A stretch of DNA of 64,000 bases from Lotus japonicus (lineage: Eukaryota; Streptophyta; Magnoliopsida; Fabales; Fabaceae), in the NCBI RefSeq assembly GCF_012489685.1, contig NC_080044.1, positions 22,610,369 to 22,674,368 on the forward strand, in the 5' to 3' direction. Shown here one piece after another: positions 1-64,000 of the stretch. Every line of letters begins with the position of its first letter. Position 1 is the first letter of the stretch. Made by a program: the position numbers and the translations under genes. A model generated the notes under the pieces. That model was given only the letters and a program-made list of their open reading frames with translations, did no database searches and was not told the DNA's origin.

Positions 1-699
1 ATATTGTGTAAATTTCCATAATGGATATTTAGGCTTCCAGGAACATGATGGTGGTGGTTTCAGAGTGATTTGAGAAGGTTTCAAATGAAGGATACATGTT
101 GAAGATGAAGAACATGTTGAAGGGGAAAAGCCCAGAACTAATGCTATCGTGCCTAGAACCTCACCAAACTTCTCCATAATTTATCCTTAAAAACCCAGAA
201 ACATAATTGAAGTGGTTTAGTAGAAAATGGAAGAGTATTTCGTGAAGAACAAAATGGAGCAAATGAAGAACAAGTTGAAGATTTGTAAGGAAAATTGGGA
301 GCCTCTCTCTCTGATTTCTGAAGCTAGGTTGAGTCTGAGGTGTGGTGTGACCTCAGGGCTGCAGAATGGTCGAATTTATAGGCCAAGGGTTGAAGAAATT
401 TGAAGGACAAGGGGCCTAGAAAGTGCATGCACAATTTCTTGGACTTGTCTCTTCACCATGAGGACAAGTGTTCTAATCCATGCACTAATTAATCAAGTCT
501 ATGAATTAGCCAAATTGTGTGTGAACGTGGTTTGGGTTTTTCATCATTTGTTAAAATATTTTATTTGATTTGATTTTTCTTCAATTTAATTTCTAACAAT
601 CAAGCACTAACATGTTCAAAACCTTGACCTTAAGATAATCATTTTCTTCATAAAAATATTTTCTTCCTCCCTTAAATTTTTAAATCATCTTATTTTATG

Positions 700-759
<60 letters not shown>

Positions 760-871
760 TTCACACATCAATTTAGTAGGAGAAAAATGGGATGTTACAT
801 ACATTAGTGATGAAGAACAAGATGTGCGGAAAGATTGTTGACTAATGAAAAACACTTTGATCTTTCAAAAT
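1..871. other. No gene recognised; AT-rich flank
   Basis: No long ORF, RNA gene or mobile-element terminus is visible here. The stretch is AT-rich apart from a short G-rich part near 300-420. It ends at the first copy of a 15-bp duplication that flanks the SINE, so it was continuous with the DNA after 27230 before the insertions. Confidence 0.5.
700..759. repeat. (AAT)n microsatellite
   Basis: About 20 uninterrupted copies of the trinucleotide AAT/ATA/TAA, bounded by non-repetitive AT-rich sequence. Confidence 0.95.
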
Positions 872-1464
872 TTCGGGAGTAGAGATTTTTTTATAGGAAA
901 ATGTTAGTTGTTAATTGTTAGTAAATTAGTTCCTTCCCCAGGGTATGAACCCTGACCTTTCACTCATCAATACCCTTCATTTCCCTTAGCTCGCCAAATG
1001 AGCTACTGTAAGACCCTGAATTTTATTATTATTATTATAATTATTATTATTATTTAGAAATAAATAATAAGTGAGGAGTTTTAGTGATGTGGAGATATGA
1101 TTTTGATTTGTTGTGAGTTAGTTGCAACAAATTGAGAGAAGATATTTATGTTTTAATAAAAAAATTGAGTTTCTTTTATTAAAAAGGGATTTAAATTGAT
1201 TGATTTTAGTTTTTTTTAGAAGATAAGGGTTTTATCTTTTTTTTTTTTTTTAAATCCTAAGAGATATGATAAGATTTTGTTTTCAAAAATAAAGATTGAG
1301 TTGTTTGAGTATCCGTCCGTAACTTTGTATGAATTTTTAAGAGGTCTTAACGACCTTTTATGGAGAAGTTTCCTTCAGGAGAGTTGTAGTTCTCTGAGTT
1401 ATCTAAATTCTCCAAGTGGTTTCAGGTCATTCCGATATCGGTACACTACAAAAAAAAAGTTATT

Positions 1465-1680
1465 TAGCGGGGGTTTTGTTTGCATTTAGTGGTGGTTTTC
1501 AACCCCCGTGAGTTACTTAGCGGGGGTTTTCAACCCCCGCGAGTTACTTAGCGGGGGTTTTGTTTGCATTTAGCGGGCGTTTTTCAGCAAACCCTGGTAC
1601 CTGCATATGAATTTAGCGGGGGTTTTAAACCTCCCTTATCCGCAAGCTTTTTCTAACGGGAGTTTTCAACCTCCCTTAAA
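1465..1680. repeat. CACTA left subterminal repeats
   Basis: Several copies of a G-rich motif with core TTAGCGGGGGTTTT, spaced about 20-50 bp, alternate with the inverted form CAACCCCCG. In CACTA elements such repeats are the binding sites of the element-encoded DNA-binding protein. Confidence 0.75.
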
Positions 1681-2509
1681 TGCAAGAGATTATTTACACT
1701 ATTTCTATGTCATTAGGGACCTCTAGCATCTCTAGATAATTGATCATCCCTCATGAGAATTGAAACATAAAGTGGTCTAGAAGTCTACTTACTTACTTCT
1801 AGGAAAAGCCCGCAAGCTTCATGATAGACAACCAACTTAACTAACAGTAAAAGCTACTATAAAGCATAGGCATGTAATGGATTCTTCACAAAATATGTGC
1901 TGATTTGTTTGTCATTGTTTAGGCAAGTATGAGGATAAAGTTAAATTTTCCCCACTAAGTTCAAAGGTAACCTAGACTACTGCATTGCAAGAAAAAGGAC
2001 AAGTATGAAAATCCAGACAAAAGGATTGTAACACCCCGATTTCGGTGGCGTCACTTTAGTAACCAAAAAGAAAGTTTAAGCGGAAAAACGTGAATATATT
2101 TTTTTTTCGATAATAGAACCAAAGACTGAAAGAAATAAACTCCCAACAAAAGATAACAGAACTAATGTATAATATAAATACAGCCCCCGCTGTAAGTAGC
2201 AAGCCATGTCACGAGTAAACCTCCAGTGACGGGAAGTAACAGAAAGTAGCGCCCGTAGGCAAAAGGTACAATCCAAAAGAAAGGTCAAGTGTCCGCAACA
2301 CTATACCTCAAAAAATGAGAATAAGGCGGCCCAAACGGCCTAAAACAAGACCTCCTAGCCCAACCAACTCTCTGTGATCCCCGTAGAGGAACCACACAAA
2401 AAGCTATAGGCGGGAAACTACCCTGTCCCCAAAGAAACAATGACGGTCAGAGCTACGACCCTACTCCTACACTAATCCTATCTCGAGGAGATCACACTAA
2501 CACTCAATC

Positions 2510-2670
2510 CTACATGCTAGCGTGATCGTCGTCCGAATCTGAATCCAGAACGACCAAGTCTATGTACACCTTCCGTCCTCCTCTTGCTACCGCGATGCGC
2601 TCTTGTTCCGGCATCTCGAACCTAGTCCCCCCGAAGGGTGAACCATCGTGATTCAGTCCGCCATGGACAT
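2510..2670 (-). pseudogene. Degenerate copy of the LTR-encoded ORF (copy A)
   Basis: The start ATG (2670) is followed after five codons by a TGA at the Trp codon. A base is missing from the G run and the middle of the ORF is deleted. The C-terminal core VDLVVLD is still recognisable as IDLVVLD followed by DSDSDDD, and the stop is kept. It marks the ORF as an ancestral part of the LTR that was lost in this copy. Confidence 0.6.
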
Positions 2671-3608
2671 CAGACAAAGTGCGTAGTCCGCCAAAGCACA
2701 CACAGAAGACGCGAGGGTCAACTCCAAAGAATTATGTAAATAATAAATCCAATAGGTAAAGATAAGGAGTAGCCACTTAGGCTTATAAGTTAGAGATAGC
2801 ATCCTAGGGTTGTATATTTCACAATGAATATAAACGATAATAATGACAATTAACATGCATCAAATAGAATTAACAATTATCAATCACACTCAGCAACTAA
2901 GTCAGTATGCATGTTGCATGAAATGCAGATGCCGGTTAACCAAATGCATTCCGGAACGGATGGGCACTAACAAGTCAATCCTAGCACCAGCAACGGTGGG
3001 ACCATTTCCGCTCGCGTGTCTCTTACACCACACAAAGTGTAGTCAGATCAGCAGTGAACCCGAAGGTCTGCCATTTCCGTCTGCTACTAAGAATCACCGT
3101 AGTGTTCTTTTATGGAAATCCGGGTGTAACACCCCGATTTCGGTGGCGTCACTTTAGTAACCAAAAGAAAATACTTTAAGCGGAAAAACGTGAATTATTT
3201 TTTTTCGACAATATAACTAAAGACAGAAAGCAATAAAACTCCCCAACAAAAGATAAAAGGAACTACTATACAACTATATATACATGCCTCGCTAAACACT
3301 ACCACGTCACGAGTAACCTCCAGTGACGGGTGACAGAAAAAGAGTAACGCCCGAAGGCAATATGTACAGTCCAAGATAAAGATACTGTGTCCGCAACACT
3401 AAACTACAAAATCTGAGAGCAAGTTGGCCCAGCGGCCTAAGAAAAGACCCCCTAAATCCAACCAGCTCTCTATGATCTCCATAGGAAACCACACAAAAGC
3501 TACCGGTAGGAAAACTACCCTGTCCCCAAAAACGGAAACATGACGGTCAGAGCATCGACACTACTCCTACACTATCCCTACCCGAGGAGCCCACACTAGC
3601 ACTCGATC

Positions 3609-4091
3609 CTACACGCTAGCACGGTCGTCATCCGAATCTGCATCCAGGACGACTAGGTCGACGTACTCAACACTGCCCTCTCTGTCCACCCTAATGCGCT
3701 CCTGCACTGGACTCTCGGGCTCGGGGCCCGGAACGAGATCCGCGACGACAGCAGCAGCAGTAGACGGACTAGACTCCGTCGAAGCCCCACCTACTGGCAC
3801 CTCCTCAGAGGGGTCCTCATCATCTGAAGGGGATGGTGGCGGTGGAGGTACTCCCAAGCCGGGTCCACAGTGTACTCCTGGAGGCAGGTTGAAGCTCACT
3901 ATGTGCCTCCTCATCACTCCCTCCGTCAAGCGTCCAAATCGGTCGACACGGTCCTCCATAATCCGACCGGTGTAGGTCGCACGGTGGCCCTCGGGATCGA
4001 CCACCCATGCACCTGGGTCGTCTTGATCAAGCATCTCGTACCTGGTCCCCCCCGACGGGCTGACCATGGTAAACCAATCCCCCATACTCAT
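3609..4091 (-). CDS. LTR-encoded ORF, 160 aa, unknown function
   Basis: I do not recognise this protein. It lies inside the LTR in the same orientation as the element's gag-pol, about 3.2 kb from the LTR 5' end. The N-terminal half (residues 4-75) is the conserved block, with DWFTMV, GGTRYEM, DQDDPGAWVVDP, HRATY, GRIM and VSFNLPPGVHCGPG. A Pro/Ser/Asp/Glu-rich middle follows. The C-terminus is YVDLVVLDADSDDD plus four residues, a hydrophobic core with an acidic tail like a SUMO-interacting motif (inference). I chose the ATG at 4091 because codons upstream of it differ from copy 39461-39937 only non-synonymously, whereas downstream differences are mostly synonymous. TGTCAG immediately precedes the ATG and could be a splice acceptor. 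Whether it is translated is unknown. Confidence 0.6.
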   Translation of the reverse strand: MSMGDWFTMVSPSGGTRYEMLDQDDPGAWVVDPEGHRATYTGRIMEDRVDRFGRLTEGVMRRHIVSFNLPPGVHCGPGLGVPPPPPSPSDDEDPSEEVPVGGASTESSPSTAAAVVADLVPGPEPESPVQERIRVDREGSVEYVDLVVLDADSDDDRASV

Positions 4092-4806
4092 CTGACAAAT
4101 GGCGTAGTCCGCCCAAACACACACAGCAGACGCGAGGGTCAACTCCAAAGAATTATATAATTAATAAAACCAGATATAATTATAGGATAATAAATACTCG
4201 CCTCTCAGGCTTATAAGTTTTGGGATAGCTTCCTAGGGTTGCATGTATCACAATGAATATAAAGAGCCATAAAAACAAGTAGCATGCCTCAAAAATAGGA
4301 TAAACAGTTACCAATCACACTCAGCAACTAAGTCAGCATGTATGTTGCATGAAATGCAATGCTGGGTAACAAAATGCATTCCGGAAGAAGGATGGACATC
4401 AACGAGGCGGCCCTAACACCAGCCACGGTGGGTACCTTCCTGCTCGCGTGTCTCTTACACCACACAAAAGTAGTCAGATCAGCAGTGAACCCGTAGGTCT
4501 GCCATTCCGTCTGCTACTGAGGACCACCGTAGTGTCCTAAATATGGAAATCCGGGTCTTATGACCATTTTGGAATCCACCGAGGTCCGGTATCACGCCGT
4601 GTATTAACCTCAAAATGAGTGCATGAATGCAAGTGATTAGCCAAACAACGTCTCCGACCTCACCCGACACGTCGCCACGTGTTCTAGATAACTTAAAGTC
4701 TCTAAAAGAATACCCTAAGGTAAATGTCGATTCTGCGACAAAATACAATTAATCATAAACAAAAGAGTGCAACCACTCACGACAACTCTTCGAGTCATCA
4801 ATGCTC

Positions 4807-5055
4807 TCACGAAGTCTCTCGCTTCTGTGGAGTCTCACACATTCACAAAGTCTCACGCTTCAGTGAAGTTTTATGCTTTCACAAGGTCTCACGCCTCAGT
4901 GAATTTACACACTTGCACGAAGTCTCACGCTTCAATGAAGTTTCATGCTGTTCACGAGGTCTCACGCCTCAGTGAAGATCCATGCTTTCCACAAGGTCTC
5001 ACGCCTCAGTGGAGTATCACGCATTCACAAGGTCTCACACCTCCGTGAAGCTTCT
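4807..5055. repeat. About 37-bp minisatellite in LTR copy B
   Basis: About seven imperfect copies of a roughly 37-bp unit with the core AAGGTCTCACGCCTCAGTGA. Short plus-strand ORFs over it are repeat translations, not genes. Copy A has fewer units and the full Tekay-like element lacks the array at this position. Confidence 0.85.
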
Positions 5056-7524
5056 CGGCTCATCCCTTGGATGGCTAAACAAACTGCTCCCAGAGCGAAT
5101 GAGTATCAACATACCCAGAACTCGAAATCTTCTCAACACTTGGATCCGACGACACTTCTCGTTTTCCAAAACTAAACTTCAATCCAAAGCTTGCATCCGA
5201 GATTGTTATCTTTATTTAAAGGTTTAGAGGTTGTTTAATATCTTATGAATTTTCTTTATAAAAATAGCTCTTTTTTAGTCTTATCGTATTCCCTATGAGT
5301 TTCAAAGTTCCCATAAACCCAAGTAATTCCCTGAGAAGGTCTCGATCCATTGGAGCATGACAAGGTCCGAACTCCGTTCGTCCTTTTAAAACTCTCTCAA
5401 AATCTCATAAAAATTCGGCATGACCTGCCCGTAAACCTCACTCTTCAGAATCTCAGGTACAAGTGGAATGGCATAAATAAAACAGCTTAGTCAAAAGCAT
5501 AAACAGCATATTCCAACACATCCTAAGTTAACCATGTAGCACATAGCATGTGAATCATTTAGCACACAATATCATGGCATCAATTACTCAACAAGGTCGG
5601 CCGAAGCCTCAGAGAACAATTCAGACATTTAGCAATTAAGTGCATAACACATAAATCAAGTCGAACTTGTCGACACCTAAAGCATTATCTAGTAATTCAG
5701 AGAGTAGCCCTCACCGGTGGGTCTTCCAGCTTCTTCCTCAAGATGTTCTCCAAACTCTTCTCCTTGATTTCTTGGAATCTCCTCAAACGAACCTTAAGCA
5801 AAAATCACAGAATTCAACACCAAGAGTCAGAAACTCAGCAATCAAAGAGTCCTAGGGTTACACAGTACACTACTACCTCCTTGGTACGACAATCTAACGC
5901 GTTAAGACAAGTTTTCGAAAAATCGGATTCTCCTCCCCCCTTGATATAGCTCTCGGCCACTTTCCTTAATTGGGAGGGTCGATTTTTCTTCGATCAAACT
6001 TGGTTCCTAGGTTAACATAAGCCGTAACTAAGACGGTTCTAGGCTCGGAAAAATTTACGGATCGAAAACTGATATAGGGGTAGTTTGGTCATTATTTTTA
6101 GCTCAGAATTTCAAAATTGGATTTTTGAAAAACAAATTGGATGGGGACGTCCACAACGACGTTTATGACGACAAATCCTACTAGCACTAAGCCAAGTCGA
6201 TAGATTAGAGCGTAAAGGTTGCGACTTTGCCGAAAAATGGGTATTTAGGGTGGAAATTGATCCCGGCGGCATTTCGTCGACATTTGACAAAATCTAATCC
6301 GCAGAACACGCTCAGGAGCATGCAGGGAAGAAGTTTAGACGCTGAAATCAGCTGATTTGAACAGTTTTTCAAAAACCTCAAAATTTTGAACTCAGAAAGT
6401 CGCAGGAGAAATGGACAGAAACGACGATTCGAAGGAGAGTATAGATTACCTACCTCGGGGTCTTCGATTAGTGACGATCGGTGAAGCAAACGGGAAAGAA
6501 ACGACGAAGATCCGGATCTCTCTCTCTCTCTAGGAACTCGCGGTTTTGGGGGTGGGGAAAATGGGTTTTTTTGCAAAAAATCTAATTTTCAAGCTATTTA
6601 TAGGTTTTGGAAAAAACGGAAAAATGATTTTTTTGCGATTCCGATTTTTCCTGCGCGTTCCTCTGCGCATTCTAAGATAGGTTCTGGCGACAGAATTCCA
6701 GAACTCAAAACAGGATTCTTGGAATTAAACCAAAAGATCCAAAATCGGCATAAGTCGGTGTAAGTCGGTTTATCCCGAAAAACTACTTTTGCAGTGATCG
6801 TCGGATGAGAAAACTTCCTTCTGAAGAAAGATTAGGAATGATGAGAGAAGTAGGAGAACGCGGGTGGAATCTTCATTTGAGTTTCCGGATAGAAAAAGTC
6901 TTCATCGTCTGTCGATCTTAGGTTTTTCGAACTATCAGGGATTCCGTTTCGGCAAACTTCCGAGAATTGGAATTTGACGTTCGTACTTTCCAGGATTTCG
7001 CATCGAAATGGTTGTTTAAGGACGGAAAAGAGAAGTTCTAACATTTCTCTGAGAATTTTTGGAATTAGTTTCCATCGTGTCCTAAAGCGTAAATTAACTA
7101 TTCACTAATACCTTCGACCTAGGATTAAGCGTATGTTAGTTGTGCTATAACTCTTTCGGTTTTTCGATACATTCTTGGACTTTTCCTGAACCTCTTTCCT
7201 TCCCAAATTTATCTTAATCAAATAACTCTTTTATTTTATTCACTTATCCAAAGCGTTAAAACTTGGGCCTTACACCGGGTCTTATGACCATTTTGGAATC
7301 CACCGAGGTCCGAAGTCTGTCTCGTGTTAAGACCTCAAAATGAGTGCATGAATGCAAAGTGACTAGCCAAACAACGTCTCCGACCTCACTCGACACGTCG
7401 CCACGTGTTCTAACTAACTTATTTGTCTCTAAAAAGAATACCCTAAGGTAAAAGTCGATTCTGCGACAAAATACAATTAATCGTAAAATGAGTGCAAACA
7501 CTCACGATAACTCTTCGAGTCATC

Positions 7525-7715
7525 AATGCTCTCACAAAGTCTCACGCTTCAGTGGAGGCTTATACAATCACAAAGTCTCACGCTCCAGTGAAGTTTCATG
7601 CTGTTCACGAGGTCTCACGCCTCAGTGAAGATCCATGCTTTTCACAAGGTCTCACGCCTCAGTGAAGTATCACGCATTCACAAGGTCTCACGCCTCAGTG
7701 AAGCTTCTCGGCTCA
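7525..7715. repeat. About 37-bp minisatellite in LTR copy A
   Basis: Five or so copies of the same unit as at 4807-5055, at the equivalent LTR position, so the array has changed in copy number between LTRs of one family. Confidence 0.8.
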
Positions 7716-9328
7716 TCCGTTGGATGGCTAAACAAACTGCTCAAAGAGCGAAGGAGTATCAACATACTCAGAAACCTACAATTCTCCCATAACTTGGATT
7801 CGACGACAATCCTCCTTTTCCAAAACTAATATCTCAGTCCTAAGCTTGCATCCGAGATTGTTATCATTATTTAAAGGTTTAGAGGTTGTTTAGTATCTTA
7901 TGAATTTTCCTTGTAAAAAAATAGTTTCCATTTAATCTTATCGTAATTCCTATGAGTTTCAAAGATCCCATAATCCCATTGTAATCCCTAGAGAATGTCT
8001 CGATCCACTTAAAACACTAACAAGGCCCGAACTCCATTCGTCCCGTCAAACTTTCTCAAACTCTTATAAAAATCGGCATGACATGCCCGTTATCCTCACT
8101 TTGAAGCATAACAGATATATGTGTAATAGCATAGTTAAATCAGCACAGTCAATAAGCATGTCACATATATCAACACATCCTAGAATAACCACATAGCACT
8201 TAGCATGTAAAGCAGATATCACACATTCTAGATTAACCACTTAACACGTAGCATGTGATTCAAACTCCAAAAACAATTAATAGATGACTAATCATCATTG
8301 TCAGCCGAAGCCTCAGAAAACATTTTTCCCAGTCAAACACAAACAAGTGCATAAACAATAAATCAAGTCGAATTCGTCGACACCTAAAGCATTAACTAAT
8401 AGTTCAGTGAGTAGCCCTCACCTGTAGATTCTCCAGGGTTCTCTCCAAACGCTCCTTCACAATCAGCTCCTTGTTCTTCGGGAAATTCCTCAAAAGAACC
8501 TTTAGAGTAAAAACCACAGAATTCCATCAAAATCTATCAGAAACTCGGCAATCAACACTCACTAAGGTTACACGAAGTAGCATATACTCCGAGGTACGAT
8601 AATCTAGCGCGAAAGGACAAGTTTTCGAAAAAGAATTTTCTTCCTCCTCCAAGGGTGCTCACGGCCACACATGGTAATTGTGTGTGTCGATTTTTCTTCG
8701 ATCAAACTTGGTTCCTAGGTTATCATTAGTCGTAACTAAGGTTAATCTAAACTCGGAAAAATTATCGGATCGAAAACTGTCGCAGGGGTATTTTGGTCAT
8801 TATTTTCAGCTCAGAATTTCAAAATCAGAGTTTCGAAAAACAAATTAGATGGGGTTGATACTAACGATGATTATGACGACTAATCTTACTAACGCTAAGC
8901 TCAGTCAAGGGTTTTAAGCCCAAAGGTTGGAACTTTAGCCAAAAATGGGTATTATGAGCAGAATTGAAACTTGGCGGCATTTCGGCGAGAATCGGCGAAA
9001 TGTAATCCGCTAAACATGCTCAAGGGCACGCAAGGAATAAGTTTAGATAAAAATATGAAGTTATCTAGATAGTTTTGCAAAAACCTCAAAACTAAGAGCA
9101 CAGAAAAGTATAGAGAAAAGCTACAGAATTTACGATCAGAAGTAAGGAAAAACGTCAGTACCTTGAGGCCTACGCGTAGCAACGAACTGTGGGACGATCA
9201 GACAAGAATCGGCGAAAAGCTCTCCTCCTCCTTCTTCTCTCCAAGCCGCGGGTTGTGTGTGTGTTTGTGAGGTTTTTGTTTTCTTTTCATTCTTCAAGCT
9301 TCACATATTCATAGGGAATGAAATGGAA

Positions 9329-9450
9329 GATATTTATCAAAGATCGGATAAGGATGAATAGATATTTATCAAAGATCGGATAAGGATGAATAGATATTTA
9401 TAAAAGATCGGATAAGGATGAATAGATATTTATCAAAGATATTTTGAGAG
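9329..9450. repeat. 32-bp tandem repeat in LTR copy A
   Basis: Units start at 9329, 9361, 9393 and 9425 with core GATATTTATCAAAGATCGGA. The last is partial and runs into three shorter GATATTTTGTAAA units. I did not see this array in the other LTR copies. Confidence 0.85.
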
Positions 9451-10227
9451 GATATTTTGTAAAGATATTTTGTAAAGATATTTTGTAAACCGGTACAGAT
9501 TAGTTTAGACATCGGAGGATTTAACTCATAGAGTTAAGATAAAAATATAAGAGCGATCCTGATTTCTTCCTACTGATTCCAACGCATTTTAGACACGATA
9601 TTCTCCCCGCTAAATATTCTAATTCTTCAAAGAAATATCAGCATGATTTTTGGTTTTCGAGGCTTGTTTTTAATGTTTACCGACTTAAAATGCACTTTAT
9701 GGTTTTGATCTCGGATGCAGAAACTTCCTTCTGAAGAAAGATTTGGAACGTCGATTAGAGTGAGCGTACGCGAATGAAATCTTTATATGAAGCTCCGAAT
9801 AGAAAAAGTCTTCATCAACCGTTCATTCTAGGTTTCTTGAACTATCAGGGTTTTAGTTTCGGCAAACTTCCGAGGATTGGAATCGGACGTTCGTAGATCC
9901 TAGGTTTTCGCCTCGAAACGATTGTCGTATAAGGAATAAGAGAAGTTCTAACATTTCTCTGAAGATTTTTGGAATTAACTTCCATCGTGACTTTAAGTGT
10001 AAACTAGCTATTTGCTAGGGTTTCTGCCCTAGGTTTAAGCGTATATCGATCGTGCTATAACTTTTATCGGCTTTGATACGATCCTTAGCCTTTTCCTGAA
10101 CTTCCTCCTTCATAAATATATTCCATTCGATGAACTCTTGTTCAGGTTTTCCTTCACGATACATCAAACCTAATCGTAAATGGAAATCTCTTCCACTTAA
10201 TCTAAGCTTAAAAACTTGGGTCTTACA

Positions 10228-10491
10228 AGGATATTAAGAGAACTTAGGATTTTTATAACCAAACATAAATTTATCTCAAACTCTCTTCTATGGAACAAGC
10301 ATGACTCCTAAAATAAAGGTTTACACTTTCTTCTCACGAAAGAATTCAGCCATCAAGGTTTGACAACAAGGTTATGGAATTACAAAATGTGCACCAAGTT
10401 ATCAATCCAGAAAGTCTACAGCCAAACACAAATGAAGAGATATGTAGTGTATGAGTACACAACATGAGAGGAGAGAGTAAGAGAGAAATAC
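10228..10491. other. CACTA interior, no gene recognised
   Basis: AT-rich DNA between the end of LTR copy A and the 14-3-3 fragment. It starts with the second AGGAT target duplication. It may include the intron downstream of the last recognisable 14-3-3 exon. Confidence 0.5.
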
Positions 10492-11341
10492 CGTGATGTC
10501 GAATGTCCACAAAGTCAGATTGTCTCAGAGAAGCTGCGTGATCAATGTACTGACCTTGTATGACTCTTCACCCAATGTGTCAAGCTCAGAAATCACCTCA
10601 TCAAATGCCTGCCATAGTTGAACATTTATCAAAAATCACTAAAGGGAACAAAGAGGAGAAATGAAATAAATTTATAAAACATCATAGAGCTTTTAGATCC
10701 ATCCTAACAATAAATGCCAAATGCTAAGTAAACTTCAAAATATATCAGTCTGTTCAATAAAAGAGTAAAATGATTAAGGAATGATCGGTTTGAAATCAGT
10801 TTCACTGTAATAAGGTCAACTGCAAACTGCAAATTCTGTTCAAAAGCAAACTTTTTGATGCAAGTGATGGACACAACAGATTCCCACTAAGGTCTACAGT
10901 CCATACTCAGCCGCACATAAAGATAATTTCTTCATCGATGATCAATTAAGATACAGCAGCCAGGAATTAAAAAAAAACAACCTTCATATCAGATAACAAG
11001 TAAAGATACCTGCTTTGGAAGATTACAAGCATGATCTGGTGAGTTAAGGATTTCATAATAGAACACAGAAAAGTTGAGCGCAAGACCGAGCCTAATCGGG
11101 TGGGTGGGACTGTGGGAGCAAGTTCAGCAAGAACAATATCCTGGATCAATTAACCACAAATTTAGTTTAGCATGTGAGTAGCGAAAGTAGCCACTACTAC
11201 TTTATACAAGCATTTAAATAAAATGCTATAAATATCATCATCTATGGACTCAAGAAGGTTCGAAATGCCATCACAGATCTTGTTGAACTCAGCCTCAATC
11301 TTTCCCCTGTACTCCTTGATAACAGAGACATGGTCCTCATT
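10492..11341 (-). pseudogene. Captured 14-3-3 (GRF) gene fragment with introns
   Basis: Three minus-strand pieces match plant 14-3-3 proteins in order. Piece 1 (11246-11341) encodes [21 protein letters not shown] followed by a helix ending in LLES. Piece 2 (11010-11140) begins after an AG acceptor with DIVLAELAP, continues in a shifted frame as [15 protein letters not shown], and ends at a GT donor. Piece 3 (10492-10608) lies between AG and GT and encodes [18 protein letters not shown] to DNLTLW. Piece 2 is 131 bp, 8 more than the 123 expected, so an insertion shifted its frame. Piece 3 has a TGA at a conserved Arg codon. The normal exon region between pieces 1 and 2 is missing. Kept introns show capture at the DNA level, not retroposition. 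Being inside the CACTA ends, it is probably a transduplicated fragment. No functional 14-3-3 can be made. Confidence 0.85.
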
Positions 11342-12391
11342 TTTATTTAGTAGATAATACAAAACCTATAAACATAAAAGTATATAAAAAATTATAATTC
11401 GTGGTCATGCTTAAATATGCATGTCAGAAGGGAATGATGCTATAAAAGTTCACTTTAAGGATATACTTTGCACATTTCATTATCATCTTATCACTTTCTT
11501 TGGGACTTCAATTAGAGTTCATCCAAAATTGATTACTTGTTTTCATTCATTTTCCCATTGATTAAGACCTAATTTATAAACATCTTAACCTAAACTCAAT
11601 CATCATCAGTATGGTATTTTAAACTTCCATTCCAAACAATTTAATAAGTCCTCCAGAATTCCAAATTTCAATTAAGGCCATTCTGTCCTTCAATAAATAC
11701 CAATCAGATTGAGATGGTTTGGCACATAAGTCAGTGAAGTATCAAGGTTCTCAAAATCACAGAGAGAGAAGAAGATCAGCATTCAACATCACAGAAGAGC
11801 AAAGAGAGCTTAATAGAAGAGCAGAAAGGAAAAACAAATAAAAAAAATGAAAAAAAAAATCAGGGTTCAGAAGTGATGAATGACAATTATGTTCAGGCAT
11901 ATCAGAAATAGAACACATTGAAATTATGTTCAGGCAAATAAACATAAACATAGACTGCTTCTTTCTGGACAAACTTAATATTGGAATTGAGAGTTCTTGA
12001 AGCTGACAAAGTTCCAAATTATGCAATTAGCCCTCAAAAGTAAAAATAAGACAACAAACAGATTCGCAAACAGAAAATGAGAAAAATTAACAGTATAAAA
12101 ACCTAGGATTGTTTATCTTAGATGATGAGGTTTTTAACTAAATGAAGTACTCATCTATAGAGAGCATAATTTATGCAGTAAAATTACATGTTTTGTGAAA
12201 AGAAGGCTACCATTTCCTACTACATTTTTTGGAGCATAGTATCACTAATTTGAACAGAAAAATGAGTGATGAAGCAAAATGAGCAGCTAAAATAATCAAG
12301 TCAAATATGCTAAATCAAGCATTCAATCAACACCTACTACTCAATCCTTCAGCTTTCAATATCTTCCTAGTTCCTACACTAGTTCCTACAC
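11342..12391. other. CACTA interior, no gene recognised
   Basis: AT-rich sequence with only short ORFs. The longest minus-strand frame (11757-12026) is Leu/Ser/Phe-rich and matches nothing I know. It may include upstream intron or flank of the captured 14-3-3 gene or original CACTA DNA. Confidence 0.45.
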
Positions 12392-12396
12392 TAACG

Positions 12397-15300
12397 TGTA
12401 ACACCCCGATTTCGGTGGAGTCACTTTAGTAACCAAAAATAAACTTAATGTGGAAAAACGTGAATATTTTTTTTTCGTCGATAATATAAACAAGACTGAA
12501 ATAAATAAAACGCAAATGCGAAAGACAACAGAACTAATATACAATATATATTACAGCCCCCGCTGTAAGTAGCAACCTCGTCACGAGTAACCTCCAGTGA
12601 TGGAAAGCAGAAAAGTGTAACGCCCGTAGGCAATATGTACAGACCAAAGTAAAGGTGAAGTGTCCGCAACACAAACCTCAAAAACGAGAATAAGTTAGCC
12701 CAATCGGCCTGGAACAAGACCTCCTAAGTCCAACCAACTCTCTGTGATTCCCGTAAAGAAACCACACAAAAAGCTATAGGTGGGAAACTACCATGTCCCC
12801 AAAGAAACAAATAATGGTCAGAGCTAAGACTCTACTCCTACACTAATCCTATCTCGAGGAGCTCACACCAGCACTAAAACCTACATGCTAGCATGATCGT
12901 CGTCTGAATCTGAATCCAGAACGACCAAGTCTACGTACACTACCCGTCCTCCTCTCGCAACCGCAATGCGCTCCGGTGCTGGCCTCTCGGGCTTAGGGCC
13001 CGAACCATGATCATCAATGATAGCAACGGTGGGTGTGCTGGACTCTGAAGAATGCACTCCCACAGGCTCCTCCTCTGAGGGGTCCTCATCATCCGAAGAC
13101 GACGGTGGTGGTGGCGCTCCTACTCCTGGCCCACAATGCACGCCGGGCGGCAGTTGAAGCTGGCAGTGCTCCTCCTCAGCACTCCATCCATCAAGTGTCC
13201 TACTCTGTCTACCCGATCCTCCATGATCCTCCCCGAGTACGTCGCACGATGGTTAGCGGGGTCGACCACCCACGCGCCGGGGTCATCCTGATCTATCATC
13301 TCATATCTAGTCCCCCCCGAAGGGTGGACCATCGTGAACCAATCCGCTAAAGACATCTGACAATAGGCGTAGTCCGCCAAAACACACACAGAAGACGCGA
13401 GGGTCAACTCTAAAGAATTATGTAAATAATACCACCAATAGATACAGATAAGAGATTAGCCACTTAGGCTTATAGCTAGAGATAGCATCCTAGGGTTGCA
13501 TATTCCACAATGACTATAAACGACAGTAATAACAAATAGCATGCATCAAATAGGAATAACAATTATCAATCACACTCAGCAACTAAGTCAGTATGCATGC
13601 TGCATGAGATGCAAATGACGGTTAACCCAGTTAACCAAATGCATTCCGGAAAGGATGGACATCAACAGATCAGCCCTAGCACCAGCCACGGTGGGACCAT
13701 TTCGGCCCGCGTGCCTCTTATACCAACAACAACGGTAGTCAGATCAGCATAAAACCCGAAGGCCTGCCATTTCGGTCTGCTACTAAGAGTCGCCTAATAG
13801 CGCTCTTACGCGGAAATCCGAGTCTTATGACCATTTTGGAATCCACCGAGGTTCGAAGTCCGTCTCGTGTTAATACCTCATTAATGGTGCATGAATGCGA
13901 AATGATTAGCCAAACAACGTCTCCGACCTCACTCGACACGTCGCCACGTGTTCTAGCTAAATTAATGTCTCTAAAAGCTTACCCTAAGGTAAAGTCGATT
14001 CTGCGACAAAAGACTTCTTTACAACAACATAATAACTCATGATGATCTCCAAATCATCCGACTCATCTCCATCCGATGGTCAAAACTGCTCAACGAGCAA
14101 AGAGTATCAACATACTCGGAAACTACCCGTTTCCCGACTTATCTCTCGGATAGCCCAAACAACACAACTGCTCCCAGAGCACAAGAGTATCAACATACCC
14201 AAAACTTCTTAATATTCTCAACACTTGGATCCGACGACACTTCTCGCTTTCCCAAAACTAATATTTGAATCCTAAGCTTCCTTTCGAAATTGTTATCATT
14301 ATTTGAAGATTTAGAGGTTGTTTAATGTCTTATGAGTTTTCCTTACAAAATAATTTCCTTTTAGTCTTATCGCAAATCTTATGAGTTTTCAGCATCCCGT
14401 AATCCCAATTAACTCTCCGAGAATGTCTCGATCCACTAAAACCATAACAAGGCCCGAATCTCATTCGTCCTATCAAACTTTCCCCAAAGTCTCAAAATAA
14501 AATCGGCATGACCTGCCCGCTATTCACACTCCTCAGTACCACAGATATGAGTGAAAGCATAGTTAAATCAGTACAGTCAACAAACATGCCATATATCAAG
14601 ACATTCTAGAATAATCACGTAGCACTTAGCATATAAAGCATGCATCACACATCCTAGATTACCCACTTAGCACGTACCATGTAATTCAATCTCAAAAACA
14701 GTCAGTAGATGAATCATCTACATTGTCAGCCGAAGCCTCAGAAAACATTTTTCCAGTCAAACACAAACAAGTGCATAAACAGTAAATCAAGTCGAAAGCA
14801 TCGACACTTAAGCATTAACTAAGGATTCAGTGAGTAGCCCTCACCTGTAGATTCTCCAGGATTGTCCTCGAAAGTTCCTTCACAATGAGCTCCTTGATCT
14901 TCAGGAAATTCTTCAAAAGAACCTTTAGAGTAAAACCACAGAATTCCATCAAAAACTATCAAAAACTCAGTAATCAATACTCACTAAGGTTACACGAAGT
15001 AGTATATACTCCGAGGTACGATAATCTAGCGCGAAAGGACAAGTTTTTGAAACAAGAATTTTCTTCCTCCCCCCTTAGGGTGCTCGGCCACTATAAAAGT
15101 CGGTGTAAAACTATTTTACCCGATAAGTTACTTTTTGCATCGAATGTCGGAAGAGAAAACTTCCTTCTGAAGAAAGATTGAAATCATTAAGAGAAATGGG
15201 TGTACGCGTGTGGAATCTTCATCTGAAGTTCCGAATAGAAAAAGTCTTCATCGTCGGTCGATTCTAGGGTTTTTGAACTATCAGGGTTCTAGTTTCGGCA

Positions 15301-15662
15301 AACTTCCGAGGATTGGAATCGGACGTTCGTAGATTCTAGGGTTTCGCCTCGAAACGATTGTCGTATAAGGAATAAGAGAAGCTCTAACATTTCTCTGAAG
15401 ATTTTTGGAATTAATTCCATCGTGACTTTAAGTGAAAACTAGCTATTTACTAGGGTTTCTGCCTTAGGTTTAAGCGTATATCGATCGTGCTATACCTTTT
15501 ATCGATTTTGATACAATCCTTAGACTTTTCCTGAACTTTCTCCTTCATAAATTTATTTCATTTAGTAAACTCCTGTTCAGGTTTCCCTTCACGATACATC
15601 AACCCTAATCGCGAATAAGAATTTTATTCACTTGGCATAAGTTTAAAAACTTGGGTCTTACA
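12397..15662 (-). repeat. 3' LTR of the Tekay-like element, internally deleted (3266 bp)
   Basis: It matches the 5' LTR except for a missing block of about 778 bp. The junction at 15093-15096 joins sequence equivalent to 23027 and about 23807 in the partner. The polypurine side is GGAGGGTAGTAA on the minus strand at 15663-15674. Confidence 0.9.
12881..13356 (-). pseudogene. Frameshifted LTR ORF in the 3' LTR
   Basis: From the ATG at 13356 the conserved block is intact through VSFN-equivalent residues, then a missing base near 13154 shifts the frame. The downstream half is open and ends VDLVVLDSDSDDDHASM. The same missing base is in the 5' LTR, so it pre-dates this insertion. Confidence 0.65.
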
Positions 15663-15699
15663 TTACTACCCTCCAAAAAGAAAGTTTCGACCTCGAAAC

Positions 15700-18600
15700 T
15701 TAAGGGTCAGTAAAAAGTTCTGGATACTGTTCTTGGATCTTCTCCTTCAGCTCCCATGTCGCATCACCGGTGTCTTTATTCCAAATGACTTTCACTAACT
15801 CGATCTCTTTTCCTCTCAACTGCTTTACCCTGGTGTCACCACTGCTAATTGGCGGTGTCTCGAAAGACAGATCATCCTTCAGCTTAATGTCATCCAGTTT
15901 GATAACATGTGTTGGATCCGCAATATATTTCCTCAGTTGTGACACGTGGAATACGTCATGAATGTTCGATAGAAATGGAGGTAGTGCAATCTGATAAGCG
16001 ACTGGTCCTATTCGACGAGTGATCTGATAAGGTCCAATAAACTTCGGCGTAAGCTTCTTTGACTTGATTGCTCGACCAACACCCGTAGTCTGAGTAACTC
16101 TCAGAAATACATGGTCTCCTTCTTCGAATTCCAGAGTTCTGCGCCTTTGATCTGCATAACTCTTCTGTCTACTCTGAGAAGTCTTCATTTTCTCTCTGAT
16201 CTGCTTGATCTTCTCGGTTGTCTGTTGCAGAAGTTCTGGTCCTACTAACAGATTCTCTCCATTTTGATACCAACACAAAGGTGTTCTACACTTGCGGCCA
16301 TACAAAGCCTCATACGGTGCCATACCTATGTTGGTATGAAAACTGTTGTTGTATGTGAACTCAATCAATGGCAATAGGTTATCCCAACTGCCCTTGTTGT
16401 CTAACAGGCAAGCTCGTAGCAAATCCTCCAATGATTGGATAGTTCTCTCAGTCTGTCCATCAGTCTGTGGATGATAAGCAGAACTTAGTCTCAGCCTCGT
16501 TACCAACGCCTTATGAAGAGTTCCCCAGAAATGTGAAGTAAATTTTGGATCTCGATCGGAAACAATACTGGTCGGTACTCCATGAAGTCGTACAATCTCA
16601 GCTATATATATCTCTGATAGTTTCTCCACGTTGTACGTAGTCCTCATAGGTACGAAATGAGCCGACTTAGTCAATCGATCCACTATTACCCAAATAGAAT
16701 CATATCCCTTTTGAGTTCTTGGCAAAGCCACGACGAAATCCATTGATATGCTATCCCATTTCCATTCTGGTACATCTAAGCTTTGTAGCATACCTGAAGA
16801 TTTCTGATGTTCCACCTTTGCTTTCTGACATGTCAAACATGCAGCTACATACTCAGCCACTTGTCTTTTCATTCCTGGCCACCAAAAATTTACCTTCAAG
16901 TCCTGATACATCTTTTTCATTCCAGGATGAATGCTCAACTTGCTCTTGTGACCTTCATCCATAATCAACCTCCTCAAGTCAGGGTTGTTAGGTACGCAAA
17001 CCCTATCCTTACACCGTAGGATATTGTCACTTCCTGCCTTGAATTCCGGGTCTTTACCTTGACTTACCAAGTTCCTTTTTCCGAGCAGAAACTCATCTTG
17101 TAACTGTTGGTCTCAGATTTCTTCCATCAATCCATTGGTAATTCTGATCATTCCGAACTTCAGTTCTCCCTCGGACAATCTCACATCCAAGCTCAAATCT
17201 TTAAATTGTTCCAGTAGTTGAAGTTCCTTAATCATCATTGACGAGATATGCATCTTCCTGCTCAAGGCATCAACAACAACATTCGCCTTTCCAGGATGAT
17301 ATTGTAGAGTAAACTCATAATCTTTGAGAAATTCCATCCACCGACGTTGTCTCATGTTCAGCTCCTTCTGCTCAAACAAGTACTTCAAGCTCTTATGATC
17401 ACTGAATATGGTGAAATTGCATCCATATAGGTGATGTCTCCAAATCTTCAGTGCAAATACGATGGCAGCTAGCTCTAAGTCATGAGTTGGATAATTCTTC
17501 TCATGAACCTTCAGTTGTCTTGAAGCATAAGCAACTACCTTCCGATCTTGCATCAGCACACATCCCAAACCTTGATGCGAAGCGTCACAATACACTTCAT
17601 AAGGTTCCTCTGGCTGCGGTAAGACGAGTACAGGTGACGTCGTCAAACGTTCCTTCATCGTCTGAAAACTAGTTTCGCACGCTTCGGTCCATGCAAAAGG
17701 TTGATCCTTCCTCGTAAGTTGAGTCAACGGTCCAACAATCTTGGCGAAATTTTCGATGAAGCGGCGATAGTAACCCGCCAAACCAACGAAACTCCTAATC
17801 TCAATCACTGTTCTCGGCCGTTCCCATGACAATACGGTCTCTACCTTTGCTGGGTCCACAGCTATCCCCTCCTTAGAGATCACATGGCCTAAGAATTTTA
17901 CCTCTTCGAGCCAAAATTCGCACTTAGAAGGATTGGCGTACAACTCCTTCTCCCTCAGCACCTGTAAAACTTGTCGCAAGTGCCCCTCATGATCCTCAGC
18001 ATTCTTTGAGTAGATCAGAATATCGTCGATAAACACCACGACGAACCGATCTAGGAATGTATGGAAGGTCTTGTTCATGTAATCCATGAATATGGCAAGT
18101 GCGTTCGTCACCCCAAATGGCATCACTAAGTACTCATAGTGTCCATAACGGGTTCTGAATGCTGTCTTCTGGATATCCTCAGTCTTGACTCTGATTTGAT
18201 GATATCCCGACTTCAGATCGATCTTTGAGAATATCGCAGCTCCTCGAAGTTGATCCATCAAATCATCAATTCTAGGTAACGAATACCTATTCTTGACGGT
18301 TACCTTGTTAAGTTGTCGGTAGTCGACACATAATCTAGATTTCCCGTCCTTCTTCTTCACCAATAAGACTGGCGCTCCCCAAGGTGAAACACTTGGTTAG
18401 ATAAATCCCTTCGACAAAAGATCTTCTAGTTGGGACTTCAATTCCACTAGCTCCGCAGGTGCCATACGATATGGTGCAATCGAAATCGGCCCCGTTCCCG
18501 GTACGATGTCAATAGCAAACTCAATGTCGCGTACAGGCGGCAATCCAGGTACATCGCCAGGAAAAACATCCCCGAAGTCTCTCACCACTGAAATATTATC

Positions 18601-20118
18601 AACTTCCGGATTCTCTTTACTCTCCAAGCTTAGAAAAACGGAATACTCTTGAGATCCCTCGTTCCAAGAGACGCTAATGTGATTGGCAGATAGATACTCG
18701 GAAAGATCCGAATCAGGAAATACCACTCTCTTTCGGTTGCAGTCCAAAAGACAATGATAGTGGGACAACCAATCCATTCCTAGGATAACATCTAGGTTCT
18801 TAAGAGTTAGGCATACTAGGTTAACATGGTAGACTCTATTGTTATATGTTATCGGACAGTACATACATGTCGTATTAGCAAGTAGAGTCTTGGCTGGAGT
18901 GGTAACTATAAGATCGAAGCTCAAAGCAGTAATAGGAAGTCTTAATCTGGTCGCACATTCTCTAGAGATAAATGAATGCGTTGCACCGGAATCGAAAAGT
19001 ACAGTTAGGAGATTACCGTCAATCTCGCAGTCTCCCCTAATCAGCCCATCGACCCCTTCAGCATCTTCACCATCCATGGTGTAGACTCTCGCCTTTGCAG
19101 CAGGACGCTTTCCCCGAGCAGTGTTGACGGTTGGTTCCGTCTTGGGTACCCTGCACTGAGCAGCAGTATGCCCCAATTTGTTACAGTTGAAGCATTGAGG
19201 TCTCGTGTCGGGACAAGCACGAGCATAGTGTCCCGGCTTCCCACACTTGAAGCAGGTCATCTCCCTGTTCTGAGTCTGCTCTCTAGAACCACCGGCAGCA
19301 CCCACCATGGGTCTGTAAGATCCTGAAGTAAATCCTCTACCAGCAGGACGTTGATACGGCCTCCTGTTCTGAAATTTCCCTCTGCTCTGAAAATTTTGAG
19401 AGCCCGACCTCATCGGCCCTCCAGTTCCGGTACGGTTCAACCTCCGGTTCTTCATCAGCTCCACTTCCGTGGCTTTCTCAACCAAAGACTGGAAACGCAT
19501 GATTCCCAGCGGCCTCACTGAGTCCTCAATATCAGGCCTCAATCCATTAACAAAGCGCTTGCACATGTAGCGCTCATCAACATGATCATTAAAGAATTGA
19601 AAATGCTTCGCCAAAGACTCCAGCTTGGAAGCAAATTCTGGTACAGACATACCTCCTTGACGGAGTGTCAGAAACTGTGCCTACCGCTCATCCCGAGCAC
19701 TTGTTGGAAAATACTTCTCCAAGAATGCAGTCCGAAAGGAGTTCCAGTTGATCTCCTCCTGATTAGCTTCCATAATCCCCCTGGTGCCCTTCCACCACTA
19801 CTCAGCATCACCGAGCAGTAGATAAGTCGCCATGCCTACTTTGGCACCCTCAACAGTCTGCAAAACACCGAAAATCTTCTCGATTTCCTGGATCCAGAGA
19901 TCCGCCTTATCCGGGTCAGTACCACCCGAGAACTTTGGTGGGTTTTGCCTCCTGAAGTCATTCAGGCTTTTGTTCTGGTCCAGAGTTACTTCCCTCTGGC
20001 GTTGATGCTGATCACGTGCCTCCTCAGCAGCACGCCTCATAGCATTATCGTTCGCTTGCGCTGTCACAGCTTGGGCCATTGTGGCCATCATCTCGGCTAA
20101 CTGGTTAGTGTTCACCAT
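15700..20118 (-). pseudogene. Tekay-like gag-pol polyprotein with four in-frame stops
   Basis: One frame of about 1473 codons runs from the ATG at 20118 to 15700, broken by stops at 19798-19800, 19681-19683, 18397-18399 and 17113-17115. Order of domains: gag, two zinc knuckles (CFKCGKPGHYARAC, CFNCNKLGHTAAQC), aspartic protease (LFDSGATHSF), reverse transcriptase ([17 protein letters not shown]), RNase H ([10 protein letters not shown]), integrase zinc finger (HHCC near 17000-16830), integrase core with Asp-Asp-Glu (SMDFVV, SDRDPKF, TDGQTER), GPY/F-like motif and a chromodomain-like tail (VKVIWN to ATWELKE). RT has Leu where NAPA motifs have Pro. Catalytic residues are kept, and the frame is not shifted, so decay is by point mutation only. 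The shared frame shows this was one polyprotein. Confidence 0.9.
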
Positions 20119-20314
20119 GTTCTGTTAAGTGAAACAAACAGTTAGTACTTATCATAAGATAGCATCTAGCATAACTATACAATATGATTAAGCAATAACT
20201 TCAATCAATTCTAAGCGAAAAATCGCTTGCAGACAATCAATTTTCACTCTTTGCAGAGTCACACAACCTAGCACAGAAGACCTATTCCCCAAAGACTCCC
20301 GAAAGACTCGACAA

Positions 20315-20326
20315 GCTCTGATACCA
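20315..20326 (-). other. Primer-binding site, initiator tRNA-Met
   Basis: On the minus strand this reads TGGTATCAGAGC, complementary to the 3' end of plant initiator tRNA-Met, three bases inside the 5' LTR. Confidence 0.92.
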
Positions 20327-20329
20327 CAA

Positions 20330-23300
20330 TGTAACACCCCGATTTCGGTGGCGTCACTTTAGTAACCAAAAATAAACTTAATGCGGAAAAACGTGAATAT
20401 TTTTTTTTCGTCGATAATATAAACAAGACTGAAATAAATAAAACGCAAATGCGAAAGACAACAGAACTAATATACAATATATATCACAGCCCCCGCTGTA
20501 AGTAGCAACCTCGTCACGAGTAACCTCCAGTGACGGAAAGTAGAAAAGTGTAACGCCCGTAGGCAATATGTACAGACCAAAGTAAAGGTGAAGTGTCCGC
20601 AACACAAACCTCAAAAACAAGAATAAGTTAGCCCAATCGGCCTGGAACAAGACCTCCTAAGTCCAACCAACTCTCTGTGATTCCCGTAAAGAAACCACAC
20701 AAAAAGCTATAGGTGGGAAACTACCCTGTCCCCAAAGAAACAAATAATGGTCAGAGCTAAGACTCTACTCCTACACTAATCCTATCTCGAGGAGCTCACA
20801 CCAGCACTAAAACCTACATGCTAGCATGATCGTCGTCTGAATCTGAATCCAGAACGACCAAGTCTACGTACACTACCCGTCCTCCTCTCGCAACCGCAAT
20901 GCGCTCCGGTGCTGGCCTCTCGGGCTTAGGGCCCGAACCATGATCATCAATGATAGCAACGGTGGGTGTGCTGGACTCTGAAGAATGCACTCCCACAGGG
21001 TCCTCCTCTGAGGGGTCCTCATCATCCGAAGACGACGGTGGTGGTGGCGCTCCTACTCCTGGCCCAAAATGCACGCCAGGCGGCAGTTGAAGCTGGCAGT
21101 GCTCCTCCTCAGCACTCCTTCCATCAAGTGTCCTACTCTGTCTACCCGATCCTCCATGATCCTCCCCGAGTACGTCGCACGATGGTTAGCGGGGTCGACC
21201 ACCCACGCGCCGGGGTCATCCTGATCTACAATCTCATATCTAGTCCCCCCGAAGGGTGGACCATCGTGAACTAATCCGCTAAAGACATCTGACAATAGGC
21301 GTAGTCCGCCAAAACAAACACAGAAGACGCGTGGGTCAACTCCAAAGAATTATGTAAATAATATCACCAATAGATACACATAAGAGATTAGCCACTTAGG
21401 CTTATAGCTAGAGATAGCATCCTAGGGTTGCATATTCCACAAAGACTATAAACGACAGTAATAACAAATAGCATGCATCAAATAGGATTAAAAATTATCA
21501 ATCACACTCAGCAACATAGTCAGTATGCATGCTGCATGAAATGCAAATGACGGTTAACCCAGTTAACCAAATGCATTCCGGAAAGGATGGACATCAACGG
21601 ATCAGCCCTAGCACCAGCCACGGTGGGACCATTTCGGCCCGCGTGCCTCTTATACCAACAACAACGGTAGTCAGATCAGCATAAAACCCGAAGGCCTGCC
21701 ATTTCGGTCTGCTACTAAGAGTCGCCTAATAGCGCTCTTACGCGGAAATCCGGGTCTTATGACCATTTTGGAATCCACCGAGGTCCGAAGTCCGTCTCGT
21801 GTTAATACCTCATTAATGGTGCATGAATGCGAAATGATTAGCCAAACAACGTCTCCGACCTCACTCGACACGTTGCCACGTGTTCTAGCTAAATTAATGT
21901 CTCTAAAAGCTTACCCTAAGGTAAAGTCGATTCTGCGACAAAAGACACTTCTTTACAACAACATAATAACTCATGATGATCTCCAAATCATCCGACTCAT
22001 CTCCATCCGATGGTCAAAACTGCTCAACGAGCAAAGAGTATCAACATACTCGGAAACTACCCGTTTCCCGACTTATCTGTCGGATAGCCCAAACAACACA
22101 ACTGCTCCCAGAGCACAAGAGTATCAACATACCCAAAACTTCTTAATATTCTCAACACTTGGATCCGACGACACTTCTCGCTTTCCCAAAACTAAGATTT
22201 GAATCCTAAGCTTCCTTTCGAGTTTGTTATCATTATTTGAAGATTTAGAGGTTGTTTAATGCCTTATGAGTTTTCCTTACAAAATAATTTCCTTTTAGTC
22301 TTATCGCAAATCTTATGAGTTTTCAACATCTCGTAATCCCAATTAACTCCCCGAGAATGTCTCGATCCACTAAAACCATAACAAGGCCCGAATCTCATTC
22401 GTCCTATCAAACTTTCCCCAAAGTCTCAAAATAAAATCAGCATGACCTGCCCGCTATTCTCACTCCTCAGTACCACAGATATGAGTGAAAGCATAGTTAA
22501 ATCAGTACAGTCAACAAACATGTCATATATCAAGACATTCTAGAATAATCACGTAGCACTTAGCATATAAAGCATGCATCACACATCCTAGATTACCCAC
22601 TTAGCACGTACCATGTAATTCAATCTCAAAAACAGTCAGTAGATGAATCATCTACATTGTCAGCCGAAGCCTCAGAAAACATTTTTCCAGTCAAACACAA
22701 ACAAGTGCATAAACAGTAAATCAAGTCGAAAGCATCGACACTTAAGCATTAACTAAGGATTCATTGAGTAGCCCTCACCTGTAGATTCTTCAGGATTGTC
22801 CTCGAAAGTTCCTTCACAATGAGCTCCTTGATCTTCAGGAAATTCTTCAAAAGAACCTTTAGAGTAAAACCACAGAATTCCATCAAAAACTATCAGAAAC
22901 TCAGTAATCAATACCCACTAAGGTTACACGAAGTAGTATATACTCCAAGGTACGATAATCTAGCGCGAAAGGACAAGTTTTTGAAACAAGAATTTTCTTC
23001 CTCCCCCCTTAGGGTGCTCGGCCACTATTGGTAATTAGGTGGGTCGATTTTTCTTCGATCAAACTTGGTTCCTAGGTTATTATTAGTCGTAACTAAGGGT
23101 ATTCTAAACTCGGAAAAATTATCGGATCGAAAACTGTCGCAGGGGTAATTTGGTCAATATTTTTAGCTCAGAATTTCAAAACTGAAATTTCAAAAAGCAA
23201 ATTGGATGGGGACGTCACCAACGACGTTTATGACAACTAATCCTACTAGCACTAAGCTAAGGCGATAGTTTTCAGCCCAAAGGACGAAGCTTTGCCCCAA

Positions 23301-24373
23301 AATGGGTATTTTAAGCAGAATTGAAACTCGACGGTAGTTTTTCGAGAATCGGCGCAGTATTATTAGCTAAACATGCTCTTGGGCACGTAGGGAAGATGTT
23401 TAGATAGAAAAATGAAGTTATCAGGATAGTTTTGCAAAAACCTCAAAACTATGAGCACAGAAAGACATAGAGAAAAGCTATGGAAAAGACGATCAGAGGT
23501 AAGGATTAGCGACTATACCTCGATACCTTCAAGCAGCAACTGTTGAATCAACGATCAAGCAAGAAATGAAGAAAATCTCTTCTCTTCCTCCTCTTGGTGA
23601 AACTCGCGGGTTTGGAGAGAAAATGGTGAAGTTTTTGCCATTTTTTCTCATTTTCTTGCTATATATAGAGGTTGGAAAAACGCGGGAAAATGAAAGTTTC
23701 GCGATTCCGATTTTTCCGGCTTCATTCTATGTGAATTCTAAGATAGGTTTTGGCGACATAAATCCAAAACTCAAAAGAGGTTTCCTTGTATTTTAGGTGA
23801 CTAATGCGAAGTTGGTGTAAAACTATTTTACCCGATAAGTTACTTTTTGAATCGAATGTCGGAAGAGAAAACTTCCTTCTGAAGAAAGATTGAAATCGTC
23901 AAGAGAAATGGGTGTACGCGTGTGGAATCTTCATCTGAAGTTCCGAATAGAAAAAGTCTTCATCGTCGGTCGATTCTAGGGTTTTTGAACTATCAGGGTT
24001 CTAGTTTCGGCAAACTTCCGAGGATTGGAATCGGACGTTCGTAGATTCTAGGGTTCGCCTCGAAACGATTGTCGTATAAGGAATAAGAGAAGTTCTAACG
24101 TTTCTCTGAAGATTTTTGGAATTAATTCCATCGTGACTTTAAGTGAAAATTAGCTATTTACCAGGGTTTCTGCCTTAGGTTTAAGCGTATATCGATCGTG
24201 CTATACCTTTTATCGATTTTGATACAATCCTTAGACTTTTCCTGAACTTTCTCCTTCATAAATTTATTTCATTTAGTAAACTCTTGTTCAGGTTTCCCTT
24301 CACGATATATCAACCCTAATCGCGAATAAGAATTTTATTCACTTGGCATAAGTTTAAAAACTTGGGTCTTACA
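20330..24373 (-). repeat. 5' LTR of the Tekay-like element (4044 bp)
   Basis: In element orientation it runs from 24373 to 20330 and borders the primer-binding site. It is the full-length form; its partner lacks about 778 bp. Confidence 0.92.
20814..21288 (-). pseudogene. Broken LTR ORF in the 5' LTR
   Basis: The ATG is at 21288. The Trp codon of the conserved DWF motif is TAG. A C-run length change and a 1-base loss near 21087 break the frame again. The C-terminal half stays open and ends VDLVVLDSDSDDDHASM. Confidence 0.6.
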
Positions 24374-24378
24374 CAACG

Positions 24379-24891
24379 CAAAACTTCAAATTCCCAATTC
24401 AAGTAAACAAAATGAAGGGAGAAGAGAAACAAACCGGATGAGACGATTTTGAACTGTGAGGGCAGAGAAATGGACCTGAGATGTAAAATAGAGTTTTGTG
24501 AGTTCTTACTAGAAGCAAAATTGAAACTCAGATCGAAGTGGAGTGGAGTTCTTACCAGTAAAATGCAAATGAAGCTGAGATTGAGCGTTTTCTTGTGAAA
24601 CACTGGAGATTGAGGAATCAGGAAGAGGATTGAGAGAAGATTTTAGGGTTTAATCGAGAGTGGAATCAGGAGAGTGAAATTGAGAGTCGAATCAGAAGAG
24701 ATCAGTGGAGGTTGAAATCGGTGGAAATCAGGTTGCAATCGGTGGAAATCGGTGGAAATCAGGATCAAATCGGTGGAAATCGAGATCAAATATGGTTGCA
24801 ATCGTGAGCTTTCATGGTAAAGGAGAGAACGAGAACGAGTTCAGAGTGAGAGTGCGAGTGAGAGTGAGAGTGAGATGAGAGGTAATTAACG
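24379..24891. other. CACTA right interior, no gene recognised
   Basis: GA-rich sequence with a short irregular repeat of GGTGGAAATC around 24715-24795 and GAGTGAGAGT runs near 24840-24880. No protein is recognised on either strand. Confidence 0.5.
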
Positions 24892-25000
24892 AAATATTTT
24901 GCGGGGGTTATTAAAACCCCCGTTAACTATTAAAAATTAACGACATTTGCGGGGGTTATCAAAACCCCCGCTAAAAAGCCCCCACTAAATAACGTTTTTT
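24892..25000. repeat. CACTA right subterminal repeats
   Basis: Paired GCGGGGGTTAT and AAAACCCCCG blocks at 24901-24985 mirror the left-end repeats and lead into the terminal inverted repeat. Adjacent pairs are inverted and could form short hairpins. Confidence 0.75.
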
Positions 25001-27230
25001 TGTAGTGGTAGCCCGAGATATCCTAGTTTTAGTGACAATGGTTTTGGCTGTACAGTGCCAGCGGATTAATTGGTTAATTTTCCTTTTAATTCCGGTTTTA
25101 ATCGGGTTTTTAATAAAAAGTGATTGGGTTTTCTTTAGATTCAGACCTGTTTAAGTGGGTAATCAGTTGGGTTCAGGGTTTGCTTGTTTTGGGCTTGAAA
25201 AGAAGAAAAATCAAAACCCTAGCCCATCTAGAGTGTAACCGCAAGTGATAAGGGGTGAGGGGAAAGAAACCCTTATTTTTCCTCCTCATGCAGAAATAGA
25301 AGTGCCGCACTCACGTAAGAAAAACAGAAGAGAAGAAAAGAAAAGAAAGAAGAGAGAAAGAAGGGAGAGGCCGAGAGAGAGAATTGAGTAAGAGAGGGAG
25401 CAGCCGAGAGTGAGGGAAAGGAAAGGAGAGGAGACTTGAAGAGAAGGCAGCAGCAGCCCTAGAGTTTGATCTAGAGCCGCCGCCACCTCCTTGCACCCTA
25501 GCATCGTCGGCCGCCGCACGCACGAGGAAGGGAAGCCGCGCGAGAGAGATAGATCGAGGGAACGAGAGGGAGAGATCGAGTGGAGAAGAAAGAAAGGGAC
25601 TGGACAACAGCCGTTAGGTTCTTTCTACAGCAAAGAATCCTTCTTTCACCCTATTTCATTCAAGGTAAGGGCTTGTTCTTAGGAAAAGGGTAGAGTTAGG
25701 GCTTTACCATGATTGTTTTGTGATGTTGTGATCCTTGGCATGCTTTTATGAAATCTTGTTGAGTGTTGTTGGTTCTGGAAATTAAAGCATGTTACGAGAC
25801 ACATGTTATCTGGATTTTGTTGTTGGAACATAGCTTAAAACCTTGTGCTTAATTGGTTTATAAATTAATTAGAGGCGGAAGTTCTCTGCCAGTTTTCTGT
25901 ACTGGACCGCGGACTTCAGGTCCTATTATCACTCGTTTCTGGATCTCGGATGAAAACGTGTTTAACTAGAGAGTTGTAGATCTTTAAAATAGCTTTCCAG
26001 AAAGGTATCATACGTGATTTTTGGTTGAAAGATGCGTTCTGTAGACCAGTTTCAATGAATGTTGTTCCTGCTGTCAAAAGCTAAGTTGCGAAAATGTTTG
26101 AAGTTTTTGTTTAGGAACATGTGACTAGGAGATGCTATGAATTATATGTGGTTAAACTTGTGAACATGTTCTTGATTTTCTATAAGTGAAGCATGATGTT
26201 ACTTGTGAAGATTTTGGAAGGTCGTTCATCCAGTTGTAATCCCTTCCATTGTGTTTTGTATGTTGTCGTTTATTTTTGATTCGTCGTTGACATAAGACTC
26301 TAGGACTGACTTTAGAGTCTTAAATACAAAGAGAATGAGACTTAACTCGCTTGCAAGTAAATTTGATTAATCGGTCATAGGTCTAGTGTAGACTATGGTG
26401 CATGAGAACGATGGTGCCGTTAGAGACAACCGATAGCTTGCACGCGAGGGAGATTTGTGGATCAGTGGATCCTCGTGAGTTGGTTGACTGCGGTCACCGT
26501 GAGAATTGTGATTTATGGATCATTGCGTATCCATGTGATTGTGCATCTGCGGATGTACGTGATTGGCCAAGGAGTTTTGGTGGGTTGTGTGATGTGAGGA
26601 TGCGCTAGTCTAACTGACTAATTGTCATAAAACTTAATTTCATAAGCGAATGATTATTGTGCTTTATGATATGTTTATGCATGATTTGTTGTGGAACCTG
26701 ACCCTTGCACTATTTGTTTATGTGTTTATTTGGGGGGGGGGGGGGTAGATGGTCGTGAAGATAACGGCGACGACTCATTCTTGGAAGCTGATACTCCGTG
26801 ACGAGCCACTGCCGGATGACGACTACACTTCTGATGAAGAGGAAGAAGATAAAGAGGAAGGGACCAAGGATATGGTTGGGTTGAGAGACATCCATTTTTC
26901 TTTTGGGTTGAGAGTACCGAGTTTTGGAAGCAATGAACCATTACTTTATTTTAGTTGGGATAGTTTAACTTTATGTAATTTACTTTGAAGTTTTCTCTCG
27001 GATATTTATTTCATACTCTTTTCAATGATTAATAAAGTTGAGGTTTACGTTGATGATTATTTCCGCAAGTTTGAAATGGTTAAGTTTCAAGAATTTTATA
27101 AAATTGAACTTTCGTCACTAATTGAAGATTAATTAATTAAACGAAGAAAATTCACGACGTTTTGGTCACTGTGTGACACTCGAGAAATCGGGGCGTTACA
27201 GCTACCGATCCCCCCTTCGGGAGTAGAGAT

Positions 27231-28360
27231 ATAATAGTAAAGGAAAGAGAAATATCTTCCTTCTCCTCTGTTTTTACAGTGCCCCTCTACAACAACACCA
27301 TCCCTTCAAAAAAATTAAAATGCAATAAACTCCTGAAACCTAATGAACTTGTGAAGAAGAAACAAAGGTTATGAATTAAATATGAGCTAAAAATGGAGAC
27401 CAAAGAAAAATCTCGAATACTTAAATATGAGCTAATAACCATTTGGAATACAGAAACGCCACAGTAAAAGTTCGCGCAAAGGTAGTCCCTATGTCAATGA
27501 TGAAACTTTTAGTGAATATTGCAAGAAAAATTAATTAATTGTGCCCAAAAATAAATGCAAAAGTTTGCAAGCAGCAACGAAAACCTAATGAACATGGTTT
27601 TAAAAGTCAAACACAATGACAAAAAAATGAAAACAAATAACAGAATGCTTAAGCAATGATCAAAACACGACTTCAAAAATCAAACTCAGAATGTCATCAA
27701 AGGAAAACCAAACAATGAAATGCGAGATTAAGGAAAGAAAGACTTCATAGTGCTCACCCAAACAATGGAATTTTTAGAAAAGGCACAGTCAGAGTGACAT
27801 TCACAACGAGATTTTTCCCTAAATCAAAGCCTTAACACTAGCTATGTGAATCTCGCAGTTGAACCACCATCACTCTACCGCCCATTCTCCTTCTCTCTCG
27901 ATCTATCTGTCTATCACCGGTTGGAAAAGTATCGTGAATGAAGGAGAAGTTTCAGGGAGAGAAAAAAAGGGATCGATTTCTTAAAAGGTAGAAAGAAACA
28001 GGGATTCAAAAAAGATGACAAATCGCTAGGATTTAGGAAAATTCATCCATGTGTAATGGCTTCTATCTTTTTAGTATTAACTTATAGACAACGTTAATTT
28101 GCGATTTTCCTTGTAGTGTTTTTACGTCATCATGCAATTATATCATCCATTTTCTAAATGAATGTTTCTACAAAATTAAACAAGTATTAACATATTAATC
28201 GAATTTAGTATCATTGCAATCGACGGTACATGCACGTTAGTTAACATTATAAAATTATTAATCAAATTAACCAAGAAAAAGAACATAAAATTTTTCATTC
28301 AGTCATCATTTTTTATTGATTCCATCCCATTACATACAAAATAGATTAAAATAATAATCA
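27231..28360. other. Intergenic, no gene recognised
   Basis: AT-rich DNA continuing the original flank after the SINE duplication, up to the S-protein-homolog gene. The only structural hint is an isolated CACTA-like terminus at 28111-28118. Confidence 0.5.
28111..28118 (-). other. Possible orphan CACTA-type terminus
   Basis: TTGTAGTG preceded by TTTTCC is the form of a right CACTA end (CACTACAAGGAAAA on the minus strand). I found no matching left end in the window and no subterminal repeats, so this could be chance. Confidence 0.25.
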
Positions 28361-28756
28361 CTATGATTTGTAGTCATAACACTGCACTGGTAAAAAGTCG
28401 GTTGGATGTTTAAAGACACATAGTCCACCTTGCCCTACATACCAATAGAAGTATCTACCAAAAATATCTCTATGTGCATTGTATATATCGAACCTTTTAG
28501 TAATATTTTTCCATTGAAAGGTACAATGAAAAAGTGTTGTGCCCGAAAGGTTGGGTCTGAAACTAAATTCATAGGACTGATTTTTATGGAGAACCTTCAC
28601 TCCAAGGTCATCATCCTTAGATTTGCAGTGAAGTGTCAGATCTAAATTCCCCTCCAAATCATTTGTGACTATCACATGTGTTTTGTCCCAAAAAGCACCA
28701 TATACTACTGGCAGAAGTAAGCAAAGTAAAAGAACACTTCTATGAAATAGAGACAT
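28361..28756 (-). CDS. S-protein homolog (SPH), secreted, 131 aa
   Basis: A small secreted protein of the plant self-incompatibility S1 family (PF05938). The family's founding member is the pistil S determinant of poppy; the many homologs in other plants are mostly of unknown role, thought to be extracellular signals. Residues 1-20 form a signal peptide (hydrophobic, ending VVYG). The mature part has the expected Cys residues at about 44, 78, 113 and 126, the family-like motifs VIVTNDLEGNLDLTLHCKSKDDDLG and FHCTFQW, and a C-terminal CYDY. Three N-glycosylation sequons lie at Asn59, Asn69 and Asn84. Length is typical. It has one exon, usual for the family. The ATG at 28756 gives a clean signal peptide and lies about 40 bp downstream of a TATA box. 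It is the only intact host-type gene in the window. The partner receptor cannot be inferred. Confidence 0.88.
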   Translation of the reverse strand: MSLFHRSVLLLCLLLPVVYGAFWDKTHVIVTNDLEGNLDLTLHCKSKDDDLGVKVLHKNQSYEFSFRPNLSGTTLFHCTFQWKNITKRFDIYNAHRDIFGRYFYWYVGQGGLCVFKHPTDFLPVQCYDYKS

Positions 28757-28794
28757 TGTACCTTGGATGATGAATTAGCTTGTGTGGAACATTG

Positions 28795-28803
28795 TTATAA
28801 ATA
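28795..28803 (-). promoter_or_regulatory. TATA box of the S-protein homolog
   Basis: TATTTATAA on the minus strand, about 40 bp upstream of the ATG, with A/T-poor flanks. The spacing implies a short leader. Confidence 0.55.
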
Positions 28804-29063
28804 GGCAATTATCTCCGAGTCTTGCTCTAAGTGAGTCACTAGATAGTAAGGTTAGTCATCACAATTATTTATTGAGTTACTGTATTGAATTTTATTGTAA
28901 GTAATAACTTTTAAAATTAGTTAAAATATTAGTTGTCAATCATAAAGAGTTATTAAATAAATAAATGAAATTAGGTAATATTTTTATACAAAAATCAAAG
29001 TATTAACACAATACAATTCACTAGCTATATTAAAAACTTTCTATATTAAAAGCAAATAAAAAA
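28804..29063. other. AT-rich, no gene recognised
   Basis: Upstream of the S-protein homolog. The last 40 bp resemble the interior of the inverted-repeat element at 61100-61140, suggesting that the repeat that follows is an internally deleted copy of that element. Confidence 0.35.
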
Positions 29064-29648
29064 TTTCCTTGTGTAGATAATCCTTCCAGATATGGCTTTT
29101 CCTTAAAGGGATCGTTTGAGCGGAAGCCTGATTAATTAGACTGTCCTTGTTTATCCCAAATTCCAATTCATTTGAAATCTAAGATAAACTAGTAGATCAC
29201 AAGTTCTTAGTCTTTGACTAGGCTTGTTTGTCCTGAAATTCAATCATATGAAGTTCCAAGATGTGGGGTGCACCATCTCCCAAATATTAGAAGATTCATT
29301 TATGGTCATTCCTCTTAGCATTGACTCCTGCTTGAAATTGCATACTCTTTGCATTAACCCCTGCATTAACTCCTGCATTAACTCTCGCATTAAACTGCAT
29401 ACTCTTACAAAAAATATATTTAGTTGTTTCTGGCATGGTATCCGGCACATTAAATATGTTTCTTTTCCATGTATTTATTAACATTTAATGGGACAGTTAA
29501 TGGTTTTTTCGAATTCAAATTATTTCTACGTTTGTCAACCACCATTCACTCCCCATGAGCTTCTTCAAGACATTTAATTTAATAAACCACTAGTGCTTGA
29601 AATTCGGCCTACATCATGACCTTGTCCCCAGGAGAATTAATTACTTCT
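29064..29648 (+). repeat. Dispersed repeat, copy 1
   Basis: About 585 bp that matches 61514-62073 in the same orientation over its whole length, roughly 85-90% by eye. Both share the segment around ATGAAGTTCCAAGATGTGG. Inside, a 12-bp motif (CTGCATTAACTC) is repeated a few times. No coding function is apparent. Confidence 0.8.
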
Positions 29649-29651
29649 AGG

Positions 29652-31146
29652 TTTTTGTCTCGTCTAGTTCCTTCTTTGCTGCCCTTGCCGCCACCTGACG
29701 ACCCTGTTTTAGTCCTACTTTTTTGGGTCTTTTCTTTATTTCTTTCTTGCATTTTTTCTTGTCTCATATAGTGTTTCATGCTTTTTCAAGCATTTTTTCC
29801 GTTATTTGTGCATTTGGATATTTTGGGTAATTAGTTGGTTCTATAGGGACCTTTTTCGTATTTTAGTATAGTTTTGGGTCTTTAAGTATTTATCATTATT
29901 TTTGATCCATTATGTTAATAAGATGTTAGATATTCTGATATTTTCCAAGTGTGCTTTAATGGGTTTTACAGATTGTAACAGATGGAACTTGGAAGGTCAA
30001 GGGGGAAGAAGACTTGAAGGTAGCATTGAAGTAGGCTGAAGTTGAGTTTGGTGACGAGGCTCTGGCGCTCTAGCGCCCACAAATAGCGCTCGAGCGCCCT
30101 CCTTACAGTAGGTTTGAGATTTTGGAATCAGCCTCTAGCGCTTGAGCGCCCTATCAACAGTAGGTAAAACATCTGCCACTTGGAGGCTGGCGCTCGAGCG
30201 CCAATTGTTACAATGGCTTAGGATTATTACTCGAGGAGTTGATGCTCGAGCGGTGCTTCCTAGCGCTCGAGCGCCCTGTGTTTTCAGTTTTCGTTATAAA
30301 TAGATGTTTGGTTGTTTAGTTTAGTACCTTTTGTCATTTTACAATAATTTAGAAACTGAGATACTCTCTGGTGTTTGTGGGAGGTTTCCAAGCTTTATAC
30401 TCAGGTTCTATTTCATTACCTGTATGGATTTCATAGCCATGTCTGGCTAGTTCCTTTTTGCTTTGGATTTTTGTAAGACTGTTGATGTTTAAGTTGTAAT
30501 TCCTATTTCTATGCATGTGCTTGAGTAACCCTTGAATACCATCTTTTAATTTCATTTTAAGCTTGAGTGCACGCTTACTTTTTGCTTTTATACAATTAGA
30601 ACATAAGTTAAATTGTAGATTAGAGACTTGTTTTGGGATTACCTCTTCTGTGCTTTCTGTTAGGAATAGAGAAAGGGTTGGGGTTTGTTGGCCTGAAATT
30701 TGCATGGTTTAAGCCTCAAATAATTGTTTAAGTTGACAAGGAATTGTTCTTATCTTTTAGTTTGAGAGTATTTCCAATGTGAGGCATCAATAGGTAGTTG
30801 CTTAGCCTACTCAAGGAGAGACTCCGAATTCACATGTTTACGATAGGTTTTCTTAAACGGATTGGTTGCACAAAAACCCAAGGCATTCTCATCTCTGAAT
30901 TCTCACATTTCATTATTGCTACTATGACATATTTTTGTCACAATAAACAACTATATGATACTGTGTGTTTCATGCCTTGAGAATCTTTTGAGGATTTTAT
31001 AGTTTTAATCTTGTTGAAATAATAAGATTGACAGTGTGTGAACCAAGCCAGATGTTAAGATATGATTCTGTTTTTATTTGGTTCGGTTTTTTGATTATGG
31101 TAAGATTTTTGATTTCGTAAAGATTCTTGAAATTCAAGTTCCCTTA
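29652..31146 (+). mobile_element. LTR-like leader of an Athila-like element (remnant)
   Basis: A promoter-like stretch: a palindrome cluster (30064-30275), then TATAAATAG at 30295-30303, followed by a long non-coding T-rich leader. A gypsy RT fragment in the same orientation lies 1.8 kb downstream, so I read this as remnant LTR DNA. LTR ends cannot be fixed. ORFs here are short and unrecognised. Confidence 0.4.
30064..30275. repeat. Cluster of GGCGCTCGAGCGCC-type palindromes
   Basis: Five near-perfect 14-bp palindromes at 30064, 30085, 30137, 30189 and 30262, plus a partial one at 30244, in otherwise AT-rich DNA. They sit just upstream of a TATA box. Confidence 0.85.
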
Positions 31147-31961
31147 TGACAGATGTTCTACGCGATGCTGGAACAACAGACCCGACAACTGATCAACAAT
31201 AAAACAACAAAAACTTAAAAGCATAAGAAACACAACACAAGAGTTGTTTACCTAGTTCGGTGAAACTTCACCTACGTCTAGAGGGTTTTCAGCTAAATAA
31301 AAAAAATCCACTATCTCAAGATATAGGAACTACAGACACTCATGAACACCTCAGCTCATAGTTCTTTTCATAATCTACCAAGTGTATTTCTTCTTAGTAT
31401 TTCCCCCTCAGTATGAGAACCTCTCTCACTTTTTCTAAATCACTGCCACAGTGATTGGTAAAGACAAACAACAATCAGAGTTTTAACACTCAAACAATAC
31501 AAAACATAACCTTGCTTTATAGAATCAGTGAGCAAGTTTTGTTCACAACGAAACAAGGACTAAGACAAATAACAATCCTAAAACACTTGATCTTTTATCT
31601 CAAAGCTACAGGTGTCTACAGGTTTTAGGTCTTCATGTTTATATACTTCAGCAACGACACTAGGGTTTCCAGAGGCTAAAGAAATAATCCAACAACAAAA
31701 AATCCAAACACAATCTTCCACAGATTTTAACTGCGTTACAAATCAATATACAATTAAAACAATAGAGACAAATCTTCAATCAGAGATTGTCTCAAAAAAT
31801 AAACTAGCCCACAATAAATGCAACCGCGGTACAGCTACTTGAAACACAAGTGACCACAGAACAAATCTTCATCAGATTTTCAGGGCACACATAAGCACTC
31901 CAAGTAAGGGACTAATGTCTTGTTCTACACATGGGCAGATGTTACAACATCTGCTTCGACA
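31147..31961 (-). mobile_element. LTR-like repeat, minus orientation
   Basis: On the minus strand it runs from TGTCGAAGCAGATG to AACATCTGTCA, with TG..CA ends and short terminal inverted repeats (CAGATGTT). The internal phrase around CACTGTGGCAGTGATT recurs inverted at 32280-32310, so two copies of one copia-like LTR family face each other. No target duplication was found. Confidence 0.4.
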
Positions 31962-32029
31962 TCAGATTGTTTTTGAAAAAATGCACGACAACCATAAGAA
32001 CAACAATTCTTTCCAGAAGCCTTTGTGTG

Positions 32030-32931
32030 GACTTTGTGACGTTGATCCCATTGAAGATTCAAGCCTGAAGTGAACATCTATAAAAGGAGACTTGTAAACC
32101 CTAGTTATGCAGGGATTTTAGATTTGTGTTGTGTTTTTTATATCAATAAGGTTTATCTTGTGAGTCCTGTTCTTGCTAGTGTTGTACCAACTTAGTGCTT
32201 CTGTTGCTAACTCCGGTACTAAGTTTATTTGTTTAGTTGAGTTGTAAACTCATCAAACTTGTTGTTGCTTTAGACAAGTGAAATCACTATGGCAGTGATT
32301 GAGAAAAAGTGATAGGGGGTTCTCATACTTAGGGGAGACCTAAGTAATAAGCCACTGGTAAGAATATGTAGAAAGGCATTGAACAAGGGTTGTTTTTCTC
32401 AGACCTTTTTGTACTTGATTCTCTATAGTAGTGGATTATCTTTCTCGAGCAGAATCCCTCCAGAAGTAGGTGATGTTGCACCGAACTGGGTTACCAATTC
32501 TCTGTGTCTTATTTATCTGCTTGTGTTCTAGTTGCTTAATACTTTAAATAACTATGATTGTTGTTGTTTGGTTGTTTTACACATTGTTGCCACATTGTGT
32601 ATCACATATGTCCTAGTTGAACACGAATTTCAGAAACCACTCCCGTCCTCCCAGGCATTGAACAAGGGTTGTTCTTCTTAGACCTTTTTGTACTTGATTC
32701 TCTATAATAGTGGATTATCTTTCTCGAGCAGAATCCCTCCAGACGTAGGTGATGTTGCACCGAATTGGGTTACCAATTCTCTGTGTCTTATTTATCTGCT
32801 TGTGTTCTAGTTGCTTAATACTTTAAATAACTATGATTGTTGTTGTTTGGTTGTTTTACACATTGTTGCAACATTGTGTATCACATATGTCCTAGTTGAA
32901 CACGAATTTCAGAAACCACCCCCCTCCTCCC
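32030..32931 (+). mobile_element. LTR-like remnant with internal tandem duplication
   Basis: Contains CTATAAAAGG at about 32078 followed by a transcribed-leader-like region similar to the inverted copy at 31147-31961. Ends are unclear because the 279-bp duplication and RT fragment follow directly. Confidence 0.4.
32374..32931 (+). repeat. 279-bp tandem duplication
   Basis: Unit 1 (32374-32652) and unit 2 (32653-32931) both begin AGGCATTGAACAAGGGTTGT and differ at only a handful of positions. A recent local duplication. Confidence 0.9.
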
Positions 32932-34040
32932 TCAAATATGCTTTTCTTGAGGAGGGTGAGAATAAAATTATTTTTTTGAGTAGTGCTCTCACCTCCTTGC
33001 AAGAGGAAAAACTCTTAAGATTTCTAAGGGATCATTAGTCGTCTTTGGGATGGAAAATTAGTGACATTAAGGGTATTAGCCGTGCTATTTGTAAGAAAAT
33101 TACAAACCTATAGTCCAGCCCCAAAGAAAACTTAACCCTTCCATGAAGGAGGTGGTGAAAAAAGAGATAATAAAATTGCTTGATGCAGGTGTGATTTATC
33201 CGATCCCGGATAGTGAATGGGCAAGCCTCGTTCATGTGGTCCCTAAGAAAGGAGCGAAGGTATGATAAACACTAGAAAGGGGGAGGGGGGTTGAATAGGG
33301 TTTTGTAGTAAAAACGATTACTTTTAAGTTTCAAGGAAATCTCTCGGTATCAAAGAGTAAGCGAGCAAAGAGTAAAGAGAGAAGGACACAAGGACTTTTT
33401 CCTGGTTCACTTAAACAAATCCTCAAGAAGCTAATCCAGACCACCTGTTAAGGAGATTTCTTCCTTCGTTGAATGAAGGTAATCCACTAATCAAAGGTTG
33501 TTACAACTGCACTAGCACAACTTGCTAAGTTACTAACAAACCTAAGAACTAGCAACCACTAAGACACACAAGTCTTAGTCTTCTCAAGGATTCTAACCTA
33601 CCCGATCCCTTAAGGAATACAAACAATATGATCAAAGTTTGGGTTTACAAAGAGTGCTTCTAAAACAGGCAAGGTGTACACAGATTTAGAACAATGAAGA
33701 AAATGATCGCTAAGGTATTCGCTGATAGTAATTTGATTGCAATAAGTTTCTTAGCATTTTCTTCCTTTCTTCAGTCTTTAAACACTCCAAGCCTTGAGTG
33801 ATTTTTTCCGTTGTGAAATTCTATCCGTTGGAGGGTACTTCTGGAATTTCCAGATCGTACAATGGCTGAACCTCGTTAGGTAGGCGGTCAGGATAGTACA
33901 CTACGCTCATACTATTTGATAGTGACCCTTTCCTTTTGCATTTGACTTCTGATCTTCAGAGGTGCTTCATATTGGAACTTGTGAAGCTTCTAATCAGAGT
34001 CACGAGGTTGCTTGGCTCTTCAGAACTTCAAGTCTTCAGC

Positions 34041-34360
34041 TGGACTGGGTGAGACCCCAGGGTCCCTCGCCCAGGGGCGCTGGCCTAAGGCGAGGATCGC
34101 ATCAGGGACTTGGGCTTTTGTCCCGAAGGCCCAACTGGCCCATTAGGATGACTTAGAGGCGCTAGGCCCAACTCCCCCAACTATAAATAGGGGAGGGATA
34201 CCGATTGTAAGGGACTCTTGGCTCATTTGAGAAATAACAAGCTTGAAATTCAGTTACTTTCTCTCTCTAAGCAGTTATACTCTCACTCTCTCTAGGAATC
34301 TCACATCACGTTCCTTGCACCTTAGGTACTATACCTCATCTCAATGTTCATGATGGAACA
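34041..34360 (+). repeat. 5' LTR of the gag-only element (320 bp)
   Basis: TGGACTGGG to GATGGAACA with the TATA box CTATAAATAG at 34181-34190. It borders the primer-binding site. Confidence 0.88.
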
Positions 34361-34362
34361 TT

Positions 34363-34380
34363 TGGCGCCGTCTGTGGGGA
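34363..34380 (+). other. Primer-binding site of the gag-only element
   Basis: TGGCGCCGTCTGTGGGGA two bases after the LTR, the TGGCGCC..GGGGA type used by Tat/Athila elements, not initiator Met. Confidence 0.75.
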
Positions 34381-34505
34381 ACGATTGATTTTGATTCCCA
34401 GACTACGTGGATTGCAATTGGACTTGGAGAAGTTCAATTCTCTGTGTGAATTTTCTTCAGTTTTCGGTTTTCGCTTGAAGTTTTTCATTTCACCAATCAA
34501 GATCG

Positions 34506-37029
34506 ATGGAAACACGTCGTCGACAACGCGACGAAGATCAGGAGCGGCGGCACGGCTCACCTCCACATCGCGTGAGAGGCAGGCCGCGACGCGAGCAAGT
34601 TCATCGTGAAGAAACCGATTAGTTAACTCCTCCACCACCACCACCACCTCCACCTCCTTCTCCAATGCCTCTGTTACCTTCTCAACCGACTTCACCGGAG
34701 CGGCAGAGATCACCATCGCACTCACCCGGAGCTTCAGGAGAGGAGAATCCACCACCTCAAGCATCGATCTCTGGCTAAGACTAGAAGCGCTTGATCCGTA
34801 GTGTTGATGATATACGACAGAGGAACGATTACTTGCAAGAATAGCTAGAGTATTATCGTTTCGAGCACCAGGATGAAGGGGAACGCGAGGCGGAGGCCGT
34901 GGCTGAATTCGAGCCGTTCTCAGCGGCAGTAAAGGAGGTTGCCATACCAGATAACATGAAGGATATTGTCCTTGAGACATACAGCGGGAAAGCTGATCCC
35001 AAAGAGCACCTGTTATATTTCAACACAAAAATGGTGATCAGTGCCGCTTCGGACGCTGTGAAGTGCAGGATGTTTCCAGCTATGTTCAAAGGCACAGCCA
35101 TGGCGTGGTTTACCACGCTACCCCGAGGATCTATCACTAATTTCCGTGACTTCTCATCAAAATTCCTCGTCCAGTTTTCCGCCAGCAAAACCTAGCAGGT
35201 GACGATCGAGGATCTCTACTGTAAGATCAAGTTGTGTTCATGTAGTACAACTCTATGTTTTGATGATTACATGTTAACTATTATGTATGAACAATTATGG
35301 TACTCTAACGTTGTTTTCTGAGTGTTTAAATGACAGCCTCTGACTCTGGTCTAATTACACATAAATCAGAAGCACTATGCTCAAAGAGTAACCTACGCAA
35401 CGCTTTCGCACTCTCTATGTTCAATATGAACAGTAGAATAAGCTTCAACAGATCTGAAGATAGTTAAGCTCTGATATGGATTCAGATCACTTAAAGTTCT
35501 GAAGACCAGACGTTCTGAAGATCCAGGCACTCTGAAGATCCAGAAGCTCTAAAGGTTCAGAAGCTCTGAAGGAGCAGAGGCTCTGAAGGTCTAGAAGTTT
35601 TGAAGGTCCAGAAGCTGAGAAGTGAAGACTCTGAAGTCCAAGAGTAAGCTGGCTCTGAAGACCAAGTACTTCTCCTCTGAGTTCAGAATCAGAAGTTACA
35701 AAGGTCAGAGGATCCAAGCTTCCCTCTGACTCTGATTACCAAGCTTCACTAGTTCCAACATGAAGTGTCGCTCTGATCAGAAGTCAACTAGGATAAATGT
35801 CATGTCACTATCCAAAGTACAAAAGCAATTGAACTATCCTGACGACCTTACCTAACGTGTTCAGCCACAGTAGAACCTGAAAATCCCAGATCTGCCCTCC
35901 AACGGTAGAATTCCATGCAACGTCCAAACCCTAATCCTTGGAGTATATAAAGAGGCTGAAGATTGAAAGATGCCGCCTAAGAAACTTTGTTCAAGCTCAA
36001 GCAATATTCAAATATTCTCTTAGAAATCTTTCTTCAAACTGATTTTACTGTGTTTACTTTAGCTTTCTGAGAAGCATTTCTTTGTAAACCCAAACTCTTA
36101 AACAATTGTTTATTTTTTCCTTAAGGAGACCAAGGTTGGTTAGATCCTTGAGAAGACTAAGAGAGTGATTCTTAGTGATAGCGAAGTCAGTGTATTGTTA
36201 GTCACTTTGCAGGTTGCAAGTGCAGTTGTAACAAACTCTGATTAGTGGATTGCCTTCATTCTAAGAAGGAAGAAATCACCTTAACGGGTGGACTGGATTA
36301 GCTTAAGGGATTTATCAAGTGAACCAGGATAAAATCATTGTGTGCTTTCCTCAACTCTTATCTTAGCACTTTTATCCTTTGTGTTTGAAGAGATTTGTTA
36401 AAATCTCAAGTGGGACAAGTTTTAGTTTTAAAACGCTATTCAAACCCCCCATTTCTAATGTTTTTCATACCTTCATCTACAACCTCCGCCAATCTGAGGG
36501 CGAGACTCTGAAGCAGTATGTAAAACGATTCAGCGCAGCATCAGTCAAAATTGAGGAGTCAGAGCCGCACGCCTGTGCGCGTGCCTTCAAGAACGGGTTG
36601 CAACTGGGAAAGCTGAACAGCAAATTGAGCCGCAAACCAGCTCGGTCCATGGCGGAGATCCGGACGCGAGCAAACACCTACATCCTGGACGAGGAAGATG
36701 ATGCTTTCAAGCGAAGGCGCGCGAAAAAGGAGAAAGACGGCGAGCCGGGGGACGCTTCGGCGGAAGAAAAGCGGACTAAGGAGAGGGGAGAGAGCAGCAA
36801 AGAGCGAGACAGGAAGGTGAGAACAGGAGAAAAGGCTGCGAAGGAGCCATTGTATCCTATGAGAGAAAATTTTGAGCGTCGCAGACCGTGGCATCAAGCT
36901 GACCCTCGCCGGCGAGTGGAGTCAGGTAAGAGTCTTAATGCACATCTGACGGAGTTGCTTCGAGAGGTCAAGGAAACTCACGCGGTTGAGGAAGGAGAGA
37001 AAGAGGCCGACGCGCCCCGAGTGGCGTAG
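34506..37029 (+). pseudogene. Tat-like gag, split by a solo LTR and by stops
   Basis: The frame starts at ATG 34506 (METRRRQRDEDQERR), runs through a Pro-rich segment, and reaches the retrotransposon gag domain (PF03732 type) with MKDIVLETYSGKADPKEHL and AMAWFTTLPRGSI. A solo LTR with TCTAC duplication interrupts it at 35219; the frame resumes as LRQSEGETLKQYVKRFSA and ends in a Lys/Glu-rich region. In-frame stops are at 34620, 34776, 34782, 34842, 35193 and 37027. Several are TAG or TAA where Gln is expected, which fits loss of methylated C. With insertion and duplicate removed (1261 bp) the two halves are in phase. Gag packages element RNA; this copy cannot act. Confidence 0.8.
35220..36475 (+). 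mobile_element. Solo Sirevirus-type LTR inside gag
   Basis: TGTAAGATCAAG to CATACCTTCA, 1256 bp, flanked by TCTAC at 35215-35219 and 36476-36480. It is the inverted counterpart of the LTRs at 46509 and 57439 and is moderately diverged from them. Short ORFs inside are not genes. Confidence 0.92.
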
Positions 37030-38330
37030 GATAAAACAAAGTGGTTCGCGTACCACCGCTCGGCCGGCCACGACACGGGAGATTGCTTTACCCTGAAGAA
37101 CGAGATTGAGAGGCTCATTAGAGCGGGACGATCGCAGATGAACGACCGTGGCGATCGGTGGAATGGAGAGCGGCAGCAAGGGAACCGGTACAGAGGGGAA
37201 CGTCAGCAGGATGACCGCAGGCGAGACGATCGCCGACGCATGCCAACCACTGACAAGAAGGAAACACTGGCCACAAGGAAGAAGGGGGCGGAGGAAACCT
37301 TTAATAAAGACCTTGAGCCGCCAGTTGGGACAATAAATACAATTGCGGGTGGATTCGGCGGGGGCGGAGATACAGCGTCGGTGAGGCGAAGGCACGTGAG
37401 AGCAGTGACATCAGTGTAACAGTACGAAACTCCATTCGGTTTCCAGCATCCAGATATTGTGATATCGTCAGCAGATTTCGAAGGGATCAGGACACACAAA
37501 GACGATCCGGTGGTTGTGATGATAAGGATCAACAGCTTTAACGTGCGGCGGGTTCTTTTGGACCCAAGGGAGCTCCGCTGACATTATCTATGGGGATGCT
37601 TTTGATCAATTAGGATTGACGGACAAAGATTTGATGCCCTATACAGGAACGTTGGAAGGCTTCTCGGGCGAGCAAGTTTGGGTACGCGGATATGTGGGTC
37701 TGGACACAGTCTTTTGTATCGACGATAACGCCAAGCTACTCCGTGTAAGGTATCTTGTATTGCAGGTTGTGGCATCCTATAACGTCATCATTGGAAGGAA
37801 CACACTCAATCGCCTCTGTGCAGTAATCTCGACGGCACATCTGGCGGTGAAATATCCGCTGATAAGTGGAAAAGTGGGAAAGATTGTAGTTGATCAAAGG
37901 AGGGCGAGAGAATGTTACCACAACTGTCTCAGCTTGTATGGAAAGAAAGGAGTCGGCGAGGGGCACATGTGTCATGAGGTCGAAGTCATCCAAGGGAATC
38001 AAGAAAGGCAAGGGGGTCAAAGCAGGGAGCTGACAAGAGGATAGCAAGATCAGGGAGCAGCGCAGGACAGGTCAGGGTAGATAGCAGGACGGTTAAGGAT
38101 GGGCAGTTCACGGATGCTCATGCAGAGGAGCGCTGGGCGAGTGTGATCGCAGACTTAGAAGCGTACAAATTCAGCAGGGGGTGTTAGCGATCGAGCCCTG
38201 GCTCACGGTTAGTCAGGAGATACGTTTAGAGAAGCTGGTAGAGGACAACTTTGACCTCTTCAGCTGGAGCTCAAAAGACCCAGAATTCTGGGAACTGCTG
38301 ATGTTCAGAAAACCGAGTCTCTCGAGTTCA
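37030..38330 (+). pseudogene. Tat-like zinc-finger/protease/pre-RT remnant
   Basis: Continues the gag frame with a zinc-knuckle-like HRSAGHDTGDC (first Cys missing) and an Arg/Asp-rich stretch. The protease active site reads VLLDP and then shifts frame by one extra base near 37567, with GSSADIIYGDAFDQLG in the next frame. The typical Tat protease C-terminal half follows (FSGEQVWVRGYV, SYNVIIGRNTLN, VKYPLISGKVG, DQRRARECYHN). A pre-RT segment (EKLVEDNFDLFSWSSKD) is recognisable to about 38285. The reverse transcriptase that should follow is absent. Confidence 0.75.
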
Positions 38331-38968
38331 GGGCGAGATGAGAAAAAGGGAAAAGGAATCACGATTCAAGAGATGGACCAACGCATCGGCCAGCAGGGCA
38401 GTGGCGAGAAAAGAGATGAGGAGGCGCGCGAGTGGTCTAAGGACGAAAAGAGGGCGAGGAGAAGGAAACCGGTGAGTCGTCGCCGGGGAAAAGCAAAAAG
38501 AGAGTCGAAATATTGGAAGCCTGTGGGTGCGCTAGTTTGTAAGCCAGAGATGTCCAAGCACGACAGGCAGAAGGGCAAGATGGGAGAAGTTCCTCACCAC
38601 CACGAGGCAGGCATGGAAGGAAACCAGCCCAGAAATAACAATGAGTGGCTAGCGAGCACGTCTGGCTCAAAAGATGTGGTGATGGGGATGATACTTTGAC
38701 CCGAGGGGCTGGGGGCGGAAGCGCGTGGAAAGCAGGGCTGAGACGCGGCACAGGAAGCAAGAACGAGGACACAGGAACAAAACCAAAACTAAAGACCAAA
38801 AATAAAGATGCACTATTTTTCTCCGCCACGGGAGTTTTTTAATGAGGCATCCCTCCCATGTAAAATTTTTACGAATCAAATACAAAAGGATATTCTCAAG
38901 TAATACTCCTAGCTGGACTACTATACGATGGTCGCTCGGTGGGAAAATTTCCCCGAAGGTGGCGATCC
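38331..38968 (+). other. Gag-only element: sequence in place of RT-integrase
   Basis: A Lys/Glu/Arg-rich open frame continues to 38699 without any polymerase motif, then non-coding DNA follows. The end is the first half of a repeat unit (TCGGTGGGAAAATTTCCC) that continues after the solo LTR. Confidence 0.55.
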
Positions 38969-41900
38969 TGTAACACCCCGATTTCGGTGGCGTCACTTTA
39001 GTAACCAAAAATAAACTTAATGAGGAAAAACGTGAATATTTTTTTTTTCGTCTATAATATAAACAAGACTGAAATAATTAAACACAAATGCGAAAGACAA
39101 CTGAACTAATATACAATATATATTACAGCCCCCCCCCCCCCCGCTGTAAGTAGCAACCTCGTCACGAGTAACCTCCAGTGACGGAAAGAAGAAAAGTGTA
39201 ACGCCCGTAGGCAATATGTACAGACCAACGTAAAGGTGAAGTGTCCGCAACACAAACCTCAAAAATGAGAATAAGCTGGCCCATCGGCCTAAGACAAGAC
39301 CTCCTAAGTCCAACCAACTCTCTGTGATTCCCGTAAAGAAACCACACAAAAAGCTATAGGCGGGAAACTACCCTGTCTCCAAAGAAACAAATGATGTTCA
39401 GAGCTAAGACTCTACTCCTACACTAATCCAATCTCGAGGAGCTCACACCAGCACTAAAACCTACATGCTAGCATGATCGTCGTCTGAATCTGAATCCAGA
39501 ACGACCAAGTCTACAAACACTATCCGTCCTCCCCTCGCAACCGCTATGCGCTCCGGTGCTGGACTCACGGGCTTTGGGCCCGAACCATGATCATCAATGA
39601 TAGCAACGGTGGGTGTGCTGGACTCTGATGAATGCACTCCCACAGGCTCCTCCTCGGAGGGGTCCTCATCATCCGAAGACGACGGTGGCGGTGGTGCTCC
39701 CACTCCTGGTCCGCAATGCACTCCTGGCGGCAAGTTGAAACTGACAGTGCTCCTCCTCAGCACTCCTTCCATCAAGTGTCCTACCCTATCTACCCTATCA
39801 TCCATGATCCTCCCCGAGTACGTCGCGCGATGGCTAGCGGGGTCTACCACCCACGCGCCGGGGTCATCCTGGTCTATCATCTCGTATCTAGTCCCCCCCG
39901 AAGGGTGGACCATTGTGAACCAGTCCGCTAAAGACATCTTACAAAGGGCGCTGTCCGCCAAAACACACACAGAAGACGCGAGGGTCAACTCCAAAGAATT
40001 ATGTAAATAATAAACCCAATAGGTACAGATAAGAGATAGCCACTTAGGCTTATAGCTAGAGATAGCATCCTAGGGTTGCATATTCCACAATGAATATAAC
40101 GACAATAATAACAATTAACATATTCCAAATAGGATTAACAAGTAACAATCACACTCAGAAACTAAATTAGTATGCATGTTGCATGATGTGCAAATGACGG
40201 TTAACCCAGTTAACCAAATGCATTCCGGAAGGGATGGACATCAACGGATCAGCCCTAACACCGGCCACGGTGGGACCATTTCGGCCCGCGTGCCTCTTAC
40301 ACCAACAACAACGGTAGTCAGATCAGCAGTAAACCCGAAGTTCTGCCATTTCGGTCTGCTACTAAGAGTCGTCTATAAACGCTCTTACGCGGAAATCCGG
40401 GTCTTATGACCATTTTGGAATCCACCGAGGTCCGAAGTCCGTCTCGTGTTAATACCTCATTAATGGTGCATGAATGCGAAATGATTAGCCAAACAACGTC
40501 TCCGACCTCACTCGACACGTCGCCACGTGTTCTAGGTAAAATTAAAGTCTCTAAAAGCTTACCCTTAGGTAAAGTCGATTCTACGACAAAAGACACTTCT
40601 TCACAACAACACATAATTCATGATGATCTCCAAATCATCCGACTCATCTCCATCCGATTGTCACAACTGCTCAACGAGCAAAGAGTATCACATACTCGGA
40701 AACTACCTGTTTCCTTGACTTATCCCCCGGATAGCCCAACAACACAACTGCTCCCAGAGCACAAGAGTATCAACATACTCAAAACTTCTCAATACCTCAA
40801 CACTTGGATCCGACGACACTTCTCGTTTTCCAAAAACTAAGATTTGACTCCTAAGCTTTCGTTCGAGATTATTATCATTATTAAAAGGTTTAAAGGTTGT
40901 TTAATGTCTTATGAGTTTTCCTTACAAAATAGTTTCCACTTTTGTCTTATCGCAAATCTTATAAGTTCTCGGGATCTCCTAATCCCAAATGACTCCAGAG
41001 AATGTCTCGATCCATGAAAACCATAACAAGGCCCGAATCTCATTCGTCCTATCAAACTTTCCCCAAAATCTCAAAATAAAATCGGCATGACCTGCCCGCT
41101 ATCCTCACTACTCAGAATCACAAATATCATTGAAAAGGCATAATTAAATCAGCACAATCAACCAACATGTCATACATCAACATATTCTAAAACAACCACG
41201 TAGCACTTAGCATATAAAGCATGCATCACACATCCTAGATTACCCACTTAGCACGTAACATGTAATTCAATCTCAAAAACATTCAGTAGATGAATCATCT
41301 ACATTGTCAGCCGAAGCCTCAGAAAACATTTTTCCAATCAAACACAAACAAGTGCGGAAACAGTAAATCAAGTCGAAGTATCGACACCTAAGCATTAACT
41401 AAGGATTCAGTGAGTAGCCCTCACCTGAAGATTCTCCAGGGTTCCCGTCTAGTGTTCCTTCACAATCAATGCCTTGCTCTTCAGGAAATTCCTCAAAAGC
41501 ACCTTTAGAGCAAAACCACAGAAATCAATCACAATGAGTCAGAAACTCAGCAAACAATACTCACTAAGGTTACGCGAAGTAGTATATACTCCGAGATACG
41601 ATAATCTAGCGCGAAAGGACAAGTTTTCGAAAAAGGAATTTTCCCCCTCCCCCCTTAGGGTGCTCAGCCACTCTTGGTAATTGGGTGGTTCGATTTTTCT
41701 TCGATCAAACTTGGTTCCTAGGTTATTATTAGTCGTAACTAAGGGTATTCTAAACTCGGAAAAATTATCGGATCGAAAACTGTCGCAGGGGTATTTTGGT
41801 CAATATTTTAGCTCAGAATTTCAAAATTGAAATTTCGAAAAGCAAATTGGATGGGGACGTCACCAACGACGTTTATGACAACTAATCCTACTAGCACTAA

Positions 41901-42987
41901 TCTAAGACGATAGTTTTCAGCCCAAAGGACGAAGCTTTGTCCCAAAATGGGTATTTTAAGCAGAATTGAATCTCGACGGTAGTTTTTCGAGAATCGGCGC
42001 AGTATTATTAGCTAAACATACTCAGGAGAACTTAGGGAAGATGTTTAGAATCAAAAATGAAGTTATCAGGATAGTTTTGCAAAAACCTCAAAACTATGAG
42101 CACAGAAAGACATAGAGAAAAGCTATGGAAAAAGCGATCAGAGGTAAGGATTAGCGACTATACCTCGAAACCTTCAAGCAGCAACTGTTGGATCAACGAT
42201 CAAGCAAGAAATGAAGAAAATCTCTTCCTCCTTCCTCTTGGTGAAGCTCGCGGGTTTTGGAGAGAAAATGGGTAAGATTTTTGTGATTTTTTGGGTTTGG
42301 AAAAACGCGGGAAAATGAAAGTTTCGCGATTCCGATTTTTCCGGCTTCATTCTCCGTGAATTCTAAGATAGGTTTTGGCGATATAAATCCAAAACTCAAA
42401 AGAGGTTTCCTTGTATTTTAAGTGACTAATGCAAAGTCGGTGTAAAACTATTTTACCCGATAAGTTACTTTTTGCATTGAATGTCGGAATAGAAAACTTC
42501 CTTCTGGAGAAAGATTGAAATCATCAAGAGAAATGGGTGTACGCGTGTAGAATCTTTATTTGAAGCTCCGAATAGAAAAAGTCTTCATTATCGGTTGATT
42601 CTAGGGTTTTGAACTATCAGGGTTTTAGTTTCGGCAAACTTCCGATGATTGGAATCGGACGTTCGTAGATTCTAGAGTTTCGCCTTGAAACGATTGTCGT
42701 ATAAGGAATAAGAGAAGTTCTAACATTTCTCTGAAGATTTTTGGAATAAATTCCTACAGTGTTCCAAGGGTGGAACTTAGTCTTTTCCTAAGGTTCTTGT
42801 CCTAGGTTTAAGCGAATCGATCGTGCTATACCTTTTATCGATTCTGGTACAATCCTTAGACTTTTCCTGAACTTTCTCCTTCATAAATTTATTTCATTTG
42901 GTAAAATCTTGTTCAGGTTTCCCTTCACGATACATCAACCCTAATCGTGAATAAGAACTTTATTCCCTAAGCATAAGCTTAAAAACT
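38969..42987 (-). mobile_element. Solo Tekay-like LTR (copy C)
   Basis: TGTAACACCCCG to GGGTCTTACA, 4019 bp, flanked by GATCC at 38964-38968 and 42988-42992. It keeps the LTR ORF open. A run of about 14 C lies near 39128. Confidence 0.93.
39461..39937 (-). CDS. LTR-encoded ORF, 158 aa, unknown function
   Basis: The second open copy of the unrecognised LTR protein. It has the same plan as the copy at 3609-4091: MSLADWFTMV at the start, GGTRYEM, DQDDPGAWVVDP, HRATYSGRIM, VSFNLPPGVHCGPG, a Pro/Ser/Glu-rich middle, and a C-terminus FVDLVVLDSDSDDDHASM. I aligned about 100 codons of the two copies by hand and saw about 40 synonymous against about 18 non-synonymous codon differences, while 19 codons upstream of the ATG showed 5 non-synonymous and none synonymous. 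That supports both coding and the start at 39937. It lies in the element's sense orientation. The VDLVVLD plus acidic tail could bind SUMO (inference). No promoter of its own is clear. Confidence 0.62.
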   Translation of the reverse strand: MSLADWFTMVHPSGGTRYEMIDQDDPGAWVVDPASHRATYSGRIMDDRVDRVGHLMEGVLRRSTVSFNLPPGVHCGPGVGAPPPPSSSDDEDPSEEEPVGVHSSESSTPTVAIIDDHGSGPKPVSPAPERIAVARGGRIVFVDLVVLDSDSDDDHASM

Positions 42988-42992
42988 TGGGT

Positions 42993-43656
42993 CTTACAGA
43001 TCCCAACACGACCTTGATGTCTGGGGATCGCTCCGGGAAAGTTCGACGCGAACCTCTGCTACTCAGATAGCAATTCAACTGACATGTCACCTTCGCCCGG
43101 TGGGAAAAATTCCCTGAAGGTGGCAATCCCAACACGACCTTTTTGTCCGGGGATTAATCCGGAAAGTCCGGCACGAATCGCTGACCTCTCGTTGGCGATG
43201 TGTGCGGATAGGCTCCTTGTCCAAGGGCAGGCAGTCTATCCCAAAAAGTCTCCCCAAAATATGGGCAAACTAGACCTCCCCGAAATATGGGCGAGAAAAA
43301 AACTAGGCATAAGTCTGGGTAAACCTATATGGCCATTGGGTCCCTAGCAATCGTAAGCCCTCGCCGGGATAAAACCGGTGAGGCCGCACCTGCTCTTACG
43401 AGAAATATTGGTGCATGGAGAAAGCCTCAGCCCCAGGCTGAGCTAAAGTCCTAGTTTCGATAGCACACGTTCAAAATCGCTACACGAGCACAAAATGCAA
43501 AGCCCGAAGGGCACGAGGGCGCGAACGAGGAAAGAAATAAACAAACGAAATTGTAGCAAATATTCACTAAATAACGTCGAGCGATATATTAATCACAAAG
43601 AAAAAAAAAGGGGTAAGAGAAAAATCAGTACAAAATATTCACATTATATTAACATC
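42993..43656 (+). other. Gag-only element 3' region with tandem repeat units
   Basis: Units with core GGTGGGAAAA..TTCCC..GAAGGTGG followed by CCCAACACGACC start near 38934 (split by copy C) and at about 43096. Such repeats are typical of the variable 3' region of Tat/Ogre elements. A C/G-rich non-coding spacer leads to the antisense ORF. Confidence 0.6.
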
Positions 43657-46137
43657 TTATGTTTCTCTCGCATTTTCAGCAGTCGCGAAATATGCAACAT
43701 TGAAGCCTGGGGGGTTGTCCGGGCCGGCCAATCCATGGGAAGTGACCTTCTTGAAGGCTCTCGTCCCGCTGAGGTCAATACCCTCATAAAGATATTGAAC
43801 TTGAGCTCTGGCGAGGAAGAAGCCGCGACCACACTCTTCCACGGCCTCAGTAGCAGCCTTGGCCGCCAACCTTGCCCGGAGAGTTTTGGCCTTAGAATCC
43901 GCACGGTATTCCGCATCCGCGATAGCTTTGGCCTTTGCTTCTAATTCAGATCTCACCTCGGCGAGGGATTCGTTCGCCGACCCCAACTCACTACGAAGTA
44001 ACGCGATCTCTTTGTCTTTTACGAGGAAAGCAGCCCTACCCGCGGCGATCGCCTCGGCCTTTGCCCTCAGTTCCTGCTGCAAACCGTCTCGCTCGTCCTC
44101 TAGTTCCTCCGCTCTACCTTCACAAGCGGACATGTCATCCTCGCGATAACTCATCTCGATACCCAAATTGTTTAGTTTGGTCACTTGAGCCGTTACCTGG
44201 GTCAGCAACTTGTCACGCTCGCCATGCGCTTTAAGTATAGGGTGGCGATAACCCTCAGCCCTTTGGCCAAGCTCTTCAACTTCAGCGGTTGTGGCCGAGT
44301 CCTGTGACAGCTTGGCGAAGAGACACCCCGCACGCAAAAGGCTTGAGATGGCTTCTCGCGCCACAGCGTCAAGGTCAGGATCCTCGGTTCCTCTCATGCT
44401 GGCGAGAAAAGGGTCAGTTAACATGAAGTCGACAGGGGAGGACCGCTGACTTGAAGAAGGGCACATCTGCTCATCGACAATCGGACGACCAGCGGCCGGG
44501 GAAGAACGTTGAAGCAGAAGTAGGGCGGTGAGGGTTTGGTCTCCGCTTCCGTGACTCATGGTGGGATCAGGGGAGGCCCTAGGTGGGCTTTTCCCGGTTA
44601 GATGACATGAATGATCGGGAGAGAGGGCCGTTTGAGGAGCACAAGAGGGAATATCTTCAGGAGCACTCTGATCGGCGAAGACTTCCTTAGGAAAGGGCGA
44701 GGGCTCCACATCGCCCGCAGGATTTAGCTTTTCCCCGCCCACCAGGTCTTGGCGAGGAGCAGATGTCTCGCCAGCCCTGAGTCGCTTGGTTTTCTCTTTT
44801 TTCTTTTTCGACTTCTGAGGCGAGGGAGTCACTACCCTTGATTTTCCGTCTACGCCAGGGGCGTACCTTTTAGATTTTTGGGGTTTTCTTGATGGGGAAG
44901 GTTGGTCAGCCTCACCGATGGACATCGGAGCCCTTTTGTCCATCTCCGGTGGAGGGATGGAATCCGGTACAGGCTCGCCAGGGATGGAGTCTGGTGTTGG
45001 CTCACCAGACCCCATAGCAACGACATTTGGGGCCGCCACGACCGTTTCAAGAGGGGCTGCACCAGATTTTCTAGTCCGTTTCTTTAGAGGGGAAGCAGCG
45101 ACCTCGGCATCAACATCCGCGACAGCACGTTTCCTTTAAATCCCGTTAGTATTGAAAGTTTGAGGAAACTCAAGCGAGTCGGCGGCTAGGGCGCGCCTGA
45201 GCGCGACTTCAGTGAAGTTCAACCCTCCTAGAAATGAGCGGAGGGTGTTTTTGCGGACGGCTTCAAGCAGCTGTGAACACTCAAGGATGGGAAGCCCAGC
45301 GAAATAGCTGAGAATGGCTTTATCTTCGTCACTCAGGGATGTGTCGGATGGCACCGGGACGTCGCGAGGACTCTCAGTCCAATAGAAGGGGAACAGAGCA
45401 GTCCCGTCTCGGCGGGTGAAAGCTTCAGGGTAGGAAGGATGTACGAGTTTGCGGAAGTACCGGCGCCCAGGTCCCTTCTTGACGTTGCTCTTGTAGGGGT
45501 AGAGGCGCTGCCGGCCCGTACGAGATTTCAGGGAGACCCACCCAGGAGTTGGAGTCTTCAGAGATTTTGGCTCCACGGCGTAGAAGTAGAAGAAGTGGGA
45601 GGTTTATGCTTCGAGACCGACAGCGTCACAGAGAATCTCAAAGCACCGAATGAAGGCCCAAGCGTTCAAATGAAGTTGGCTTGTGGCAACATTGATTTCC
45701 CTCATGACCTGGCAGAGGAAAGGGGAGAAGGGTAGTTTGATCCCCAGGTCAAGGAAGAAGTACTCATAAACGTAAAAAAAGTGGGGTTGCTTCACGCCTT
45801 GCTCGATCGTGCGGTGCTGCCAGGGACGGCGGACCTCCAAGCCCCGACCGGTGGTGAGGATATCCTCGAAGGACTTCTCGCGGCAAAGCCCACCGGCCTG
45901 GCCGGCTGTCTCGGCAATGGACTTATCGGTGGACTGCTCAGAAGGTTGGCAGATGGCCTCCTGAGTGGGGTCTTGAGTTATGGACTGGGGCAAGGTGGCG
46001 ACGATTCGATGCCAAAAAGCGTTCTTTTCATTTTCCAAAAGAGGAAATCCCCTGGGGGGAGGGTTAACCGTAGAAAGAGGTGCGGGAGCGGCGCTGCGGG
46101 ATCGAGAGGATCCTTTGGTGCGGCGTTGGGAAGTCAT
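43657..46137 (-). pseudogene. Antisense accessory ORF of the gag-only element (PF04195-like)
   Basis: One minus-strand frame of about 827 codons from ATG 46137 to 43657, antisense to gag, with in-frame TAA stops at 45604-45606 and 45136-45138. The N-terminal third resembles the 'putative gypsy type transposon' domain (PF04195): FFYVYEYFFLDLGIKLPFS, SQLHLNAWAFIRCFEILC, then GWVSLKSR after the first stop. Next is a Pro/Ser/Lys-rich linker with basic patches (KSKKKKEKTKR), then a coiled coil (about 45% charged, Glu/Ala-rich), and a conserved-looking end (FFLARAQVQYLYEGIDLSGT). All three open parts share one frame, so only point mutations broke it. Known Tat-lineage elements carry such antisense ORFs; function is unknown. 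A TTTTAAAA stretch near 46245 could be its promoter. Confidence 0.75.
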
Positions 46138-46508
46138 CTTGCTGAGAGGAAGGTTAAGGGTGAGAAGAGAAGGGGGTGCTAGTTTATCAATTTCAATAGG
46201 TTGTGGGAATTCCAGAAGTGGTGAATGAGTGAGGGAAGGAGATTTTAAAAGTTGGGGTAAGAAACGGTTGGGAAGTCGTGCCTCATCATGGCAAAGGTGG
46301 AATGATCACTTAAAGGAGTGTGGCGCGGATTTCGGGAAACGAAGGCAGCGCATTAAATGAATGGTCACAACGGTTGAAGCTTATTGGTTTGAATTCAAAT
46401 TGTCAGGATTTACCACGAATCGAAGGGACGTTTCAAAGGTAGTGGTTGAGATTCCCTGGATTTGCTAACCTTTACGTCACCTCAAGGCGCAACGTGTGAT
46501 GCAGGCTC
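46138..46508. other. Gag-only element, region upstream of the antisense ORF
   Basis: No ORF. Contains a possible antisense promoter (TTTTAAAA near 46245) and ends at GGCTC, the target duplication of the Sirevirus. Confidence 0.45.
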
Positions 46509-47719
46509 TGAAGGTATGAAAAACGGTAGAAAGGGGGGGGGGGTTTGAATAACGTTTTCAGTATAAAACTTCCACCTTAAAGATTTTAATAAATCTTTCG
46601 AGAACTTAAGTGCTAAAGATAAGAGATAGAAAAGCACACAAGGATTTTATCCTGGTTCACTTGATAAATCACTCAAGCTACTCCAGTCCACCCGTTAAGG
46701 TGATTTCTTCCTTCTTAGAATGAAGGCAATCCACTAATCAGGTAAGAGTTACAACTGCACTTGAAACCTACAAGTGACTAACAATTACACTGACTTAGCT
46801 CACACTAAGATTCACTCTCTTAGTCTTCTCTAGAATCCGATCAACCTTGATCTCCTAAAGGAACTAAACAAACTGTTTATCAAAGAATTGTTTACAAGAG
46901 ATTTGCTTCTAAAAAGCTAATAGTAAACTCAATGAATTTCAGATGAAAGAAAGCTTAGAAGAATTTAAGTTTGTCTTGCGCGTATGTGAATACTTTTAGC
47001 TGTTTCTTTCAGTCTTCAGCCTCTTTATATACTCCAAGGATTAGGGTTGAGCGTTGCATGGGAAATGCTACCGTTGGAGGGCAGTTCTGGAAAATCCAGC
47101 TTCTGCTGTGTCTGAGACTGTTAGGTAGGTCGTCAGGAAGGTACAGTTGCTTTTGTACTTGGATAGCGACTTGACCTTTAAACCTAGGAGACTTCTGATC
47201 AGGGGATGCTTCATATTGGAACTTGTGAAGCCGGTTGATCAGAGTCAGAGGGAAAGCCCAGATCCTCTGACCATTGTTTCTTCTGATTCTGAACTCAGAG
47301 GGAAGAACATGGTCTTCAGAGTATCTTGCTTCTGGACATCAGAGTTTCCACTATTCAGCTTCTGGATCTTCAGAGTCTTCTACACCATCAGAATATCTGA
47401 GCCTTCAGTGTTTCTTGGTTATCAGACTTTCTGGATCTTCAGAGCTTCTAGTGACTGAGTCCACATCAGAGTTTGTATAACTTCAGAACTTCTGAAGCTT
47501 TTCCACTGTTCATACTGAACATGGTGAATGCGAAAGCGTTGCTTGGGTTGCTCTTTATACACAGTGCTTCTGATTTGTGTGAGATTGAGTTGAGGTCAGA
47601 GCCTGTAAATAGCACACTCAGAAAAACACGTTAGAGTACCACAATTGTTCATATCAAAAGGTTAACTTGTAATCATCAAAACATAGAGTTGTACTACTAG
47701 ATCAAAACTTGATCTTACA
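46509..47719 (-). repeat. 3' LTR of the Sirevirus (1211 bp)
   Basis: Nearly identical to the 5' LTR; the main size change is a longer G run near 46540. Confidence 0.95.
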
Positions 47720-47733
47720 ATCTCCCCCTTTTT
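47720..47733 (-). other. Polypurine tract beside the 3' LTR
   Basis: AAAAAGGGGGAGAT on the minus strand abuts the LTR and would prime plus-strand DNA synthesis. Confidence 0.85.
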
Positions 47734-48461
47734 GATGATGACAAAACTAAGATTTTTGATGAACAATTCTTAAACATTAAACTGAATTCACTCAGAGTTT
47801 AGAGATCTAGAATAAGACTTTTCCTGATGTGAATAGTTTATCTTGCTCATTCTGAATTCAAGTCACTGCTTGATTCTGAGCTTAGCTCCCCCTGAATCTA
47901 ATACTTGATGAAAACGTTAGTAAAGTCTAGATTCTGAGCTAAATGATATAAGAGTTCAGAGTGAAAAACTTATGACATAGATGAAAATCGAGTAATCAGA
48001 GCGCATAAGTAATCAGAGTCACGGACAAGGTATCAGAGTCTTGGGTATCAGAGTCAACTTAGAATCACTTCAGAAGAAGTGAAATGTATTCCTTGTATTT
48101 GCCCAGTGACACATCTATGGTCATGAAGGTGGAACTCTTAAATTCTCCAAAAGAAAAAATAAATCACACTAACACATCTTACACATCAAAAACTGGGTTT
48201 ACTCCCCCTTTTTGTCATAAGCAAAAAGCTTGGGGTGTGAAAAACTTAGCTTGAAGTACAAGGTACTCCCCCTTAGAGAAGGTCTAAGTTTAAAGAAAAG
48301 GAAAACGATGCAAGAATCAGAGTTAGGCGAAATAAATAGAAGAGTTAATGCAAGAGAAGAACGTGTACCACCGGTCAAGGGAGTAAAGAGAAGGGTCAGT
48401 TACCAAGAACTTAACCGCGAGAAACTGTAGGAGCATTAACTTTCAGAGAGAAAGTGAAGCC
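47734..48461. other. Sirevirus 3' untranslated region with extra polypurine tracts
   Basis: Contains polypurine-type tracts (CTCCCCCTT forms on the plus strand) at about 47885, 48202 and 48265 besides the one beside the LTR. Multiple tracts before the 3' LTR are characteristic of Sireviruses. No ORF is convincing. Confidence 0.7.
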
Positions 48462-48469
48462 TATATAAA
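48462..48469 (+). promoter_or_regulatory. TATA box of the antisense ORF
   Basis: TATATAAA about 56 bp upstream of the ATG. A start near 48495 would give a leader of about 30 bp. Confidence 0.6.
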
Positions 48470-48524
48470 GCGTTGGAGAGAAAGGTAAGCTTCACACCTC
48501 GAACAATTTTCAGTAAGGGAAAAA

Positions 48525-48917
48525 ATGGCATCATACATCGTAGCACTAGAAGAGCTGAGGAAGAAGGCCTACGAGGAGGACTTGTTCCTTAACATCAGGC
48601 ATCCAGAGGGTACAACGACCATCTCGGAGCTAACACGGACACTGCTGGAGGAGGACCTGCGTCCAGAGTTGAAAAGAGACTTGAGGGAATTTCTTGCCTT
48701 CGTGGAGGAGGTGCAAGAACTCAGCCGGCTTGAACTCAAGCTGCTGGAAGAAAAAGAGAGTTTGGAAGAGAAGCTCAAGACTGCATAAGAGATTCTGGAG
48801 AGGGATGAGCTAAAGGACAGACTCAACAACATCCAGCATGCACTGGAGCGTCTGGAGAAGGATAGGTCAGAGCAGCGCCAGGAGTGCAGAAGAATGAGGA
48901 GGGATCCTCCATTCTAG
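48525..48917 (+). pseudogene. Small antisense coiled-coil ORF of the Sirevirus
   Basis: On the strand opposite pol, ATG 48525 opens 87 codons, then a TAA (48786-48788), then 42 more codons in the same frame to TAG at 48915-48917. The product would be about 130 residues, highly charged and mostly helical (LEELRKKAYEEDLF, VEEVQELSRLELKLLEEK, then after the stop LERDELKDRLNNIQ). The continued coiled-coil pattern past the TAA suggests one gene broken by a single mutation. A TATA box lies 56 bp upstream and AATAAA 44 bp after the final stop, so it looks like a complete transcription unit. I do not recognise the protein. Confidence 0.6.
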
Positions 48918-49131
48918 ACTTTAGAGAAAGAATGTATGATGTAAACATAAAGATATTATGAATAAAAAGATTTTTGCAAACATATGTGACACAAATATAT
49001 ATAGATATGCATAGATAATCACAAACGAATAAAGTAGAATAATTAAATAAAAAGAAACAGAAGTTAACAAAAATAAAACAACGTTAAAGAAAAAAGAAAA
49101 AAGAAAAAAGAAAAACGAAGAGATCCTAAGA
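48918..49131. other. Spacer with AATAAA and A-rich tract
   Basis: Between the antisense ORF and the end of the third ORF. It contains AATAAA at 48961-48966 (plus strand) and A-rich repeats near 49080-49115. Confidence 0.6.
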
Positions 49132-52023
49132 CTAGGGTTTATCAGTTCGACGCAGAAGTTCCATCATCATGTGCTTCATTTCAATTAGCATGGATTCATG
49201 AGTGTCAAGACGCTGTTCCATGATGTCGAGTCTGGACGAGCTTGACTGAGTAGAACCGGAAGGAACATTCTGAGCAGCTTGAGGATCTGGAATGGAAGCA
49301 GAAGCAGCATGAGTAAACACTACTGGTGCAAGTGCTTGGCATCTAAGGGCTTCAGCCTCAGCCTCAAGTCGTTCTGCCTCTAATCTGGCTTGTTCAGCTT
49401 GAGCTGCTGCTTGACGTGCAGCTTCTTCTGCTTGAGCTTTCTTTCTCTTGGCTTCTTCAATAGCTTCAAGAAGCTTATATCTCTGTTCTTGTTCATGAAG
49501 AGCCACCCTTCGAGCAAACCTTTGCTTGACAGCCTCAATCCTCTGACGTCCCTCTGCATGCAGGAGCTGCATCATAATTGGAACTTGAGCCACCAGCCAA
49601 GTGCCCAGATTGTTCCACTCATCAGCCACACGTTCAGCATTCTCACTTAGGTCAGTCTGACCGTGCACATTGCGTAGCCTCAAAGAGGCTTCATGATAGA
49701 AAATATTGATGCACTCAGAGAGAGATGTGGGTCGGAGGTGAGTGTAAGGAATTATGGAGAGGTTGGTTTCAGGAGAGGCTGGGTGATTGCTGCTGTGGGC
49801 TTCAGAGGCACCTTGTGGAGAGCCAATGTTAAACATTTGAGCATTGGGTTCAGAGGTTCCAAGGTGGGGTTCTGAAGTTTCAACCAGAGGATGAGGTGAT
49901 CTAACCGAGGATTGGTTAGACACAGATTGTTCTGGTTCAGGTTCTGGTTGAATAGGCTCTTGTTGGTCAGGGGCAGGGTGAGCTTGTTGAGCCAAAGGGT
50001 CTGCCTCTTGTAAAGGATTGGCCAAGATAGGTTCATCTGGGTCAACTAGACGTTCAGGTCTAGGGCCAGGATATCTCCTAGGGCTTGGACAAGTGAGATA
50101 ATACTCTTCTAAGGTAGACACCTTTTCTTTTCTGACCTCCATGAATTTTCTAATGGATTCAGAGTTATTGGAGGGAGAAGAGTCAGCAACATTGGTTGGG
50201 AAGGATACAGGTGTATAGGCTGTGGAAGAGTCTGTATCAGTAGTTCTGGGAGCCAGACGTTCTGATGCTCTTGGGACAGAGTGATCAGAGGTTCTGGGTC
50301 CAGGTTCTGTTTGGGTAGGCTCAGGTTGTTCATGAATGATGGGTTCAGAAGTTAATGGATTGTATGGAATGGTGATGGGAGAGGTTGGTTCTTCTGACCT
50401 AGAGGGTTGGTTCTGGAGCAAATTCCAGAGAGGTGCTTCAGTAGGAGAAGGTTGAAAGAACGAAGACCTTGGGGAATGTGGTGGAGAGGTGGTTTGTGCA
50501 GCTGGTTGGGATTCAGGAATAGGAGTGAGGGGATTTGAAGAGTGTTTGAGCATGGCAGATATGGGGAGTGCATCAAATAAATTCAAATCATCATCAGAAG
50601 CAATTGCAGACTTACTTGAAAGTGCTGATGATCTTGTCACTCTGGCAGGAGGTTCAGTCCTTCTGACCACTTCAGCAGCTGGTTCCACCCGAGTAGGCTT
50701 CACCACGATTCTGACCTGCTTCTTCTTCTTCTTAGGAGGACTATCCTCATTATCACCATCATCACCATCATCAGGCTTGCTGGTTTCATCTTGCTTTCTC
50801 TTGAGTTGACCAGCCTTCTTCTTTTTTATCAGAGGGACATCTGATTCCTCAGAAGATTCTTCTAGGATCATCTTCCTCTGAACTTTCTTCTTGGGAGGAG
50901 AAGGAAACTCTGGAGCTGGCGGCAGTCTGCTGAAGAAGTCATCGAGATCAATTTCGAATCCTTGAGCCCTTAGGTCTTCAACATAGCACCTAATGGCGTC
51001 AGGATTGTCTGCCTGTGTCCACAGAGGGTAGTCATTCAGAGGCATCCTTCTACTTCTGATCTCAGAAGATGTGTCTTCATGGGCAGGAGCAATCTTCTTC
51101 TTGATTAGGCCCATCTTCTTTAGAGAGTTTGCCGTGAAGACATCACTGACAATGGTGGTCAGATCCTCTGTGCATCCAGCATTTATCAGATCTTGAATGA
51201 GGCCACTCTCAATGAAGAGATCAGACAAAAGTCTCCCGAAGGGAATATACTTGATCGCTGACTTGATGGAGGAAGTGGTACGAGACTTCCAGATACATTC
51301 CTTCAAGTAGGAGAACAGGAAGTAGGGAAGGCAGATCTTCTTCTGGTCTTGGATGAAGAACAACATCACCTTCTGGTTGAAGTTGATGTAGTCTGGAGAA
51401 CTGCCTTTTGGTCTCTGGTTTATGCAGTGGAGCAAAATTTTGTGCCAGATCCTGAGCTTGGGATGAAGGTCCATCACCTTGTAATTCGTCTTGCCCGGTT
51501 TGTAAGTGGTGTACAGGGCCTTGTTGATTGTATCCTTGGTGCTGGGTTTCAGCTTCGATTCCGTGAGTTGGAAACGATACCCAAAAGCAGTGTCTGCACT
51601 CAGCAAATTCACGAAGGACTTCTCTGTGATAATGATCTTTCTTCCAAGAATGTGAGATACCACCTGAGTATCATCGCAGTCAGCGTGCTTCCAGAATTCC
51701 TTGATCAGTTTATCATACACCGGTCCGCGAAGTCTGTTGAAGTAATTTCCCCAACCTTGAACTTGGACTTCAGAACGAAGATCATACCCATTTGTAGCCA
51801 GGTTGTCGAGGTCGAATCTCCATTCTGCCAGGACTTGAAGTTCCTCAGGAGCATATACGCAGTGAACGGCACAGCCCCGTTCTGCAATTGGAATAATCTG
51901 CTCTTGAGCTTGACCTTGATCTTGTGTCGGATTCTCAGGACCCCTTTGACCCGTTGCTAGACCAACTACCATGTGAGGGAACTGGGTTGCATCTGCAGTA
52001 GCTCTTCTGGTTGGACTCACCAT
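49132..52023 (-). CDS. Sirevirus third ORF (env-position), 963 aa
   Basis: The reading frame is open from 52203, but the first ATG is at 52023 and I start there (MVSPTRRATADATQF). It lies 3' of pol, the place of the env-like ORF of SIRE1-type Sireviruses. Residues about 60-300 form a globular domain (GRKIIITEKSFVNLLSA, LHPKLRIWHKILLHC, KVMLFFIQDQKK) resembling the 'putative plant transposon protein' family. The middle is Pro/Ser/Thr/Glu-rich, with several basic Lys-rich patches (PPKKKKKQVRIVVK) that could be nuclear signals. The C-terminus is a coiled coil rich in Ala and Glu. I see no clear membrane segment after the ATG, so an envelope role is doubtful. It may be expressed by splicing. Function unknown. 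Confidence 0.75.
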   Translation of the reverse strand: MVSPTRRATADATQFPHMVVGLATGQRGPENPTQDQGQAQEQIIPIAERGCAVHCVYAPEELQVLAEWRFDLDNLATNGYDLRSEVQVQGWGNYFNRLRGPVYDKLIKEFWKHADCDDTQVVSHILGRKIIITEKSFVNLLSADTAFGYRFQLTESKLKPSTKDTINKALYTTYKPGKTNYKVMDLHPKLRIWHKILLHCINQRPKGSSPDYINFNQKVMLFFIQDQKKICLPYFLFSYLKECIWKSRTTSSIKSAIKYIPFGRLLSDLFIESGLIQDLINAGCTEDLTTIVSDVFTANSLKKMGLIKKKIAPAHEDTSSEIRSRRMPLNDYPLWTQADNPDAIRCYVEDLRAQGFEIDLDDFFSRLPPAPEFPSPPKKKVQRKMILEESSEESDVPLIKKKKAGQLKRKQDETSKPDDGDDGDNEDSPPKKKKKQVRIVVKPTRVEPAAEVVRRTEPPARVTRSSALSSKSAIASDDDLNLFDALPISAMLKHSSNPLTPIPESQPAAQTTSPPHSPRSSFFQPSPTEAPLWNLLQNQPSRSEEPTSPITIPYNPLTSEPIIHEQPEPTQTEPGPRTSDHSVPRASERLAPRTTDTDSSTAYTPVSFPTNVADSSPSNNSESIRKFMEVRKEKVSTLEEYYLTCPSPRRYPGPRPERLVDPDEPILANPLQEADPLAQQAHPAPDQQEPIQPEPEPEQSVSNQSSVRSPHPLVETSEPHLGTSEPNAQMFNIGSPQGASEAHSSNHPASPETNLSIIPYTHLRPTSLSECINIFYHEASLRLRNVHGQTDLSENAERVADEWNNLGTWLVAQVPIMMQLLHAEGRQRIEAVKQRFARRVALHEQEQRYKLLEAIEEAKRKKAQAEEAARQAAAQAEQARLEAERLEAEAEALRCQALAPVVFTHAASASIPDPQAAQNVPSGSTQSSSSRLDIMEQRLDTHESMLIEMKHMMMELLRRTDKP

Positions 52024-52464
52024 TTTTGAAGCGGTTGAAGGTTTGAGGTAGAAGATGAAGGTTGAAAGATGAAGAGAGATCGAGAGAGAAATCGAGGATA
52101 AGCGGTTTTGAAAAGCAGAGAGAGAGAGTAAAAACCGGAAGTGAACAAAATCGTGTGTGTATAGTGGGTTTTGACAAATAACCGTTGTTGATTCAAAAAG
52201 CACTTTAAGATCAACGGTTGAAAATTAAAGATAGATAGTAACAGTAAATACACAAATCACACACAGGAGAGAAGCACATCTACACGCAATCATAACAGAC
52301 TGTCACACGGGCACAAGGAACTATGCATCAGAAATACTAACACATGTGTTGCTGTCTCAGCTTCAGAGTCAGTACCAGTGGGTACACACACTCTGATTGA
52401 GTTACCTTCTGGACTAGACATCTTCTGATCAAGAAGTATCATAGTCAGAGGTTCTGATCCATCT

Positions 52465-55400
52465 TCACTCTGGACAAAAGTCCATGTTTAGATTTTTCAG
52501 AATAAAATTAAATCTATCCTCTGCTAAGGGCTTTGTAAAGATATCTGCCCATTGATGGTCAGTATCAACAAACTTCAGAAGAAGTACGCCCTTTTGTACA
52601 TAATCTCTAATAAAGTGATACTTTACCTCAATGTGCTTTGCCCTTGAATGCAAGATAGGATTCTTACTCAATGAGATTGCAGCAGTGTTATCACAATAGA
52701 TTGGGATATTGCTCTCAAGGATCTGATAATCCTCCAGCTGATGTTTCATCCAGAGCATCTGAGTGCTGCATATTGCTGCTGAGATATATTCTGCCTCTGC
52801 AGTTGATAGTGCAATGGTTGATTGCCTCTTGCTTGCCCATGAGACTAGATTGCTTCCCAGAAATTGACAATTTCCAGAAGTACTTTTTCTCTCTGTTCTA
52901 TCTCCAGCATAATCAGCATCACAGTAACCTGAAAGCTTATACTCTGATGTTTTCTTATACATCAAGCCAAGGTTAGTGGTGCCTTTCAGATACCTTAGGA
53001 TCCTCTTAACAGCAGTTAAGTGGGTTTCCCTTGGATCTGATTGGAAACGAGCACATAAATGAACACTAAATAGTATGTCTGGCCTAGATGCAGTTAAGTA
53101 TAGAAGTGAACCTATCATGCCACGATAGAGCTTCTGACATACTTTACCATTTTTATCTTCTTTCTCCAGAATGCATGTAGGATGCATTGGAGTCTCGGCC
53201 ACTGTAGATTCCAGCATATTGAACTTCAACTTCTTCAGAAGTTCTTTAGTGTACTTGCTCTGATGGATATATGTTCCTTCTGGTGTTTGATCAACTTGTA
53301 TTCCCAGAAAGTACTTTAATTCTCCCATCATACTCATCTCAAATTCAGCCTGCATCATCTCAGAAAATTCTTTGCATAGAGATTGATTAGCAGAACCAAA
53401 TATAATATCATCAACATAAATTTGCACAATTAAGATATCATCTTTATAAGTCTTGCAAAAAAGAGTTGTATCTACTTTACCCCTTACAAACTCATTCTCC
53501 AGAAGGAATGAGCTAAGTCTCTCATACCATGCTCTGGGAGCTTGCTTCAGACCGTAGAGTGATTTCTTCAATTTGAACACATGGTCTGGTTTCTTCTCAT
53601 CTTCAAAACCTGGGGGTTGATGAACATAGACTTCCTCTGAAATATAACCATTTAGGAAGGCACTCTTCACGTCCATCTGATGTAGAACTATGTTGTGATT
53701 TACTGAGAAAGAGATCAACAGTCTGATTGCCTCCAGTCTTGCTACTGGAGCAAATGTTTCAGTGTAGTCTATTCCTTCCTGCTGGCTGTAGCCTTGAGCA
53801 ACTAGCCTTGCCTTGTTTCTGACTACATCTCCTTTCTCATTCAGCTTGTTTCTGAATACCCATTTCGTTCCAATAACATGGACACTCTCAGGCTTCTTCA
53901 CTAAGCTCCAAACATCGTTCTTGGAGAATTGATTCAATTCTTCTTCCATGGCCAGAATCCAATCCTTGTCCTGAAGAGCTTCATCTATGGACTTGGGTTC
54001 AATTAAGGACACCAATCCTTTCAGACTGAGCAAGGTCTCTTCAGAGGGTCTGACGGCAGATCTGGTTCTGACTGGTTCGTCTTTGTTGCCCAGAATCAAT
54101 TCCTTAGGGTGAGCTGCAGTAATTCTGCTCTTCTTCAGAGTTTGTGAGTTAGAGGGACCAGCTTCTTCCTTTGGCTCATCTTCCTCTGGCTCAACTTCCT
54201 CTGGAGCTTTGCCTTTGTCAGAAACATTAATGCTTAAATCTGCAAACTTTTCAACTAGCTTTGACTGGTCAGAGTCAAGCTTATCGTTAAATCTAACATG
54301 AATAGATTCTTCAATAGTCTTAGCATCAGTATTATAAAATCTAAAACCTTTAGATCTCTCAGAGTAACCGAGTAATAGACACTTAGAAGACTTAGCATCA
54401 AATTTATGCAATCTATCCTTAGTATTGAGAACATAACAAACACAGCCAAAAGGATGAAAATAAGAAATGTTGGGTTTTATGTTCTTCCACAATTCATAAG
54501 GAGTCTTATTCAGAATTGGTCTCACAGAGATTCTGTTCTGAATGTAACATGCTGTATTTACTGCCTCTGCCCAAAAGTGCTTAGCCATGCCAGTTTCTTG
54601 GAGCATGGTTCTAGCCATCTCCTGAAGAGTTCTGTTCTTCCTCTCCACAACACCATTTTGTTGAGGAGTTCTGGGACAAGAGAAATCATGTGCAATTCCA
54701 TAGGAATCAAACAGACTCTCAAATTTGTCATTCTCAAACTCTCCACCATGGTCACTTCTGACACGCACAATCCTACAAGCCTTCTCGTTTTGCACTTGAG
54801 CAATGAAGGTAGAGAACACAGCATGAGACTCATCCTTGCGGGTTAGAAACTTTACCCATGTCCAGCGGCTATAGTCATCAACGATAACCATCCCATATCT
54901 CTTGCCACCTATAGACTCAGTTTTCACTGGTCCAAAAAGGTCGATATGCAGAAGTTCTAACGGCCTTGAGGTTGAGACAACATTCTTTGCCTTGAAAGGG
55001 ACTTTTGTGAATTTGCCTTTCTGACATGCTTCACAAAGAGCGTCTGAAGCGAACTTCAGATTGGGTAAGCCCCTGACAAGGTTTAGCTTGCTCAGCTGAG
55101 AAATCTTTCTCATACTGGCATGCCCTAACCGTCTATGCCATACCCACTGCTCTTCATTAACAGACAGAAGGCACTTCACATTCTGAGCCTCCAACTCAGA
55201 TAATCTGATCTTATAAATGTTGTTCTTCCTCTTGCTGTTAAACAGAACAGAGCCATCGATTTGACTTACAGCCCGGCAGGACTTTTGATTGAATATAACA
55301 TCATAACCCTTGTCAGCTAATTGACTTATAGACAATAAGTTATGTGTTAAGCCGTCTACCAATAACACATTATCAATGCATGGACTACTATCTACACAAA

Positions 55401-55575
55401 TAGTACCAGTACCAACAATTTTACCCTTTTCATTTCCTCCAAAGCCAACTTCGCCTCCAGGCTTAAGTTTCAGCTCTCGGAATATACGCCTTTCTCCCGT
55501 CATGTGACGCGAGCATCCACTGTCCAGATACCATGATTGGTGTTTCAGTGGAGCTATCAAGGATATCTGCAACAT
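52465..55575 (-). CDS. Sirevirus pol: protease, integrase, RT, RNase H
   Basis: An intact 1036-codon frame that would convert element RNA to DNA and integrate it. Order: aspartic protease active site DSG at residues 18-20, GAG-pre-integrase zinc finger (His147, His152, Cys181, Cys184), integrase core with Asp212, Asp275 and Glu311 ([23 protein letters not shown]), RT from about 570 with [10 protein letters not shown] and the catalytic YVDD at 720-723, RNase H with CDADYAGD near 885, AEAEY near 927 and Asp962. All catalytic residues are present. The ATG at 55575 is only the first Met of the open frame. Translation would normally come from a gag-pol fusion by frameshift. No stops or gaps, unlike the gag part. 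Integrase before RT shows copia order. Confidence 0.93.
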
Positions 55576-57366
55576 AGATAATCTTGTCCTTAGGTACCCA
55601 CTTTCTGGGTCCTCTCTTGTTAGTTACCCCAGAGGTTCTGATCACCTTGGGTGTCTCAACATGATATTTTAAAGGAATATTTGCATGATTTTTAGTCATA
55701 GAGAAGGATCCCTTTTTAAGAGGGTGTTTAGCAACTTTAGCAGGTACAGGATCAGGCAATATGGTACCAGAGGGAACAAAGCATTCATACAAGGATTTAG
55801 CTTTAGACACAGAGGGCTCATTTCTAATTGGTTTAGAATAGCCAATGCCATGCATTCCATTTCTGCTTACGCCATAGATCATTGAAGCCATTAAGCTTCT
55901 ATCCACGCTTTTAGCTAGGAATCTTTGAAGAGACTTTTCATACTTAGATTCATTTCTACAATCAGAGGCATCACAGGCAACAATTTCTTCTAACTTAGCA
56001 ATCTGGTTCTTAAGCACAGAGTTAGAATTGATCAAGGCATGATTATCATTTTTCAAATCAGAAATAATTTTCTCATGTTCAGAAGGAGTCTTGGAAACAG
56101 CAGATAAGTTCTTTTTCAGCTTCTTATGCTTAGACAATAAGGAGTTATACTTATCCATAATATCAGACAATGCATGTTTCAGTTCAGAGGTAGAGAAGGA
56201 AGCGAATACCTCATTTTCATCGTCTGAGTTAGGATTTCCTTCTGATTCTGAGTCAGAGTCAACAACTCCCTTTTACTCTGCTTCCTTGTCTTTGACAATA
56301 GCCATGAGTCCTTGGACTTCACCATCAGAGTCAACATCCTCTGACTCTGATTCATCAAATGTCACCATCAGACTCTTCTTTGTCTTGAAGTGCTTCTTTG
56401 GCTTCTTGTCCTTCTTCAATTTTGGACAGTCACTTTTGTAGTGCCCTGATTCTTTGCACTCAAAGCATGTGACTTCCTTAAGTGAGGACTTCTTCTGACC
56501 TGAGGATTCAGACTTTCCTTTTGCCTTTCCAGAGCCTTTGTATTTGCTCTGCCTGTGCTTCCAGATGCGATTGAGTCTCTTGGAGATCAGAGTCAGCTCA
56601 TCTTCATCAGAATCTTCTGATGCTTCTTCAGATTCCTCTTCTTCAGCTTGAAGAGCTTTTGACTTCTCAACCTTAGCCTTTTCAGATTTCGATTTCAAGG
56701 CTATGGACTTTTTCCTCAGATCATGCATCTTTGAGCGCTTCAGCTCATGGCATTTCAAAATGCTGATGAGTTCTTCTAAACTCATATTCTCAACGTCTCT
56801 CGTGAGCTCTATTGACGTCACTAAAGGCATCCAACTTTCAGGAAGACACCTGATTTGGCATGATCTTTTGTTGTGTAGCTCTTGTTGAGAGGTCGTATGC
56901 CAGCTACAAGCAACTGAAATCTGGAGAACATTTCTTCAATGGACTCATTTGGCTCCATGATGAAGGATTCATACTTTTGGATCAAAGACAATGCCTTTGA
57001 TTCTTTGACTTTCTTGTTTCCTTCATGAGACATCTTCAGAGATTCGAAAATGCCTTTCGCAAACTCACGATCTGTAATCTTCTGGTACTCTTCATAGGAA
57101 ATAGCACTTAGAAGAATTGCTCTAGCTTTGTGATGTTGTGAGTACAGCTTCTTTTGATCTGCAGTCATCTCTGACCTTGGGATCTTCTTGCCATCTGCAT
57201 CAACTGGACGCTCGTAGCCATCCACAATAATATCCCAGAGATCTGCATCGAAACCCAGAAAGAAACTTTCCAGTCTATCTTTCCAATATTCGAACCTTTG
57301 ACCGTCGAACATAGGAGGCTTTGCATTGTAACCATCTCTTTGAGTTTCACTGTTGGTGGCAGCCAT
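55463..57366 (-). pseudogene. Sirevirus gag with two frameshift points and a stop
   Basis: The N-terminal part (ATG 57366) has MFDGQRFEYWKDRLESF and SLIQKYESFIMEPNESIEEM, typical copia gag. Near 56855 the frame shifts by -1 (a missing base). The next frame carries LPESWMPLVTSIE, a charged region, the zinc knuckle CFECKESGHYKSDC and an acidic stretch, then a TAA at 56273-56275. The same frame continues as a long coiled coil (LSDIMDKYNSLLSKHKKL) to 55463. Gag and pol frames overlap for 113 bp (55463-55575), where pol reads +1 relative to this frame. Because pol returns to the frame of the gag start, an ancestral single frame is possible. Gag forms the particle; this copy probably needs gag in trans. 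Confidence 0.82.
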
Positions 57367-57424
57367 TGTTTTTCACACCGGCCCGGATCACTGAACACTG
57401 TTAGGTGTGGTAATCAGAACTTGC

Positions 57425-57436
57425 GCTCTGATACCA
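57425..57436 (-). other. Primer-binding site, initiator tRNA-Met
   Basis: TGGTATCAGAGC on the minus strand, two bases inside the 5' LTR. Confidence 0.93.
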
Positions 57437-57438
57437 AT

Positions 57439-58645
57439 TGAAGGTATGAAAAACGGTAGAAAGGGGGGGTTTGAATAACGTTTTCAGTATAAAACTTCCA
57501 CCTTAAAGATTTTGACAAATCTTTCGAGAACTTAAGTGCTAAAGATAAGAGATAGAAAAGCACACAAGGATTTTATCCTGGTTCACTTGATAAATCACTC
57601 AAGCTACTCCAGTCCACCCGTTAAGGTGATTTCTTCCTTCTTAGAATGAAGGCAATCCACTAATCAGGTAAGAGTTACAACTGCACTTGAAACCTACAAG
57701 TGACTAACAATTACACTGACTTAGCTCACACTAAGATTCACTCTCTTAGTCTTCTCTAGGATCCGATCAACCTTGATCTCCTAAAGGAACTAAACAAACT
57801 GTTTATCAAAGAATTGTTTACAAGAGATTTGCTTCTAAAAAGCTAATAGTAAACTCAATGAATTTCAGATGAAAGAAAGCTTAGAAGAATTTAAGTTTGT
57901 CTTGCGCGTATGTGAATACTTCTAGCCGTTTCTTTCAGTCTTCAGCCTCTTTATATACTCCAAGGATTAGGGTTGAGCGTTGCATGGGAAATGCTACCGT
58001 TGGAGGGAAGTTCTGGAAAATCCAGCTTCTGCTGTGTCTGAGACTGTTAGGTAGGTCGTCAGGAAGGTACAGTTGCTTTTGTACTTGGATAGCGACTTGA
58101 CCTTTAAACCTAGGAGACTTCTGATCAGGGGATGCTTCATATTGGAACTTGTGAAGCCGGTTGATCAGAGTCAGAGGGAAAGCCCAGATCCTCTGACCAT
58201 TGTTTCTTCTGATTCTGAACTCAGAGGGAAGAACATGGTCTTCAGAGTATCTTGCTTCTGGACATCAGAGTTTCCACTATTCAGCTTCTGGATCTTCAGA
58301 GTCTTCTACACCATCAGAATATCTGAGCCTTCAGTGTTTCTTGGTTATCAGACTTTCTGGATCTTCAGAGCTTCTAGTGACTGAGTCCACATCAGAGTTT
58401 GTATAACTTCAGAACTTCTGAAGCTTTTCCACTGTTCATACTGAACATGGTGAATGCGAAAGCGTTGCTTGGGTTGCTCTTTATACACAGTGCTTCTGAT
58501 TTGTGTGAGATTGAGTTGAGGTCAGAGCCTGTAAATAGCACACTCAGAAAAACACGTTAGAGTACCACAATTGTTCATATCAAAAGGTTAACTTGTAATC
58601 ATCAAAACATAGAGTTGTACTACTAGATCAAAACTTGATCTTACA
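57439..58645 (-). repeat. 5' LTR of the Sirevirus (1207 bp)
   Basis: In element orientation TGTAAGATCAAG to CATACCTTCA. It borders the primer-binding site. Confidence 0.95.
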
Positions 58646-58650
58646 GGCTC

Positions 58651-58945
58651 GGCACATGTCAAAAGTTACGGTTCAAGGCACGTGCGCGACTATGGCGAGG
58701 CGAGCACAATCCAGCGTCATCGCCGCAAGATTACTTGTGGACTCAAGTCGCGGAGGAAGTGTGGCGAGGTGCTCAGAATTTTAAATTCTTAAAAGCTTTA
58801 AAATTACTAAGCCATGTTGGCAGTTGCTCTTTATTCCTGTGCCTTATATTTGGCATTAGGTAGTTTCTTACGTCCATCGCCTCGTCTCTTTTGTTTAAAG
58901 ACACACTTAGCTCTCATGCTTCGAGCTCGGTGTCTTGTGGACTTG
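58651..58945 (+). other. Gag-only element, 3' end before the LTR
   Basis: Non-coding DNA between the Sirevirus duplication and the 3' LTR. TGTGGACT is repeated directly at the LTR edge. No polypurine tract is apparent. Confidence 0.55.
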
Positions 58946-59265
58946 TGGACTGGGCGAGACCCCAGGGTCCCTCGCCCAGGGGCGCTGGCCTAAGGCGAGG
59001 ATCGCATCAGGGACTTGGGCTTTTGTCCCGAAGGCCCAACTGGCCCATTAGGATGACTTAGAAGCGCTAGGCCCAACTCCCCCAACTATAAATAGGGGAG
59101 GGATACCGATTGTAAGGGACTCTTGGCTCATTTGAGAAATAACAAGCTTGAAATTCAGTTACTTTCTCTCTCTAAGCAGTTACACTCTCACTCTCTCTAG
59201 GAATCTCACATCACGTTCCTTACACCTTAGGTACTATACCTCATCTCAATGTTCATGATGGAACA
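58946..59265 (+). repeat. 3' LTR of the gag-only element (320 bp)
   Basis: Matches 34041-34360 with four substitutions and has the same TATA box at 59086-59095. Confidence 0.88.
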
Positions 59266-59954
59266 TCAGAATCTAGACCATTCACTTCAGAACTTCAGGT
59301 CGTTAGAGTGGAAGCAGTTGATGTTCAGAAACAACTTTCTTTGGGTCTTCAGAATCTTCAAGTCTTCAGAGTCTTTGACTTTTCTTACAGAACTTCTGGT
59401 CTTCAGAGTCTTCAACACTTGATTCTTCAAAACCCATCATCAGAGCTTTTATCTTCAGAACACTAAAGCATGGACTACCGTTCATCAGAACGTAGTGAGT
59501 GCAGAAGCGCATTATTGGTCAACACTTGGTCTTTGACTTCTGATGAATTCCACTTTCAATCAGAATCAGAACCTGTTTGCCAAACACTTAAAAGACAAAT
59601 GTTAGAGTACCAAAGTTGTTCATACACAAAATATATAATTGTTATAATCAAAACCTAGAGATGTACAACAGAACCAAATCTTGGTCTAACAATGAGGCAT
59701 TACCGTGGTGGCCAATGAGAACAACGAGTTGATTCCCACTCGCCAAGTGACGAAATGAAGGGTTTGTATTGATTACCGAAGGTTGAATTCGGTAACTAGG
59801 AAGGACCATTTTCCTTTTACTTTTAGTGATCAAATGTTAGATAAGTTGGCTGGGCATCGTTACTATTATATTTTAGATGGTTATTCCGGGCACAACCAAA
59901 TTTTTGTTTCACCAGAAGACCAAGAAAAGACAGCATTCACTTGCCCAATTGTCT

Positions 59955-60659
59955 TTTCTAGTTTCCTTTCTTATTTGTTATGTTTTCTCTGTTCTTGCCC
60001 ACTATGGCATTGTTTTTAGTAACCTCTGTATTGTGTTTTGGGTGGTTTCAAACCATCCCTTTATTCAATAATATATATCAACTCTAAAAAAAAACATGAT
60101 GCCTGTTTGAAACTGTTTTCTTTGTGGATACTTGTGCTGTTTTGGGGGAGTGATTGTATGTTCGGGGAAGAAAAGAGGAGACTTCGGTCTTTAGAGTGTT
60201 TCTTGAGGAAATAAGTTAATGTGAGTCCACATGGGTCCATCTTCGACCCTACGCCAAATATATCTCTATGGAGGATCCTGACTCACTTGCACTTCTTGGT
60301 TATGTGTTGAATTCACTCTTTGTTTGATCTGGTTGACTTGAATTTCTTGAGACTGGTAGATTTTATTGGATTTCAGAGTTTGGATTCATTTTGTCCCAAG
60401 TTGACCCTTTTGATCCCTTGTGGGGCTTTTGGTACCTATGTCTTGTTGGGCTGATTATTTGGTGGTTTGAATGGGGAGTTGTGGTCCTAAGGTCATTGTG
60501 GAGCTGGGAAGTAAAGTCTGCAATTTTCACTTGACCCTAAGTGTAAATTGAAAAGTGAAAAAGTTTGGAAAAAAGAAAAAAAAAAATCTCCTTGTCAAAA
60601 TTGGAGTTCTAAAAAAGAAAAAAAAATTCTGAAATAAAAGGGGTTAAGAGACTTGTTTA
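59955..60659. other. No gene; possible LINE 3' end and retroelement debris
   Basis: 59955-60095 ends in TTCAATAATATATATCA followed by an A run, like the 3' end of a polyadenylated LINE or transcript (weak). After that is debris with A-rich repeats near 60570-60630. Nothing coding is supported. Confidence 0.35.
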
Positions 60660-62640
60660 AAATGTTAAAATGTTATTAAATATCATTTTGTATATTATGA
60701 AATCATAGGCAAATAATTAGACAAAATTATAGTTTTTATTTTGAAAGAACAAAATTATAGTTATTTTTACTAAAGATAAGTTAGGAAAATAATTTAAAAA
60801 ATGATTGAATCTTTTTCTTTAAAAGAAAAAATGATTGAAACCTTTTATTTTTCCATATGTAAGGAAGTTTGGAAATATAAGAACTTATTTAATTTGCATT
60901 AATAAGATTAAAAAGGTAAAATTAATTAACGAAATTTTTTACAAAATATGTTTAGATGGATACCACATGTAATATGTTAAGGAAATCTGATTTTTTTTTT
61001 TTTATAAATCTTAGTATATACTATTAACTATATTATTAAAAATATCAATAATTTAGATATTATATATTATTTTAGTTATTTTCTTTAAGAAAAATGAAGT
61101 ATAACTCATACAGTGTTTTAAAATTTTAAACTTTCTATGTTTAAAAGTAAATAATAAACATTAATTGAATATAAGTATGAAAGTTTTGATATATCATAAC
61201 TCAATTAATTAATCTTCATGAGACTATAAAGTAAATATTAATTCAAGAAATATTTTACAATATCCTTATTATGTAACGCTTCAACTTTCTGTTAAGTTCA
61301 AACGCCTTCATCGTCTATTTTATTTAGAATGATAACAAATTTTAAGGGACTCTAAATACAATCTTCTTTTCAACTCTGATCAAAATCTTCCCGTTGAAGA
61401 ATCACACTTTTAGATTTTGGCAATATCTCCTCTTGATACGATCTTCAATTTTCTTCCTAAGCTCCTTTATCATCGTAGAGTCAGACGATGATATCCTTTC
61501 TCGAGCTTTGTCCTTTCCTTGTGTAGACGATCCTTGCAGATATGACTTTTCCTTAAAGAGATCGTCTGAGCGGAAGACTGATTACTTAGACTGTCATTGT
61601 TTATCCCAAATTCCAATTTATTTAATATCTAAGATAAACTAGTTGATCATAAGTTCTCAGTCTTTGACTAGACTTGTTTGTACTAAAATTCAACCATATG
61701 AAGTTCCAAGATGTGGGGTGCACCATCTCCACAAAATTGGAAGATTCCTTTATGGTCATTCCTCTTAGCATTGACTCCTGCATTAAATTGCATACTCTTG
61801 GCATAACTCATGCATTAAATGGCATATTCTTACAAAAAACAAATTTAGTTGTTTATGGCATGGTATCCGACACATTAAATATGTTTCTTATCCATGTGTT
61901 TATTTAGATTTAATGGGACAATTAATTTTTTTTTTCGAATTCAAATTCTTTCTACGTTTGTCAACCACCATCCACTCCCAATGAGCTGCTTCAGGACATT
62001 TAATTTGCTAAACTACTAGAGCTTGAAATTTGGCCAACATCATGACCTTGTCCCCTCAAGAATTAATTACTTTTGAGCGTCTCTTACAAAAAAGGTGCCC
62101 TAGTCGCCTTGGTGGAATGCATTGAAGAAAGGAATCCACTCTCCCTTTAAGTCTTCTGCTTCTCTCTAATAACGAAAAAAAAACTATTTTAGAAAGCAAA
62201 GCTACAACTCTTCAGTCTAAGCTATCTAAGCTATAGATATATTTATCTAAATTATCGATATTTTAATAATATAGTTAATATTATTTATTAAGGTTGTATA
62301 AAAAAAACTTTCAGATTTCCCCTACCATTACATGTGGTAACCACCCAAACATTTTTTTTTAAAAATATCATTCATTAATTTTTACATTTTAATCTTAATA
62401 ATACTATTTAAATAAGTTCTTATATTTCCAAAACTCCTTAAATATGTTCAAACTAAATTTATTGTTTAATTTAAAACATTGAAAGTTTCATTCTTTTTCG
62501 CATTAAGAAAAAAGCTTCAATCATTTGAAAAAATGTGTATAAGTTATAATTCGCTTTTTAGTAAGAATAGCTATAATTTTGTACGATATTTTTCTAAATT
62601 TTCTACGATTTTATAACATATTAATAATATTTTCACGATT
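60660..62640. mobile_element. Element with long (~400 bp) terminal inverted repeats
   Basis: The segment at about 60668-61062 matches the reverse complement of 62236-62640 imperfectly along its length; both contain TTTGGAAATATAAGAACTTATTTAA and ACCACATGTAAT in opposite orientation. The spacer is about 1.17 kb and holds a copy of the dispersed repeat. Long inverted arms with no transposase fit a non-autonomous MULE-like or foldback element. I could not place the exact ends or a target duplication. Confidence 0.6.
61514..62073 (+). repeat. Dispersed repeat, copy 2
   Basis: Matches 29064-29648. Here it is the central part of the long-inverted-repeat element, so copy 1 is probably a deleted relative. 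Confidence 0.8.
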
Positions 62641-63130
62641 AAGCCTTTCAAATTTCTCCAAATATTTTTGTACGACCGATTATAAATTGCACTCTTAAGA
62701 GTTACAAGCAGGATAGTGTTGAAGATTCATATTCGAAAACAACGAATGTGATTTTATAATGATGTTTTTATCAATTTTTAATTAACACTTAATTATTTTA
62801 TTTTCTTATATTTGTGTAGTATTTTAATTATTTATTTGTGCCGTAAATATTTCAGCCATACATGTTACAGGTTCAATACTAGTACTATTAATAAATGTAA
62901 TTGTTAGGCGATGCACATATTCATCTATAATGCTTTATAGAATTTATTAATATATGTTATTTTCATTAATTCAACATTAAAATAATTTTAACATTAAAAA
63001 TTATGACAATTATAAATTTCTAAATATAAAATACCACTAAATGGGTTCTCCATCACGATCAATTCTATGAATTTAGTTTCACACCCAACTTTTGGGGCAC
63101 AATGCTTTTTCATTGTAGCTTTCAATGGCA
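62641..63130. other. AT-rich, no gene recognised
   Basis: Non-coding DNA up to the Cassandra target duplication. Confidence 0.5.
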
Positions 63131-63224
63131 ACATGTGTAACATTCCGATCTGACGACTGACTTCACGGTAACAACACGAGTCTTTTCAGCGCGCTTTCTT
63201 CTCACTTGCGCGCTTCCCGAGAAA

Positions 63225-63299
63225 ACTTCCCAGGTGGTCACCCATTCCAATATTACTCCAAGGCTAGCACACTTAACCATGGAGTTCTTATGAGTTGGG
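63225..63299 (-). other. 5S-rRNA-like segment in the 3' LTR
   Basis: On the minus strand this has AGAACTCCATGGTTAAGTGTG and GGGTGACCACCTGGGAAGT, matching the A/C-box region and 3' part of plant 5S rRNA with substitutions. It is derived from 5S, not a functional gene. Confidence 0.85.
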
Positions 63300-63584
63300 C
63301 TCCCTAAAAGAAGATGCATCTTGTTGTTATGAGGAGTACCAATCAAATCATTTATGCCCTCCTCAACTGTATAGTCCATCCCTATACAGTCTCGAAATAC
63401 CTCTGTTCGGGTGTGAGATCGGTTCATTCATGTGCTCCTCCGCCTAGAAGCCTGCCAGGAGCCGCTCCTTGTCCGTGCCTCACTGCACCGGCGATCACTC
63501 CCCGCCCTCGTCGGCCCCGGGCGTCACAGGCCCACCAGCTTCCGCTTGGTTCGTCCCCGAACCACACCGTACTGGGTGAGGTCG

Positions 63585-63596
63585 GCTCTGATACCA
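63585..63596 (-). other. Primer-binding site of Cassandra
   Basis: TGGTATCAGAGC on the minus strand, two bases inside the 5' LTR (63599-63992). Confidence 0.9.
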
Positions 63597-63687
63597 TTTG
63601 TAACATCCCGATCTGACGACTGGCCTCACGGTAACAACACGAGTCTTTTCAGCGCGCTTTGTCCCCACTTGCGCACTTTCCGAGAAA

Positions 63688-63762
63688 ACTTCCCAGGAGG
63701 TCACCCATCCCAATATTACTCCAAAGCTAGCACACTTAACCATGGAGTTCTTATGAGTTGGG
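63688..63762 (-). other. 5S-rRNA-like segment in the 5' LTR
   Basis: Same segment in the other LTR, here GATGGGTGACCTCCTGGGAAGT-like (GGGATGGGTGACCTCC), slightly closer to 5S than the other copy. Confidence 0.85.
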
Positions 63763-64000
63763 CCCCCGAAAAGAAGATGCATCTTGTTGTTATGAGTAAT
63801 ACCAATCAAGTCATTTATGCCCTCCTCAACTGTATAATCCATCCCTATACAGTCTCGGAATACCTCTTGTTCGAGTGTGAGATCGGTTCATTCATGTGCC
63901 CCTCCGCCTAGAAGCCTTCCAGGAGCTGCTCCTTGTCCGTGCCTCACTGCACCGGCGATCACTCCCCGCCCTCGTCGGCCCCGGGCGTCACAACATGTCG

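Follow-up and report, generated by a model that had tools for sequence, protein, structure and literature searches.

A reading frame under purifying selection in the long terminal repeats of a Lotus japonicus Ty3/gypsy family, and a predicted spliced gene around it

Comparison of the copies of a long terminal repeat (LTR) family in Lotus japonicus shows a frame of about 158 to 160 codons near the 3' end of the LTR to be under strong purifying selection. The predicted protein belongs to a family that is present in several Lotus sequence groups and, as profile comparisons indicate, probably in Trifolium as well. From these data we consider it probable that the long LTR is itself a protein gene, spliced within the LTR; its product may be a small nuclear regulator.

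The analysis covered a window of 64,000 nucleotides of contig NC_080044.1, in which the LTRs, about 4 kb long, lie in minus orientation; complete copies measure 4.03-4.15 kb. Three solo LTRs (A, B and C) and a whole element bounded by LTRs D and E were delimited (Table 1). An earlier sequence-only reading of this DNA had called B and C solo LTRs, in agreement with their 5-bp target duplications CCGGG and GATCC. The LTR termini are of the TG...CA type, running from TGTAAGACCC (in B: TGTAAGGCCC) to GGGTGTTACA. The internal region of the element begins with TGGTATCAGAGC, which we take to be the initiator-tRNA-Met primer site, and Pfam recognizes a zinc knuckle, protease, reverse transcriptase (RT), RNase H, integrase and a Tf2-1-type SH3 domain. 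Both the TG...CA ends with target duplication and the domain order between two LTRs are those of a Ty3/gypsy element, while the element's gag, read by eye, contains in-frame stops. The sequence-only reading had spoken of a plant chromovirus; the Ty3/gypsy domain set was recovered by Pfam, but no chromodomain was found in the C-terminal 106 residues of the integrase by Pfam (E up to 10) or in the element by a PDB sequence search. Plant group II chromodomains are divergent. The element is a probable, not a proven, chromovirus; the class considered was the Tekay/Del type of plants.

Table 1. Features of the LTR family in the window (window coordinates)
Feature	Position	Strand	Remarks
Solo LTR A	2027..10227	-	split by inserted LTR B; target duplication AGGAT
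Solo LTR B	3125..7274	-	4150 nt; inside LTR A; target duplication CCGGG
Solo LTR C	38969..42998	-	4030 nt; has lost the TATA region; target duplication GATCC
Whole element, LTRs D and E	12397..24373	-	flanks TAACG/CAACG, 4/5 match
LTR D (3' LTR of element)	12397-15662	-	lacks about 0.8 kb, among it the TATA region
LTR E (5' LTR of element)	20330-24373	-	
Internal region	15663..20329	-	begins TGGTATCAGAGC; CCHC knuckle, protease, RT, RNase H, integrase, SH3
PF00098, PF08284	18397-19650		element internal region; Pfam
PF00078, PF17917	17113-18363		element internal region; Pfam
PF17921, rve (under its cut-off), PF24626	15700-17070		element internal region; Pfam
LTR ORF, copy A	2513..2670	-	remnant: large internal deletion, early stop; acceptor AG changed to TG
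LTR ORF, copy B	3609..4091	-	160 aa, intact
LTR ORF, copy C	39461..39937	-	158 aa, intact; LTR positions 3062-3538 of 4030
LTR ORF, copy D (3' LTR)	12884..13356	-	broken; 1-nt deletion common to E
LTR ORF, copy E (5' LTR)	20817..21288	-	broken; 1-nt deletion common to D, stop, another 1-nt deletion
Predicted 78-nt exon, LTR A	8422..8499	-	
Predicted 78-nt exon, LTR B	5715..5792	-	donor CCG/GTGAGG
Predicted 78-nt leader exon, LTR C	41425..41502	-	acceptor CTCTAAAG, donor CAG/GTGAGG; length and ends agree with P0003, P0008
Predicted 78-nt exon, LTR D	14845..14922	-	
Predicted 78-nt exon, LTR E	22779..22856	-	
Predicted 1.49-kb intron, LTR C	39938..41424	-	acceptor adjoins ATG
TATA box, LTR B	6597..6602	-	LTR position 673
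TATA box, LTR E	23662..23667	-	LTR position 707
TACTAAC (branch-point-like) and TTAACAG (acceptor-like)	20122..20147	-	putative, by eye; right before gag ATG (20118)

Other features of the window were recorded in passing. A young Ty1/copia element, presumably SIRE-like, lies at 46509-58645 (target duplication GGCTC; LTRs 46509-47719 and 57439-58645, 99.2% identical) and carries an extra 1023-aa ORF downstream of pol (49132-52203) with a weak match to Transposase_32. A 131-aa frame on the minus strand (28361-28756) matches the plant self-incompatibility protein S1 (PF05938, E 2.7e-26). There are also a tandem duplication of 279 bp (32374-32931, 97% identical) and, at 63132-63992, two direct repeats of about 400 bp which are 94% identical and start about 460 bp apart.

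All five copies of the ORF in the window are located in LTRs, and in copy C the frame stops 492 nt short of the LTR 3' end. As the sequence-only reading had it, the frame is open over 160 codons in B and 158 in C, both on the minus strand, and broken in A, D and E. That reading had also named random frames as the comparison for openness. When dinucleotide shuffles were read on the same strand, the ORF length was reached in 3/1000 for LTR C, 9/1000 for the C ORF ±300 nt and 2/1000 for the B ORF ±300 nt; when LTR C was shuffled and all six frames were read, 158 codons were reached in 8/300. The length by itself is only moderately unusual.

Over codons 1-78, B and C show 40.5 synonymous and 20.5 nonsynonymous differences, close to the roughly 40 and 18 counted previously by the sequence-only reading in about 100 codons. 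Over the whole ORF, where 157 codons could be compared, synonymous differences number 73.5 and nonsynonymous ones 53.5, which gives an NG86 ratio of 0.108 and a GY94 omega of 0.098 (dN 0.166, dS 1.54), with a likelihood ratio test (LRT) statistic of 81.5 against omega = 1. The C/D comparison is similar (omega 0.114, LRT 31). Differences between B and C fall 29, 25 and 74 times on codon positions 1, 2 and 3 (159 each), and the sense frames +1 and +2 over the same stretch have omegas of 1.44 and 1.96. Moreover, the previously reported switch at the ATG is real: the 19 codons before it, for which a ratio of 0 to 5 had been given, contain 0 synonymous and 6 nonsynonymous differences in B/C, and 1 and 5 in C/D. 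No flanking frame has an omega significantly below 1 (upstream 0.46-1.27, downstream 0.70-1.47; largest LRT 3.4).

The uncorrected pN/pS of the ORF (B/C 0.228, B/E 0.248, C/E 0.151) was also set against windows of 157 codons starting every 15 nt in all six frames, each having at least 100 comparable codons and no ORF overlap, though overlapping each other. For each of the three pairs, 0/1050 windows were as low as the ORF, and the window medians were 0.84-0.85. A coding frame that lies within the LTR and is selected as protein, as in LTR-encoded retroviral accessory genes of the MMTV (mouse mammary tumour virus) sag type, was found. D and E are the two LTRs of one insertion and must have been identical when it integrated; they differ by 1 synonymous and 5 nonsynonymous changes. 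Selection thus operates from one generation of elements to the next, with no sign of it once a copy has inserted. Taken together, the comparisons support a protein-coding, element-borne frame under purifying selection between element lineages.

Divergence of noncoding LTR sequence was lower than that of 4-fold degenerate ORF sites in B/C (0.263 vs 0.544, 57 sites) and in C/E (0.076 vs 0.15, 80 sites), where the 95% interval of the difference barely excludes 0; in C/D this interval includes 0, and in D/E, after insertion, the values are 0.018 vs 0.012. Either much of the LTR is constrained or it is homogenised by recombination. LTRs B, C and E (about 4 kb) contain conserved noncoding blocks, for example C 41690-41728.

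The database search proposed with the sequence-only reading did return a protein family. A first protein search yielded 8 relatives among 279 candidates, the closest named ones being from Lotus japonicus, and a profile search 18 among 7990 scored, 17 of them clear (E 5.7e-86 to 9.4e-15). Eight of the 17 are annotated Lotus LOC models (P0003, P0004, P0006, P0008, P0009, P0011, P0012 and P0013), while P0015 is I3SYR4, a GenBank 'unknown' of the type that presumably comes from cDNA clones. The eighteenth match, P0020, has an E value of 5.1 and the same layout as the Lotus proteins; its N-terminal HMM match of 14.1 bits was reached by 0/20000 shuffles. With P0020 as query, 11 proteins were retrieved, P0020 among them; 7 carry the name Trifolium repens, and clusters have up to 14 members in that species and 18 in a JGI source. 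Profile-profile comparison of the Lotus and Trifolium groups gave P 8.5e-5 and a probability of 60% over 31 columns, suggesting that the Lotus and T. repens families are probably homologous.

In the family members, about 75 residues at the N terminus form a conserved block; a linker rich in proline and acidic residues comes next, and then a C-terminal hydrophobic strand followed by Asp/Ser. W29, D32, Y40, G42, G58, F67, V73 and G76 are near-invariant in an alignment of 19 sequences, from which 11 of 30 proteins had been excluded as fragments, near-duplicates or frameshifted. Pfam gave no family at cut-off in the seven members scanned, and neither P0001 nor P0002 had a Pfam match with an E of 0.1 or less; likewise, no NCBIfam family matched in three members scanned. 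A C-terminal cysteine motif, SESSCLVCGEHPC.C, is common to P0020-P0027, P0029 and P0030 (with Y for one C in P0025) and absent from P0028 and from the Lotus branch. Five short relatives (P0010, P0014, P0015, P0016 and P0017) keep the N-terminal block and have altered C termini, with an alternative ending common to P0016 and P0017, which suggests a truncated subfamily or alternative splicing.

At the sequence level, the LTR also contains a candidate 78-nt exon, an acceptor-like AG at the ATG and a TATA box. Some 1.5 kb upstream of the ORF is a single place in the LTR to which the N-terminal extensions of P0003, P0008 and P0006 map; their best E values are 2.8e-7 (P0003, to LTR B), 0.010 (P0008) and 0.15 (P0006), the last two being weak alone. 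At this place, the distance from an acceptor-like ..AAG/GT to a donor-like /GTGAGG is exactly 78 nt in all five window copies, and the exon-2 part likewise amounts to 78 nt in P0003 (26 codons) and in P0008 (2+75+1 nt, in another frame). Scored against the donor consensus, CAG/GTGAGG is the sole site with at least 8/9 matches in LTRs C and E; LTR B, which has CCG/GTGAGG, contains no site at that level. The predicted intron ends in TTGTCAG in B, D and E and in TTTGTAAG in C, adjoining the ATG, and the acceptor AG directly precedes the ATG in four copies, copy A having TG. The likely reason why constraint starts so abruptly at the ATG is therefore that the preceding sequence would be intron.

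The TATA box, about 0.7 kb into the LTR, is kept in two of the five copies, degraded in A and deleted in C and D, so that solo LTR C, though its frame is intact, may be without a promoter. All four copies retaining the region after the TATA box show, by eye, a candidate first donor, GAG/GTA or AAG/GTA. The exon-2 extension occurs in only 3/8 Lotus LOC models; P0004 reads through the acceptor, and four others begin at the ATG and are uninformative. Splice-like sites and two to three of the eight gene models would fit a spliced mRNA, but the models may be ab initio.

In the explanation that we propose, transcription would start inside the LTR, and splicing to the LTR acceptor would give the mRNA of the small protein. 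For gag-pol and packaging, the element would use RNA that is left unspliced or is joined to the putative acceptor before gag; alternative splicing would then set the LTR-protein mRNA against the gag mRNA, with unspliced RNA being packaged. The ORF would thus occupy the 5' leader (R/U5), ahead of gag. As no part of the gene would lie outside the LTR, any LTR with promoter and frame preserved, whether 5', 3' or solo, could be a source of the protein in trans. The frameshift common to D and E indicates that the RNA template of this insertion already had a broken ORF: the protein is not needed in cis, and can be supplied in trans or dispensed with.

What the protein does is the weakest step: it may be a nuclear protein whose target is the RNA or the chromatin of the element itself. 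Our first choice, held tentatively and by analogy, is that it lets the intron-bearing genomic RNA leave the nucleus, like Rev and the CERV protein of Cer1. Elements with an export regulator would be expected to have such a layout, in which the leader contains introns, a small protein is made early and some of the RNA has to remain unspliced. What probability is not given to export or to the anti-silencing role discussed next goes to other functions.

The same LTR gene could instead encode a protein that counters host silencing at the level of chromatin or small RNA, a possibility we regard as somewhat unlikely. Its C-terminal strand and Asp/Ser run would then dock SUMO or another partner in a silencing complex; to us, an acid-flanked hydrophobic strand near a C terminus recalls SUMO-interacting motifs. 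The motif takes forms such as LVVLDSDSDDD, MITVDSDSDSD and LILISSDSD in the Lotus and Trifolium groups, and a regular expression for it matches 21/24 proteins tested, 20 of them at the C-terminal place, while expression from solo LTRs would suit a factor acting in trans. However, for each protein 7.5-29% of its shuffles also fit the expression, so that the motif is not significant against shuffles, and the proteins are not independent; the expression fails in P0002, P0003 and P0021 and matches only elsewhere in P0019. Furthermore, AlphaFold2 folds the strand into a hairpin of the protein itself, with modest confidence (mean pLDDT about 60). P0002 and P0011 are 51% identical, and their models agree in the order of elements: a short helix comes first, then four strands (about 16-20, 29-32, 37-49 and 55-68), and after a linker of low confidence the chain closes with two more strands at the C terminus. 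A structure library search with these models gave no significant match.

Placement of the ORF in the leader, as we prefer, depends on where the genomic RNA starts. Each of the three LTRs scanned has a TATA-like stretch some 150 nt ahead of its 3' end (C 39122, E 20483, B 3282), the upstream TATA box being present in two of the same three. Were the genome to start there, the ORF would fall in U3 and its protein would come from an LTR transcript of its own, similar to the superantigen of MMTV. We judge this unlikely: Lotus models join the ORF to exon 2, some 1.5 kb upstream of it, and an RNA of that kind at least must begin further upstream. The element could also use both starts.

A captured or domesticated host gene, carried along as LTR cargo, is a very improbable source of the frame. 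The eight annotated Lotus loci and the 'hypothetical proteins' of Trifolium do resemble gene families, but the window copies are without exception in LTRs, the purifying selection acts between element lineages and not after insertion, and the large clusters (up to 14 or 18) lacking a Pfam or NCBIfam domain suggest element genes. Least credible of all is a chance open frame or RNA-level constraint with no protein gene, which the shuffles reaching the ORF length and the low ratio of the antisense wobble-sharing frame (0.23 in B/C with 4 stop-bearing codons, 0.11 in C/D with 3) might favour, but which we reject as far as sequence allows in view of the excess of third-position differences, an omega of 0.10, the 0/1050 windows and 17 protein-level relatives, probably extending to another genus.

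Returning to the LTR as a spliced protein gene, a wider picture can be drawn, again with reserve. Each new LTR may be a self-contained, intron-bearing gene, complete with promoter, leader exons and coding exon, for an undescribed regulator; undecayed solo LTRs would then form a genome-wide supply in trans, exploited by the few intact members, in a system that would be old in legumes, reaching from Lotus to Trifolium. To our knowledge, LTRs are normally thought to hold only control signals. As plant LTRs are treated as regulatory DNA and masked in annotation, a conserved protein encoded in them would be easy to miss, and our results suggest that LTRs account for some of the Lotus loci annotated as 'uncharacterized protein'. 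If confirmed, plant Ty3/gypsy elements would gain an accessory regulator with a role like that of the regulators known from retroviruses and Cer1, there would be a reason for the unusually long LTRs, and solo LTRs could still influence the family after the element body was lost.

Among known systems, the superantigen of MMTV, an animal retrovirus, is coded in the U3 of the LTR. The likeness, which is one of description, is that a protein is coded inside the LTR and hence twice per provirus; the difference, apart from the host, is that the Lotus ORF is read as R/U5. In the LTR retrotransposon Cer1 of Caenorhabditis elegans, CERV is made from a spliced mRNA and, according to the available text, is required for export of the genomic RNA (PMC10309623); this function is reported from experiments, whereas for the Lotus protein it is proposed here, and the two are likened by description, not sequence. 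In the sources covered, extra ORFs of plant Ty3/gypsy elements have been placed in the internal region. Retrosat2, RIRE3 and RIRE8 of grasses, with LTRs of about 3 kb or more, carry ORF0 upstream of gag-pol (PMC3485330), a resemblance, again by description, to the extra ORF ahead of gag-pol in a long-LTR plant Ty3/gypsy element; ORF0, however, lies between the 5' LTR and gag-pol (PMC4093653) and was found only in grasses, while the Lotus ORF is inside the LTR. In 15 Ty3/gypsy families of common bean, ORF2 (211-939 aa) is located between pol and the 3' LTR, antisense to pol (PMC4093653, available text); as far as descriptions go, it is likewise an extra ORF of a legume Ty3/gypsy element, differing in its internal, antisense place. 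EVADE and Ogre share the splicing of plant LTR-element RNA, but their introns serve subgenomic RNAs or polyprotein expression, and no separate LTR-encoded protein made from them is described in the available portions of the sources (PMC12786077; PMC6317226). Within its available portion, a survey of lineages discusses extra ORFs and places none in an LTR (PMC6317226). The sequence-only reading knew of no description of such a protein, and none encoded by a plant LTR was found in the literature covered, a set of sources excluding most subscription papers. Element-encoded accessory proteins are already known as such; what would be new is one coded within a plant LTR, with introns of its own.
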